Under the pieces are notes generated by a model. That model saw only the letters and a list, made by a program, of their open reading frames with translations, did not search any database and had not been told where the DNA came from. This document shows, one piece after another, positions 1 to 64,000 of a stretch of DNA of 64,000 bases. The translations under genes and the position numbers were made by a program. Numbering within the stretch: position 1 is the first letter of the stretch; every line of letters begins with the position of its first letter. The stretch is from positions 1 to 64,000 of the forward strand of contig JAMKCH010072306.1 of the NCBI GenBank assembly GCA_023653785.1, given 5' to 3'. This DNA comes from Ophioderma brevispina (taxonomy: Eukaryota; Echinodermata; Ophiuroidea; Amphilepidida; Ophiodermatidae).

Positions 1-2830
1 TATCTTAAATTTTATACACATAGATGTAAATTTCAAAAAAGGTAAATCCCAGCTTTCAGGGTTTCCTAAATTGAAAATTAAAACTGAGTTCAGAATTACT
101 CAAACGAATGATAAGCTGAACAAACATTTAAAGAAATTTTTCCTTCAATGTTGGTAACGAAATTTTGGTGGTATGGTTGTAATTGCAAACTTAGTAGAGT
201 AGTTGTGGCACGTGCTTCTTGGTAAATGTATTATTGTAATTTGTGCTTGTTCACCGTGCTTTTGTTTTTGTTTTATGTGTGACATGTTTTGTGTTTCCTG
301 AAGATTTCGTAAAAGGCGAGCCACTCGGTAATATGATTCTGATTTCGCTGGCACGTTATGTGCCTTACATATCGTCGCCCACATCACATACTGTCTTATC
401 TGACGAAATGCCGTTTTCGAGAAAATCGCCATTGAAATTCTACCGGAAGATTTCATGTTTGTACTATGGAATAAAACATTATAATTTACTTTTTAATTTT
501 GAATTATGAAGAACACATTCTGAAGTTTAAGTTTTAACCTTGCTGAGTTTTGAAAGTGCAATTGTATTCCTGATATAAAGCTACAAAGTCATAAGTCTGT
601 ATGTGTAACGCCAAAATGTCGTATTTTCACATACGACGCTAATTTCACCGTTATATTTCAATGCGTTCAGATAGATCTCTATGTGGAACACGTCATGTTC
701 ACGCAAGATACGATGATACGATGCACATAAATCTGTTATGTGAAAAGCGTAAACAGCTTGCGAATGAAACATACGACAGTATGTGAAATCGCGATATGCA
801 GTTTTGAGCTTATTGATCAAAATTCTTAATTAATATCTCACTAATTAGATCACTTTCAAGATTGTAACTTTGTGCAGGTATAGACCATAACACTATACGT
901 TCATATGCAAATATCTCAAAAAAGTAAAATAAATGTCAGATAAGACAGTATATGATGTGGGTGACGATGCTGCCTGGCTTTCCTTGTTTCGCCTCATTGT
1001 GATTCTTGAGATGTTTGTTCTTTGTGCGAGGGAAAAACTTCCTTATTTTTAGGGCAAACATGGATAAGGACAGTGATGGAAATATATCTAGCTATCAGTT
1101 ACAGCTATATATCAGCTAACAGAAGAGTCATGTGTGATCTATAAGGCAAGGTTTTCAAGAAGAAAAATCTGTAACCAAAAAGGGCATAACTTATGCATAG
1201 GATTTCACAGAGATATCTATGGGGAATACTTCCGTATTACTCTCATCTTAATATAATAAAATAATCCTTTTTAATTTGAAATCCCCAAAGAAATCCCCAA
1301 AGAGGACTAATGGCGGATTTTAGGTACCGCCATTCTATAGGGAATTCTCAGTATTGTTGTACAAATCAGTGTATACAAATTTTGCGGGTCACGTCTTCTT
1401 AAAATTGACCAGGATTATAAATTACACTTCATTGGTATTATGAATGAACAAAGCCATGTAGACTCAGGGGTAAGTGTTTTGATTGATAAATTTTTGGGAA
1501 TAAGGGAGAAAAATAAGACGATGATGATACGAGGATGATGAAAACTTAATCATAGGGATCGTGCCTCAAGACCGGGCACTCGCATTTAAAACGATATATT
1601 AACGTGAACATGGTGAATGTTGGGTTTTTCAACGATTGTTCTGCCACCACACAGATTATTTCTTGTACTTTGAACCTTCACAACACAGAGAAGAAAGAAA
1701 AAAAAAAGAAAAAAGTTCAGAAGATGGATAGATATAAAGTGTGAAGATTGGTTTGACAATTATGTCAACAGTACAAGGATCATGTATGTTTTGGATAAAT
1801 GCGATAAAAATTTGGATTAACAAATTCACAATCGAATAACCACCATGTCAGAACAGGCCTGAAGAGATCTTAAAAAGGAAGTAAAGAAAATAGAGCATGC
1901 GTGCGATTAAATACTGGGCTAGCCAAATATGTGAGCGAAGATGGAAATCAAGTGTAACCCTAAGGCTACGCACATGACTATAGTTGCTCAGATTTCAACA
2001 TTGTAACATCTATATAAATGTACTCAATATCGTTGACATAATGTGAATTTTACAGGCTTTGTCTGTCTGGTCCTGAGGGAATTGGCATTGGTTAACAAAA
2101 TGAAATATGCCAGATAAGTAGACACCACACCAGCTCATAGTGGGGGGGGGGGGGGGGGGGAGGGTAGGACACGATCGTGCTTGATTGGGCATTGGGGATT
2201 TCCCAAACGGTAATTTTGGGGAACTGTTACATGCATTACTATAGCAGTCTATGTGTCAGTTATAACACAAATTCTCCTTTTAAACATTAGTTCGATACAT
2301 TCTTTAGTAATTTCATGATAATTTTGGGATAAATTATTGACATTCAAAATCTGTCGGGGTTAGTGGATTAACCCAAAACTCACATATGGACAGTTTTACA
2401 CACATTGACAGTGTTCCCAGACTATCTCGCACCCGGAAGTTGATGGCGTTTTTGAATTCGCTGTTGCTGTTGGATTGGCATGTCCTAACCCCCTTTTATG
2501 TCTATTCACAACAACGCAAAGGGGGCGCACCACTAATAGTTCCGACAAAAATAGCGTAATACCTACTTCTATGGTAATACTAAGATACTTACTCTTGCCT
2601 TTTTAAGCTTTTTTAAAACAATGCGCCAACATTTTTAGAGAGGCGATATCTTGTCAACTATTTTGGAATTAGAAGTAAAATTAGTGGTTACCAATTGAAG
2701 TTGTGAATATTCTTTTCTGCATTGATAATAATATAGGAAAACGGCAGATTTTTTTTTTAAAAAACCAAATCGTAGGAACTAACCATACCTTTCAGGTGAA
2801 GTATCGTAATATTGTGCTTCATTTTTAAAT
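1..2830. other. No recognisable gene or element
   Basis: AT-rich sequence with only short open frames, none showing a recognisable motif or splice-bounded structure. I found no inverted or direct repeat of note on either strand except a poly-G run near 2.15 kb. It is probably intergenic or intronic DNA. Confidence 0.5.
2142..2160 (+). repeat. Poly-G run of 19
   Basis: An uninterrupted run of 19 G residues. Comparable G or C runs recur in this window (near 4,945, 9,516, 10,447, 11,011, 14,523 and 16,364), mostly inside or beside small mobile elements. Their exact lengths are likely to be unreliable in long-read data. Confidence 0.9.
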
Positions 2831-5348
2831 TTGGCCCGAATTATGCTCCGAAGCATATGGTCCAGAGCAGAATTTTATACCTCGGAGACAAGAAACTTTG
2901 ATGACGCGTACTTCCTGGGTTGTAAAAGGGCCAAGCTATCAATCAGCGCATATTGCGGTGTGATCGGAACGGGTGACCCAGCACATCAGATCACTTTGGT
3001 GGCCATCAGAGGCAAGTGCATTTTTCCGCAGAGAACAGGAGTAGCGCGCCCGTCAAAGGGTTTTCTTGGTCGCCCGACTAATGTTCTGGAGCAATAAAAA
3101 TCTGGAAAAATATCCTGTCAAATATGCTCCTGGAGCATATTGGTATGTACAATGCTCAAGGAGCAAAGTGCAAATGTGGGTCCTGTAGGGATGGAGGAAC
3201 TCTGTTTTGTCATACTCGCATGCTCCCGGGCATGCATGTGCATTCAATTCGGCGTAGAATATTTCTCCAGATGATTTGTTCCAGGACCCTATCGCACTGT
3301 ACCTGTATCGTTTCCAGAGTGGCACAAGTGTTTGTCAATGAACTCTGCTAGCTGTCACAATCTGCCGATCTAACTTGAAGTTCATTCATTAGGAACTGAA
3401 TATTTGAAAGGTACACTAAATATCATTCACAATTGCTGGGCATGCCAATATTAACAACACCAACACCCCCCGCCAATTTGCATTGGATGAAAATCTCATG
3501 GACTATGAAAGCTGAGGCAACACTAAGGCAGAGAATCTATTCGGCATCTGATCGGGGTTTATTCCCGTCCAAGGCTGCAGAATTCGTAGGGGAGGGGCCC
3601 TATGGCACTCTTTCCGAATTAAAAAGGGATTGCATGTTGTGAGGAGTTGGATTTCCTCATGATTTTGGCAAATATCTTGTGTTGGCCTGCCGTACGTCAC
3701 GGGTTGAAGACCAGCATACCCGTGTGCTTTATTCCGTTATTTGCGTTAAAACGAGCTTTATTCCGTCGTGAGTTTTAGGTGTCAATGGACGTCACGGTGG
3801 CCCAAATAAGACATCCTGTGGAATGTTGGTCCTTAGCATGCTCAGTAGGCCTCTAGTCGTAAGCTTCACTATAATGTAAAAATAGATCTATAGCTTTAAA
3901 AAACCAAAAATCAAATTTATCACTATCACCGGCAAAGACCCCCCCCCCCATTCTTTTGAAAAAAAATTTTAGGGTTTTTGGGTGGGGTGTTTTTATGACT
4001 TTTTAGAAGATTTGTAAATTGTAGTTTTTCAACAAGACCCCATTTTGGGTGAAAATTTTGCAAATTCTTGCCCCAAATAATCCCGATGTATTTGTGGGAA
4101 GTTGGGAAAGACATAAGTATTGTGCACCAAACCCTATGAGTTCATATTAAACTTCCCCGAAACCTTCTTTGCTAACTTTCATTCAATTCACAGCGCCAAG
4201 TCTGGGGGCCGCTTTCACACCCGACAACCCCGAACCCAAACCCAAAGTTGAGTGACCCCAGGTGTGTTGGCCCCCTAAGTTCTATAGTGGCTACTTTCCA
4301 CATGCTGCCCTATGAAATTTTTTTGATATTTCCATAATTTCAGTATTTTTTATTGCCACATTAACTTGGTCCTTTCTAGTTATTCTAGCAATGGGGATTT
4401 CCTATCCATCAATAAGCAACTCTTCTAGCAGCCCTTCACACGTCTCATGAATTTTGGCAGCTTGTTATATACTAGTCTCAACCCATGGCACAGTTCAAAC
4501 GCTTCATCACTACTGTAATTTTCAAATTTAAATCTGCTGCAGGTATGAGTCATGAAACCCAGATGCAAAGGTCAGTTCATGTTATCATACGGGTACACAA
4601 GGAGGTCGTTGTAAGTGTGCCCCTGGAATGATGCTATATTGTAGGCTGTTATGTACACAATTAGCAATCAAGGTTACAGATAAACAACACCATTGTATTC
4701 AGTATGGAGTAATGACCTCTGACTGTTTTGGCATTACAGTTCACTACATGTGGATGGAGGACGGGTTTTTAATTTACAATGAAACATAATTGCAAACTTC
4801 AAAATTGCTTGCTTTCGGTCTTTTAGTAATTAATTGCTTTCCATGTTTTGGGTATCAACACTGTCACTAATTTTCCTTAAACTCAACCCATTTCCAGGCA
4901 GAGAGCAAATCCCAAATACATTAACTTATGGCTCCAACCAGGGTAGGGGGGGGGGGGTAAGTGCACTAATGCATCCATTTGCAACTTCAACATCACATGG
5001 GGTAGAGATTTGTGGAAATATTCATTTTTTTTTGTCCATAACAAAAATCTATTGAAATTTTTCAATCACAATCCTAACCACAATATACTCACAACTGCTT
5101 TTTTTAAACCAATAATTCAATTTTACTTCAATTGGTAGCCAGAAATGGACCAAATTAGTCTTTAAAAAAATCCATGTTTTACTTGTATTTTTAACGTTTG
5201 CCTCACCTTCCTATTCCTACAACAAAGATGAACCTTAACACAACTTCGTGGCAATGGATCCTATCACACTGCAATGCGGGGTGGGCGGAAGGGTCAGTTT
5301 CAAAAACTCATGCATACAATCGGGCAGCTCCAGTTTATTGTTCCTCTG
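2831..5348. other. No recognisable gene; scattered homopolymers
   Basis: Short open frames occur on both strands (up to about 90 codons near 2.8-3.35 kb) but they overlap each other on opposite strands and show no known motif. C-runs near 3,939 and G-runs near 4,945 interrupt the sequence. I see no repeat structure that explains the stretch. Confidence 0.45.
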
Positions 5349-5804
5349 CACTGTTAAAAAATTTCCGTAAATTTTATAACGGAAATTTCTCTGGCAGCAG
5401 TATTTCCATCCAGACATTTTTAAGGGTAAATTTACAGAAAATTTTGTCAATTAACGGAACTTTTCCGTAATTTACGGAATTTCTGGCAGTCAGTAATTTC
5501 CAGACATTTTAGGGTAATTTTACAGAAATATTTCTGTCAATGAACCCGGAAACTCTTGACAGTAATTTTTACAGAAAATTTGGCTCTCATTACGGACAAA
5601 TGTGTATTTTTAACCGAATTTTTCCGTATTTAAATACGGAACCACAAAAAAAAAAGTCCGGAAATATTTGCTGCCAGATATTTTTTGAAATATTTCCGTG
5701 AAATTACATTTTTTATGTTTTTTGTTTTTTATTGTTTTCTTTCTCCTTCTCAACCAAATTTTACGGAAAATCGGTTTGTCTTATTTCCGGAAATTTTTAC
5801 GTGT
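5349..5804. mobile_element. TIR element of the CACTGT/ACGGAAATTT family, copy 1
   Basis: The left end reads CACTGTTAAAAAATTTCCGT and the right end is a slightly damaged inverse ending in AAATTTTTACGTG. The body is built from reiterated, partly palindromic words such as TTTCCGTAA, TTACGGAA, CTGGCAG and ACAGAAATTT, so most of the element can fold on itself. A second copy lies 380 bp downstream in the same orientation and shares the same order of words. There is no open frame of interest and no transposase, so I read it as a non-autonomous MITE-like element. No target duplication is clear at the flanks. Confidence 0.65.
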
Positions 5805-6186
5805 GAGTATCAAATCCCACATGACAGCGTACACTTAGAAAAACTGACGTCATATAAACAACAGTGATATAAGAGCACATTTGATATTACAGGCTACTAC
5901 AGGCAGCTGTTTTTTGCATAGGGAAATTATTAAGTGGACTGCCAATACTGCTCTTCTTTCGGTTATAGATGATAGTAAAATATGGTCTGACTCTTATGCA
6001 GTCGCATAACAAGTGTGTTGACGGGATTGAAGAGACACTGTATATTTCCAGCAAAACAACACCAAAAATTCCTTACACGCTGAAGTGGATAGAGTGGCAG
6101 TTTTACACAAGGAAATTAAAATAGCATATAGAAAAGCCTAGTTTCAAATCGAAGTCATTGTGACTTTTCCACCTTGCCATTATCTT

Positions 6187-6544
6187 CACTGTTGAAAAAG
6201 TTTCCGTGAATTTACGAAATTTCTGGCAGCAGTATTGCCAGTCCATTTTTTAGGGTAAATTTACAGAAATTTCTGTCAATTAACGGTAAATTTGACAGTA
6301 CTTTTAACAGAAATTTGTCTCATCTTAGGAAAAATGTGTATTTTAAACATAATTTTTCCGTAATTTAAATTACGGAACCAAAAAAAAAAAGTCCGGAAAT
6401 AGTGGCTGCCAGAAATTTTTGAAATATTTCCGTAAATTACCATTTTTTTATGTTTTTGTTTTTTTATTTGTATGTTTTTTGTCAAACATTTTCGGTAATT
6501 TACGGAAAATCTGTTTTTTCTTACTTTACGGAATTTTTACAGTG
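6187..6544. mobile_element. TIR element of the CACTGT/ACGGAAATTT family, copy 2
   Basis: The element begins CACTGTTGAAAAAGTTTCCG and ends ACGGAATTTTTACAGTG, a better preserved pair of inverted ends than in the copy at 5,349. Internal words (TCTGGCAGCAGTATT, GGTAAATTTACAGAAATTT, AAAAAGTCCGGAAATA) match copy 1 in order. At about 358 bp it is shorter than copy 1. Two members this close suggest local re-insertion or an old segmental duplication; the sequence between them is not itself duplicated. Confidence 0.65.
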
Positions 6545-6573
6545 TTTCATCAAAAGATCTTCGTTTTAAAAAA

Positions 6574-7369
6574 CCCTCGTCTCCCCCCCTTCAGGGTTTT
6601 CCCCGGCTTGCTACAACCCCCTTTTTTTGGTGCCAAATTATTTATGTAATTGTGCAATTGGACATGTTGTCGCCTTTTCATCCAAAACAACATCCACCGG
6701 GGGTAGGTCAGATACAGGGTGATCCCAAAGTGATGGATGGGGGTGGGGGGTGGCAATCAACCCCCCCCTTCGGAAAAGAATACCCAACATGCCTCACAAC
6801 ACAGGAAATCACAGACACTTGATTTTGGTGTCAAATAGATAACTATGTCCCCCTCTTTCCTTGATAACAAAATGAGTACCCAACATGCCTACATTACGTC
6901 ACAATGGACGTCATAAATTCGCCTGTCAGCAAAACTGCCAATTGCTATAGACAACACCTGTGAAAAAGTTCAGTTTTTTTGCCAAAAAAGGTTAGAAAAT
7001 CAGATTTTCATGCGGTTTTTTGACTCTACTTGATGGGAAATGACTAGTTTTATATAATGACAACAACACCCCCATTTCAGACTATAATAAGGTGTTTGAG
7101 CGCTAAAATTGCGAAAGATCAATTTTCCACCCTATATATATATATATTCGACTTTCCTCAACTATGGACGGCATGGTGACGTCCATAATGGGGATGTGGT
7201 ACTTATTTTGATACCAATTGAAAAAAGAAACTTTTCTTGAGGATATCCCTCTGGTATCAATTTACAGGAATCGGACATTCAGTAACGAAAATCACAGGGG
7301 GTGGTAACCACCCCCCTCCCACCCCCCCTCTGGAGTTTTTTTTTTACAAATGGCTCAGGTAGACGAGGG
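6574..7369. mobile_element. TTAA-type element, CCCTCGTC family, divergent copy
   Basis: The left end starts CCCTCGTCTCCCCCC and the right end is AGACGAGGG followed by TTAA. The left flank is AAAA rather than TTAA. Internal blocks match the better copies at 13,976 and 15,817: the ACGTCACAATGGACGTCATA palindromic block, a GGATTTTC-like block before GCGGTTTT, and the ACTAGTTTTATATAA block. It is longer than the other copies and carries extra sequence in its left third. There is no transposase, so it is non-autonomous. Family membership is well supported; the exact left boundary is less certain. Confidence 0.6.
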
Positions 7370-7810
7370 TTAATGGTAAATTACACATAACGATAAATCG
7401 AGAATATGCAAGGAGAAAAAGGAGGAAGGTCATACCTACTATAATATCTAGAGAGTTTGGAAGAAATGTACACACTACGATTTTTATTTCTTGTGGCGTA
7501 TTTGCTCAACCTAAGCCATTGGAATAAAAGTACCCGAGCTATTTTTTATTGCAAAATTACTTGAATTCACATTACACACCGTCACACACAGCACAAACAA
7601 TATAGAAAACTCACTCTTTACCATGATTATTCCAATAATGATGAATCAAAGAGGTGTAGCACGTCTATTATAAGTAAACTAACGCTTTCACTTGTTCCTG
7701 TAGTTATAGGAATGTTCAAGTCACGTCCCAGAAATTCCTTTAATTCAGCGTTTGGCTTCAATATGCCACGCTGTTCATATTTTTCTGATGCATATTGCAT
7801 TTCCACTGAT

Positions 7811-8540
7811 TATGGCAACGCTCCACGTATCAAATCAAGACGAGTTTTCCCGCCTCTCATGTCAGTTTCAGCGCGTTGTATCGAGTTTTCCTCCCATATG
7901 TCGAGTGTGCAGCTTCTATGTCGATTTATACAGCGCTATCTGTCCAGTTTTGCCCTCTATAAATCGAATGTGCTCTCTATATGGTGAGTTTGACATAAAT
8001 CCTTCCCGTTTTACGCTCCACGTATCAAAATCATGGCGAGTTTTTCCCGCGCATGTCGAAATTCACTTCCGCTTGTATGAGTTTTCCTCGCCATATGTCA
8101 GTTTGCAGCGTTATATGTTCTAGTTTTACAGCGCTATATGTCCAGTTGCCCTCTATACAAAAACATCGAGTTTTGCTCTCTATATGGTGAGTTTGACATA
8201 AATCATCTTCCAGTGTTCAAAATCTCGACATGATTTTTTCTCACCATGGTAGGAAAAACTCGACATGATTTTCTGGTGAATGTGGTAATCATGTCGAGTT
8301 TTTGCTCATGTTGAGACAAAAAAACAATGTGGGCCGTTTGCACATTTGAAAAAAATCATGTCCATTTTTTAAAACTCGGCCATGAATTATTCTGGACATG
8401 ATTTATTCTGGAGCATGATTTATGAATCGGCACAATAGCAGTTCAACTGGATAGGCGGCGGCTGTAAACTCGACAAATGAGCGGGAAAGTCGATTAAGCG
8501 CATGAAAATCGCCATGATTTGATACATGGAGCGTGCCATA
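7811..8540. mobile_element. 730 bp TIR element with reiterated TCGAGTTTT words
   Basis: The left end TATGGCAACGCTCCACGTAT is mirrored at the right end by ATACATGGAGCGTGCCATA. Inside, the words TCGAGTTTT, CATGTCGAGTTTT and their inverse recur more than ten times, so the element is a long imperfect foldback made of one motif. The words ATATGTC and CAGCGCTATATGTCCAG also recur. Open frames here (up to 123 codons) are low-information readings of the repeat and I do not count them as genes. Similar flanking words (CTGATGCAT) lie just outside both ends. Confidence 0.6.
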
Positions 8541-8989
8541 ATACTGATGCATGATATTGTGAACTTTTGTCTTTTATCTTTCTTGTTTTCCTGTAGTTGT
8601 TTTCACCAGACTAGTTGGTAGAGGTATCTAAAACCAGGAAAGACACCATGATCAGATCCACATACACAAATATTCCTCGCAACTGACGACTTACTGGTCT
8701 TAGTGTTGGAGGCAGGTTCCCCCCTTTTTCGGGTGCGTGAGTCTGCGTTATTTATGGCACAGGTACATTGGCGGTAGTTTAGGGCAAATGTCATCATCCT
8801 TCATAGTGTATACGATTCTTTGCTGCAGAATATAAACTGATATTTTTTTATATTGATAACAAAATATCTATTTTCATATCTCGCTTAGGAGCACAGGTGC
8901 TCATAAACGCGAATACACTTCAATTTGATTCTGGACGATTCGACCTCTTCAATATTGAAACACATAAATCGTGATCGTGAGAATACAAT

Positions 8990-9115
8990 TTTTCTAACTG
9001 GCATTTTGGGTTTTTTGTGAGATAACATATATTTTTTGAAATTTACATTTGCTAATCTTTGAAATGATCTATAATTTGTTTTAGTTTTCCAAAGTATAAA
9101 TTTGTTTGAGTTCTC
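8990..9115 (+). repeat. Dispersed repeat B, copy 1
   Basis: This stretch contains TTCTAACTGGCATTTTGGGT followed by TTTGTGAGATAA, a TTTACATTTGCTA block and AAAATGATCTATAATTTG-like words. The same block order is found on the opposite strand at 13,212-13,352 and 15,051-15,191, where it interrupts a dead reverse transcriptase. The three sites together support a short mobile element (SINE- or MITE-like) of about 130 bp. I could not define its ends. Confidence 0.5.
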
Positions 9116-9237
9116 ATTCCGTTAACATTTTCTTTTGTCTTCTGTTTGTTCTTTTTTGCCAAATTTAAAACGTCATATCTGCACTCACCAAAATTCAGTT
9201 AGAACCTTGTAATTCCAGCTCTTGAAATATCAACCCC

Positions 9238-9560
9238 CAGCCCGTACGCAGGAGGGTGGGGGTGGGGGTGGGAAGGGGTGGGTGTCGGGGGTCGAGCCGC
9301 ACCCTCCCCTCCCAAAAAAAACAAAAATCCACAAAAGGGCCAAAAGGTCCACTTTTTGCTGATTTGTTTGATAAAAAGGTGCAAAACTTTAGAAGAAATT
9401 CTGAAATAAAGTTCACTTTTTGGTGAGAGATGTTCAAAACGTCTAAATAAGGACCATTTTTAAGGGGGTTTTTGGTCCACTTTTAACAAAAAAGCCACTT
9501 TTTCGAAGTCCAACACCCCCCCCCCCCCCCAAGTAAAAATAAATCCTGCGTGCGGGCCTG
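9238..9560. mobile_element. MITE-like element with CAGGCCCGYACGCAGGA ends and G-rich head
   Basis: The left end is CAGCCCGTACGCAGGAGGG and the right end is the inverse, TCCTGCGTGCGGGCCTG, giving about 16 bp of TIR with one base missing on the left. Just inside the left end lies a strongly G-rich tract (9,251-9,290) with at least five runs of three or more G, a good G-quadruplex candidate. The middle contains repeated CCACTTTTT/AAAAAGTGG-type words and a long C run near the right end. There is no open frame of note. I recall ends like this from marine invertebrate genomes but cannot search for them here. Confidence 0.6.
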
Positions 9561-10435
9561 ATCAACACAGAACATTAAATTAGGACACCATTGAGATTGC
9601 CTTGTTTTTGCCACGCGATGAAATTATTATATGAGAATCCGGTTCGCATATCAGGGCTAAGCTAAGTGCATAAGGTCTTCTGCACTCCCGTTGGTGCATA
9701 AGGGGGTCCAATTGGAACCCAATCCCCGAAAACCACTTTGCCGTTGAATTTCTTTTACCAAAACTCTGTGCCATTTTGGACCACATAACAGAAAAAAAAA
9801 TGAAAATCGGTGAAGCTATTCAAAATGGCGGCCCAAAAACTGATTTTTACAATGCGCACCAAATTCTCCCGCCACAAAATGAAAAAAAGAAACCTTTCCC
9901 GAAGGACTTTTTCCATAAAATTTGGCTCATAATAGTAGGACATCAATACAATTACATTGCTGAAATAAAAATTTAAAAATTCCAGTACGATTTAATGGGC
10001 AAAACACATTTTGGGAAGCGCCCCCAAAATGTTTTTTATGCTAATGAGTATAAAATATTATGACCGATTTGATTTTTTTTTCACCAAAATATGTGCAACT
10101 GATATTTAGTCAAGATCATAAAATCTGGGGCAAAAATAATTTAGCGTTAAAACATGGCGCGCTAAAAGGATTAAAGGCATAGCCCGCTAATATTTGCCAG
10201 TATCACACGGGTAATATAATCGCGATAATAAATAGATTGTGGAAGATGCAAACAATATTAAGAAAGGGTTTCAATAACGATTTTTTTAAGAAGAAGAAAG
10301 AAAATTTAAAGACCAATAAGGTGGGTATATTAAAATAGGTGTAGCGAAAACGATGGAGAGGCTTTGGCTATATGATTGAATACATGATGACTATATAATG
10401 AATTCCATTAGCCCCGGAATATTTTAAAGGTTTAA

Positions 10436-11071
10436 CCCTCGTCTTACCAAGGGAGGGGGGGGGGGGGGTTACCACCCCCCCCTAGTGAACTTCGCTCCGG
10501 TGCGCTAAAATGCTAAAAACTTTCGTAAAAAGCTTCTAGGTAATCGTTCTTTCATCCTTTCCGGTCATTTTAGCGAAAAAAATGTGAAGGTAGCACCTTC
10601 ACCAGGGTTATGGTATGCCGTCAAAGTCGAAGGGTAGGGGGGGTGGTTGCCACCCAAGGATATTTTATGGTGCATTTTTGAAAATATTATGCACAGTATG
10701 GCTCTAAAACTCTATGTTTATGTAAAACTAGCCAAATGCCATCATTTAGAACTGAAAACCGCATGAAAATCCAATATTCCTTATTTGTATTTTTATATTT
10801 TTTAGCGCAAAATTGGATTTTCGCCTATTTTCGGTCGAAAATGCCAATTTTGCCGACTCGCGGACTTGATGACGTCATTGTGACGCCATACTAGGTATGT
10901 TGGTAATTATTTTGGTATCAATGGAAAGAGGGGGACCATAGCTATCCATTGGTATCAAAATCATAAGCATCGGGTGCTTTATAACAAATTCTCGAGGGGG
11001 GGTGGTAACAACCCCCCCCCCCCCCCCCCTTGGTAAACCGTGTTACAAAAAAAGGCTTGGTAAGACGAGGG
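10436..11071. mobile_element. TTAA-type element, CCCTCGTC family, complete copy
   Basis: A clean TTAA (10,432-10,435) precedes CCCTCGTCTTACCAAGG, and CTTGGTAAGACGAGGG is followed by a second TTAA (11,072-11,075). This is the pattern expected of piggyBac-type integration: an exact TTAA duplication and ends starting CCC. Immediately inside both ends are G or C runs that form short hairpins with TTACCA or TTACCC loops. The body includes a GACGTCATTGTGACGCC block. Relative to the copies at 13,976 and 15,817 it is inverted. There is no transposase; 636 bp is typical of a non-autonomous derivative. The link to piggyBac is inferred from the ends and target alone. Confidence 0.75.
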
Positions 11072-11248
11072 TTAAGAAAAGACGCTCAATCCGTATGAAA
11101 AGGTTATTTCAAATCCATTTCCGTGGGCTAAATTGTTGAAAATAACCAAATGATAATGCCAGTACCTTTATTACCTTCTGCATAATTTGTAATTGATGAT
11201 AAATTTGCAGCTTATGTTGGAAGTTTGGGATTATCTAACCATTAAAAG

Positions 11249-12387
11249 GACATCGCCGGATAAGGAATGGAGGACGCCCTCTATAGTTTTCATGAGAGCA
11301 GATGAACTTGAAACGTTCCGCATTTTAAAGGGACATGTTCAAAGTTTACCTTTTGCCGGTTTTAAAAAAAATCCCACTTTACGTAAGTTCTCTAAAAGTC
11401 GGTTTTATGTAAAATTATAATAAGGCTTCAATGGGTAATTGAAATTTCCAAATATGAACCCTTCCCCCCCAAGAACCACAATGCCGCTTTGCAAGGATGT
11501 GCGTTATATTATTTAGCAACATATATATGAGTGGCATTCTGGTTCTTGGGGGGAAAGACCTCATTTTGGCATTTTTGTTTTCTGGGGGGCCTGAACACTA
11601 AATGGAATTGCCATAAACAATAACAACCTATTACATACATATCATACCACATCACTATGTGGTACTAGGCATGGTAATCTATCAAGGGCTCAGTTGAGTA
11701 GCCGTGGATGGGTACATGTTAACAACAGTTGAGCATGCATGTCCTGGGTATCATATATCATACTAAAATACAAGGTGATGTATTTGCTCAATACAATGGT
11801 GAATGAAAGCTATTGAACTGTGCCATGGGAATTGTGATTTAATTAGCTCATAGTGCTAGCTAGCTTCCTGAAGCCTTGCTCATGATATCAATAGCGCGGA
11901 TATAGGCCATGCTTTATGTGGGCCATTGTGTTGTATTCCAGAGTCTGCTTTGTGTGAAGCCAGTTATATAATCCAAATCTCAGTAGCATTAAGCTAATGG
12001 TATTTGGGTATTGTTATAAAGGGCTGCCTCGTGTAGCCTCTTTGTAGCTTATGAAGGATAAAGGGCATGTCTAGACGACAATTACAAGCTCCATAACAAA
12101 GAGCAGCTATGCAACATCTTCCTGTTTCTTCATTTAAGTAATAAATGGTCATTGGAATGGAGGAATACTCTTAGCTTTGCTTTTTCCAGAGAGCATGCCC
12201 CTGAAATTTGTCAGATTTTCTCATTTTTTCTTGATACCAGTGTACTTTGGGACAAAAAACACATTGCGTACATGTTAAAGTAGTTGCAAAACGCCAACTC
12301 AAACTTGATGGTGAAATATAACTATGATGATTATAGAGGGCCTCCTTCTTTATAGAGGGCCTCCTTCTCTCCTTATCCGGCGATGTC
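11249..12387. mobile_element. 1.14 kb TIR element with GACATCGCCGGATAAGG ends
   Basis: The left end GACATCGCCGGATAAGGA is mirrored by CCTTATCCGGCGATGTC at the right, and matching continues inward through an AGGACGCCCTCTATAG block against TATAGAGGGCCTCCTT. On the right this inner block is present twice in tandem (12,334-12,372). A second foldback lies inside: CCCCCCAAGAACCACAATGC at about 11,466 and GGCATTCTGGTTCTTGGGGG at about 11,534. There is no transposase-like frame. The flanks are AT-rich (ATTAAAAG and ATTTATAT) without a clean duplication. A non-autonomous DNA transposon is the simplest reading. Confidence 0.6.
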
Positions 12388-13211
12388 ATTTATATCCTCA
12401 TTCATGGTAGTACTAACCCATCGGTACGATTTTGTTTAACGATTTGACGCTAACTCTAATGGCATATATTCATTTTGAAACAGCATCCGAATCTTGAATC
12501 TACAAGTTAATGGCTTGCAATATTTTTTTTTGTTTACTGACATGTTTCCCCACCCATTGTTAAGATCGCGTATTTACCACTAGGTTTACCCTATCTTACC
12601 TAGTAGGTATGGTTATTACCCGAGGGGTGTTTTGAATCAATCCCATGATGCATAGCAATGTGCCTATACTGTACTCTACAAAACAGATGTCATTACTTAG
12701 GGATAAAAAGTGTTCCAAAAGTTTAAGAACCACAAGACATTTCATAATCATGCTAAAAATTCCCTAGGTACTAACACTTTGTGGACTAAAATGAGGGTTT
12801 TTATGTGTTAAGAAAAGGATTTTCATGGGATCGCATGACCCTATTGAGGTGAAATTTCCCCAAACTGGTGCATTGTGGGATTGACTCAAAACACCCTCTG
12901 GTTATTACGCAATGGACCTTCATTGGAATCATTGAATCTAATTCGTTTGAATTAAACAAAAAACAATTATATGATATTTCAAATAAACAACATAGCAAAC
13001 CTACTACAAACTTAAAGATTAAAAATTATAATAATGAAATAACCCCAAATCACATTACTAAATTCTTTGGAATCCTGATTGATGACGATTTATCTTGAAA
13101 ATTCCACACAATTCATGTGTCAAAAATGGCCAAATCGTGAACTGAGAATTACAAGGGTATAACTGACATCTTGGTCATTTTGAGATAGGTTCACAATAAA
13201 CTAATATAATA

Positions 13212-13352
13212 AACATATTTTACCGGAAGATGGACCTTTAAGCAAATTTACATTTTGAAAAACTAATCAAATTCTATATCATTTTAAAGCTAATAGCAAG
13301 TGTAAATTAAAAAAAAATAATTATCTCACAAAAACCCAAAATGTCAGTTAGA
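13212..13352 (-). repeat. Dispersed repeat B, copy 2, inside the RT fragment
   Basis: On the minus strand this reads TTCTAACTGACATTTTGGGT, then TTTGTGAGATAA, then TTTACACTTGCTATTAG and AAAATGATATAGAATTTG. That is the same block order as at 8,990-9,115. It sits between recognisable RT segments, so it is a later insertion into the retrotransposon relic. The copy at 15,051-15,191 is its duplicate in the second tandem unit. Confidence 0.5.
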
Positions 13353-13571
13353 ACCTCAAGAAATTCAATGAAATTAACCGCAAAATTCGTCCTTCCATAG
13401 CCCAGAAATCTCTTTGCATACTCTCCCTATTTTAGTAATATTGTGCAATCATTGGACAGGTAACAACACAAATCTTGATTATCTTTCCGAAAATAAAATG
13501 CTTATCAAAATCTCTACTGACCCCATTTGGCTTGCCAACATTGATCCTCTTTTTAAATTTCGACATTTCTA

Positions 13572-13606
13572 TATAGGTCATTGATTAAAAAAATCAATGA
13601 CCTATA
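13572..13606. repeat. Perfect 15-bp-arm hairpin inside the RT relic
   Basis: TATAGGTCATTGATT is followed after five A by its exact inverse AATCAATGACCTATA. Removing one arm restores a more typical RT reading (INDLYTLQLASF after KFRHF), so the arm looks like a small inverted duplication within the decayed coding region. The same structure recurs at 15,411-15,445. Confidence 0.7.
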
Positions 13607-13975
13607 TACTCTTCAGCTAGCTTCATTTATTTTCCAATATCACCATTAAATGCTATCACCAAACCTATTACAAGATAATTTTTTCATCGTTAATGCAGCC
13701 ATTCATCACTATAGCTAGGGGTGGGCAAATAAACACCTTTTCTTCAAATCTCTATTTAGACCAGTAGATTCTATGGCAATTTGGGCTACTTAAATAAATC
13801 TGGCAAGCATTTTGATTCGCAACTGAATGTTCGACCTGTTCCCAAATCTGGCAAGCATTTTGATCGCAACTGAATTTTTGACCTGGTTCCCAAATCTGGC
13901 AAGCATTTTGATCGCAACTGAATTTTTGACCTGATTCCGTGGATTTTAAATTTTGCATGTGAAGTCGTTGGTTAA

Positions 13976-14563
13976 CCCTCGTCTTACCAAGCCCTTTTTG
14001 TAACACGGTTTACCAAGGGGGGGGGGTTACCACCCCCTCGAGAATTCGTTATAAAGCACCCGATGCTTATGATTTTGATACCAGTGGATAGCTATAGTCC
14101 TTCTCTTTCCATTGATACCAAAATAAGTACCACATACCTAGTATGGCGTCACAATGACGTCATCAAGTCCACGAGTCGGCAAAATTGGCATTTTCCACAG
14201 AAAATAGGCGAAAATCAAATTTCGCGCTAAAAAACGTAGGAATATCGGATTTTCGTGCGGTTTTCAGCTCTAAATGATGGCAATTGGCTAGTTTTACATA
14301 AACATATAGTTTTAGAGCCATACTTTGCATACTATTTTCAAAAATGCACTATAAAATATCCTTGGGTGGCAACCACCCCAACCCTTCGACTTTAAAGGTA
14401 CCGGTGAAGGTGGTACCTTCACATTTTTTTCGCTAAAATGACCAAAAAGGATGAGAGAACGATTACCTAGAAGCTTTTTACGAAAGTTTTTGGCATTTTA
14501 GGGCACCGGAGCGAAGTTCACTGGGGGGGGGGGGGGGGTAACCACCCCTTGGTAAGACGAGGG
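13976..14563. mobile_element. TTAA-type element, CCCTCGTC family, in duplication unit 1
   Basis: TTAA at 13,972-13,975 precedes CCCTCGTCTTACCAAG, and CTTGGTAAGACGAGGG is followed by TTAC, one base off TTAA. Both ends carry a G run that can pair with a nearby C run across a TTACCA loop. Internal landmarks are TATGGCGTCACAATGACGTC, GGATTTTCGTGCGGTTTTC and a GGTACCTTCAC block. At 588 bp it has no coding capacity. It is inverted relative to the copy at 10,436. The piggyBac-like assignment is inferred. Confidence 0.7.
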
Positions 14564-14782
14564 TTACATTTGGCAATTTTAAATATTACTTCAAAAAGCA
14601 GTGTTCTTGTTCCCAAACTATTATCAGACACACAAACACAGATGCTTTTGTATACTGTATAAATAATGACGAAAGCAAAATATAATACTATTTCCGGGTA
14701 AACCGGGGGGGGGGTCCCAAAGGCAATCTTAACAAGTACCTTTAACTCTTATTCTATCATTATTCTATCTTCCTATCTCATG

Positions 14783-15574
14783 CGTTTGAATTAAACAAAA
14801 AACAATTATATGATATTTCAAATAAACAACATAGCAAACCTACTACAAACTTAAAGATTAAAAATTATAATAATGAAATAACCCCAAATCACATTACTAA
14901 ATTCTTTGGAATCCTGATTGATGACGATTTATCTTGAAAATTCCACACAATTCATGTGTCAAAAATGGCCAAATCGTGAACTGAGAATTACAAGGGTATA
15001 ACTGACATCTTGGTCATTTTGAGATAGGTTCACAATAAACTAATATAATAAACATATTTTACCGGAAGATGGACCTTTAAGCAAATTTACATTTTGAAAA
15101 ACTAATCAAATTCTATATCATTTTAAAGCTAATAGCAAGTGTAAATTAAAAAAAAATAATTATCTCACAAAAACCCAAAATGTCAGTTAGAACCTCAAGA
15201 AATTCAATGAAATTAACCGCAAAATTCGTCCTTCCATAGCCCAGAAATCTCTTTGCATACTCTCCCTATTTTAGTAATATTGTGCAATCATTGGACAGGT
15301 AACAACACAAATCTTGATTATCTTTCCGAAAATAAAATGCTTATCAAAATCTCTACTGACCCCATTTGGCTTGCCAACATTGATCCTCTTTTTAAATTTC
15401 GACATTTCTATATAGGTCATTGATTAAAAAAATCAATGACCTATATACTCTTCAGCTAGCTTCATTTATTTTCCAATATCACCATTAAATGCTATCACCA
15501 AACCTATTACAAGATAATTTTTTCATCGTTAATGCAGCCATTCATCACTATAGCTAGGGGTGGGCAAATAAACA
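14783..15574 (+). pseudogene. Non-LTR retrotransposon RT C-terminal fragment (dead), copy 2
   Basis: This is the duplicate of the relic at 12,944-13,735 with identical disruptions: the stop after the DDDLS box, the inserted repeat B and the internal hairpin. The upstream flank differs here (it follows the end of unit 1), so the few residues before ELNKKQ are not RT. The shared breaks show that the relic was already dead before the tandem duplication. Confidence 0.7.
15051..15191 (-). repeat. Dispersed repeat B, copy 3
   Basis: This is the duplicate of the copy at 13,212-13,352, carried by the second tandem unit and identical by eye. It is not an independent insertion. Confidence 0.5.
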
Positions 15575-15816
15575 CCTTTTCTTCAAATCTCTATTTAGAC
15601 CAGTAGATTCTATGGCAATTTGGGCTACTTAAATAAATCTGGCAAGCATTTTGATTCGCAACTGAATGTTCGACCTGTTCCCAAATCTGGCAAGCATTTT
15701 GATCGCAACTGAATTTTTTGACCTGGTTCCCAAATCTGGCAAGCATTTTGATCGCAACTGAATTTTTTGACCTGATTCCGTGGATTTTAAATTTTGCATG
15801 TGAAGTCGTTGGTTAA

Positions 15817-16404
15817 CCCTCGTCTTACCAAGCCCTTTTTGTAACACGGTTTACCAAGGGGGGGGGGTTACCACCCCCTCGAGAATTCGTTATAAAGCAC
15901 CCGATGCTTATGATTTTGATACCAGTGGATAGCTATAGTCCTTCTCTTTCCATTGATACCAAAATAAGTACCACATACCTAGTATGGCGTCACAATGACG
16001 TCATCAAGTCCACGAGTCGGCAAAATTGGCATTTTCCACAGAAAATAGGCGAAAATCAAATTTCGCGCTAAAAAACGTAGGAATATCGGATTTTCGTGCG
16101 GTTTTCAGCTCTAAATGATGGCAATTGGCTAGTTTTACATAAACATATAGTTTTAGAGCCATACTTTGCATACTATTTTCAAAAATGCACTATAAAATAT
16201 CCTTGGGTGGCAACCACCCCAACCCTTCGACTTTAAAGGTACCGGTGAAGGTGGTACCTTCACATTTTTTTCGCTAAAATGACCAAAAAGGATGAGAGAA
16301 CGATTACCTAGAAGCTTTTTACGAAAGTTTTTGGCATTTTAGGGCACCGGAGCGAAGTTCACTGGGGGGGGGGGGGGGGTAACCACCCCTTGGTAAGACG
16401 AGGG
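15817..16404. mobile_element. TTAA-type element, CCCTCGTC family, in duplication unit 2
   Basis: This element is the tandem-duplication copy of that at 13,976-14,563, with TTAA before CCCTCGTC and TTAC after GACGAGGG. It was duplicated passively with its host unit, because flanks and element are identical in the two units. It therefore does not count as an independent insertion. Confidence 0.7.
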
Positions 16405-17393
16405 TTACATTTGGCAATTTTAAATATTACTTCAAAAAGCAGTGTTCTTGTTCCCAAACTATTATCAGACACACAAACACAGATGCTTTTGTATACTGTA
16501 TAAATAATGACGAAAGCAAAATATAATACTATTTCCGGGTAAACCGGGGGGGGGGTCCCAAAGGCAATCTTAACAAGTACCTTTAACTCTTATTCTATCA
16601 TTATTCTATCTTCCTATCTCATGCGTTTAATTTAATTCTAAAATTAAGTAATAATTTAAATTTTCAAATTCTTTTGCATCAATTGGCGCCATCTTAATAC
16701 TTCATCCTTTGCATTATTTCCCATTAGAAAATTATTCAAAAATCCAATTCTACGTTCAATTCCACTTGCTCAAAGCATTTTCCACATTTCCTTGAGGGAT
16801 CTATTTACCACCCACGAAACGAAACACAGAGCAAATGCAAAATTGTTATCAAGATAACGATGCATATCTGCAAGGAGTTGGACCCATTTAGTTTTCAATT
16901 CTAAATTTGAATGGTGTTCCAATTATTTATAATGAATTCCACTTTCTATTTTTTCCATCCTATAATGTTTCTTCTAATATTCCAATTTTATTCCAAATGT
17001 GTGTGCACTCGGCAACAGGTGATATTTACTAAGCCGCTGAAGTTCTCTCCCCTCAGCAATTTGCCAAAGATGGTAACAATCCAATTGATATGGTTCACTT
17101 TGTACTTATAAAAGTTCCAAGTAATGCCTTTTTTTGGGATATAAAATATCTTTATCATAATGACTCCAAACCTGACTTCCAAATATAAGCCAATTAAGAT
17201 CAATAATTTACTAGCCCTTACCTGACTCAATATTCCATCAATTTGTTATCAAATTGGAGACACTGTCTTATCTCCTTGGCGGCAAAGAGTTAAGAGTTTG
17301 GTACCATTAGCAACCTTGTGTTTTTCTCATCTCATCTGTAAACTATTTTGACTGATTTCTTTCCCATTATGATTCTACAGGCTAAAATATGGT

Positions 17394-18033
17394 TTGCTCA
17401 CGGTAACCGGAAATTAGTTTGTAGAGTACTCTATGTGCTATTGTAATACGCATCAAATGCAATTTTAAAAGTAAAGTATGTGGTAATGACCCTTCCTATA
17501 TACCAGTCAATAAAAATAAGTGGCCTAACTTGGACAAAATTGCAACAGAAATGATTTCTTTTGACTTGTACTTGTACATGTCATAGAACAACATATTAAA
17601 AAAGTAGAAAACTGTAGGAATTGGAATTCCTTCAAATCATCGGTCAAAGTTTATTAGGGGGTAAACAAATTCAAAGTCATCTGATAAACCTAAAATTTAG
17701 ACCAAAATGTTTATTATGTGATAAGGAATAAATAAATGTATATAAGTTTGTCATACTTCCGTGTTCTAGTTATGGAATTATAAAAGAAAATAGGGTAGAG
17801 GTCAAATATGTTATTGTATAATTATGTTAATACAGGGGTCAAACAGAAACGTTACCCATATTACAACAAAATGTGCACTAACTCATTTGTTTGGTCACAA
17901 AGATTAAAACAGAACAGTTTATAATATGTCTGAAGCTTCGTTACTGTGGTAACAAGGTAATTTTATGACGCACACTGTCATTGTTTCTAATTGAGCTTGA
18001 CTTAATTAATTACCCTATTAATCTTAAAAAGAA
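17394..18033. repeat. Diverged tandem duplication, unit 1 (about 640 bp)
   Basis: The unit begins at TTGCTCACGGTAACCGGAAA and ends near TTAATTACCCTATTAATC. The next unit repeats the same order of blocks: GTAGAGTACTCTATG, AAGTAAAGTATGTGG, CTTGTACTTGTACATGTCAT, GGGTAGAGGTCAAATATG, GGTCAAACAGAAACGTTACC and ATGACGC. Many small indels separate the units. There is no coding potential that survives in both, so this is probably non-coding. Confidence 0.75.
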
Positions 18034-19165
18034 TATTGTTTGCTCACGGTAACCGGAAATTAGTTTGTAGAGTACTCTATGGCTATTGTAATATACGCAT
18101 CAACCTGCATTTAAGAAGTAAAGTATGTGGTGAATGACCCTTCCTAATATACCGTCAATAAAACATAAGTGGCACTACTTGGAGCAAAATTGCCACAAGA
18201 AATGATTTCTTTTGACTTGTACTTGTACATGTCATAGAAACAACATATTAAAAAGTAGAAAACTGTATGAATTGGAATTCCTTCAATCATCGGTCAAGTT
18301 TATTAGGGGTAAACAAATTCAAAGTCATCTTATTACACCTAAATTCGACTCAAACATGTTTATTATGTGCTAAGGAATAAATAATGTATATAAGTTTTTT
18401 TTTTTTTTTGTCCCTAACTGGGAAATCCGTGTCTCTATAGTGAATTCAACCCATCGTGTCACCGGAGGAAAAGTTTTTGGACAGCGTCGATTAAGAGGAG
18501 GCAGAATATGTGGCTTGACAGAACGAACTAAGATAATCTGTGGCCTTTCATGTTTACATAGAGATGCAAAGCTTTTGTGTGTTTCCTTTCTATCCAAAGC
18601 ACAGGGCACTCAACATTCAACTCACCACATTGAATACCATTGAACCAATACTATTAGGGCAGAATGTAGTGAGAGTTAATGTCGCTATAAATGTGTTTTA
18701 CGGTGACCTGAAGATCATAAAGCTCAGAATTGATTTTTTTTTTTTTTTAAATTAAATGGTAAATATTCAAATAGACATACTATCTGGTGGAATTTTAACC
18801 TTTTCATCTACTACTGCACAATCCCCTCACCCCCCCACATTCAATGGCTATACCTTTGGAAAGTACTAGAGGGGACAGCATGTTAAATCTACTATAGTTC
18901 TGGATGATAAAAAGAAAATTGGGTAGAGGTCAAATATGTTTATTGTATAATTTATGTTAATACACGGGGTCAAACAGAAACGTTACCCATATTACACAAA
19001 ATTTGCACTACCTCATTTGTTTGGGTCCCAAAATTAAAACAGAACATTTTATAATATGGTCTGAAACTTCGTTACTGTCTGTAACAAGGGTATTTTATGA
19101 CGCTGTCATTGTTTCTAATTGTAGCTTGACTTAATTAATTAACCCTATTAATCTAAAAATAATTT
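18034..19165. repeat. Diverged tandem duplication, unit 2, split by an insertion
   Basis: The second copy of the 17,394-18,033 unit runs from 18,034 to about 18,395 and resumes near 18,891 to 19,165. The roughly 500 bp between has no counterpart in unit 1. Differences from unit 1 are mostly one-base indels and substitutions. The pre-insertion and post-insertion edges do not match unit 1 perfectly, so a small deletion accompanied the insertion. Confidence 0.7.
18396..18890 (-). mobile_element. Possible retroposed insertion with oligo-T edge
   Basis: Relative to unit 1 of the surrounding duplication, this stretch is extra. It begins with a run of about 20 T, which on the minus strand would be a terminal poly-A, as expected for a retroposed transcript or SINE. 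A second T-run of about 17 lies at 18,733-18,749, so it could be two stacked insertions. No tRNA-like promoter boxes, RT or target duplication were found. The origin of the body is unknown. Confidence 0.35.
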
Positions 19166-19169
19166 GTTG

Positions 19170-22100
19170 CATATCACAACTATGTATTTTTTTTAATCCT
19201 CGTGACTTGAGTAACAAGTTCTTTATTACTTTCTTAACAATATGTATTTTCGAAACTTGCCCCTGTTAAAGACAATCGGATATTTGACCTTTCCTCCCAT
19301 TTTCTGATTTATTTCCTAACCACCAACAGGGTATGGCAAGCTATACATTAATTTGATCCTTGTGTTGAAACAAACAAGATGGCATACTTTTAAGTAGATT
19401 AAACTCATGTAATACCCCATGTTAACTTTGAAATACCTCTTTTAAAGATGGTCCCACATAAGCGAATCGCACGGTTGCCTTTCAAAGCAAGTGTTATTTT
19501 ACCCTCTTTGCAATTACTTAGAGCAACACCAAACACCACCACCAAATTATCGTTAATAGTGTGCAACACTAGTAAATGTAAATGTATTACATTGTATTTA
19601 CTTTGTTAATTATTAACACCACCTTGTTCACCTACTAGCGTTGTTAAAGTTATTATTGAAAGCACAAAAATACGTTAATGGATTGAAACAAGCTATGGTG
19701 TTTCCCGTACCGTTAATTAAACATACTATGTTTTTGCTTATCACAGTAGTTTTTTACCTATTTAAGTCCCATATAGACATTCGAATCCATTTCATTAGCA
19801 CTGGGCATTATCGACCAGCTGATTCTCATGTCCAAGTTCGTTGTCCCTTAAGGTGGTGACATACGGTATTGAATGACTCAAACTTTGCGGTTACATAGAC
19901 CAAAATACCGCCAATATGCACTCAACATGCAGTCTTGTGAATTCTTGCAATTCTTACAGACGTACATACCTTTGTTTTATATCAATTTGATATCTCAAAT
20001 GTAATTCGAGAATAAATAGGAGGGAGCGATTCTCAACCAGCAAATTGCAAGTCCGAATGAAACCGGAAGCATAAATGAACGAGGTTAAAGGTCGTACACA
20101 ACACGGTAAACAAAGCACACCACCGATGAACAAAAATCCGTTCCAACACATATTCAGACGCGCCGGCCAAGCCCATACAGAAAAAAAGTAACCAATTGGG
20201 GAATCGGTATACATGTGTGTATAATATTTGATGCGGTGCCTCCTGACTAAAAAAAAAAAAAAAAAAAAAAGCTTGGCCTTATCCCGAAAAGTGAAGAGTG
20301 AGCTAGTTCTATACCTATCGGATAATTTTGAATCTTCCTAACAATTCAGATAACCCTTGCTTTTTGTCTTAATTTAAACAGACGACGGCTAAATTTGTGA
20401 GTTCTTGGCTACCAACCATCGTCCTGACTATCCATGAAATACGGCCACACACACATCGATCGCGTGAGGAATGAGTGACAGGTGCACACACCAGAATCAA
20501 TGACGTAATAGACAAAATGACTAGAGACTTCTCTTTCCGAAGCAAAAAAATTTACACAAACATTGCACACAAGCACAGCACACAAAAAAAAGAAAGACCC
20601 CCTTCGTAAAACGGCTTTAGTCAATTTAGGTTAATAGAGCGCTCGGACGACGTTTGGCTAGATATCTCCTACCGAGGGTGTGGCTAGCTCTTGTCAAGAA
20701 ATATAGAATCACACTGACACTGGCGCAAAAAACACCGAAAGCGTAGTTCGCCAGTGGCGTGCATACTAATACCATGAGTCCTGTGCGATTTCTATCTACG
20801 ATACGGAGTGTGGAAGCAATAATGACTTACACGTGGGACGAAAAATTCGATTTTTTTTTTTCCGAAATAGGTAAGTGAAAATTGACATCAACAATCTCAT
20901 ATGAATCATAGATCACATGCTTGCATGGACTACATGAATGGTGAGTAAATAAATTAAAGATAAGTTTCCTTCTGCAAAGTTGAACTTCGCTGAGTTCAGG
21001 AAAATGGCTAAGTCATTTAATGCAACGTTCCTGTAACCATACCTAGTCCTGATTTACATGTTACGTAACTATACCCTTTATAATCATAATTTAGGTACAT
21101 TATGACCATATTTTAAAGGGAAGGGGTCATGAATAAAAAAAAATCATTTACCAACAAGAAACAGTTTATGATAGATTGCATCACGAAGAATCAATTTCAA
21201 TTCAAACAAAAACATTTAAAATGTCGATACAATTTTTTCCATAAATTACCGAATTTATTACTCACCCAATTAAACTTGAAAAGCGATCCGAAAAAGAGAA
21301 AACTTCGGGCAACTCAGCATGACTAAAATATGATAACCATTTGCATTTTTGTATACCTAATACCTATCACTTAATGCAAACTTCCAGGTAAACCCCCTGT
21401 AGCCAGAAACCCAATAGTTTTAAGAACTCACTACTCACTGCCACAATAATACACACACTTTGACTAGTAAATCCCAAAATCACCAACCTAATTATTCTAA
21501 TAAATCCGATGTGGCGATTATAAACGTTGTCACGCGTCTACGCCAATGAATTGGGGTGAGCGATTATTGTTTTTTTTATTACTTTAATCAGGTGACTTGC
21601 CGATTCATCACACCTCTTTCGCCGCTCTCTTTGTTTTGTTTTTAACATCAGGCGTATTTGCTTGAACCAGCTTGGTATTATTTTAACGATATCCACTGTT
21701 CTTTTAGTTCGCACGGTTCATCTACACTAAATTACACTCGCTTTGCTCTTCACATTATCACTTTTACAACTAGACTACTTTTCAATGATTTTTTGCTTTG
21801 CCAAGGGTCAAAGGCAAAATTGTTCATTTTGATTACATACTTCGCAGAAGTACACCATTTCCCACTATAATCAATAATAAATATTATAATTCGATTATTG
21901 GGTACGGCAAGGTTGCACCTTCATGACAATGAATAAAATGCCATCTCAATTTCTTGTCTGAATATCAGTGATCAAGGGACATCACTATGCTACATTGACT
22001 TAAGCAAATAGCGGCGTTATTGATAAGTGATCCACCTGGTATTCAGCGGACAAAGGATTTCAGATTCCCCTTTGTTTATTTGGAACGCAGAGCCTTGTTG

Positions 22101-23200
22101 TGACTGTCCATAGCAGCTGAAAAGTGTCAGGTTTATAGACTCTTATCCCCACCCGTTTAGGTAGACGTTTCACATACACTCCCAGTACGACGGCCAATGA
22201 GGTATTGCCATTGATTCCGTCATGCTCTGTATGATGTTGGAATACGTTTTTATTAAGATTTATTCGGAGGAAAGCGGATTTGTCCACCGCAGAGAATGGA
22301 TGTATGGGCCCATTGGTCTCGGTCACTGTTTCGCTACTGTAACATAAGCCCAGCCTCGTCCAATCACATCCCGTTGGCTTGCGGTTCAGTTGACCAATGG
22401 GCGTCGACTTTTTCTCCCGGGCTTTGGCCTTTTTCGCCAACCATCTCACATAGCATCAGATCTGCGTAGGAGTAAGTCATGGTTTTGGCTACTTAGACAC
22501 AACATTGTTTCCCCACCCTCCTCTACCCTTTTCGTTATGGAGGGACGAAGTAAACATTTCTCATTTTTCTTGGCCAAAAGCGGGCTCCTTGCTTTTATTT
22601 TTGGCATTAGTGATTTCATTCATTACTATGGCAGTTTTCTTTACTGATAACTGATTTGAGCGAGCCAGAATTGCTGACGTCAGCTCTGCAGATTATGCTC
22701 CATTTAATAATTAGAGTACTTATCAAACATGTTGACCTAACAAATAGCGGATATAAAGGATTTTCATTCATTTAATTTAGTTTCAGTCAATCCAGAGGTA
22801 TCTGCTTCGATTTTCTTGCACTACTCAGTTTCATTGACTATTGCATTAATTAAATTATTAAGATTGCAATTTATCGTTAGATAATTTTTGGGGGGATGTC
22901 TTCGAGCCCTTAGAGGTAACTAACTTCAGGTTCAACAGTTAAAGTTAATATTCAAACAATTGTTCATAGGCCGCCCATTGATGTATTTGACTTTAGGAGC
23001 CTTTTAACTGTTTGATTCACAACTGTAATCCCATATTCTAATGATCCCTGGACTGTTTGCCGGGTAAGCCAGGCTAAATGGTTAGTATTAATCCGCGCCC
23101 CCCCCCCCTCCGCATATCGTAATGTCAATGCCTAATCTTTGCGACAACATGATCCCTCTGGTGATATTATATAATGTTAAATGATGTATTCATTATGGTT
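19170..23200. other. No recognisable gene
   Basis: This is 4 kb with only short open frames. The longest (22,060-22,449, minus) starts at GTG and has no recognisable domain. Around 22,330-22,420 there are two CCAAT-box-like words (TCCAATCACATCC and TGACCAATGGGCG) near a locally GC-richer patch, which could mark a promoter, but no TATA, exon or splice structure supports it. A poly-A run of about 22 lies at 20,250-20,271. Confidence 0.4.
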
Positions 23201-23214
23201 TTGCCGTAATTTAA

Positions 23215-24700
23215 ATGTCATTTGGTGAAATTTGGTCCAGAGGAAAACTGTCCTTCATGGCAAGGGCATGCAATCATAAAGATTTTAATTATTTTTAAAC
23301 ATAGGTGGCTTGTCATACTAAATTTTACATATGTGGCTTTACAGAAATTGCATGTTGGTTTTACAGATGGCTCAATCTGTGCTATGGGGTTTATAGGGGA
23401 ACTGTCTCAGCCCATGGTAATAAAATGAATTGTTCTCAAAACCAGGCCTACGCTTTGCGACAATTTTCTCACTCTAGTGATATATATAAGTGTTGGATTA
23501 CTTTTTGGCTATTGCATTAAGTTAAATTCACTTGGGAATTTTGGCTAGAGGAAATTGTCTTCATTTCCAAGGGCATGCAAATCAAAGAATTTTTCTATAT
23601 TTACATATCGTCGGGTGTAATACATAGTGACGGATGTTGAATTTTAATCATTTTTACGAATTAAGGGAAATAACCAAAATCTTCAAATAGGCCAAATGCA
23701 GACCTTGCAAGCACTTCATAATTAATATCTTAATTTGAAATTTTGCAATTTTGACGTCAATGGTTGCATAAACGACTTTAGTGTATTACATAGTGAGGTG
23801 GTTGAACCCTCGTCCAAAGAAGTGTATACTTGATTTCTTCCCACCAAGGCACTTTTTTAACTACATTGTAGTATTATCTCATCTGACATTTATAACTGCA
23901 CAAGCAAAATATGTATTTTTATAAATATCGATATTATTAAGAATTTATTTTATATTTACAGTTCCAAAGCGTGAACGCGGCAATCCACTCAACATCCGTC
24001 CACCTTATGTAATAAACCAAATTGAGCAGATTCGCGAGGACGGATGCGGTTTTGACTGATGTTCAGAAAACGCCGGTTGATGTTTTCCATAATGTCTGAT
24101 CCTGAATAACGCTTTAGTATAGGGAAAATTCAACATCCGTCACTATGTCATGAACATAATTGCCGATTTGCGTACTTTGTGGTGTGACGGATATGATGGT
24201 TGACTTTTCCAATGTGTTACATTCAGTTTATCAAGTAAGAATTCATGAATATTAGCTAAAATAAATTTTCCAGTTGTTAATTTCGTTTCTTAATCGGATT
24301 TGATTGTTTGAATCGTATGCGGGGATGTGTACGGACCATCTAGAGTTCGCGATTTTTCAAATGCGATTTTCTCAGAAACAAAAATTCGTATTTTGTTTAA
24401 CATCCGTCACTATGTAATACACCCGACGATATGTGGCTTGTCATACTAAAATTTTGCATATGTGGCTTTACAGAAAATTGCATGTTGGCTTTACAGATGG
24501 CTCAATCTGTGGTATGGGTTTATTAGGGGAAACTGTCTCCAAGCCCATGGTGTTAAAATAAATTATTCTCAAAGCCAGGCCATATTGAAAACTATGGTTG
24601 TTTGGGGAACCTGTTATGTATGAATAAAGGACTACGTCCTACGCACGATGTGATGCAATTGGCAAACCTTTGTCTTGACCCAATCTTTATCTGTGGAAAA
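23215..24700. repeat. Diverged tandem duplication split by a TIR element
   Basis: Unit 1 (about 23,215-23,525) contains CAAGGGCATGCAATCATAAA, GTGGCTTGTCATACTAAA, GTGGCTTTACAGAAATTGCA and GATGGCTCAATCTGTG. Unit 2 begins at about 23,530 with CCAAGGGCATGCAAATCAAA, is interrupted at 23,609-24,428, and resumes with ATGTGGCTTGTCATACTAAA through to the same final blocks near 24,600. Unit 1 thus serves as the uninterrupted version of the insertion site in unit 2. No coding function is visible. Confidence 0.8.
23609..24428. mobile_element. 820 bp TIR element with reiterated terminal motif
   Basis: The left end CGTCGGGTGTAATACATAGT continues GACGGATGTTGAA, and the right end is its exact inverse, ending TACACCCGACG. 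ATAT flanks both sides, and the adjacent tandem copy (near 23,300) lacks the element, so the boundaries are firm. Inside, shortened versions of the terminal word recur at about 23,785, 23,980, 24,128 and 24,183 in both orientations (for example TCAACATCCGTCACTATGT). There is no transposase frame. Reiterated end motifs could be multiple transposase-binding sites or the trace of nested insertions of the same family. Confidence 0.75.
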
Positions 24701-24962
24701 GTAGCGCAGGATGGAATCAATGCCAATACCTCATTGTATACTTGGGACTCCTATATGAAATGTCTACCCAGTTTGGATTGAGCTGGCCTCGTTCGCGATT
24801 AAAATAAAACTTGATGTTCTAGTGTGAGTTCAATAATTTTGACTGTATATTTCATCATTTATTGAAAAAAGAAACTATTGTGAACAAAACTCATGGTGGA
24901 TATGTTGCTTGGTAAGCTGTGACCTAACATCTTTGTGCAGAACCAAGATTCAGAACTTATTG

Positions 24963-25068
24963 CTGGACCTCATTTCTATTCAGTTTACCACCATGTATTT
25001 AGAAAAATACAAAAGAAGGGGGTCTAGCGACCTATGCTAACAACACGGTAAATTGAATAGATATGGGG
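24963..25068. repeat. Small foldback nested in the left arm
   Basis: CCTCATTTCTATTCAGTTTACC-like sequence is mirrored by GGTAAATTGAATAGATATGG about 60 bp later. The piece has no counterpart in the right arm of the surrounding palindrome, so it is a later insertion of about 110 bp. Confidence 0.5.
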
Positions 25069-25084
25069 TTACGCGGCAAGTTAA

Positions 25085-26382
25085 AGGTGATCATCATTGC
25101 TCGGACGGCATATATTAAGCTATATACCAATGGAAAGCTTATTTTATCGCGATTTTATATGTAACGGTGTCATATTTATGCTACTCTTGGTTACAAGAGC
25201 CAAAATGAAAATCGTCTTTCAAGCAACACCACTTCAGCGAAAGTCAATATTATTGACTTGGGCGCTGTGAGGTGGTGACGTCACCGATTGTAATCGTCTG
25301 TGCAAGTAAACAAAATCCCATTCGCTTGTATCGCTCGCTTCTGCGCGTTCGAAGACTTACCATTGTTTTCTCTAAAATTTGCTCAACTAAATCAGAATTA
25401 TGAACAATACAGATACAGATAACTATCTGTTGAAGTATCTGGTAGATTTGATGGCTCTATCCCACAGAGAAGGCGGTTCAGTCGACATCTTATATATACT
25501 GAATTCCTTGCTTCACAGTATTGCTGCAATTTGTTATGGTTAATGGTTAACAAATTGTCGCTAGTTAAAGTAATTACCGCCATGTTACGCTCGATGAGCC
25601 AAGACTTTACCGGAAACCCAATGGCAAAGCCAACAGTGATTTATTAAAAAAGGTTCAATAACCATAATTGAGTGACTGTTTCCCGGTCTGAGAAAAGTAG
25701 ATTAAGATATTTTCCGTTACTCCCCCTGATAGCGCCTATACCTCATGCAATTCCATCGGTTAGCATAAGAGGGTGTAACGTATATCAATGGAAGAGCCAA
25801 GTCTTTATACGCAGGGGCAGGTCTCCCTCACTAACCTCAAAGGGCAGCTATTTATTTTTCATGCTCCAGTAGCATGAGTGGTGGTCAAAATCTCACACTT
25901 TCATGTAAACACAGCCGGCCTCTGAGCTCTGCTCGCTACTCAATTAGATTCATCGTAAGTGATGAGAATTCAAGCGATTTTTTTACATTTCTTGCACACT
26001 TATGAAGCCGGAATTATAATTACCAATCTACAGAGATCAAGGAACCTAGTCAACCAACATTTATCGCTATATTGGCGAAATTCAACACAGGAAAGAGGAG
26101 CGATTTGGGGTTCCTTTACATTGGAAGCTATTGGAAGATGCATTGCGCAACAAGACTTGTGCAATCGCCTACGTCACACGAATTTGCCAAGGTCAGAGAA
26201 GGAAAGCTTAAGCGTATTTTTTGGGCGTAAAATCGCAACGAAAAATAGGGTTAGTTTTTGGTTTATAGCGGCTATACTATACGATTATTATTTTTTTTAA
26301 AAGATATTTTGGCAACCTGAAGTCATAAGCTTTCCATTGGTATATAGCTTAATATATGCCGTCCGAGCAATGAGGATCACCT
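25085..26382. mobile_element. Inner TIR element (AGGTGATC ends), probable TTAA target
   Basis: The left end AGGTGATCATCATTGCTCGG continues ACGGCATATATTAAGCTATA and TACCAATGGAAAGCTT. The right end is the inverse with a few differences. TTAA precedes the left end (25,081-25,084) and TTAC follows the right end, one base from a TTAA duplication. The element is about 1.3 kb with about 58 bp TIRs. It contains open frames up to 113 codons near 25,959-26,300, but with no transposase signature (no DDD/DDE context recognisable). It joins the TTAA-flanked families elsewhere in the window. Confidence 0.6.
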
Positions 26383-26529
26383 TTACGTTTTGTTTCTGCA
26401 CAAAGATGTTAGGTCACAGTCTGCCAAACAACTTTCTTTCATGATTTTTTGTTCATCTGTTTTTCCTTTTCGGAAAAATGATAAAATATACGGTCCAAGT
26501 TAATTGAACGCACAGTAGAAGCGTAAGGT

Positions 26530-27345
26530 ATATTTATTCGTGAAAGAGGACAAGTATCTTGCGCTTTGCGTCATGAAAAAAATAGCTCAATCTTAATCGG
26601 GTGATGAGCACCTAAAATCTGTTTATTTAACAATGGCTCTGTACTTCCAGATAAAAGTGCTTTATCCTCTGCATACCGAGCGGATTTACTGGATATCAAC
26701 AGTGCCATTATTTGCTCGAGTCAATGCAGCATGACGTACATCTACTGGTAACTAGTCAATGATATTTAGGAAAAGAAATTGTGATGACATTTTATTCATT
26801 TTTAATCAAATGTGCAACTTTTGCACTTGACACACCCCGTGGTATTGAAAGGTATAATTAGACAATAATAACTGCGCAGAAATCATCAGTTACTTCGCCG
26901 ATATGCGTAACCAATGGAGTATTAATTGCTTTATGCAGTTCACCATCTAACTTTTCAGTCCAAGGTACTTTATTTTGTTGCCCGAGTTCGTATTTTATTG
27001 TAACACCTTTTAAATGAAATTTGCAAGGGATCGCCGATACCATCATAAGAAAAAAATGTTTTATTAATTCTTTCACGTTCTGGCTTTAGGGCAATACCGG
27101 TGTGAAAGGAGATATGGTCCAGCATAGACGACAACGGAATAAAGCGTGAAACTAATGTTGCGTTATGAGTCAACCGAATCGATTGCCCTATTGTTCACCA
27201 TTGTTCCCGGACCGTGAGCCCGGGGGACTATATCTCCTGCCATACCGGCTTTTTGTCAATTAAAATATCCTGATAAAGGGAGGCTTGATCCAGTTCAGTG
27301 ATATAGAGATAATCGGTATCTATATTTATACATGTATTTACATAG
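26530..27345. other. No recognisable gene
   Basis: Short overlapping open frames only, none with a known motif. No repeat or inverted structure was noticed. Confidence 0.4.
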
Positions 27346-27352
27346 ATTTTAA

Positions 27353-28061
27353 CACTTAATTGGTCACAGACTCCAAGGGATCCGCAAACTACATTTTGCC
27401 AGTTTTACGACTAACGATATATTTCTTCCGACTCATATTTTTGTATTTGTGTAACTTTTGGATACGCATCTTTTCATGACAAAAAATATTAAAATCTATT
27501 TCCCCGTTTATTAGATAATTAGGTTGGGTGCCTAGTACCCCCCCCCCCGTAAAAATATAAAACATGTAATTAAGACTATTTTTTCTATTTAAGTATTTAT
27601 ATATTCATGTAATTAAACAATAAACAATAATAATACAAAACTCAGTTAACCCTTTATATGCTGATAGCGATCACTTTGATTTTGTTATATCTCCATCACG
27701 CCACTGTACAAACCAATGGGAAAGTTACACGACAGACAATGCCACCTACCAAAAAATAATTTGTGTTCAGCACAGGTAGATTGTACCATCTAGAACACAT
27801 ATTAAAAACTTTTTCATCGCACATATATATTTTGTGGAAACGAGTCCGTGTTAATTTGTATTCACCTTTTTTCCGGATTTGAAAATGTTTTCCCCCTAAT
27901 TTTAAGGTTTCTTTGTCGAGTTCTAATTTGAATGCTTAATTGTTGTGTGGTATAAATTTCGTGCAAAAATTCCTCGGGAAAGTGGTTTCCATGGAGTGGT
28001 GGGTTCGAGGTCAATCCCCTTGTCCACCAACGGAAGTAGGAAATCCTTGTCCACTTAAGTG
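27353..28061. mobile_element. TTAA element of the CACTTAAGTGGACAAGG family, interrupted copy
   Basis: TTAA (27,349-27,352) precedes CACTTAATTGGTCACAG, and CCTTGTCCACTTAAGTG is followed by TTAA (28,062-28,065), so ends and target duplication are both present. The body (AGTTTTACGACTAACGATAT, GTGTAACTTTTGGATACGCA, CCCCGTTTATTAGATAATTA, ACCAACGGAAGTAGG) matches the copy ending at 50,742. Relative to that copy, about 460 bp (roughly 27,552-28,014) is inserted beside a C run. There is no coding capacity. This copy defines the true ends of the family. Confidence 0.75.
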
Positions 28062-28069
28062 TTAATGTC

Positions 28070-28860
28070 AAACGCTGCAACAATGGGTCAAAGATGGTAA
28101 TATGGTAATAGTGTGGAACATATTTTACGTTTTGCTATAGGGTGGTTTAAGATAGAGCATCGTTGATTTTAGAAATTTTAGGAAATCTGTGATTCTAAAT
28201 TATCATTCCCGTGTTTACGTGTATATGTGTGTGTATGTACGGATACTCAATACCATGTGGGGACATTTTTAAGCCATATAGGGATGTTTTCCCTTGTGTG
28301 GACGTTTTAAATCAATTCTGAGTATACCCATAAGCTAATTAATATGCATTAGGTCTATATAGAGACAGCCTGTCACCCTTATTAACATATCGGAATAAAG
28401 CCATATGTAGTAATATAACCAAGTGAGACCTGAGGAGCGAGCACTAGAGTATACTTGAGTATACTGCGAATACTCACCACAGCAAATTCGCAGTATACGT
28501 GCCTGTTGGGACATCCACCAAGTACTGGGAACGAGGCTAGGTCAAATCGGTCTCAGAGTTGACCTTGCGACTGGCTGGCTGTAGAGCGGTGCTGACGACC
28601 GCGAGTGCAAAAGTATCTTGAATACAGAGTAAAAAAGATGATTCGTATTGTCATTGACTGTAAAAGGCATTAATACAAACCGTAATAACAAAAAGTGGTT
28701 GCTAAAAATGAATTGAAAAAAAAAACCTGTAACTACGTGGAAAAATGCATTAGGGGAATTACTGGAGAGAAGAACTAACACAGCTTGTCGTATGACTCTG
28801 AAATACTGCAAAAAACAAAGGTCGAACTGCGCTCTCCTACCTTCATGCTAGATATCAACC
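28070..28860. other. No recognisable gene
   Basis: AT-rich sequence with several GTATACTTGAGTATAC-like small palindromes near 28,450-28,500. No open frame with recognisable features was seen. Confidence 0.4.
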
Positions 28861-28867
28861 CCCATAA

Positions 28868-28920
28868 TGATAATAATGGACATTTATAAAGCGCCAGACT
28901 CCGGCCCAGGGGTCGCTCAC
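28868..28920. repeat. Fragment of a dispersed AATGGACATTTATAAAGCGCC repeat
   Basis: ATAATGGACATTTATAAAGC followed by GCCAGACTCCGG resembles the edge of the repeat at 54,836-55,066 (ATATTCATATAGCACCTTTA followed by AAAGCGCTCTACGG). Sequences of this general form are common in marine invertebrate genomes in my experience, but I cannot verify family identity here. Confidence 0.35.
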
Positions 28921-28946
28921 AAGCAAAAGTGACGGCAATGAACAAG

Positions 28947-29262
28947 GAAGAAAAAATCAATAAACAAGATAAATCAACAACAGAACAACTACAATCTGAA
29001 TGCATTGTTGAATAAATGGGTTTTCAATGATATGCCCCATATGGCAAAACATAGCGAAACGTATAGCCGGACAGACAGACATACTCATAGACAGACACAT
29101 CTCATCAGGAAGAAAAAATTAGTAAACAAGATAAATCAACAACAGAACAACTACAATCTGAATGCATTGTTGAATAAATGGGTTTTCAATATTATGCCCC
29201 ATATGGCAAAACATAACGAAACGTATAGCCGGACAGACAGACATACTCACAGACAGATTCCA
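28947..29262. repeat. Two-copy tandem repeat (162 bp unit)
   Basis: GAAGAAAAAATCAATAAACA at 28,947 recurs as GAAGAAAAAATTAGTAAACA at 29,109. Both are followed by GATAAATCAACAACAGAACA, GAATGCATTGTTGAATAAAT, TATGCCCCATATGGCAAAAC and CCGGACAGACAGACATACTC. The two copies differ by a handful of bases. One open frame runs through both copies but has no recognisable product. Confidence 0.85.
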
Positions 29263-29734
29263 TTTTTAGTAGTAGGAATTCATCTAATCGGTAACTGAAA
29301 GCCATTTTATTTCAACTATCCTGTGCTGCATAGTTAGATCTCTGGAGAACTAAGCGTAATAAAACAATCATACATGATGGAGGGCGTCAGTACTCCTAAT
29401 CACATGTTCCTGCATTGATCCAGCATTAATTTGGATAGCTTTTTTTTAAAAATAAGCCTCGGATATATTTTAGGAAATTAATCTATTTCGAGAATAGTAT
29501 GAATTATTGATTCTATAATATAAGCACAAATTTTGGGCGGTAATGTATTTTCTAAATCAATTTAATAATTTAAATCAGAAAATTTTATTAAGTTGTTACG
29601 CCTTGACAAAGGTTAGAAACGGCGTGAATTGCACTCAACGACGCTAGTATCATTTAACATGGATCACTCGCGAACGCCTGGCACTGCGGCTCAGGATTGA
29701 CGACCCGTGTACATTTAAATACGAGAGTTGATCA

Positions 29735-30245
29735 TGGTCACGCTGGTAAGGGAAGTCGCATTGGCAAGCGATGGTCGCATTAGCAAGCATTGGCCGCGTT
29801 AGCAATGGTTGTGTTGAATGCGACGGTCACATTGTCAAATGAAGGCCGTATTGGCAATGGTCGGGGTGGCGATGATTGCTTTGGCATGCGTCGCTTGCCA
29901 ATCAAACCACCTCTTGTCAACGTGACAAACGGCAACGCGATTGTCGCTTGACAACATGACAATCGCTTTCCAATGCGATGCATCCGTCGCTTGCGGCTTG
30001 CCAAAGTCACCATTGACAAACCGATTGTCGATTAGGAATGCGACCATTGCATTCCAATGAGGTAATTGACAACGCAACCGTTGATTGCCAAATCGACCGT
30101 TGCTTAACAACGTGGCCATTGCCAATACGAACATTGCCAACGCTACGTCACTTGGCAATATGACCGTCGCTTGCCAAAGAAACGTCGTTTGCGACTGTTG
30201 CTTGCTACGCTGATGCAAGCGTCACTTGCCAGTGCCATTCTTGGC
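29735..30245. repeat. Degenerate minisatellite of GCGACNNTCGCTTGCCAA words
   Basis: About 510 bp composed almost entirely of variants of a word of roughly 20 bp such as ATTGGCAAGCGATGGTCGC, CGTCGCTTGCCAATC and AACGTGACAAACGGCAACGC. The word appears in both orientations, with TTGCCAA/TTGGCAA boundaries. Orientation changes near 29,880, so the array is partly a foldback. Minus-strand open frames of 79 and 127 codons run through it and are by-products of the repeat. GC content is visibly higher than in the flanks. Confidence 0.7.
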
Positions 30246-30249
30246 ACCT

Positions 30250-31890
30250 CCACGCGTTGGTTGTGAACACGACCATGGCTCATAACTTTGACATATTTTT
30301 TTCTTCTGCCAGGCAGAAGATTAATCCTGAATTGATTAAACCCTCATGCAGTGGTACTAAGTTCTTATTGTGTGTATACAGCCCATCCATTGTTTACACT
30401 TCTCAGCTGTTACTGATACTGCCTGTTGACTTCAAGAGTCTCATATTTCCATGCATGGCCATGGTCAGTGATATACATACCCTACTTGCACCACTAGTGA
30501 TAGTGACATTCCCTGCTTGCACTAAATGAGACTAGTCCTAACCTAAAGGTAGCTATGTAACCGTTTTTCTGATTGGTTGGGTCAGATTGCAAAATTTTGC
30601 TTGACAAATTAAACTGTAGAATGACTTCTATAGCCAATTTATATCCAAAATAATACTTCCAATGGTATAATATACAATTGTGGTACAGAATTACATTGTT
30701 TGTATGTATATTTTAACATTGATAGCATGGAACTATTTCATTAAGCAGACTAATATTTCATGTGTGGTAAACAGGCACAACTTTTGTACAGCAATGTATG
30801 ACAGGTATTACTACACAATAGTGATTTTTGGCCTTTGCCCTAGATAAGAAGTTCCCTTTAAAAGGGAAGTATGGTAAACTGAAGCTTGGTGATCCATGCA
30901 ATGTGATTTCACTTCAAAATAATACCAGCAGTGTCATATTGAAACGTAACATGGAACTGAATGTCTTTTGTTCACAATAACGGTTGATCATTATGATTGA
31001 TGCCTTGATAGTATTCATACAATTATAGTGTACAAAACTCAATTTGTTCCATTTCACAAATTGTCACTAAAATTCAGAAGATGGTCCTTTTCTTAAGGGA
31101 ACTAGTCTGTTTATTTTTATTTAAGCCTGGACGCATAACCCCCGCGGCCGCGCGCAGGTGGCTGTGAAGCGCCTATTAACTAATACGGGGATCCGTCTGT
31201 TCATTACAGTCCACGGTAGGGTATTTAGCCGGCGACTTTGTTTTCTTGGTAGACTTTATGGACCATCTTTTTACATTCATGCGGGAAGCATGATATTATT
31301 ATAAAGAACAATATACAGATGTTGAATCTTAAAAAGGAATTTATTTATGGGAATAACAGCCAATTTTTGGAAAAAATAAGATTGATGACCGACGCATTGA
31401 TTGGGTTTTATTTTGCTTCGGGGGGACCATTCAGGTAAAAATGCGTAGTTATCCCTACAGTTGGAAAACAACAGATTATAGCCATGTACGTCAGTTTTGA
31501 ATCAGTAGGAAAAGGTTTAAATTTGGTAGTTTCGAACATAATAAAATGTGTCTCTTGGAAAAAATACTAGCACTCGGGCGAGGACCAGAGTTACAGACCG
31601 TGATTTAACAAGTCGGATTTATATATATCGGTCGCCCCGAAGAGCAAACTATACCTGTGATAAATGACACGGACTGGTACCTGACACGTGAACCAACCTA
31701 TTCATCTCGGTACCGTTTATAACTACAAAACGGCAAAGCGGCAAGCAGTCTGTATCTCGGTCACAGCATAATCGATCAAGAGGTGCAGACTATAGTAGTA
31801 AGAATAGTTTCAATGCATTTGAAGGCGTGTAAAGGACACCGTGCGAACCTAACACCTATAGATGCACTATATAGTCGCTCTATACCGAAC
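30250..31890. other. No recognisable gene
   Basis: No supported features. A 30 bp GC-rich patch with a NotI word (GCGGCCGC) lies near 31,143-31,160, and a short AAGTTCCCTTTAAAAGGGAA palindrome at about 30,850. Confidence 0.4.
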
Positions 31891-31891
31891 A

Positions 31892-31963
31892 GTGATAGCT
31901 CAGTCGGTAGAGAGTTCGTGGCATGTAATACGAAGGTAGCCGGATCGAATCGGCCAATCGCAC
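31892..31963 (+). repeat. tRNA-derived sequence (SINE head or tRNA pseudogene)
   Basis: TAGCTCAGTCGGTAGAGAG matches the RNA polymerase III A box and D arm of tRNAs, and GGATCGAATCGG 45 bases on resembles a B box and T arm (canonical GGTTCGAATCC). A T-rich run of about 12 follows at 31,968-31,977, which could act as a terminator. The 5' GTGATAG and 3' ATCGCAC acceptor halves pair poorly and the T arm has a mismatch, so this is unlikely to be a functional tRNA. A SINE promoter region is more likely. No second copy of the full element was found in the window. Confidence 0.5.
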
Positions 31964-31979
31964 AGGGTTTTTTTTTTCA

Positions 31980-34025
31980 ACACTATCGTGCGTCTGGCCA
32001 TCTCCAGGGAAGATTAATAAATATATATATTTTCAATGCAGTTCAAGTAATTGTCTGGTACTTTCAATGACGTACTTACCAGCATCGCGGTAAGCTATTA
32101 TCTTAAATTGTTTTTTCAACATGTTCAAAATTCAAATCAATGCAAAAAAAATGCTCCTTAGTGATAGCCATGAAACGGTAATAGTAGGCAGTGTCTGTCT
32201 CACGCGAGAATTTGAAACATTTAACAATTGCATGCAATAACATGGTTCCGAATTGAGCCAACCCTCAACTGTTTAATGCCAGATTTCAGGTGATGAATCA
32301 TTTTCAGATGTGCTTTTTAATTTGGTTTTGTATTGAAGTACACAAAAATCCAGAAATTCCCATGCAAAAGTAATATCTATCAAACATAATACCTTGAACA
32401 TACGCGCCATGGCTACAGAGCTATGCGCATCTCTGTAGCCATGCGCACCGATACACTCTTAATATCAAAACAAGCCCTATTATAATTATTATAACCCAAA
32501 CCATTGCACTCCTGGGATCTGATTGTGCCAAGTGTGCGTTGTGTGTGCATTAGAGAATCATATTACTTTGTATCGCACAGTGGCTATTGCATTCTGCCAA
32601 TGTAACGAAATTGTCCTCTTACAGGCATCCTCAAAAGTAGTGTTTCAACCGGGAAGTCGGTTAGGTAAATGTTAAAAAAACTCACAAATATGTGACTGCT
32701 AAATTAGCATTTCGGACGTTCCGATACGGAGATTTGATACAGTTAATCGGGATGGACAATATGAGTTTTTTTTTTTTTTAAAGGTAGGTTTTTAAAAGAC
32801 ACATCCAGTGATTTGCTAAATCAGAAACTCGAAAAAATCATCAAAAATCAGATTTTTGCATGTTGTAAGAAGACAGGTCTCTAAACCTGCAAATGATAAG
32901 ACCACGAGCAACCTAATAAGGACAGAATCAGAGATTTTAGTATTACTGTCCGAACGCGACACTACTACAACACGGAATGATGGAGATGTATCTTGGAACA
33001 CTGCCGTTTTTTCCGTTTCTGTCAATTCTTAAGCTGGAGAAAAGGTAACTTATGAGGATTCCACAGCACTCTCCTTCACTTGGAGCCTATTCCTGCAAAA
33101 AAATTTCAAATATTTTTCAAATCAATGATAGTGTCTTTAATGCTGCGAAACACGAAATAAACGGAAGGGCCTTTTTTATCAAAATTTCTTCGCCGTACCC
33201 CTTGGGTGCGACGCTAGTTTCCTTCTATTAAAGGTTTCATTTTCCTTTAAAGCCATGTTACGTTTTGTCTAACAGTGAAATTCTAAGGCCCAGAAGAAAA
33301 ATGTTTCCTCTGGATGTTATGAAAAACAAGCGTCTCTAAATGTGCTTCACCACATCAAATAACACACCTATCTATGGCCACTTTAGTACCACATCTTTGC
33401 TGCTGTCCAAACGGCTGAATGGATAACTCACACATTTGTAATCAGCTGTTTTTGGTGATGATTGCTCATCGTAGATATTTAAAAAACCGGACTATGATCG
33501 GTCACTACATTTACAGGCTAACTAAGAGATTTTCCGAGGATGCACCTTCCGTTTTCTAAAAAATCAGTGTTCGTTATGGCAGGTCCTAATGCTTATCCGC
33601 ATTGACTAATCACTATGTGAAGGGTACGTCCCGATTTACTACAGGATAGAAAATCACAAACTGTTATAAAATTCCCGATACGGAATTGTATTCTTATACA
33701 ATAATTCTTGTATTGTTAAATCGAAAACTCCGATTCATCGCAAACTTTTGAATTACGCAGTTGAGGTGAATTCTTAAATCTGGTAAACTATTGAAAAATA
33801 ATGACACAAATTTCGTATTCAAAATCCTCTCAGTCTGCCTTTAAGTTAATTTAGAAAACAATTAATTATCTTGTAGTTTAAAATAAATTTGTTTTTGGCG
33901 TCCTTTTTTTTTTAAATTGCCGATTTCTCAGCTTGAACACATTCTCCACATGTTTGCATCACTACTTTTCTATCAGAGAAAAAGGACATATAAGGGCCAA
34001 ATGAACGCAATTTAAAACAAGTTTA
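31980..34025. other. No recognisable gene
   Basis: AT-rich sequence with short open frames only. ATGGCTACAGAGCTATGCGC and TCTGTAGCCATGCGC at about 32,410-32,445 form a small foldback. Nothing else was supported. Confidence 0.4.
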
Positions 34026-34029
34026 TGTT

Positions 34030-34210
34030 AATGTTTTTAAAGGCATGGTCAATCAGAAATTAATGCCCGTTTCGTGGATTTAGTTGCCTACACTAAAGAT
34101 ATAATTAAGATGACCAGTACTGCGAGCTTTATAGAAGTGAAACGATTATCATGCTTGCGCCAATGCGAAATGAAATAGCCCTCACAAATTGGTGCTCAGG
34201 CGCAAAGTTG
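34030..34210 (+). repeat. Diverged member of the 47 kb/60 kb dispersed repeat
   Basis: TCAATCAGAAATTAATGCCC, CCTACACTAAAGATATAATT, AAATAGCCCTCACAAATT and CAGGCG occur in the same order as TCAATCAGACATTAAAGCCC, CCTGCACTAAATATATAATT, AAATAGCCCTTATCAAATTC and CAGGCG at 46,970-47,150 and in its duplicate at 59,830-60,010. This distant copy shows that at least part of the long duplicated segment is itself a mobile repeat. Here it is preceded by TTAAAGG. Confidence 0.5.
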
Positions 34211-34595
34211 TGTCACTGACATAATTCCATGAAAAAAATCCTTCGTATGATCCTTTAAAACTGTCAAAGAAAGAAAGGACGCATTATGCTATCTAAACTT
34301 CGATGCGGTTAATATTAAAATCCATGACGAAAAACACTGGACTTTTTTTATAGGGACCGCCTCTCACCACAACCGCACCACAGACCCACCTCAACTCACC
34401 AGGAGCTTCACACCTTAACAATTACCACATGAGGTCAACATTCTACTTCGGATGCCCCCCCCCCCACGTTGAAGCTAAAGAAGAACCCAGGTCCCCTTCT
34501 TGATTGTCGTTTTCTTATGATGTACATCATCCTCCCTGCCCCCCGACAGCGACAAAACTTATCTCATCGTTCCATGATCAGGCGCCACAGCGAAT

Positions 34596-35156
34596 CTAGG
34601 AGGGGCGGGCAGAACACACCCCACCCCTCCACCACCCCCCCCACACAGGGAGGGGGGGGCGGACCGGGGGACGCGCCTCCGGTAATTCGGCGAAACCCCC
34701 ACTATTGACCAAACACACCGCAGGCCCCTTTGACAAGTTCAGCACTTTCACCGCCCCCGGTACTTTTGACGTTTTTAAATCAACAGCACCTGAAGCAATC
34801 CATCCCCGCCCTGATCTATCTTCATAACGTTTACTAAAACTACCTGCCACCACAGAAGGCGACAACAGAGAACCAAAGCCGTAGAAGCCTCTCTCGTTCC
34901 ACTCAGTCACCCACCACCCCTGCCTTTTCCCAATCCGCAAAACGTCCCCACCTAACACCGAAGAAACAGCCCTCCTCTCCAATCTGCCATTTACTCCTTT
35001 GGCCACAGTGTTCACCTCAGTGCCCCGGTGGCCAACAATTTTCTCCTTCAAATTGTTCTGTAACACTGTTATCCATATTAGTTCACTCAAAATAACCATT
35101 CCGGCACCACATATGCACTTATAACCACCTCTATTAAAACAAACGGCAACTGTCAA
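34596..35156 (-). CDS. Unassigned 186-codon open frame
   Basis: This is the longest open frame in the window with a mixed, non-repetitive amino acid composition. It begins at a TTG; the first ATG is about 19 codons in (GAGMVILSELIWITVLQNN). The middle includes GWWVTEWNERGFYGFGSL and SKRYEDRSGRGWIASGAVDL, and the C-terminus becomes proline-rich where the strand turns into C-runs. I do not recognise a family, signal peptide or catalytic motif. It sits at the edge of the abnormal C-rich domain, so chance openness is quite possible. It has no splice-site support, promoter or neighbouring exon. Confidence 0.2.
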   Translation of the reverse strand: MTVAVCFNRGGYKCICGAGMVILSELIWITVLQNNLKEKIVGHRGTEVNTVAKGVNGRLERRAVSSVLGGDVLRIGKRQGWWVTEWNERGFYGFGSLLSPSVVAGSFSKRYEDRSGRGWIASGAVDLKTSKVPGAVKVLNLSKGPAVCLVNSGGFAELPEARPPVRPPLPVWGGWWRGGVCSARPS

Positions 35157-36763
35157 GCTGCTCCCTAAGTTAAACTTGGTTGTGTCCCCTCATGCAGTTT
35201 GGCGTACCATATAAACAATCCGATTCACACAACATCGTGTCCCATCAGCGCACCAAGTTTTGAAAAGCGTCAGCTCGTTGGGCCGAGCGGGTCACCATGC
35301 AAGCAAACCGCTTCCCCCTGTTCCTGCCGACCTCTCGATACCCGGTTCCCGCCCTGATAAGGTTCGAAGGGTCCATCTTGGGGGCAAATAACATATATAC
35401 TTACCCGTTTCGTGCATGAAAAACCGATGGGTCAAAATTATTGCTATGAGTCATACTGACGCAGACATGCATTTGAATTCTTTGGGTGACAGCTTGTATA
35501 CAATTTGAGGTCAAGTTTTGTGACCCTATAGACTATGTAGAACATTGTTACGTCGTGACCATAATTACGGAACCAAATGCCAACATTGTAAATAAGGCAA
35601 GACGAACAATTTCGGACACCAGTTTCAACCCATCGGGAAGCCCTGGGGCAGGATGCCCCCCGGATACTTGCACCTTCAGAGACCCCTGGCACCTTTGAAC
35701 CTAGTGCGCCCCCTCCCCCGCTTTTTTCAAAATCGCTATTTGCAAACACCCCACCCCCCCCAACCCCCACACACCAAAACCCAACAAACCAACTGGGTCC
35801 GCTTTCTCTCCAAAAGCCCCCTCCCCCGCCCTGCTTCCGCCCCCCCCTTCCGCTTCCGTCCTGGTACCCCCCCCGCTTTGGCTCACTTTCCCGTCGCCGG
35901 CGCCGATCCCTTCCGCCCGGGACGCCGACCCCTGGCGTTTCCCCCGCACCACGCCCACAGACCGTCAACAAGCAGACTGTTTTCCCCCAAGTTTGCACGG
36001 TCTCTCACCTTTGTGGTTTTACGCTCCGTCACGTCTGCGGTCCCCCTTTCGGGCCTCTCCCCCCTTTGTTGCTTCCCGTTCTGGCCCCCCTCCAGGCGGC
36101 CTACAAATTACCTGGATGTTGTATCTCATTCCATCTGGTGTGGGGTATGTTATTTTTAGGGTGTCAACTCTATTTCGTTCTGCCAATGGCCTCGACTATT
36201 CATTTGAGAGCCCAAATTGAAGAAAATTCATATTTTGTGAAAATTGTGCCCAGTGCGCTTTAATAGGAGCCCAGTAGCAGTTTACACTCCAGGGTTAAGA
36301 AACTCGGCCCAAACGCCAAACGTGAGTTTTCCTAATCTTTTGATGACACAAATGCACATTGAAACACACCGTTTGACTGGCCAAGTTGACCTTTCCAAAT
36401 TTAACCGTTACTTAATGGTACTCCTTATTTAAAAAGTTCCCCCACATTCCCAGAGGGTGGACCAAAATTTCTGATTCAGCACCTTTCAAACTATAGGAAA
36501 ACATCTCAAACTTACGTGGACTTGAATTGCTTGCATTAGCTTCGAATGATTTTTTCTCTGCCCTGGACAACTACATTGTTTCAACTACGATTTATCGTGG
36601 GACATGGTCATTTCCCACCTACTGCCCATCCCCTACTTGGACCATCCCTTGGACAAGTATGGATGGTGACACGGTGGGTGAAATTTACGAAAAGAACAGC
36701 GCGACCAGGTTTTTTATGCAGAGATCGACGTGGACCGATTACAACAAAACAGTTGTAGTATTC

Positions 36764-36990
36764 ATATGAGCTTTTAATACGATCCCCCCCCCAGCGCTCT
36801 ACGGGGATTAACGATTTCGTCTATTCAGTTTGCCTTTAATTGGATCGCAAGCCCTATATGTAATGCTTCATTCCCGAAATCGAAATTTCATCTCGAGTAG
36901 ACTATGGTAATTATGATCATTCAAGCCATGCTATGAATTTCTCTTCTTTCTTCCCTTTCTCTGTCTCTTCTTTTTCTTTCTCCAACTCAT
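36764..36990 (+). repeat. Dispersed repeat R, copy 1
   Basis: AGCGCTCTACGGGGATTAAC, ATTCAGTTTGCCTTTAATTGG, ATCGCAAGCCCTATATGTAA, CCCGAAATCGAAATT, GAGTAGACTATGGTAATTAT and CATGCTATGAATTTCTCTTC occur in this order. The same order is found at 54,836-55,066. Both copies end in a TCTCTTTCTTTC-rich tract. The two are 18 kb apart, direct, and diverged by many small changes. Confidence 0.7.
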
Positions 36991-39900
36991 AGTTCTCTGT
37001 CTCTTGACGCCCTTCGTTCTTTGGGGGGCCCCCCTTCCTCCCCTCGTGCTGTACTTTGCCCTTGGCCCCCCCCCCTTTTTCCCCTCCCCCCCGTTTTTGC
37101 TCTTTCCCCCCGGTTACCCGTCCCCCCGCTTTTTTGTTCCACACCCGGCAACAACATCTCCATCCAACAATACACCACCACAGGTTCTCCCCCCACCCCA
37201 CCGGGCTCCTCTTTTCCGTCTCTTTGTAGGCGCCCGTGCCTCCCCCCGTTTTCTCCGTTTTTTTGCGCCTGCTGTCCTGCCCGCCAAACGGCCACTTTGC
37301 CGTTTTGGCCATGCGTCTTTTAATCGTCCGGTGGGGGCCCTATCGTTCCTTTGTTCCGTTTGCCGGCGAACCGCTGTACCCTTTTTTTGCCCCCCGCGCC
37401 CTTTCCCCCCCCTTCGCCCCCTGCCCTTTTTTTTGGTCCCCCCCGCCCCCTTCTTTTTTCCTTTGGTTGTTCTTTTGCCCCACACCGCCACCCATTTCGT
37501 CCCTTTTCCCCCTGTTTCTTTCCCCCCCCCTGTTTCACGCCTCCCCCACTCCCCTGCCCCCCCCCAGCTCTGCCCCCCCGTCGCGGCCACACACACAACC
37601 ACCCAACCTTGACCCCCTGTGGCGGCCTGTTGCCCCCGCGTCGGTGGTCCACCCCCCCCACTTACTAGATTATCCACCAACCCCACCTAAGAGGCCCCCC
37701 CTCTCCCCGGCACTAGAACCACCGTTTCGCTCCTGAGAGTCCCCGTAAGTCTCCTTCCCATCCCCCCCGCCCCTTACCGCACTCGCACACCCCACATACA
37801 ACGCCGCCCCCCCCCACTTAAGCTTCACCTCCTCGACCGCCCCCCCCTTCCAAGCGCCCCGACCTTCTCCGGCCCTCCTCCCTTCCGTCCCCCTATACTT
37901 CCCCCCCACATTGGAGGGTCCATGCAAACATATCCGCTTTCTCGCTCTTGAAGCCACAAACGACATCAGTAACAGATCCCCCTACCCTCACTGCCCACAC
38001 AGCCCCCCCCCCCGGGTCTGTGTGTCCTTTACCCTTCCCTTCCCCCCGTTGTCCTTCCCCCTCCCTCTCCCCCCTCTTCCCACCCCTTGGTGCGGCCGAC
38101 CCTCGGCCCCCCTGTGTCCGTTCCGCCCCCTTCGCTTGCCCGCCCCCCACCCCACGCACTTCGCCTTGGCTGTCTCCCGGCGCCTTGCCGCGTGTTTCTT
38201 CCTGGCTGTTTCTTCGGTGCCGTCGGGCCCCCTGCGTCTCGGGGTCGGTTCCGGGGCCCCGCGCCGCCGTGGTTCCGCTGTGTGTTCCTTGCCCGCCTCC
38301 CCTGCCCCTGGTCTGTCTTTCTCTCCCTTGCCCGGCTCGGGGGCCTGGCCCCGCGCCTTTTTGCGGGCGGCTGTTGGCCCCCCTTGTGTTTATTCGTCCC
38401 CTGCCCCCCGCGGCCGACGTGGCGGTGGGGCTGTGTGTTGGGGTTCGCGCCGTCTTCCTTCCGAGGGCCACCCCCCCCTGGCCCCCTCCGCCGCCCTTGT
38501 CCCGCCGCCCGCCCCCGGGCCCCCCCCCCCCGGGCCCCCGATGCCCTGCGGTGTTTGCGTCCCTTGGCTTGCCCCTCCCCTCCCCCTGCTTTGCCGCCTT
38601 TTTTCCCTGTTCTTTGGTTTCTCCCCCCACTTCCACCCCACCCACCCCCCCCAGCCGCCGTGTGGGCTCCCCGTGTTTGCCGCCGGTGGCCCTGTGGTTT
38701 TCCTGTCTAGTACCTTGATCTGCTACGCGTCCTCCCCCATGATGCTTGCAACGCTCCGGCGCAGTTCCGCCTGCCCCCCCCCCCATTTCGGCCCCCCCGA
38801 AACCACGACACACAAACAGCCCCTGTTAGGTACCCGCGATTTTAGCTTACCAACACCGTTACCTTAAAATGCGTGTAAGCAAAACGCGATAACTATTTTT
38901 AACCATTGGTGCTTAAACAGAAGCTGAACCCCGAGTAGTAACATCGTCGTTACATCTGAAAGCCAGCTCACCTTGAATGACTACGTCAGGCCCTATGGGT
39001 CTTAAGGATGCGCGCACACAGTGTTCTCATGGCTTTCCGTCAGGTTTCCGGTGCTTACACCCCCTGGGCGGCCTGCTAAGCCCACATCGGTTGTGTCCCT
39101 AGGCCCGTGCCCCCGACCGTCCCCTTGCCCGGCCCCCCTCCTTCAACACTTCGTCCACTCGCCCGCCCCAGCCCATCGTTAAATTATCGATGCCAAACAC
39201 ATTGGCGGCGTTCACCCCCGTGCTACCTTTCACCCTTCCTTTTTGGCCTCCCGTTACTTCACTCTAGTTTCTTACACAACCTCACACAAAAACACGTTGG
39301 CCCCCTGGGGGGGTTAACATCCAGCCCGCTCCACACCTTTGGACAAACGTGAAGCTTAGGACTCTTTCGCTCTATTCGCTGTCCCTTTTGGCCCGTATGT
39401 AGATTGGTAACTTCCACCGACATTCACCATGGCCTCCGCCATAAATTGCGGCGCACAATGAACAATACCAAAACTAACAAAAAGAGCCAAGGTGCATAGA
39501 TACCCCGCGCCCCCTTTTTTAACTACAACACATAACAACACAATGTGAAAAGGCCAAGCCTGACGAAAGATACAGGACCATTAATAAAAAAACACAAAAT
39601 AATTACCGTTTTCTTTTAGGTTGTTTAAAAGCTTGGTGAGAAATTTCTTCAATGATAAGATACCGAACGATCTAGATTGATTTGCTAAGGTAGCATATTA
39701 CCCCTAAATACATGGGCTAATTTAGAGAATAACAGCTAAGGACTATCTCTACCCAGGTAACATACCCGACAGGAGGATATATGGTGTAGACTCGATTATT
39801 ACCGCCACTCCAGCCCCACATCAAATCGATCACCCTCTTCTGTAATGAAACAGGTATGCACTTTTTCTGACTTGCCCAAATTTTTGTCAGACACCAACAT

Positions 39901-40999
39901 TTTTTTATCTTTCTTTACAACAACCCAGCACCCGAACACCAACACCAAAATATCCCCACCACCGGGTATTCTTTATGATGAATGAAAATCCAATCTCATG
40001 TAAATAACTTTTGGTGAAATGTTTTTAACACATGTTCTTGTTCTTAGATTGCATAGAACCTTTAATTATTAAACCCTCATGTTCACCCCCAACTGTGAAC
40101 CATTGTAGGACAAACCCCTTCCTCTATTCCCTTTCGCTTCCCGCCGCCTTTCGCGCCCCCCGCCTCTTGACCCCCTCCTCCCCCTTCCTAGCATTTGCGG
40201 TCTGAATTTAGTTCCTTCTTCGGCTCCCCATGTGTGGCCTCTGTCCTCCCCCCCCCCTTGTGCCGATGTCTTTGTTCTCTCTCCTTTGCCATCCCTGCTT
40301 TCCCTTTCCCTTCCTGTCCCCCCCTGGTCGCTACTGTGCCTCTTCTTTTGTTCCCCACCCCCCTTGCCGGCTCTTCGGTGCCCCCGTTACACATGTCGCA
40401 GTTACACAACCCCTTGGCTTTCCCCTAGCTTACTGACACCAACACCAGACCACAAAACACACTTACACCACAACCACCACACACAAAAAGTGTGTTCATT
40501 CCCCCCCCTTTCCCCCCCATAATCTTACCACACCACAAAACAACAAACTTCCGTCCCCTTGTTTGGTGGCCCATGTCCCCTCCCCTGCTCACACCAACAC
40601 ACAAACACACCCCTACTTGAATTCCTGTGCACCCCATTCGTCATTTTACAAACCTGCGACCACCCCCTTGTCTCACACCACACACCACCGCATCCAACAA
40701 TCTATCTAGACAGAGCACACAAACAAACATTGGAATAAAAACGCTCGATGTCATTCGGCGGACCACACACAACAAAAATACCAACCCAACCCAAACAAGA
40801 GACAAAACGGTACCACCAACCCCGAACAACAGGTTGGAAAAGGACAAAAACCAGATACGACAACAAATATATTACGACCAAAACACCACAAGGTTATTCC
40901 AGAAATCAGGAAAAAACAATAAACCTAAATAACAGATAATATCCTAGTTTTACTAACATCCATTATTTAAAAATATAACTTTAAGTACACCATCTTGTT

Positions 41000-43900
41000 T
41001 TGGCTCAGTCCACCAATCACGAAAACATAGAGCGAGCACCGAGACAAAGCTGGACGCCAGCCAAAATGTTTCTTGTGTAGACAAAGAGATGCAAATGAGT
41101 GGTGTAGGAACCACTTGAGACAAGCTGGGACCAAATCGACCACTGGCCTACGCAATTCCCACAACACACCCATCTAATTTATCTATGGATTACAAAAAGT
41201 ATATGTTTTGCTTTTGCACTATTTTGTGACCTCCTTCTAGGCTTTGAAGCATAAGAATTATGACAAAAATTACCTTTGGAGGTAATTTTTACGGATAAAT
41301 AATGGTTCTAGAGCAAATTAAATGTGATCAATCATCTAGGCCAACCATTGTGCTAACCTTCAGTTAGGCCCAAGACCTTAACTATATAAAACATTGCCAT
41401 CGGGACCTAGTTTACCATTTTCCAACTTCATTATCAACGATTTGGCATGAACAAAATGTTCAAATAGGTTGATACATCCATTTCTGGTTATATTTTTAAT
41501 TTGTTTATGTTGTTTACAGTATTTAAAACATTCCATATTTGTTTCAGCACAGGTGTTACTACATACAAGATTTGCCAAATTATACTTTTGTTTGTTGAGC
41601 AGGCGTAACAGGCTGTTAACCAACAGACTCGTTACCCGAAATTTAGGTAGATTGCTAGCAGGAAGTGCTAGTATATGAAACTTTGTTTGTAACTAGAAGC
41701 TGTGGCAGAAGAGGACCTTGGTGGTTCAGCACACAAGGCCAGTGAAATTTTGCAATAGGATTTAGAACACTGATGCTTTGCTGTGAGGAATTAATGCGAG
41801 CATGTCTGCAAGTTGAGGCTAATTAGTCATGAATAGTTGGAGAATGGCTCTCAATGTAAGATACCCGAAGAGACATTAAAGTCCTACTGCATTAGCAAAA
41901 ACGGAAAATAAATTAAATTCCGCCCGACTTTATCCAAAAAATGATTGTCGTTGGTAGGTTCTCTCGATGCAACGACGAAAGTCCACAAAGCAGGTTCAAT
42001 GGGAACGTATACGAAAGTAGGCAAGTGTACAGACCAAGGTTTGCGGTTTCTTTCCGGAACCATGTTAAGTTAAAGATAACCAATAAAACTTGCATGAAAG
42101 GGTCACGGTAGGTGGACTACAACCCGAACAGAGAATTGAGGGGAAATTCGAACCTAAAATTAAATGCATTAGATTTGGAACAATAACATAAATTTCATAT
42201 AAAAACTGTTTTAGTTAATACGGAAGATTAAAGTAACCCAAAGAGTAGGGGAACTATTACAGTAAATAAAGTTCTTCCATGAAATACCGATGCATATAGG
42301 TCGCAATTAACTGTGCTGAATAAGCTTTATGTAGACGTATGCGTGCTGGTTGCGTGAACGGACCAGGATTAAACCTGGCCACAGGAGGAACTAACAAAAC
42401 AGATACTAACCTACGGAAAAACGCAACAATTTGTATGTATAAATGTTAAACTGACCCTATTATTTTAATGTGAAAAAAGCAGTCAAGGTAATTAGGCGAG
42501 CCGAAATTGATGCCACAGAAAAATTAAAATGGAGCGGCATAATAGCTGGAAATTAAAAAATATAACATGAAACAAACTGGGTATGGGTTTGTGTAGGCTA
42601 GAACCAGTATTACGATAAGGCCCACGCACCGATGTAGAGAGGATTAGAACAGTGAACACCAATGTTGTAAAGGTTAGGGCTGGAAACTTGAAATAGGTTG
42701 GCCTGACGGTTACACACTGGGGATTTGTAACTGTTGGAGTTTAAATATGGCCCTAACGCTTCGCATGGCAAAAAAAAAAAGAGACGTAGGATGTTACTGG
42801 TCTGATTAAAAACCTGACATAACTTAACGCAGTATGATACGAAACTACTCCAGCCCAGTGTCATTGGAAGGTTGCAAATTGTTTACCCAGGCAGACATGG
42901 TGGAAAACTAAATAGGATGTAACCGGGTCTTACAAACAATTACAATGGGGATACAGCTGTCATTAACAAGTCTGCGAGGCCATATGTTCAAAGGGCGTGC
43001 ACGAGTGTCTTAAAACACAAACAGAAAATTAAATGTTACAAGTGTTATAGTCCTGAACAAGTATAATCTTTTGTATGAGTACTGCTACTCTTCATGACAC
43101 ATGAAAGCAGAGCAAATTGAATGAGATCGACCAAATTATGCTGCAGCGCAATTCTCTGAGTGGTGCAGTATGTTTACGAAGAAATTTATTACATGTCGAT
43201 GAGGACTAGGTGATTAAAGTTACTCTCATTGAAACATCGCCGCGGGCGGTACACACTACCATGGGAAACAAAATTTGGATAATTACAAACGGGAGGAGTA
43301 TTTGCACCTGAACTAAAGGGGAAACAATACTCTCACCGAGATTTCGTGGCCCACTTCCTCTGGCATAATTGCAACAGTTTGTGAAAAAGCCTCCTACCGG
43401 AAAGGATTGACATCCAGCATCGGCAACATGTCCTCGCCTTGGTAAAAAACGCTGGTTAGATAAGGTCTTGTGTGTTGTTTTCCCGTGAGGCAGAAACTTG
43501 TCGTTTTGTTACGATAACAATACGTTTGATCCCGAATTGATGAAGAATGAGAAGAAACACACGCTAGTCAGCGCCCAGCAAAGTTGTATTGGTATCCCAA
43601 ATTAGTCATACTTAGAAAGTGTCCGGCAACTCACCACAACGCAGAGAATGCTTTGAGATCGGCCGATGAGAATTCTCCCGCACCCAAACCTTGGAACAGC
43701 CCCAACCTTAGAGGAATATCCTTCCAACATTGGTGAACGTCATGGGGAGCGGCATGGTAGTTCCCCGAAGAATTTTTGAGCCGTGATGTGGACTCCTGGA
43801 TTGTGGTCAATGACTACGAGTACGACGCCATTACCTTGCTGATCTGAACGGTGTTTCTAAGGTATTTAATTGATTTTAATTTGCTAAAATTGGAACCCGC

Positions 43901-44190
43901 GAAACCTCCTGTACAAATTATTGCTGCATGCTGTGAACATACGCTTCACTATTAAAAGTTCGCGATTCCAATTCTGCCTGGGATACAGAAACCAAGTGTT
44001 AATGCTCGGCAAGCAAATTTTGAACTACTCCAGAGAGGAGATTCGCGTGTGCCAGGTAAAAACAAAATTCAGAAAAAATGACCCGACTGAAGAGCCTTGT
44101 CATTGGCTTTAAACCATTGCAGTGACGTAACTCTTTTTACTAAACGTGGTCGAATTTCTATGAATCTTCAGTCGTACCATGTCTTAGGTA
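41000..44190. other. No recognisable gene
   Basis: Composition returns to normal. Open frames up to about 84 codons occur with no recognisable motif. I found no TIR element or tandem repeat. Confidence 0.4.
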
Positions 44191-44192
44191 GA

Positions 44193-44232
44193 TTGTATAC
44201 GAATCTACGGTTAAGTGTGGATTCGTATACAA
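44193..44232. repeat. Hairpin with perfect 13-bp arms
   Basis: TTGTATACGAATC is followed after 14 bases by GATTCGTATACAA. The central GTATAC words are themselves palindromic. It is isolated from any other feature I could define. Confidence 0.8.
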
Positions 44233-45174
44233 ATGCGGGGGACGTTAACTCGCACATTAACATGATTAAAGAAAAATTCGTTAGAAAATGATCAGATTTA
44301 GTAAATAGATTGACATGTTAACCGAATATCACATGGGTCACAAAATAATTCAAACAGAAATCTTTGAAAATAAAGATGGCGGATACCGCGTTATTGTTGT
44401 TGTTCTGACTTTTGTTTGTACTTTTATTATTTTGTACACGGGTTTTTTAAAACTTTATGCACTCCAACAGAGTTACATGTTTGATTTAAAATTTCACTAT
44501 TTTCTTATAAATGCTATGGTTGATCTCTTTCATGCCTTCATAATTCCTTCAAACTTATTTCAGGCCTGGAATCTTTGTCGGGATTTTTAAACATGTAAAC
44601 CTTTGGTTTCTTTGTTTGGCTAAAAGATATATACTTTTTATTTTTTTCTAAAGTATTTCAATCTTTAAAATTTTCTACGTATAGTGATAACATGTTAAGC
44701 CTATGCTTGAATTTCATACTCCGCGGCACATTTCGCGGATTGCTAATTTCTTACAAATGCGGGGTTAATTCTGTTTCCCTAAATGTCTCATGTAACATGC
44801 GGTTATGTTAGGCTCGGTAATTGATATCGTTTAGAATGTTAATGCAGTTTTACAGTTCAATCGAGTGTTACTATTGATTTTTTTAAATCATTGTGAATTT
44901 TTTTATCATATGATTATGATGAGTGTGATGTCAAAACGAACAAATTGGCGGGGGACGGGGCATATATCTTTAACAGTAGGGTTCGCAACAAGTTTTAGGG
45001 GGCTGACGCGGGGGTTTACAAAATTGTAGGGTTGATTGAGTAGACTATCCATATGCTATTCCGACCGAACCGTACACGAACAAAGGCCCCTATATTGAAC
45101 ATTTCATCTTGTAATGGCCAACAAAAAGCTTTTCTCAGGTCTTTTGCCCGCAACCCCAGCGTCAGTTTACTTTT

Positions 45175-45371
45175 TTAGTCACAACCGGCCTGTGCTACAT
45201 GGCTTTTTTCTTTATCGTTATTTGCTTTGGGCTCATTTTTAAAAACTGTCGATAAACCACGAAAAATATCAAAATGCAATTCCATATATCGCAATTTTAA
45301 AAAATCTATGTAGCGTGAAGCTGAAAGCTGGACAATTTGGGTAGGGACGGCCTCCGAGACCGCGAGTCTGC
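45175..45371 (-). CDS. Candidate terminal exon, family unknown
   Basis: On the minus strand an acceptor-like ATGTAGCAG precedes an open stretch that starts near 45,371 and ends at a TGA at 45,175. The peptide (TRLAVSEAVPTQIVQLSAS onwards, ending KSHVAQAGCD) is not low-complexity, but I do not recognise it. About 200 bp upstream on the same strand is another open stretch (45,578-45,763) that could be a preceding exon. Support is limited to openness and one splice-like word, so this may be chance. Confidence 0.2.
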
Positions 45372-45577
45372 TACATATGACCACTTATACAATTTGGTGA
45401 AAAATAAAGTATAGCTATTGACCCAGAAGATGTAGCTTTAGCGAACAGTTACCCCAAATGCCATTTTTCCTCAAAAAATCGACGTTATTAAGCAAAGTTT
45501 GGCTTCCAGATTTAGGAAAAATTTGATAATTTCCAACAAATTTTATAACATTTTAAAAAAAGAATAATTTTATGAAA

Positions 45578-45763
45578 TTATATATAAACTGCATGAAAAA
45601 GGAGTTTTCTATACCAGAAGGTTGAATATGAGACCCATATTTGCGGCACTTCCCTATGGATATTAATGTTGAGTACCATTCCCCGGGACCAATTTTGGTC
45701 GAAATGATGCAACATTTCACGCAAACTTTCTATAGACTGCAAACTCTGGACAAAGTTGTACAT
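45578..45763 (-). CDS. Candidate exon or short open frame, family unknown
   Basis: An ATG at 45,763 opens 61 codons including LREMLHHFDQNWSRGMVLNI and REVPQIWVSYSTFW. A donor-like CTTCTGGTATAG lies at about 45,620, inside the frame. The adjacent upstream stretch is open in a different frame (45,780-45,880, including FGNIFNDRLMRVDTG), so a frameshift or sequencing indel would be needed to join them. The plus strand is also open here for 115 codons, so coding direction is undecided. Confidence 0.18.
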   Translation of the reverse strand: MYNFVQSLQSIESLREMLHHFDQNWSRGMVLNINIHREVPQIWVSYSTFWYRKLLFHAVYI

Positions 45764-45999
45764 AGTGTAATCCTGGCATTATCCGGGGGGAATTCGTACA
45801 TTTCAACATTAAATCTCTTTCCTGTATCAACTCTCATGAGTCGGTCGTTAAATATGTTTCCAAAGTGTATGGATTCTGCAGGAAGCTTGAATCTACGTTT
45901 ATGGAAAATTCGTCTGCCTTATATATTCCCAGGTATTAATCCTAAATCCATTGCTCCCTGGCAAGTGCATCCGAACCTATGGTTGTAATCCAAGTGCAT

Positions 46000-46815
46000 A
46001 TCCCGGTGGATTGATAAATTAATTAAAATCTTGTCCGTAGAAACTTGTATCCATCAGGCGCGTGGTCATGAATGGGTACCTGAGACTCAGCCGCACTGTG
46101 ATAGAGCAAAGACTAGAGGATTTTAACTGCATCCTACATGTACTGATGTGTTGGACTCGATAAGGAGGAGAATCGATCATTACTTGATCATGCCAATTAA
46201 CAGCTCAAACTCTTCGACTCATCACGGAATGAGTACAATATGCAAAATTTACGGAATGTTTGTTACGGACATGATTTGACATTTGAGCAATCAATTATGG
46301 TTAAGTCAGGGAAAACCTCTCGCAGAGAGGTCGTAGTTCCAAATAATTCGGCTCGCCTAGATTCGGAACTACGAATCCACTCTTCTTGACGGTTTCCCTT
46401 TAACATAGCCACAAGAAAAAGCACACACCGTGATTGGTCAAAACAAAAGAAAACAGGACTCCAAAATTGCCATAAAGGGCAATCGTTGTTAATAATAATC
46501 AATACCATTGCTTGAAATGTAGGCCTACTCAAGTAACAAACTACTGACCACCCTTCATGTTTGTGTGAATTGTTTACCTTTGAAAATGAATGAGAGAATA
46601 TTTCAACCATGAACCTGAACCCATGAGACGTACACTTGAATCACTTGAATACATTTACAAAATAATTAAGTTGATTTCAATTGGAGAGAAATTTAAATTA
46701 AAAGGGGCCTACATGCTTTTCTTGTCAGTCCCTTTATCATCACTTTCGAAAGCTGTAGCTTAGAGTTTAGCTATAAAAATGAGGCAATTTACAACTGAGA
46801 ACATTTTTTTTATTA
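46000..46815. other. No recognisable gene
   Basis: A 115-codon minus-strand open frame (46,263-46,610) has no recognisable motif. CGTAGTTCC and GGAACTACG form a hairpin at 46,331-46,372. A GATTGGTCA word near 46,432 resembles a CCAAT box but has no supporting context. Confidence 0.35.
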
Positions 46816-46818
46816 CAG

Positions 46819-48220
46819 TATGCCTATAGGGAAAGATTTTGTTCTACTCACTTCCATTTTGTTGTTCTTCTTGTTGTTGTTTTCTTCATTACTTTTCTAT
46901 TATCCCAAAGGTATCAATTACCAAATAGCTCCAAATGAAACCATTAAGACACTGTTTTAAATTTTAATGGATCAATCAGACATTAAAGCCCTATTGAAGG
47001 TTTATTTCCTGCACTAAATATATAATTAACGAGGGTGCAGTAAGCAAGCTTGGTAGAGGTACGGAAAACACACTTGACATGTGTATCAGAACCAGGTAAA
47101 GCAGACAAACTTAAATAGCCCTTATCAAATTCACGCTACAGGCGACAATGCCAGTGTTTAATAAATCATAAATATGTACAAAAGTTGTAAACAACATACT
47201 GATTATTGAGGGGGCCATCGCGTATTTGGTTATCCAAAATAACATAACAAAAATTGAAGAACACAATTACGTCGGCTTTAGGTCGGCTAATTGTGCTTAT
47301 ATTTATATTAAAAAAAGCACTGAAATCCCTATTTTAAAATTAAGCGCGAAACATTTCTTTTTATATAGTAGCAGTTTTCTTACCTTTTCCTTTTCTTACT
47401 AGCCGTGTTCCGTCGTTCCAAACAAGATATTGTTTACGTTATAAGGGCTTATCAGGGCATTATAATAGCAATACCAGTAGAGATATGGTGCTGATCGGTT
47501 GGTGTTGAGATAGCGATCACCCTCCTGTTTGAAACAAACCCGCTTTTCCAATGATGGGATGTGTTTTTAGGAAGATGGGATCTTAACGGGTCTCATCGCT
47601 CTCGTTTATCTATCTCCACTTCTACAAGTCAAAGACATGTTTTAAGATTGCAACCTATAGCCTCACATGCGAGTACCGATTTGGATCCAGCAAGCATCTA
47701 CATGTATTATCAAAACTACTTACCACATTGTTTTCTTGCAAAACTTTCAATCTACGGGGTTTCCAAAAAAAGGTGTGCAAGCAGATAAACTTCAATTTCA
47801 CAAACAACTCTGCAACCTTGGTATTTCATCTTTATAGGACACACTCATATTATCTTTGTGTATAATCAGAACAAATGCCATGCTAATCCAACCACGCAAA
47901 CTAAAGATATATACGATTATTAAAGACTATCTGTTTTTCACCCATTCCAATGGGATTTACACAGTTAGTGATTATCGATACATCGTGGCTCAATCGTGTA
48001 ATTTGAGTAAATAATAAACTCAGAACCTGAAGGTAATATAATACTAAATTAATACAGTATCTGAACAACAAAAAATACATAATTTTCCTCAACGATAACC
48101 TTTAAGCTGACAATACACAAGGGTTTGCCTGTTGAAATGTGTATTGTCGGGGATAATACGTGTAAATGAAACAGAAAGAAATGGATGTTTATGAAAGTTT
48201 AGATTCAAGCATACTGTTAG
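46819..48220 (+). repeat. Long dispersed duplication, copy 1 (interrupted on its right)
   Basis: About 1.4 kb that recurs in direct orientation at 59,679-61,072. Shared landmarks in order: TATGCCTATAGGGAAAGATT, CTATTATCCCAAAGGTATC, CCTGCACTAAATATATAATT, ACGTCGGCTTTAGGTCGGCT, GATGGGATGTGTTTTTAGGA, TTTCCAAAAA, GATTTACACAGTTAGTGATT and TGTCGGGGATA. Copies differ by small indels and substitutions. The matching sequence continues after the nested insertions, at 50,747-50,815 (GACAGGTGTGATCC, GCTTAGTTCAATGAA), against 61,073-61,140. So this copy was split by about 2.5 kb of insertions. Confidence 0.85.
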
Positions 48221-48227
48221 CACTTAA

Positions 48228-48816
48228 AGCCGCTAACAGCGATTTCTTCAAAATGTAAACAAATCGCGCTCTCTATTTTTCATCAAAGTCCATTTTTTGC
48301 ACTGTTGTATTGAAAATTCTACTCTCTTAATTCCTTAGATTTTTTAAGTCTTGAAGACTGTTATTAGTGACAAAAATTTTTGGACTTAAAAATTTAAATC
48401 CGTGCAAAAGTCTTATTTAAATTAAGTCCTTTTGGTTTGAAAATAAACCTTTAAATGTGTTTAAAACTGTATATAAACCCAGATTTATTTTTTGAATCTA
48501 AAGGAATTGTTTTAAGTCCCAAGAGTTTTTGTCACTAATATCAGTCTGCTTAGACTTAAAAGTAAATCTAGGGAATTTAGAGAGTAGTAAAGACTCATGT
48601 AAGTGGCTGAGCATAACACGCCGTATTTGTCAAGAAATGATGATTTTTATGCTTTGTTTATTAATAAAATTCGGGATCCGATTTTTTTAGGTCCATAAAT
48701 TGCATCTGCAAGTGTTTTCACAAAGAACAGTAATATAAGGTTCTGATATGACCTAACATTAGCTATTTAGAGACAAAATGGGCATTTTTAATTTAAAAAA
48801 ATGACTGATTGTGGCT
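48228..48816. mobile_element. TTAA element J (AGCCGCTAACAGCGATTT ends)
   Basis: The left end AGCCGCTAACAGCGATTTC follows TTAA (48,224-48,227). The right end, read inverted, is AGCCACAATCAGTCATTT before TTAA (48,817-48,820). The ends are similar rather than identical. They also resemble those of the element at 52,245 (AGGGATTAGCAGCGAT). It carries a nested hairpin element at 48,319-48,587. Its right end is duplicated in tandem (48,880-49,009), giving a second J-end/TTAA junction into which another element inserted. Confidence 0.55.
48319..48587. mobile_element. 269 bp hairpin element with about 70 bp arms
   Basis: CTACTCTCTTAATTCCTTAG at the left is mirrored by CTAGGGAATTTAGAGAGTAG at the right. 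Pairing continues inward through TTTTTTAAGTCTTGAAGACTG, ATTAGTGACAAAAA and GGACTTAAA blocks, leaving a short AT-rich centre with further TTAAGTCC/GGACTTAA words. Nearly the whole transcript would fold into one stem. There is no coding capacity. It looks like a MITE of the long-hairpin kind, a type known in some species to give rise to small RNAs. Confidence 0.75.
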
Positions 48817-49009
48817 TTAAGTGGACAAGGGGGTTTCTAGGGTTTTAAGGTCTAGAGACAGTTATAAATGGCATCTGCAAGATCGCTTTAAAATGCTTAA
48901 GAGTTTTCACAAAGAACAGTAATATAAGGTGATGATATGACCTAACAATAGCTATTTAGAGACAAAATGGACATTTTTAATTTGAAAAAAAAAATGACTG
49001 ATTGTTGCT
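48690..49009. repeat. Short tandem duplication of the J right end
   Basis: GCATCTGCAAG, TTTTCACAAAGAACAGTAAT, GATATGACCTAACA, TAGCTATTTAGAGACAAAAT and AATGACTGATTGTGGCTTTAA occur at 48,693-48,820 and again at 48,871-49,013. The first copy runs straight on into GTGGACAAGGGGGTTTCTAG. The second is separated from the corresponding GTGGGCAAGATGGTTCCTAG by the element at 49,014-50,512. Confidence 0.85.
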
Positions 49010-49013
49010 TTAA

Positions 49014-50512
49014 AGCGGCACTGGCACATTTTCACAAAATATGAACTTTCTTCAATTTGCTCTCAAATGATAGTCTTGGCCATTGGTCAGAAATACCTTT
49101 CAAACACAAATAAATGAGCCTTGTGCACGAGTGATCTAAATTTTATATAATAAAACAGTGTTAATGATCTTTAATTGATTTGGTTCAAGAATTTGGTATG
49201 TCCAAACAACATTACATAGTAAGATTACACACAATTTATAAGATGTATACTTAATTGTAAACAAGAATGTCCACTAATGTCCACAAGAAGCTTTGCAGTT
49301 CAACGATGATATGTCCTCACAGCGAAGACTCCAAAATGACAGCGCATAAGTTCACATTAAGCTCCTCAGGTAATATATTCCATGGGAATCTTCTGAGACT
49401 TGAAGGTAATTTTGTCCAGCAGTTCAAGACGACAAGGTTTTCCCTCGACGACACTAATATTCTACAGTAAGAAAATCCAGGTATTTTACCACCATCAGTC
49501 TGCCGCAAATGTCCTCATTTAGGACCACAAACTGGAATCCCTATTTGATTCCAAAACTGAAGCTCTTCTGGCTTAAAAGACGACAGCAGACAGTTCATCA
49601 GCTATCAAGCTCCGTTGGCATCCAAAGTTATTATAAATCCTGGCACTATGTACAACATAAATCTACCATTATTGTAGATTAAAACTAGCTATAACTATAC
49701 TGTATATAGCTCCAGATTACAAAAGCTGGCGAATCAAAACTTTTGCAACTCAACTTTATACCATTTTTTCACTAAGTGCCAAGTCTTAAAATAGATCTTA
49801 CCACAGCATCATGCATATATAAACATAACCTTACACTAGTTGACCAATTGGAATTCACATAAATTACATTATCTGAATTACATCACTTCACATATATAAC
49901 TCTATGGGGGAATCCCCAGATCATGCAATGTTTTGATCTTAAAGCATAAACAAGTTGACTCAGTTTCTAAGTTTACATCTTGGGGAATTCCCATTTCCCT
50001 TATTGTGCAATCTATCTAACAGGTGCACCTTGCACAAACAACACTAGAGGGGAATCCCCTGCTCTCTTTTTTATCATAAGCAAAGTACTTTTCCCATGAG
50101 AAATCTTTTCTCAAATAAAATTGAGAAAATAATATTTTAATCAAAATTTTGAGGGTAATATAACACCATAACTTTAATCAACAAATGTGTATATTGCATG
50201 AATATTTTTGACTCGTACTCACTGATATTAAACCCACAAAGCTTATAGACTGATCAAGCAGTGTGCATAGCGTGGGGAACATGCATACGGCGTGCGTGTT
50301 CTTGTGTTAAACGCCATTTTCGTCGTCTGCTGAATTTAACGTCGCCGGCGACGTTAAATTATAAAATCGTTATGTTTACCCATAAGGAAGCTGATTTGGT
50401 CTTAATCATTTCGGGTGAGGGCTTTTGTATATAAAAGCCTTACAACCATGCAAAAATGTCGATTTTGAAAAATCTTGAGGGCGCACTATTTTTCAAATGT
50501 GCCAGTGTCTCT
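49014..50512. mobile_element. 1.5 kb TTAA element L (AGCGGCACTGGCACATTTT ends)
   Basis: TTAA (49,010-49,013) is followed by AGCGGCACTGGCACATTTTC, and the right end AAATGTGCCAGTGTCTCT is followed by TTAA (50,513-50,516). The tandem neighbour at 48,817-48,820 shows the same flanks joined by a single TTAA, which proves insertion with TTAA duplication. The body contains a 28 bp perfect palindrome at 50,333-50,360 but no transposase. Short open frames (up to 67 codons at 49,267-49,470) are not recognisable. This is a non-autonomous element, and a piggyBac-like mobilising enzyme is an inference. Confidence 0.8.
50333..50360. repeat. Perfect 28-bp palindrome
   Basis: The 14-base half AATTTAACGTCGCC is followed immediately by its exact inverse, with CCGG at the centre. 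There is no loop. It lies inside element L, about 150 bp from its right end. Confidence 0.95.
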
Positions 50513-50869
50513 TTAAGTGGGCAAGATGGTTCCTAGGGAGCCCAACCTGTAATTTGCTAATTTTAGGACTAATGATATAATTTTTCCGCCCCTTTTTTTT
50601 TATATTTGTGTAACTTTTGGAAACGCATCTGCTCATGAAAAAAATATTAAAATCCATCGCCCCGTTAATTAGATAATTACTTCGGGTCCCTAGAGCCCCC
50701 TTGTCCATCAACGGAAGTTGGAAGACCTTGTCAACTTATGTGTTAAATATTGAAATTAATTGAAAAATGACAGGTGTGATCCTCCTAGCTTAGTTCAATG
50801 AATAGAATCTAATGTTCTTCTAATTGTGTTATTTATAATGAAACCTTCACAAAGAAGAGAAAAGTCAAG

Positions 50870-50945
50870 GAAAATCGAACCCGCATGCCGCAAACCTAAA
50901 ATCATGAGTCAGCCGACATATGTACTGGATCACGCGTGCACTCAC
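50870..50945 (-). repeat. Possible tRNA-Met-like SINE head
   Basis: On the minus strand GCGGGTTCGATTTTCC resembles a tRNA T arm/B box. About 35 bases upstream, GGCTGACTCATGATTTTAGG resembles an anticodon arm with CAT in the loop. The D arm is poorly conserved and the acceptor halves do not pair, so it is at best a SINE or tRNA pseudogene. No second copy was found in the window. Confidence 0.3.
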
Positions 50946-52240
50946 ATTAGGCGTGCGCGCGTGAGTGCATGTGAGAATGTTTGAATGCACGTCTTCATGC
51001 GTGTAGGGGTGTGGCGGTAATTGCAAGCGCGGTCTGCATGTGTATTTATACGTGTTTGTTTACGTACTTGTGTGTGTCGTTCGCCTTTATAATTTCGGGT
51101 AAGACTGAATATAGTTCCGAAACTTCCCGAAAGGCGACCATTCATGCTATAAGGAATGTGTTTAGTTTTAACGCCACATTTAGCACACATAAATTTGGTT
51201 TTTTAGGAGAATGAAACCACTGGAGGGGAAAAGGAAAGAAAGAAACAAACAAAAAACACCACCCAACTCTCAGAATACAATTTAAGCAAGCCCGATGCAT
51301 TCAAAACAAGAGGTATTTAATAGCAGCCCACATGTTAAAAGAGGGGTTTTTTTTTTAATGTCAATTTGTTCGTTAAACACTATTTTTCTTCATGCCTTAA
51401 CTATAGTCTTTGTGAGTTGACAAAACTTCCCAAAGTGGGATCTTTGCATAAATATAACGATCAACCCATCATTAGGGATCCTTTATTATTTTGTCTTGTT
51501 GTTGTTGTTTAAAGCTGTGGTATGTTAACTACTGATAATCAGTTAAATATTTTGCAATATTGTAAACGATTGTTTTGTACACATTGTTTTTTGATTAAAA
51601 CAATACTTAATAATGCTTGTGTATACCCACGTGTTCATTTTGTAAAATTGTGCAAATGCTGGAAGGTGATCAATGCGTTACTCTGGGCCATTATTTACGA
51701 GTCTTATATAACATAATGATGTAAATCTATGTTTACTTTGCAAACACGTTATTTTACAACAATACTGTACGGTTGCTTGAATACTCTTAAATATGCCATT
51801 TTTTTTTAAATTGTGTTTTTATTTGAAAATTGATTTTTTGATCATTATCTCTTGACATGTATAAGGCCATTTAATGGACATTTTGTGGGACAGTTATTTG
51901 TTTGAAAGCGATCAAATCATGTTTTTAATTGCAAGTAAACACGTTATTTACTGAGTGGGAAAATTCCCCCTCCCCGAAAATCAAAGATCCTTTTGTTTTT
52001 ATGGTAACAAAGGACACTAGATACAATTGTATATACTGTCGCGTGGTATGCTAGTTATATACAAGACTATTTGCCCTGAAGCGTACTAGTATTTGTATTT
52101 CTGTTAGTGAAAGTGATGAAGCTTATGAATGACGCATCGAATACTGAAGAAGATTACGACTAATTGTGAATGTATTAGACTACTTCGTATCAAATAAGAA
52201 GAACTAAATCATAGACTTTATCTCTTGATATCCATTCTAC
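50946..52240. other. No recognisable gene; alternating purine-pyrimidine patch
   Basis: 50,936-51,075 is rich in alternating TG/CG words (GCGTGCGCGCGTGAGTGCAT and TACGTACTTGTGTGTG), prone to Z-DNA. The remainder is AT-rich with short open frames and no recognisable structure. Confidence 0.4.
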
Positions 52241-52244
52241 TTAA

Positions 52245-52789
52245 AGGGATTAGCAGCGATATTGCGAGAGAATCGAAAAATGTGGAAATGCATTTGTTTT
52301 AACTTATAAATCGGGGATAAGTGTGTACAATTCCATATAACTGCTTTAATGCAGAAACAAACCACCAAATAGTGAAAAAATGAAGTATTTGAGGAAATAT
52401 GTCATACCGTCTCCCGCAAATAGACATACAGCGATGACGTCTCAAAATCTACAACAAACAGCTGATTGTGGTTTACACTAGCACAGAATAAACAAAGATC
52501 AATAATGTTTGTGTTTGAGGTCAAACTGTATTGATCATGGTGCACAATATCACGCTTAAAATCTGGATATTCACCAAGAAAGGCTTTTTGATCTCAAGTC
52601 GGAATTTTGATACGCGCATATAGAAATTAAAGAATCACATAAAAAGTACTGCATTGTTTTTAATACACGGATTTCAAGTCAACCACTTGCAGGTTATGTT
52701 TGCATATCCATGCCAGTAACAAAAATACAAAAATATGAATTTTGATGATTTTTTCGATGTTTCGGATAAGCAAATCGCTGCTAATCCCT
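52245..52789. mobile_element. 545 bp TTAA element (AGGGATTAGCAGCGAT ends)
   Basis: TTAA (52,241-52,244) is followed by AGGGATTAGCAGCGAT, and the right end ATCGCTGCTAATCCCT is followed by TTAA (52,790-52,793). The 16 bp ends are perfectly inverted and the target duplication is exact. Matching extends inward imperfectly through an ATCGAAAAA block. There is no coding capacity. The ends resemble those of element J (AGCCGCTAACAGCGAT), suggesting a related group. Confidence 0.8.
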
Positions 52790-52996
52790 TTAAAACAGAT
52801 TAAACCGCTCAAAGGTGTTAAATTCGATTTATATCAGTCCGACGTAGAGTGAGCAGGGTGCTATAAATGAAATACATCGTCGTCTGAGTGTAACAAAGTC
52901 GTATAAGTCAGAGAGAACGTCCATGTGACCGTACAGTTGAGTATAATATACACATTTTTTTGCAGAAAATGATAGATTAGGGTGTGTAGAATAAGA

Positions 52997-54036
52997 ATCT
53001 GCCGGGTGCCACTTAGGCATCCTTGGGCATTTTGAGAAATCCAAGATGGCGTCGCCATAAATGATAATTATCTATTCAACCCTATATTATCAAACTGAGG
53101 AGTTAATAGATATACTATAGGACCCAATGAACAAGTGTATGGCACTTGTAACATTAAGTCATACTTCAAATTCAAAATGGAAGCGAAATCCAATAATTGT
53201 AAAATATGCCCTATAACAGCAAATACGTGAGATAAATAATAGACATGAAGTACTTAGATTATGTTGTTAGACACAATAAATGTATTTCTGATACTTGCAA
53301 CATGATCTCAATCAATATGGCAGCCAAAAACGTGAACATCTTCAAAAAATACTTGACACAAATTTATAAGTATTACAGCCTTCAAATCGAAATCAATGTG
53401 TCAATGACATTAGATATGTACCTTTGATCTAAACCAATGTAAAACATACACTTTAATTTGTTTTAAATGCGCCAAAATAAAAATAAAACTTATACGGTGC
53501 AAAGTTGTCAAAATACCATAGGAATTACATTTTTTCACATATATTGCACTCAATTTATAATTTGACACATTTTTATTTATCGGGATTACCTGGTATCACT
53601 TAGTTATGATCATAGGTACATTTCTACTTGTTTCATTGACACAATAATTTATACGTGAAGGTAATATTCAGAAATTTGTGTCAAGTATTTTTGAAGATAT
53701 TCACGTTTTTGGCTGCCATATTGATTGACGTCATGTTACAGCCTTAAAAGTATCAGAAATACATTTATTGTGTCTACCAACATAATCCAAGTACTTCATG
53801 ATTATTTTTTTTTTATCGCAGGTATTTGCTGTTATAGGGCATATTTTAAAATTATTAGATTTGGCTTCCATTTTGAATTTGAAGTATGACTCAATGTTAC
53901 AAGTGCCATGCATATTATTATATCTATTAACTTCATAGTTTGATAATATAGGGTTGAATAGATAATTATCATTTATGGCGGCGCCATCTTGGATCTCTCA
54001 AAATGCCCAAGGATGCCCAGGTGGCACCCGGCAGAT
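52997..54036. repeat. 1.04 kb near-complete imperfect palindrome
   Basis: The left arm starts ATCTGCCGGGTGCCAC and the right arm ends GTGGCACCCGGCAGAT. Pairing runs inward through TTGGGCATTTTGAGA, ATCCAAGATGGCG, ATAATTATCTATTCAACCCT, CAAATTCAAAATGGAAGC, AAATATGCCCTATAACAGCA, ACACAATAAATGTATTTCTG, ATGGCAGCCAAAAACGTGA and CTTGACACAAATTT to about the midpoint near 53,517. Both arms carry small differences, so they have diverged since formation. There is no coding capacity and no clear target duplication. It abuts a reverse transcriptase fragment and replaces its downstream part. Confidence 0.85.
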
Positions 54037-54345
54037 ACACGCTTTTGAATACATCACATATCTTCTTCTTTATGCGTTCGATGACTTGCGGTGGTTCGTT
54101 GAATACTGCTAACCCGTCATCTCTATAGAGTCCAATCGAGTTGCCGAAGTGGGGTTTCAGTTGGGAAAGGAGATAAACCACAACTAATTCGCAAGATTCC
54201 GCTCCATCGAAAGAACGGGCCCATGGTTATGTCGAATAGGTTGTTGTTCTTCTTGCACCATGGTTCACTTTGGTTAAAGAGCAGTGTTTGTTTTGCGTGA
54301 ATTATGATTCTCCTTTCGAGTGGTGATATTTCCGTGAACTTGGAA
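54037..54345 (-). pseudogene. Reverse transcriptase palm fragment with YRDD box (dead)
   Basis: The minus strand reads FASKFTEISPLERRIIIHAK, then [10 protein letters not shown], then (after a frame change) [30 protein letters not shown] and [18 protein letters not shown] is a variant of the YxDD catalytic box of reverse transcriptases, and the LFDITMG and ESCELV segments lie at the expected distance upstream. I have seen this [10 protein letters not shown] type in invertebrate retroelements but cannot assign its class with certainty. The fragment is frameshifted near 54,205 and is cut off at 54,036 by the edge of the 1.04 kb palindrome. It is non-functional. Confidence 0.65.
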
Positions 54346-54835
54346 GCAAATTATGTATATACTCAACTTTACGGTCAGGCCATAACTTGGACCATATCTG
54401 TCCGACTATATGTACCAGGAATAACAATGTTTCGTTAAAGTTTAGGTAGTCCGATTTCGTCCTATCATGTGTTCTACCTCTCACGAAGGAATTTCAACAA
54501 CAGAACCGATTTAAAATTCTAAACAACATTCCTGGTAGCGGTTTCATTTAGAAGTCCCAAGTATGCAAATGGGCTTCTTAAATAGAATCTCACGCTCTAC
54601 AGCACATATTGCAGTATTTACTCTTGTGTTTCTATCTTTTCCTCCTTTACTTTTCTTTTTTGGTCCTTTTTTTGATCTATTTATATCAAATTCTTGCATA
54701 ATTATATTAAAATCAAAGCATTTGGCAGTGTCAGTAATACTTGATCACTAAGTTTAACTTGCTATTACTCCTGTAAGTTGCATTAGACCTGTAGATTTTT
54801 TTAATATGTTCGCGTGTTATTAAAAACATAAAAGG

Positions 54836-55066
54836 TAATATTCATATAGCACCTTTACATAAGATCAAAGCGCTCTACGGAGATGAACTGATTTAATTAT
54901 ATTCAGTTTGCATCTTGGTTGGATGACCTTAATCGCAAACCCTATGTTTCAGCCCGAAATTGCAATCTTGAGTAGGCCCATGGTAATTATTTCATTCAAG
55001 CATGCTATGAATTTCTCTCTTTCCCGCTCTTGTCTCTTTCTCTCTCTTTCTTGGTTTTAATTTCAG
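54836..55066 (+). repeat. Dispersed repeat R, copy 2
   Basis: AAAGCGCTCTACGGAGATGA, ATTCAGTTTGCATCTTGGTTGG, ATCGCAAACCCTATGT, CCCGAAATTGCAATC, GAGTAGGCCCATGGTAATTA and CATGCTATGAATTTCTCTCT occur in the same order as at 36,764-36,990, again followed by a TCTCTTTCTCTC tract. This copy retains an extra left part (ATATTCATATAGCACCTTTA) resembling the fragment at 28,868. Confidence 0.7.
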
Positions 55067-55069
55067 TTG

Positions 55070-56255
55070 GGACTCTTAACATACAAGATGTAATTTGGCA
55101 CCACTTTTTCACTCCCGAGGTTTTGCTTTAAAACGGTATAACAGTGAAATAGATTTTTTTTTCAATATAATAACATCTTATACTATAAGGGTTCTCCAAG
55201 TTATAGTCTTATTTGTAGGAGCAAGTGACCAAGTTTTATAAGTTTTTTCTGAGAAATGCATGTAATTGACAGAAATCGGAATTTTGCACGTTTTTGGTAA
55301 AATTGAGCATTTTAATAGTCAAGGTTGGGGATACTATAGTTATATTTGTACCTGTTTGAAGCAAAGCTTGTACACTTGTTTTGCACAAAGAGAAATTTAC
55401 CAAAATAAAGAAAAAATGCATTTTTTTTGTAAAAAAAGCAAATTATTTTAAATTTGCTATTATTTTGCCGCAATTTATTTAATTTATTTAAATTTTTCCC
55501 ATTTTTGATTTAAAAAATGTAAAAGAATCCACATTAATTAGTATAATATATCCCTAACGTCTCTTAACTGCATTTAAATGCAAATGTTGAAAGAGAAAGC
55601 GTTGAATATTGCAAATTTATGGCCTGTACCTATTATATAAAATGCAACATAGTTACCAAAATTAAACATTTTGCATATTTCATGTAAAAATATGCAAATT
55701 AATCTACCTTTAGGGTATTATATATTGTCACAGGTGACCTACAGCTCCGTTTAGAGAGAAAACACCGAATGTTGCAGATTAAAAACTTGAGTTATATCCT
55801 TTTCATTGAAATTCAAAAATTTACCCAAATTTTCATTAAAAAAATGATGCAAATTCGTCGTTAATCTTATGTACATCTAAAGGGGAATGATCCGATTTAA
55901 ATATGTAAAGTTTACATACGTACATTAGAGATTTAAGGGAATATATTTACCATTCGGATACTGTTCTACTTTATTGTTACAAGAGCACATGCACTTTCAC
56001 GAGGTTATAGCAAAGTAATTAAAATGAAAGAAGATTGAAAGTTATGAACCCTCATTATATTAGGGGTATCAATAGGAAATAGACTATCACTGTTTTTTAT
56101 TATCCGGCCACTTCCAAAAACAAACGCAGCGCGATATGCTTCAATAAATTGGAATTCATCATACACAATAAAAACGCCACACGCGACGTTTCGAATCTTG
56201 AGTTAGGTTAAACGTCAGGTAACTAGAAAAAGGCATAATGGAGAGGTAGGCGTTG
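55070..56255. other. No recognisable gene
   Basis: Very AT-rich with short open frames only. Repeated TGCAAATT and AAAATGCAAATTAAT words near 55,400-55,860 hint at old local duplications, but I could not define units. Confidence 0.4.
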
Positions 56256-56260
56256 ACCGT

Positions 56261-57311
56261 ATATGGCAAGCCATAAAGGCCAAACGTATTGCTGCAACGC
56301 TTTGCGCGAAAGTAGCAAACGCGTTGCCAAAATGTCACAAAACGCGTGCGGTGTCGGCCAATTAAAATGATCATTTTCTGTGGACGTATTTCAAAAAATA
56401 GACTCCAACAACGCGTTGCAAAAGTATATAGCAACGCGTTGTGGAAAACTCACCAAGCGTGCAAGCCTTCACAAACGCGTTGCGCGCTGTCACAGCGCGT
56501 TGCAAGCTTCACAAACGAGTGCGAAAGGTCCACAAAGCCATAAGGGATATAAACGTATTGCCGCAACGCGTTGTGAGAAGTAGCAAAGCGTTGCGACATT
56601 CGGCAACGCGTTCGGTAGCTGCGGATCGCCACTAAAAATTCATGCTTTCGTGACGTAGTATTTCAAAAAATGGCCACAACGCGTTGCCGGCAATATCGTT
56701 TTGACCCTTATGGCCTTCACCAACGCGTTGCAAGCCTTCACAAAACGCTTGCGAGCTTCACAAACCGTTGTAACAACCAACACTTCAAACGCGTTGTGGA
56801 AGGCCATAAGGGTCATAAAGTATTGCCGCAAAACGCGTTGTGAAGGTTTGAACGCGTTGTGAAGGTCGCAAACGTCGTTGTGAGTTATATTTTTGAAATA
56901 CGTCACAGAAATTCATGATTTTGATGGGCCGACACGCAACGCGTTGCCCGATATGTCGCAACGCGTTGATGAAATGACTCAACGCGTTGCCGAAACGAAA
57001 GTCGCAACGCGTTGTACTTTTTCACACGCGTGCACCAATGACGTTGGACCCTTATGATTGTGGACCTTAGCAACGCGTGGGGAAGCTTGCAACGCGTTGT
57101 GGAAGCTCGCACGCGTTGTGTGTGAAGGTTATGAAACGCGTTGCAAAGATCTAGCACGCGTTGTGAGTGGACTTTTTGAAATAGTAACAGAAATCATGAT
57201 TTGATTGGACCTACACCGCAAAAACGCGTTGCTGAAATGTCGCAAAGACGTTGTTGTGAAATTGTCACAACGCGTTGCGGCTATCCGTTATGGCCTTATG
57301 GTTGCCATAGA
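56261..57311. mobile_element. 1.05 kb inverted-repeat element packed with CAACGCGTTG
   Basis: The left end TATGGCAAGCCATAAAGGCC is mirrored at the right by GGCCTTATGGTTGCCATA. Inside, the palindromic word CAACGCGTTG (or its core ACGCGTT) occurs more than twenty times at irregular spacing. A second word pair, TTTTGAAATACGTCACAGAA with ATTCATGATTTTGATGGG, occurs four times: twice inverted in the left half (about 56,342 and 56,630) and twice direct in the right half (about 56,885 and 57,170). The element is therefore a foldback centred near 56,786. The flanks GACCGTA and GACGTA may be a target duplication. Open frames of 60-90 codons follow the repeat and are not genes. Confidence 0.75.
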
Positions 57312-57668
57312 CGTAGGCGTAAGGAATCCCGTAACCTCTTAGTATTTGTGAAAAACTTACGACAACAGATTTAAACAACAAAGAGGCCCGAATAAATAAA
57401 TACAATTTAAGTGGCAACTATGCCCCTCTTAGTGAGCTAAAAATATCAAGATTTTAAAAGGAAATTCGCAATTTTGAAACGGAAACTGCAACATAGCGGC
57501 ATATGGGGCACTGTATTTCAAACATTTTGATCATGACATCAACGTAAATCTTTGAAATAATATTTTATTGAGGATATTTAATTGAAATAGTATCAACCGC
57601 AATGATGAAAGTGCTGCGATCACGAAGAAAATTGCGCCTTTTAAACAGCCTCGTCCCAACCGACTTAC

Positions 57669-57883
57669 CTAAAAAAAAAGTTGAGATTTTTTAGATCATC
57701 TGATAACCGGTCAGTAAGTATAGTATGTGTACCAATCTGACGTGCCAATTCAATCGTCTCTGCCAGAAATGCGCGATTTGGATTTTCTGTCCGTAAACGC
57801 GACAGAATTACTGTACCAGTGTCTAGGGAGTTGTGATACCGACTTTTAATCATAACACCAAAACGCAAGATCAGACTCAATAA
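57669..57883 (-). CDS. Candidate internal coding exon, family unknown
   Basis: On the minus strand a good acceptor (CTATTCCCAAATTTCAG, with GCTAAT as possible branch point upstream) is followed by 215 bp open in one frame and then a consensus donor, AG then GTAAGT. The peptide includes LILRFGVMIKSRYHNSLDTG, VILSRLRTENPNRAFLAETI and ARQIGTHTILTDRLSDDLKN, a balanced composition unlike chance translations of the surrounding repeats. There is no ATG at the 5' edge, as expected of an internal exon. I do not recognise the family, and no flanking exon was identified with confidence. The T-run just before the donor could hide an indel. Confidence 0.4.
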
Positions 57884-57889
57884 CTGAAA

Positions 57890-58840
57890 TTTGGGAATAG
57901 ATGTTTAAAAGGATTAGCTAAGCTAAAGAGACCCCAAAACAGAAGTGTTTAGAATCAGGAAATGCACCATTAAATGAATGCCCCACTGTTCATCACAAGT
58001 TATTTTAAAAGGCGTATGTCTCTCATGATTATGTGATGAGTATGTTGTAAAATCTAACTTTTATTATGGATGGATCCCCTGTTGGGTTGTAAGTTCAAGA
58101 TTTGAAATTTAGCCTTTGGTTATAGTAGACCATGCACTGTGACCTGTAATTCATATCGAAGGAATGTGATCTGTGTTATTGTATATACCAACTTCAAAAT
58201 CGGTATAATTAGTTTCAAATAATTTTTAAATAATGATTACCCCTTCAGCAAATGTAATTGCTGATAATACGTATTACGATTGCCATTGGCTTTGGGCAGG
58301 GTGAAAAAAAAAAAAAAATGCTGATAAGTGGTTCGTATTCTCGCCTATAAGGCATAATTTTGGTGCCTTTGTCACTAATCCGTATAAAGTTCATCTAACC
58401 GACATTGAACTTTCGATTTTTTAAAGTGGGATTAATTGCTTGCCGTTGATTCCCTTATAAAAACCCCGTGCTCAAGTAGTAATCACGTGATTGCCTAAAA
58501 AAGAGAAATGGTTTCACTGCTAGCAGAGGGAAGTAGAACTGAACCCGGCAAATCATTTTCACCGAATGTCATAGCACTAAAAACAACTCTTTAAGATCTC
58601 TTTTGTATGTTAATAATAGGATCACAGTTGGAATGAAAACGCACTGGCATGGCACTGGCATGTTATGTAACAAGTTGTACAGACTTGACCTTACAACAGT
58701 AGCACAACACAATCATAAAAGTCTCTTGCAAATAGTTGCAATTGTTTGTTGTAAGCAATACTTGTTGGTATGAAAACCCTCCAGTACAACTGGAAGGTAT
58801 TGCCATGTTATAAAGGTTTGGCCTTACAACAATACACTGT
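57890..58840. other. No recognisable gene
   Basis: AT-rich, with a run of about 16 A near 58,303. CTTACAACA, GCCATGTTAT and GTACAACTGG-type words recur between 58,660 and 58,830, giving weak internal repetition. No supported features. Confidence 0.4.
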
Positions 58841-58842
58841 CT

Positions 58843-59008
58843 TTCAACGGGTTGGTACATTTTGTGACCCCACTTTGTCTGCTCCCAGTTGAATTCAGCA
58901 GCCTTGACGGAATAAAGTACAGTATCACGTGCACTTTATTCCGTCAAGGCTGCTGAATTCAACTGGGAGCAGGCAAAGTGGGTGCAGTAAATGTACCAAC
59001 CCTCTTTG
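58843..59008. repeat. Strong hairpin: 50-bp arms, 14-base loop
   Basis: 58,869-58,918 and 58,933-58,982 are inverse to each other with a single mismatch (GTTGAATTCAGCAGCCTTGA against TCAAGGCTGCTGAATTCAAC). The loop contains CACGTG. Weaker pairing extends outward to about 58,843 and 59,008 through GGTTGGTACAT/ATGTACCAACC. The right arm is the start of a LINE-like coding relic, so the left arm is probably an inverted copy of it. Confidence 0.9.
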
Positions 59009-59112
59009 AACATTCAACCTACCAATGTGGTTCTCCATCACAGACTGCGGATCACATTCTCAATGAGTGCCCTACCTTTCGCCACCGGTGGACATAGGCT
59101 TCTCAGACCCCA
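58955..59112 (+). pseudogene. LINE-type C-terminal fragment (CG..QTADHILNECP)
   Basis: The plus strand reads QCGSPSQTADHILNECPTF followed by RHRWT and a stop. The pattern of a Cys-Gly pair, then QT..HI..ECP, is a hallmark of the C-terminal, zinc-finger-like segment after the RT domain of many non-LTR retrotransposons. The residues just upstream (GAGKVGAVNVPTLFEHSTY) also fit the usual L-R-G-xG-R-W context loosely. Upstream the frame is lost into the palindrome, and downstream there are stops. This is a truncated, inactive relic, unrelated in position to the RT relic at 12.9 kb. Confidence 0.55.
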
Positions 59113-59114
59113 AC

Positions 59115-59675
59115 CAATCAAGAGTGAGCTGGCTCCACCGTCTACAACATAATTCGCTGCTGCCTCATGAGCAAGAAGAAGATCCCTATTGATTTCATGT
59201 ACAAAATTTAAAAGTCCATTTACCAACCTAAAAAAAAATCATCTTAGGCCAAAAGGCTTTCCTGATTTGTTTTCAGCAACCAAAATGGCTTAAGAATCCA
59301 AGAGTTTTTTTTTTTTTAAAAAGATGGTCGAATGACCCCTAGTTAGACGCTTCGCGTGTTAAAATATACTTAACAAGAAGTAACGTTTGCATTTTAAAGT
59401 ATTGCCAGGTGCAATGACACATATTGTCAACATTTTTTTTCTATTTTTTTAATTAGAAGAAAAACAACTCCAATAGGGGAAAAGAAGTAGAAATTCCTCC
59501 TGAATGGGGTAGACTATTCAAAGGATGCCTACCGAACAATGAACCGTCATTTGATTATCACTTATTGTTCTCTCTCTTTAATTTGTTCCCTGTTGTATAT
59601 AAAATGCAACATCACGACTGTTTGGTTTGCTCTGATGATGGCATTCGCTAGAGTGCTGAAAGCTCACTTTCCAAT
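59115..59675. other. No recognisable gene
   Basis: Short open frames only; a T-run near 59,307 and T-rich tracts near 59,430. No supported features. Confidence 0.4.
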
Positions 59676-59678
59676 TTG

Positions 59679-61140
59679 TATGCCTATAGGGAAAGATTAT
59701 GTTCTACTCACTTGCATTTTCTTGTTCTTGTTGTTGTTGTTTTCATAATTACTTTTCTATTATCCCAAAGGTATCTATTACCAAATAGCTCCAAATGAAA
59801 CCATTAAGACACTGTTTTAAATTTTAATGGATCAATCAGAAATGAAAGCCCTATTGAAGGTTTATTTCCTGCACTAAATATATAATTAACAAGGGTGCAG
59901 TAAGCAAGCTTGGTAGAGGTGCGGATAACACACTTGACATGTGTATTAGAACCAGGTAAAGTAGACAAACTGAAATGGCCCTTATCAAATTCACGCTACA
60001 GGCGACAATGCCAGTGTTTAATAAATCATAAATATGTACAAAAGTTGTAAACAACATACTGATTATTGAGGGTGGGGGGTAAGGATAATAAAAAGGCAAT
60101 TGCGTATATCGCTGTGGTTATCCAAAATAACAAAAATTGAAGAACATAATTACGTCGGCTTTAGGTCGGCTAATTGTGCCTATTTATATTTAAAAAAGCA
60201 CTGAAATCCATATTTTAAAATTAAGCGCGAAACATTTCTTTTTATATAGTAGCAGTCTTCTTACCTTTTCCTTTTCTTACTAGCCGTGTTGCGTTGTTGC
60301 AAACAAGAAATTTGTTTACGTTTTAAGGGCATATCAGGGCATTATAACATCAGTTTAATACCAGGATAGATATAGTGTTGATCGTATGGTGTTGAGATAG
60401 CGATCACCCTCCAGTTTGAAACAAACCCGCTTTTCCAATGATGGGATGTGTTTTTAGGAAGATGGGATCTTAATGGGTCTCACCGCTTTCGTTTATCTAC
60501 ACTATTCTATCTCCACTTCTACACGTCAAAGACATGTTTTAAGATAACATGTAGCCTATAGCTATGTGAGTACCTATTTTGATCCAGCAAACATCTCTTA
60601 TCAAAACTACTTATGACATTGTTTTCTTGCAAAACTTGCAATCTACAGGGTTTCCAAAAATAGGTGTGCAAGCAGATAAACTTCATTTTCACAAACAACC
60701 CTGCAACCTTGGTATTTCATCTTTATAGGACACATTAATGTTATCTTTGCATATAATCAGTACAAATGCTTGCTAATCCAACCACGCAAACCAGAGACAA
60801 AACAATTTAATATTATCTGTTTTCTCCCATTTCAATGGGATTTACACAGTTAGTGATTATTGGTACATCAGAGTTGAAGGTGATATGCGACTAAGTTATT
60901 ACAGTACTGTATCTGAACAAAAATATTACATTTAACAATAATAACTTTTAAGCTGATAATACACGTTCTAAAGGGTTTATCCGTGAAATGTGCATTGTCG
61001 GGGATAGAGCTTGCAAATAGGATAGAAAGCAATGGGTGTTTATAAAAGATAAGATTTAAGCATTACTGTTAAAATCGTTAAATTAATCAATCAATAAATG
61101 ACAGACGTGATGCTCTAAGCTTAGTTCAATGAAAACTAGA
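59679..61140 (+). repeat. Long dispersed duplication, copy 2 (uninterrupted)
   Basis: This matches 46,819-48,220 and then, without a break, 50,747-50,815. At the point where the other copy holds the nested elements, this copy reads ACTGTTAAAATCG, so TTAA at 61,069-61,072 is the pre-insertion target. The distant repeat member at 34,030 matches part of it (59,830-60,010). Open frames in the two copies do not correspond, so the segment is non-coding. Confidence 0.85.
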
Positions 61141-61254
61141 ATTTCGCGGTTCTCGGCTTTGGCGATTTGCGGTGGGGGTACCAAGGTTAAGGCTGTTAGG
61201 TTCCGTTCGGAACCTTATCAGACGTGACCTGTAGTATTAGTAAACTTTTGTAAC

Positions 61255-61440
61255 CTACCTTGGGCCCTGTCCAACTACCCCCAGGGCCCTTTGCAACTAT
61301 AACGGTGTCCACTTTAATAACATTTTCATCTATCTCAGAGCCCTTTCCCAGCTGCCACCGAGCATCTTTCTCAAGTAACTAAGATTCTCATCTAACACAG
61401 GTGCCCTTTCCCAACTAACCCAGGGCACCATGACTTCCGC
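61255..61440. repeat. Degenerate CCCTTTCCCAACTACCCAGGG repetition
   Basis: Words such as GGGCCCTGTCCAACTACCCC, AGCCCTTTCCCAGCTGCCACC and GTGCCCTTTCCCAACTAACC recur about every 60-70 bases in a pyrimidine-rich stretch, with CAGGGC boundaries. An open frame at 61,430-61,672 continues the same composition. I take it as a decayed tandem repeat. Confidence 0.45.
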
Positions 61441-61694
61441 ACTACCTCCACACCCCATACTAAATACTCGAAAGTTCCCTTTTCAATCTAAATATGGCCA
61501 ATTCCAAAATATTCATTTATCTCCAGACTACATGATCTTTTCTGAACCCAGATTTCCCTTCCCAATTACCCCAGGTCCCACTTCTCAAACTATCCCATGG
61601 TTCTCTTTCCAAACTCAAGTTCTCCTTTCCAGTAACCCCATTTCACGCCCCTTCAGCACTGTTGAAGCATAATTTAGTTCTCGAGGTCCCTTTT

Positions 61695-62090
61695 GGGAAA
61701 TTGTTTACCTCAGAAGCTTAATTTGAGCCGAATTTGAGTTCTAAAGCCTGCATAGTTCCTCCAAATCCATTTTCTAAGGCCCTAATTTAAAATACAAAAT
61801 CAGTTCCCAAGTCCCCAAGTTCAGAAGTCGGGCGACACATCCCTAGCCAGAGTGCCCACCCCGGGTCTCTCGCTCTCCCACTCTAATACTCTCATCTTTT
61901 CCTGAGAAGCTGAATTGGAGCCGAATATTAGTTCCAAAGCATGCAAGTTTCCGCCAAATCTTTTTTCTAAGGCCCTATTAAAAGACAAATCAGTTCCCCA
62001 GCCCCTAAGTCGGAAGACGGCCACACATATCCCTACCCAAAAAAGTTGAGTGCCCCGCTCACCCCCTCACTCGCACTTTCTCTGATATAT
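61695..62090. repeat. Two-copy tandem duplication (about 205 bp unit)
   Basis: AGAAGCTTAATTTGAGCCGAA, AGTTCTAAAGCCTGCA, TTTCTAAGGCCCTA, AAATCAGTTCCCAAG and ACACATCCCTAGCC in 61,700-61,855 are repeated as AGAAGCTGAATTGGAGCCGAA, AGTTCCAAAGCATGCA, TTTCTAAGGCCCTA, AAATCAGTTCCCCAG and ACACATATCCCTACCC in 61,909-62,040. There is moderate divergence and no coding signal shared by both. Confidence 0.8.
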
Positions 62091-62469
62091 TCTTTCTATA
62101 TTGACATTCCTTACAGCCCATATATCTAATCTACATGTACACGGTATTCCAAATACCTCAAAAAACTTTATTGACAACATGTCATGTTTAAGATATCAAA
62201 TTGGGCTGATTTGTTCTCATTTACAACATTTTTTGGATTATAACTAACTCTGTCCACAACATAGGCAAAATTATTTAAATGTTATTTTGTTAGCAATAAA
62301 TAAACATTGTCAATTAGGACAATAAACAGTATGCCCATAGCAGGGAAGCCCCTTGGTGCACTGTAAGTGGCCACCAAGGACAATAACATTATATTATGAT
62401 GCATGCATCTCCATATCCCACAACACAATATGGGACCTTGATAATCACATCTGTAATTCTACTATATGC

Positions 62470-62740
62470 CTGTGTTATTCGGGATAATTGACACAATGTA
62501 TTATGGGATATTGGATTTCATTACTCGATTGTTTTACATACCATTAGAGACCACAAATTAGGTGATAAAGCTAATATGAGATTAGATTATTTAATCTATT
62601 TCACCACATCCCATATCAAGACTGCATGTACAGAATCTACAGATCGCGATGTTACACTATTTTACCAGCATTAGTTTGGATAATTTGACACAATGCATTA
62701 TGGGGTATTGGATTTGATTCCTTGATTGTTTCAATCTTCC
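62470..62740. repeat. Two-copy diverged repeat (GACACAATGTATTATGGG)
   Basis: GGGATAATTGACACAATGTA, TTATGGGATATTGGATTT and GATTGTTT at 62,478-62,535 recur as GGATAATTTGACACAATGCA, TTATGGGGTATTGGATTT and GATTGTTT at 62,677-62,730, about 199 bp apart. The intervening sequence is partly similar. Confidence 0.7.
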
Positions 62741-64000
62741 CATTCTTTATTCCCTCAAGCAATCTAAACCATCTCACAAAAGGTAACATTCGGGTGCGAT
62801 CACAAAACAACAGTAACTTATCTATTCTTCAGTAATTCATGTAAAAGGTTCTCTGTGATAAATCATCCTCAACGCCTTCAGATTTCCCATGTTTAATTTT
62901 TTAACCCCATCCGCTCCCCCCCCCCCATTTTAGGAAATGAATATCCCACATTGGCATCTCTAGATTTGACTTTACTTTTTTTCATTTTTTGAATACCTTG
63001 GTCCTCAGAATTCCTCTAAATTCCTCTATAAAACCATTTTTTCTACTACCTTTTTCCTCCTACCAAAACACAAACAAGAGCTTTTGGCCCTGGATAAACT
63101 TCAACAAACCGCTCCCTCTATCCACATATACAGAAGTTCAAATTCCCCTCACAATGCAAAAGGCGTCCTACCCCCAAACTGCAGGTTGCACACTTAAAAG
63201 AAAAAAAAACTGTACGGTCCTCTGTGCCGACACATTTGACCCTGAAAATTAAAAAAAAGACCCAATCCAATGTACAGACTAATGTTCTGATAATGAATGT
63301 ATGTTTTCTCTAATTGGTTATGTTCATAACTTCACACGACGAGGATCGTACTTTTGTGCCAAGTACGCATTTGGGGGTCTGGGCAATGATCCCAGCAAAC
63401 CCGTTGCTACAGAGCAAAGAGACTTTCATGTCACTGAGCTATTTTTAATATCTTTTCTTGTAAGATTCGACTATGGTTAGTTTAAACAAAAGAGTGGCCC
63501 TTAAATTACAAGTCTGTACATAGTTTATCAAAAGGCTATTTATGCTGTACACTAACTGCCAGATAGAGATAACACAATGCCATTGCAAAGTTTGATTAGT
63601 GCATGCTCAAAATTGTTTAGAATGGGGCGACTGTAATGCTTCATCATTGTGTGTTTTATATTCCTAATACCAATATTTGCCATAAAAACTTTAAAAAAAA
63701 ATGGATATCAGTGCAGTTTGTGTTTTTATGGGTAAATGCCAGGAATCAGCAGTATATGTTGGACTACTCTCACACGACAGCAGATTGAACAAATGATGTT
63801 ACCTGTGTTAAATCCCATGTGGGATATGGTTTAAAAACAGATAGCTTTTTAATAACTGTCATATCTACATGGCTTGCGCGTGTGTGCGTCGGGCGGATTG
63901 TTTGGGATATGCCTATATTTTATACTACAGATTATAATTAAAATCCTCCATGGAAATGAAATCACACAACAGCTTTAGCATTTTTTTGAAAATTGGAGTT
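62741..64000. other. No recognisable gene
   Basis: Short open frames only (the longest, 87 codons at 62,989-63,252, is lysine- and proline-rich at its end with no motif). No repeat or TIR structure was noticed. Confidence 0.4.

Follow-up and report, generated by a model that had tools for sequence, protein, structure and literature searches.

Between 48,217 and 50,746 of the stretch of Ophioderma brevispina DNA analysed here (64,000 nucleotides of contig JAMKCH010072306.1, hereafter the window), one member of a repeat family, R, carries an insert that is very probably a nest of short, non-coding, non-autonomous copies of MITE type, in which element K would have depended on a piggyBac-type transposase and elements J and L on Kolobok transposases supplied in trans. 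The layering is real and the order of events can mostly be read. The features are as follows.

46819-48220, + strand: left part of copy A of the host repeat R, closing with TTAG (48217-48220), a decayed left TTAA
48221-48227, + strand: K in the stack, outer 7 bases of the left tip, CAC plus the internal TTAA (48224-48227); matches the K consensus tip CACTTAAGTGGACAAGG
48228-48816, + strand: J, AG-tip non-autonomous element in the internal TTAA of K; contains H
48322-48584, no strand: H, near-palindromic, self-complementary hairpin repeat in J, flanked by TA
48817-48842, + strand: first K-tip copy after J (TTAAGTGGACAAGGGGGTTTCTAGGG), identical to the interior of the K tip, AAGTGGACAAGG
48899-49013, + strand: second copy of the J right end, from tandem duplication of J end and K tip; ends in TTAA 49010-49013
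49014-49084, + strand: L, left part; AG-tip element with terminal inverted repeat AGCGGCACTGGCACATTT
49085-50165, + strand: M, abundant TG...CA repeat inside L
50166-50512, + strand: L, right part; ends beside TTAA 50513-50516; 96% to the copy at locus L026
50517-50742, + strand: remainder of K, starting with the inner bases of the left tip and ending with the right tip; 80.8% to 27372-27542 and 88% to 28016-28065
50743-50808, + strand: R copy A, right part; starts with the right TTAA (50743-50746)
59679-61142, + strand: R copy B, with an uninterrupted (empty) TTAA at 61069-61072
27353-28061, + strand: independent long copy of K, between TTAA 27349-27352 and TTAA 28062-28065

The host repeat and its empty site

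Aligned within the window, the two copies of R agree at 83.5% over 1462 columns (46818-48219 against 59678-61071), and the similarity picks up again at 50741-50808 against 61067-61142 (77.6%). Copy A reads TTAG at 48217-48220, then the insert at 48221-50742, then TTAA at 50743-50746, and the break corresponds exactly to TTAA 61069-61072 of copy B. The initial annotation had described a segment duplicated at 46.8 and 59.7 kb, with a single TTAA in one copy and TTAG, inserted material and TTAA in the other, and had named beforehand a break lying elsewhere than at the TTAA of the 60 kb copy as the result that would overturn it; the alignment upholds both the description and the place of the break.

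How do other copies of R look at this position? From 1091 first-look candidates in the genome 40 were scored, two of them being the window's own copies. The TTAA site (query 570-573) is spanned in one alignment in 32 of the 38 others, and the remaining six stop short of it, at query 373-518. The copy at 46.8 kb is the only scored one whose alignment ends at the site (572), and one more copy of R, L040, likewise runs on without a break. Since both window copies are members of an interspersed repeat family, the empty site at 59.7 kb is paralogous.

The layers of the insert and their order

At the start of the insert is K, an old non-autonomous element. Its ends form a 17-bp inverted repeat, CACTTAAGTGGACAAGG, with the tip CACT, and in the consensus they carry similar, not identical, G-rich palindromes, whose centres lie 29.5 bp from the left tip and 53.5 bp from the right one. 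The tip itself is palindromic (CACTTAAGTG, TTAACACTTAAGTG) and holds a TTAA 3 bp inside; an inserted K thus has a pair of TTAA separated by 3 bp, and a perfect 10-bp palindrome is centred on one of the pair. That the insert is bounded by ends like those of the copy at 27,353-28,061 was correct as to the ends, which are shared (80.8%, 88%), but the K of the stack is a short version, of about 233 bp as against 709 bp. Its two parts lie at distances of 0.176 and 0.197 from the K consensus, farther than all 23 sampled copies (0.053-0.157), which suggests that it may belong to an older or a separate short K subfamily. In a sample of 34 K-family tips from loci L002-L030, in the choice of which the flank played no part, 22 are preceded by an exact TTAA, six by a tetranucleotide one base off, and six by one two or more bases off.

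The elements piled upon K have other ends, AG...CT, which J and L show within the window and which recur at L026 and L010. AG tips of J type, of T2 type and of related types are similar among themselves (roughly AGNNNCTANCAGYGATTT) and unlike K. Allowing up to four mismatches to seven patterns, 27 of 51 AG tips (J, L and relatives) have an exact TTAA; allowing up to two, 26 of 29 do, a count in which nine tips come from this window and L027 has the same flank as L026, and which leans towards TTAA because it was a scan with a TTAA-containing pattern that first brought three of the families to notice. The annotated presence of three TTAA-flanked families in one stack is supported. TTAA-flanked inverted repeats in the window were also counted against those of 13 other tetranucleotides (9 for TTAA, 0-17 for the others), and this count was left unused as evidence because simple-sequence pairs seem to swamp it.

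J starts, as had been claimed, at the internal TTAA of K, 3 bp inside the tip, and its own tips, AGCCGCTAACAG and AGCCACAATCAG, both adjoin TTAA in the window. One other copy of J was seen, L066, whose right tip is at TTAA and left tip at CTTA. When the genome was searched with J, 38 of 40 scored loci matched the H part only. The hairpin does lie inside J, but its proposed entry later than J is without support: H was probably already within J when J inserted, because L066 has it at the same place. Matching 2-bp flanks of H are found at nine of nine distinct loci, and direct and inverted repeats can be distinguished only for TT, TG and AA among them. The target duplication of Tc1/mariner elements is TA only, and the candidate of a TA-duplicating Tc1/mariner hairpin was ruled out, the flanks being TA at five of the nine loci and TT, TG, AT or AA at four.

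Behind J, the J right end is present a second time, at 91.3% to 48710-48820 with 5.4% substitutions, as the tandem duplication noted earlier would have it. At the duplicated TTAA an insertion of L is found, in accordance with the third element placed there; its extent, however, has to be corrected, since what had been called L is an L of ~0.53 kb split by an unrelated 1.08-kb repeat, M. L026 is an uninterrupted L copy of about 0.53 kb from TTAA to TTAA, and L027 and L009 are likewise without M. The L query gave 14384 first-look candidates, of which 40 were scored, and the other 39 loci match only ~L 72-1162. At the left join of L and M, the first ~26 bp of M and ~110 bp of L are absent. A solo LTR of an LTR retrotransposon has TG...CA ends and a target duplication of 4-6 bp; M has the ends TGTTATGACG...ATAACA (TG...CA), and 12 of 23 copies are flanked by an exact duplication of 4 bp, which the other 11 lack. 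A 5-bp duplication, exact in 8 of 23, was dropped.

The order K, J, duplication and L was said to be readable from the sequence, and this holds. K entered a TTAA of R; J, probably with H aboard, entered the TTAA 3 bp inside the K tip; the J right end and the K tip were then duplicated in tandem, and L, a second AG-tip element, entered the TTAA of the duplicated join. M entered L at some time, and a short piece was lost where the two meet on the left. Each of K, J and L would have moved by cut-and-paste through transposases supplied in trans, K by one of piggyBac type, J and L by Kolobok-type enzymes. With two enzyme classes that would both require TTAA, piles of this kind arise easily: each insertion leaves a TTAA at both borders and the K tip adds one more. 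Nested MITE insertions in general are elements within elements, with an order readable from interruption; the stack in the window differs from ordinary ones in that two classes of end signature share one tetranucleotide, and therefore their borders coincide. Divergence was tried as a clock for the layers and was not decisive and does not prove the order: M differs from its own consensus by 4.1%, and L by the same 4.1% from the closest copy sampled.

Two kinds of TTAA ends

In the passage of PMC9587614 on termini, 5'-RR/YY-3' marks Kolobok as opposed to piggyBac, and J and L, with their TTAA duplication, are placed with Kolobok because their AG...CT ends fit this form; they also fit the ends of the ten full-length Xenopus Kolobok elements in the list of PMC6004289. 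By this comparison J and L would be of Kolobok type. The T2-MITE of Xenopus, in the same passages (PMC9587614, PMC6004289), resembles J, L and an element at 52.2 kb in TTAA duplication and 5'-AG...CT-3' ends; the tip at 52,245, AGGGATTAGCAG, fits the T2-MITE motif AGGRR, from which the J (AGCCRC) and L (AGMGRC) tips differ.

For piggyBac, the relevant part of PMC2872659 gives as hallmark inverted repeats of 12-19 bp with the tip CC[C/T]T, and that of PMC11707139 a palindromic motif that lies closer to one tip than to the other, an asymmetry not universal in the superfamily since the right end of piggyBat, in the same part, is without such a palindrome. K has the TTAA duplication (22 of 34 tips exact, and empty sites), a repeat of fitting length (17 bp) and, like the piggyBac of PMC11707139, asymmetric palindromes (29.5 against 53.5), while its tip CACT departs from CC[C/T]T. 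The coral CMITEs, piggyBac MITEs described in the said part of PMC2872659, are like K in TTAA duplication, in being non-coding and in inverted repeats of 12-19 bp, and like the window elements in that an empty site was seen and tandem copies were reported; K differs from piggyBac MITEs in having CACT for CC[C/T]T and in that no matching transposase was found at five examined loci. By its layout K would be of piggyBac type. The bat piggyBat also starts with CACT.

Transposases of the piggyBac type are represented in the genome by 116 scored matches to PF13843 (DDE_Tnp_1_7); the Kolobok transposase has THAP and DDE domains. Tips of K or of the CCCTCG family were absent from the limited flanks of the five loci examined among the 116, and J or L tips from the three of these loci tested for them. 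A Pfam search with ten of the window's open frames, including two from the stack, produced a single match, below the family cut-off, and an Rfam search gave no match at gathering score. Another family in the window has the canonical tip CCCT (10432-11075).

Could a single piggyBac-type system have moved K, J and L alike, as the initial annotation had it? TTAA is used by all three families, PF13843 transposases are present in the genome, and the window holds the CCCT-tipped family; however, the tips differ (AG in J and L, CA in K, CC in the CCCTCG family), the AG tips are alike among themselves and unlike K, and the end-letter division in the cited passage of PMC9587614 groups J and L with Kolobok, so that we regard one common system as unlikely. 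What stands of the claim is the piggyBac-type layout of K, itself without CC[C/T]T; the AG...CT of J and L is the Kolobok signature. An element cannot be assigned to piggyBac from its use of TTAA alone.

Possible repeated use of the K tip

L023 holds a K copy whose inner TTAA is likewise occupied by an AG-tip element (TTAAAGTCTGACTCAGAGATTT), and the two piles seen, that of the window and that of L023, each have two copies of the K start next to the AG-tip element. Do AG-tip elements then land preferentially in the palindromic K tip TTAACACTTAAGTG, where piles would be commoner? L023, as a second locus, speaks for it, but about a dozen AG-tip insertions, ~2200 TTAA in the 248 kb sampled and 35 K tips outside the window lead, in a rough hand estimate, to ~0.2 such cases by chance as against the one seen, and, the window having been chosen for its pile, one further case is not significant; such a preference seems improbable. 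We hold it to be a little more doubtful still that the K tip is a landing pad reused by Kolobok-type elements and that, where ends of two TTAA systems abut, the join tends to be duplicated locally as a consequence.

It is hardly conceivable that part of the stack is an assembly misjoin of repeats: the assembly consists of 65,844 contigs, long runs of C and of T occur in L023 where its K start is duplicated, and L067 and L069 are the same hairpin with its flanks in opposite orientation on two contigs, but at most borders, the left M join excepted, the end of a family adjoins the target letters proper to it, and the two J ends differ by 5.4%, which is unlike a recent mis-assembly of one sequence.

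Nested insertion by two kinds of transposase is the preferred reading. Against it stand, besides the CACT tip, the negative transposase loci and the distance of the stack's K from the K consensus, the 12 of the 34 K tips that are not beside an exact TTAA, and a J family that consists of the window copy and L066, with CTTA as the left flank of the latter. As an event in a genome rich in repeats the stack is of an ordinary kind, though unusually well documented. It is a clean natural record of two TTAA end classes on one target, with the empty site checked across many genome copies, and through it one could test in a simple way whether one TTAA system seeds or disturbs another; otherwise it is as expected in a MITE-rich genome.

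The host repeat R and its empty TTAA site

The segments at 46.8 kb and 59.7 kb (copies A and B of the interspersed host repeat R) align within the window at 83.5% identity over 1462 columns, and this alignment breaks at a TTAA, that at 61069-61072 in copy B, to pick up again 2.5 kb on. The positions read from the sequence are:

48217-48220, forward strand: TTAG, left border of the insert in copy A
50743-50746, forward strand: TTAA, right border of the insert in copy A
61069-61072, forward strand: TTAA, empty site in copy B

Searching the assembly (2.51 Gb, 65,844 contigs) with window positions 60500-61160 yields 1091 first-look candidates; 40 loci were scored from these, and R is therefore more than a local duplication. 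Apart from the window's own two copies, 32 of the 38 other scored loci cross the TTAA in a single alignment and six stop short of it, at query positions 373-518, so that the 46.8-kb copy is the only one of the 40 whose alignment ends at the TTAA. The empty site proposed in the initial annotation is thus confirmed. An additional uninterrupted copy (66% over 576 columns) is found in L040, a locus fetched for a separate reason. The portion mostly common to R copies in the genome is 60644-61135, and, in the window alignment, both window copies have a further ~0.97 kb on its left. Therefore, these two may represent a longer variant of R, or may be related to each other by duplication.

Order of events in the nested pile

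The insert in copy A is a nested pile of MITE-type elements with two end-classes, true and well documented, and ordinary in kind. Its outer element, K, is interrupted by J at an inner TTAA that lies 3 bp in from the end of its tip (CAC-TTAA-GTGG). The right end of J appears twice, at 48710-48820 and 48899-49013, with 91.3% identity and 5.4% substitutions; behind each copy comes a K tip, at 48817-48842 for the first and, for the second, beyond the element L (50513 on), which begins at 49014, directly past the TTAA of the second J end. Judged by these interruptions, the order is K, J, duplication and then L, and to this extent the succession claimed before can be read. None of the literature titles found names these families, which may nevertheless have been described in print.

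A second pile is seen at L023 (~2126-2475), another genomic locus, where a K copy carries an AG-tip element at this same inner TTAA and the K start appears twice, as in the window. Long C and T runs are located near this pile, and it is therefore possibly an assembly artefact. It is the one such insertion outside the window versus 0.2 expected by a rough hand estimate, and thus this case alone gives no evidence of preference for the K tip.

Two classes of ends and the transposase search

When the 709-bp K copy (27353-28061) served as query, 2765 first-look candidates, 40 scored loci and 45 matches were obtained. The consensus, built from 24 of 30 fetched copies (six partial or duplicate ones were omitted), is TTAA-CACTTAAGTGGACAAGG(G)nTTCCTAGGGACCC... 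at the left end and, read inwards, TTAA-CACTTAAGTGGACAAGGTCTTCCTACTTCCGTTGGTGGACAAGG(G)nTCCATGGACCC... at the right end. K tips, picked without use of flank letters, are preceded by exact TTAA in 22 of 34 cases, by TTAA with one mismatch in six, and with more mismatches in six. On the consensus ends, the centres of the palindromes lie 29.5 bp (left) and 53.5 bp (right) in from the tips. The ends of piggyBac are described as having identical palindromes in asymmetric placement, and the right end of piggyBat as being without such a palindrome (PMC11707139). Because of the TTAA at the tips and the palindromes at unequal distances, the ends of K look piggyBac-like. However, the K tip, CACT, misses CC[C/T]T, the hallmark of the superfamily according to PMC2872659, and membership of K is therefore not proven. 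J and L start with AG and end with CT, with TTAA adjoining. PMC9587614 gives TTAA duplications and 5′-RR/YY-3′ termini to Kolobok, in contrast to piggyBac, and in PMC6004289 AG ends are listed for ten Kolobok elements of full length from Xenopus; the ends of J and L match this signature. Thus, the piggyBac-like mechanism once drawn from TTAA use fits K in part but neither J nor L.

Further AG-tip relatives are dispersed among the sampled loci. With up to 4 mismatches allowed, seven AG-tip patterns were matched 51 times, and exact TTAA adjoins 27 of these matches (26/29 at up to 2 mismatches), counts that are biased towards TTAA because three of the families were first spotted by a scan pattern containing it. 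A 545-bp AG-tip TTAA element at 52241-52793 has perfect 12-bp ends, AGGGATTAGCAG, which fit the AGGRR motif of T2-MITE; L010, L013 and L044 are related loci, L010 having a full copy (91%).

The PF13843 (piggyBac-type transposase domain) search gave 451 first-look candidates and 116 scored matches, five loci of which were fetched for the end search. Neither K nor CCCTCG-family tips were found round the transposase at these five, nor J or L tips at three of them; no transposase with matching ends, which the initial annotation had suggested looking for, was thus found among the fetched loci. TTAA-flanked inverted-repeat pairs surround the transposase at one of the five, L063 (12 listed, weak and mostly A-rich). 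L063 has an open piggyBac-type transposase frame of 715 aa at 2390-4537.

A further TTAA family of the window, CCCTCG (10432-11075, with related stretches at 13964-14566 and 15805-16407), carries a CCCT tip adjoining TTAA, and the tip, CCCTCGTCTTACCAAG, is canonical piggyBac-type. Its layout is like that of K, with a G-run near one tip and a spacer then a tip repeat at the other; a clear palindrome is present at one end only. Two tandem 1.86-kb copies (12936-16635, 99.7% identity), either a recent duplication or an assembly duplicate, hold an element of this family. Elsewhere in the window, 52997-54036 is a 1.04-kb inverted repeat of itself (78.6%) with tips CTGCCGGGTGCCAC, and at 25082-26385 a 61-bp inverted repeat (98%) surrounds ~1.2 kb with a 113-aa frame, for which no Pfam match was found at E 0.1.

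Repeats H and M inside J and L

The J search gave 5041 first-look candidates, and 38 of the 40 scored loci match the near-palindromic hairpin portion, H (48322-48584), alone; H is therefore a repeat family in its own right. Outside H, J is matched among the 40 at one locus besides the window, L066 (contig C38551), the sole other J copy seen, whose right tip has TTAA and left tip CTTA. Since H occupies the same position there, its entry most likely took place in an ancestor of J, and there is no support for H having come after J. The 2-bp flanks of H agree in all nine distinct loci (TA in five; TT, TG, AT and AA in one each), with L069 excluded for sharing the flanks of L067, and L066, too diverged and with disagreeing flanks, set aside; direct duplication is demonstrable from the TT, TG and AA cases only. 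A TA-only rule is contradicted by four of the nine. Family loci with varied but agreeing flanks are the window copy, L067, L068 and L070-L076.

Similarly, the L search gave 14384 first-look candidates, and among 40 scored loci the 39 others match only about positions 72-1162 of L; thus, the middle of the former L is a separate repeat, M. Its ends are TGTTATGACG...ATAACA, and of 23 measurable copies, 12 are flanked by an exact 4-bp duplication. At L026, L is uninterrupted by M and measures ~0.53 kb, with TTAA on both sides. At the left L/M join in the window, L is short by ~110 bp compared with L026 and M by ~26 bp; in the simplest reading, M would have inserted into L and a small deletion would have followed at this join. 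M (window 49085-50165; L032-L060) is a very abundant, LTR-like repeat of 1.1 kb with TG...CA ends and 4-bp duplications. A left flank of AATTC is common to 5 of the 23 measurable copies, which are perhaps part of a larger composite.
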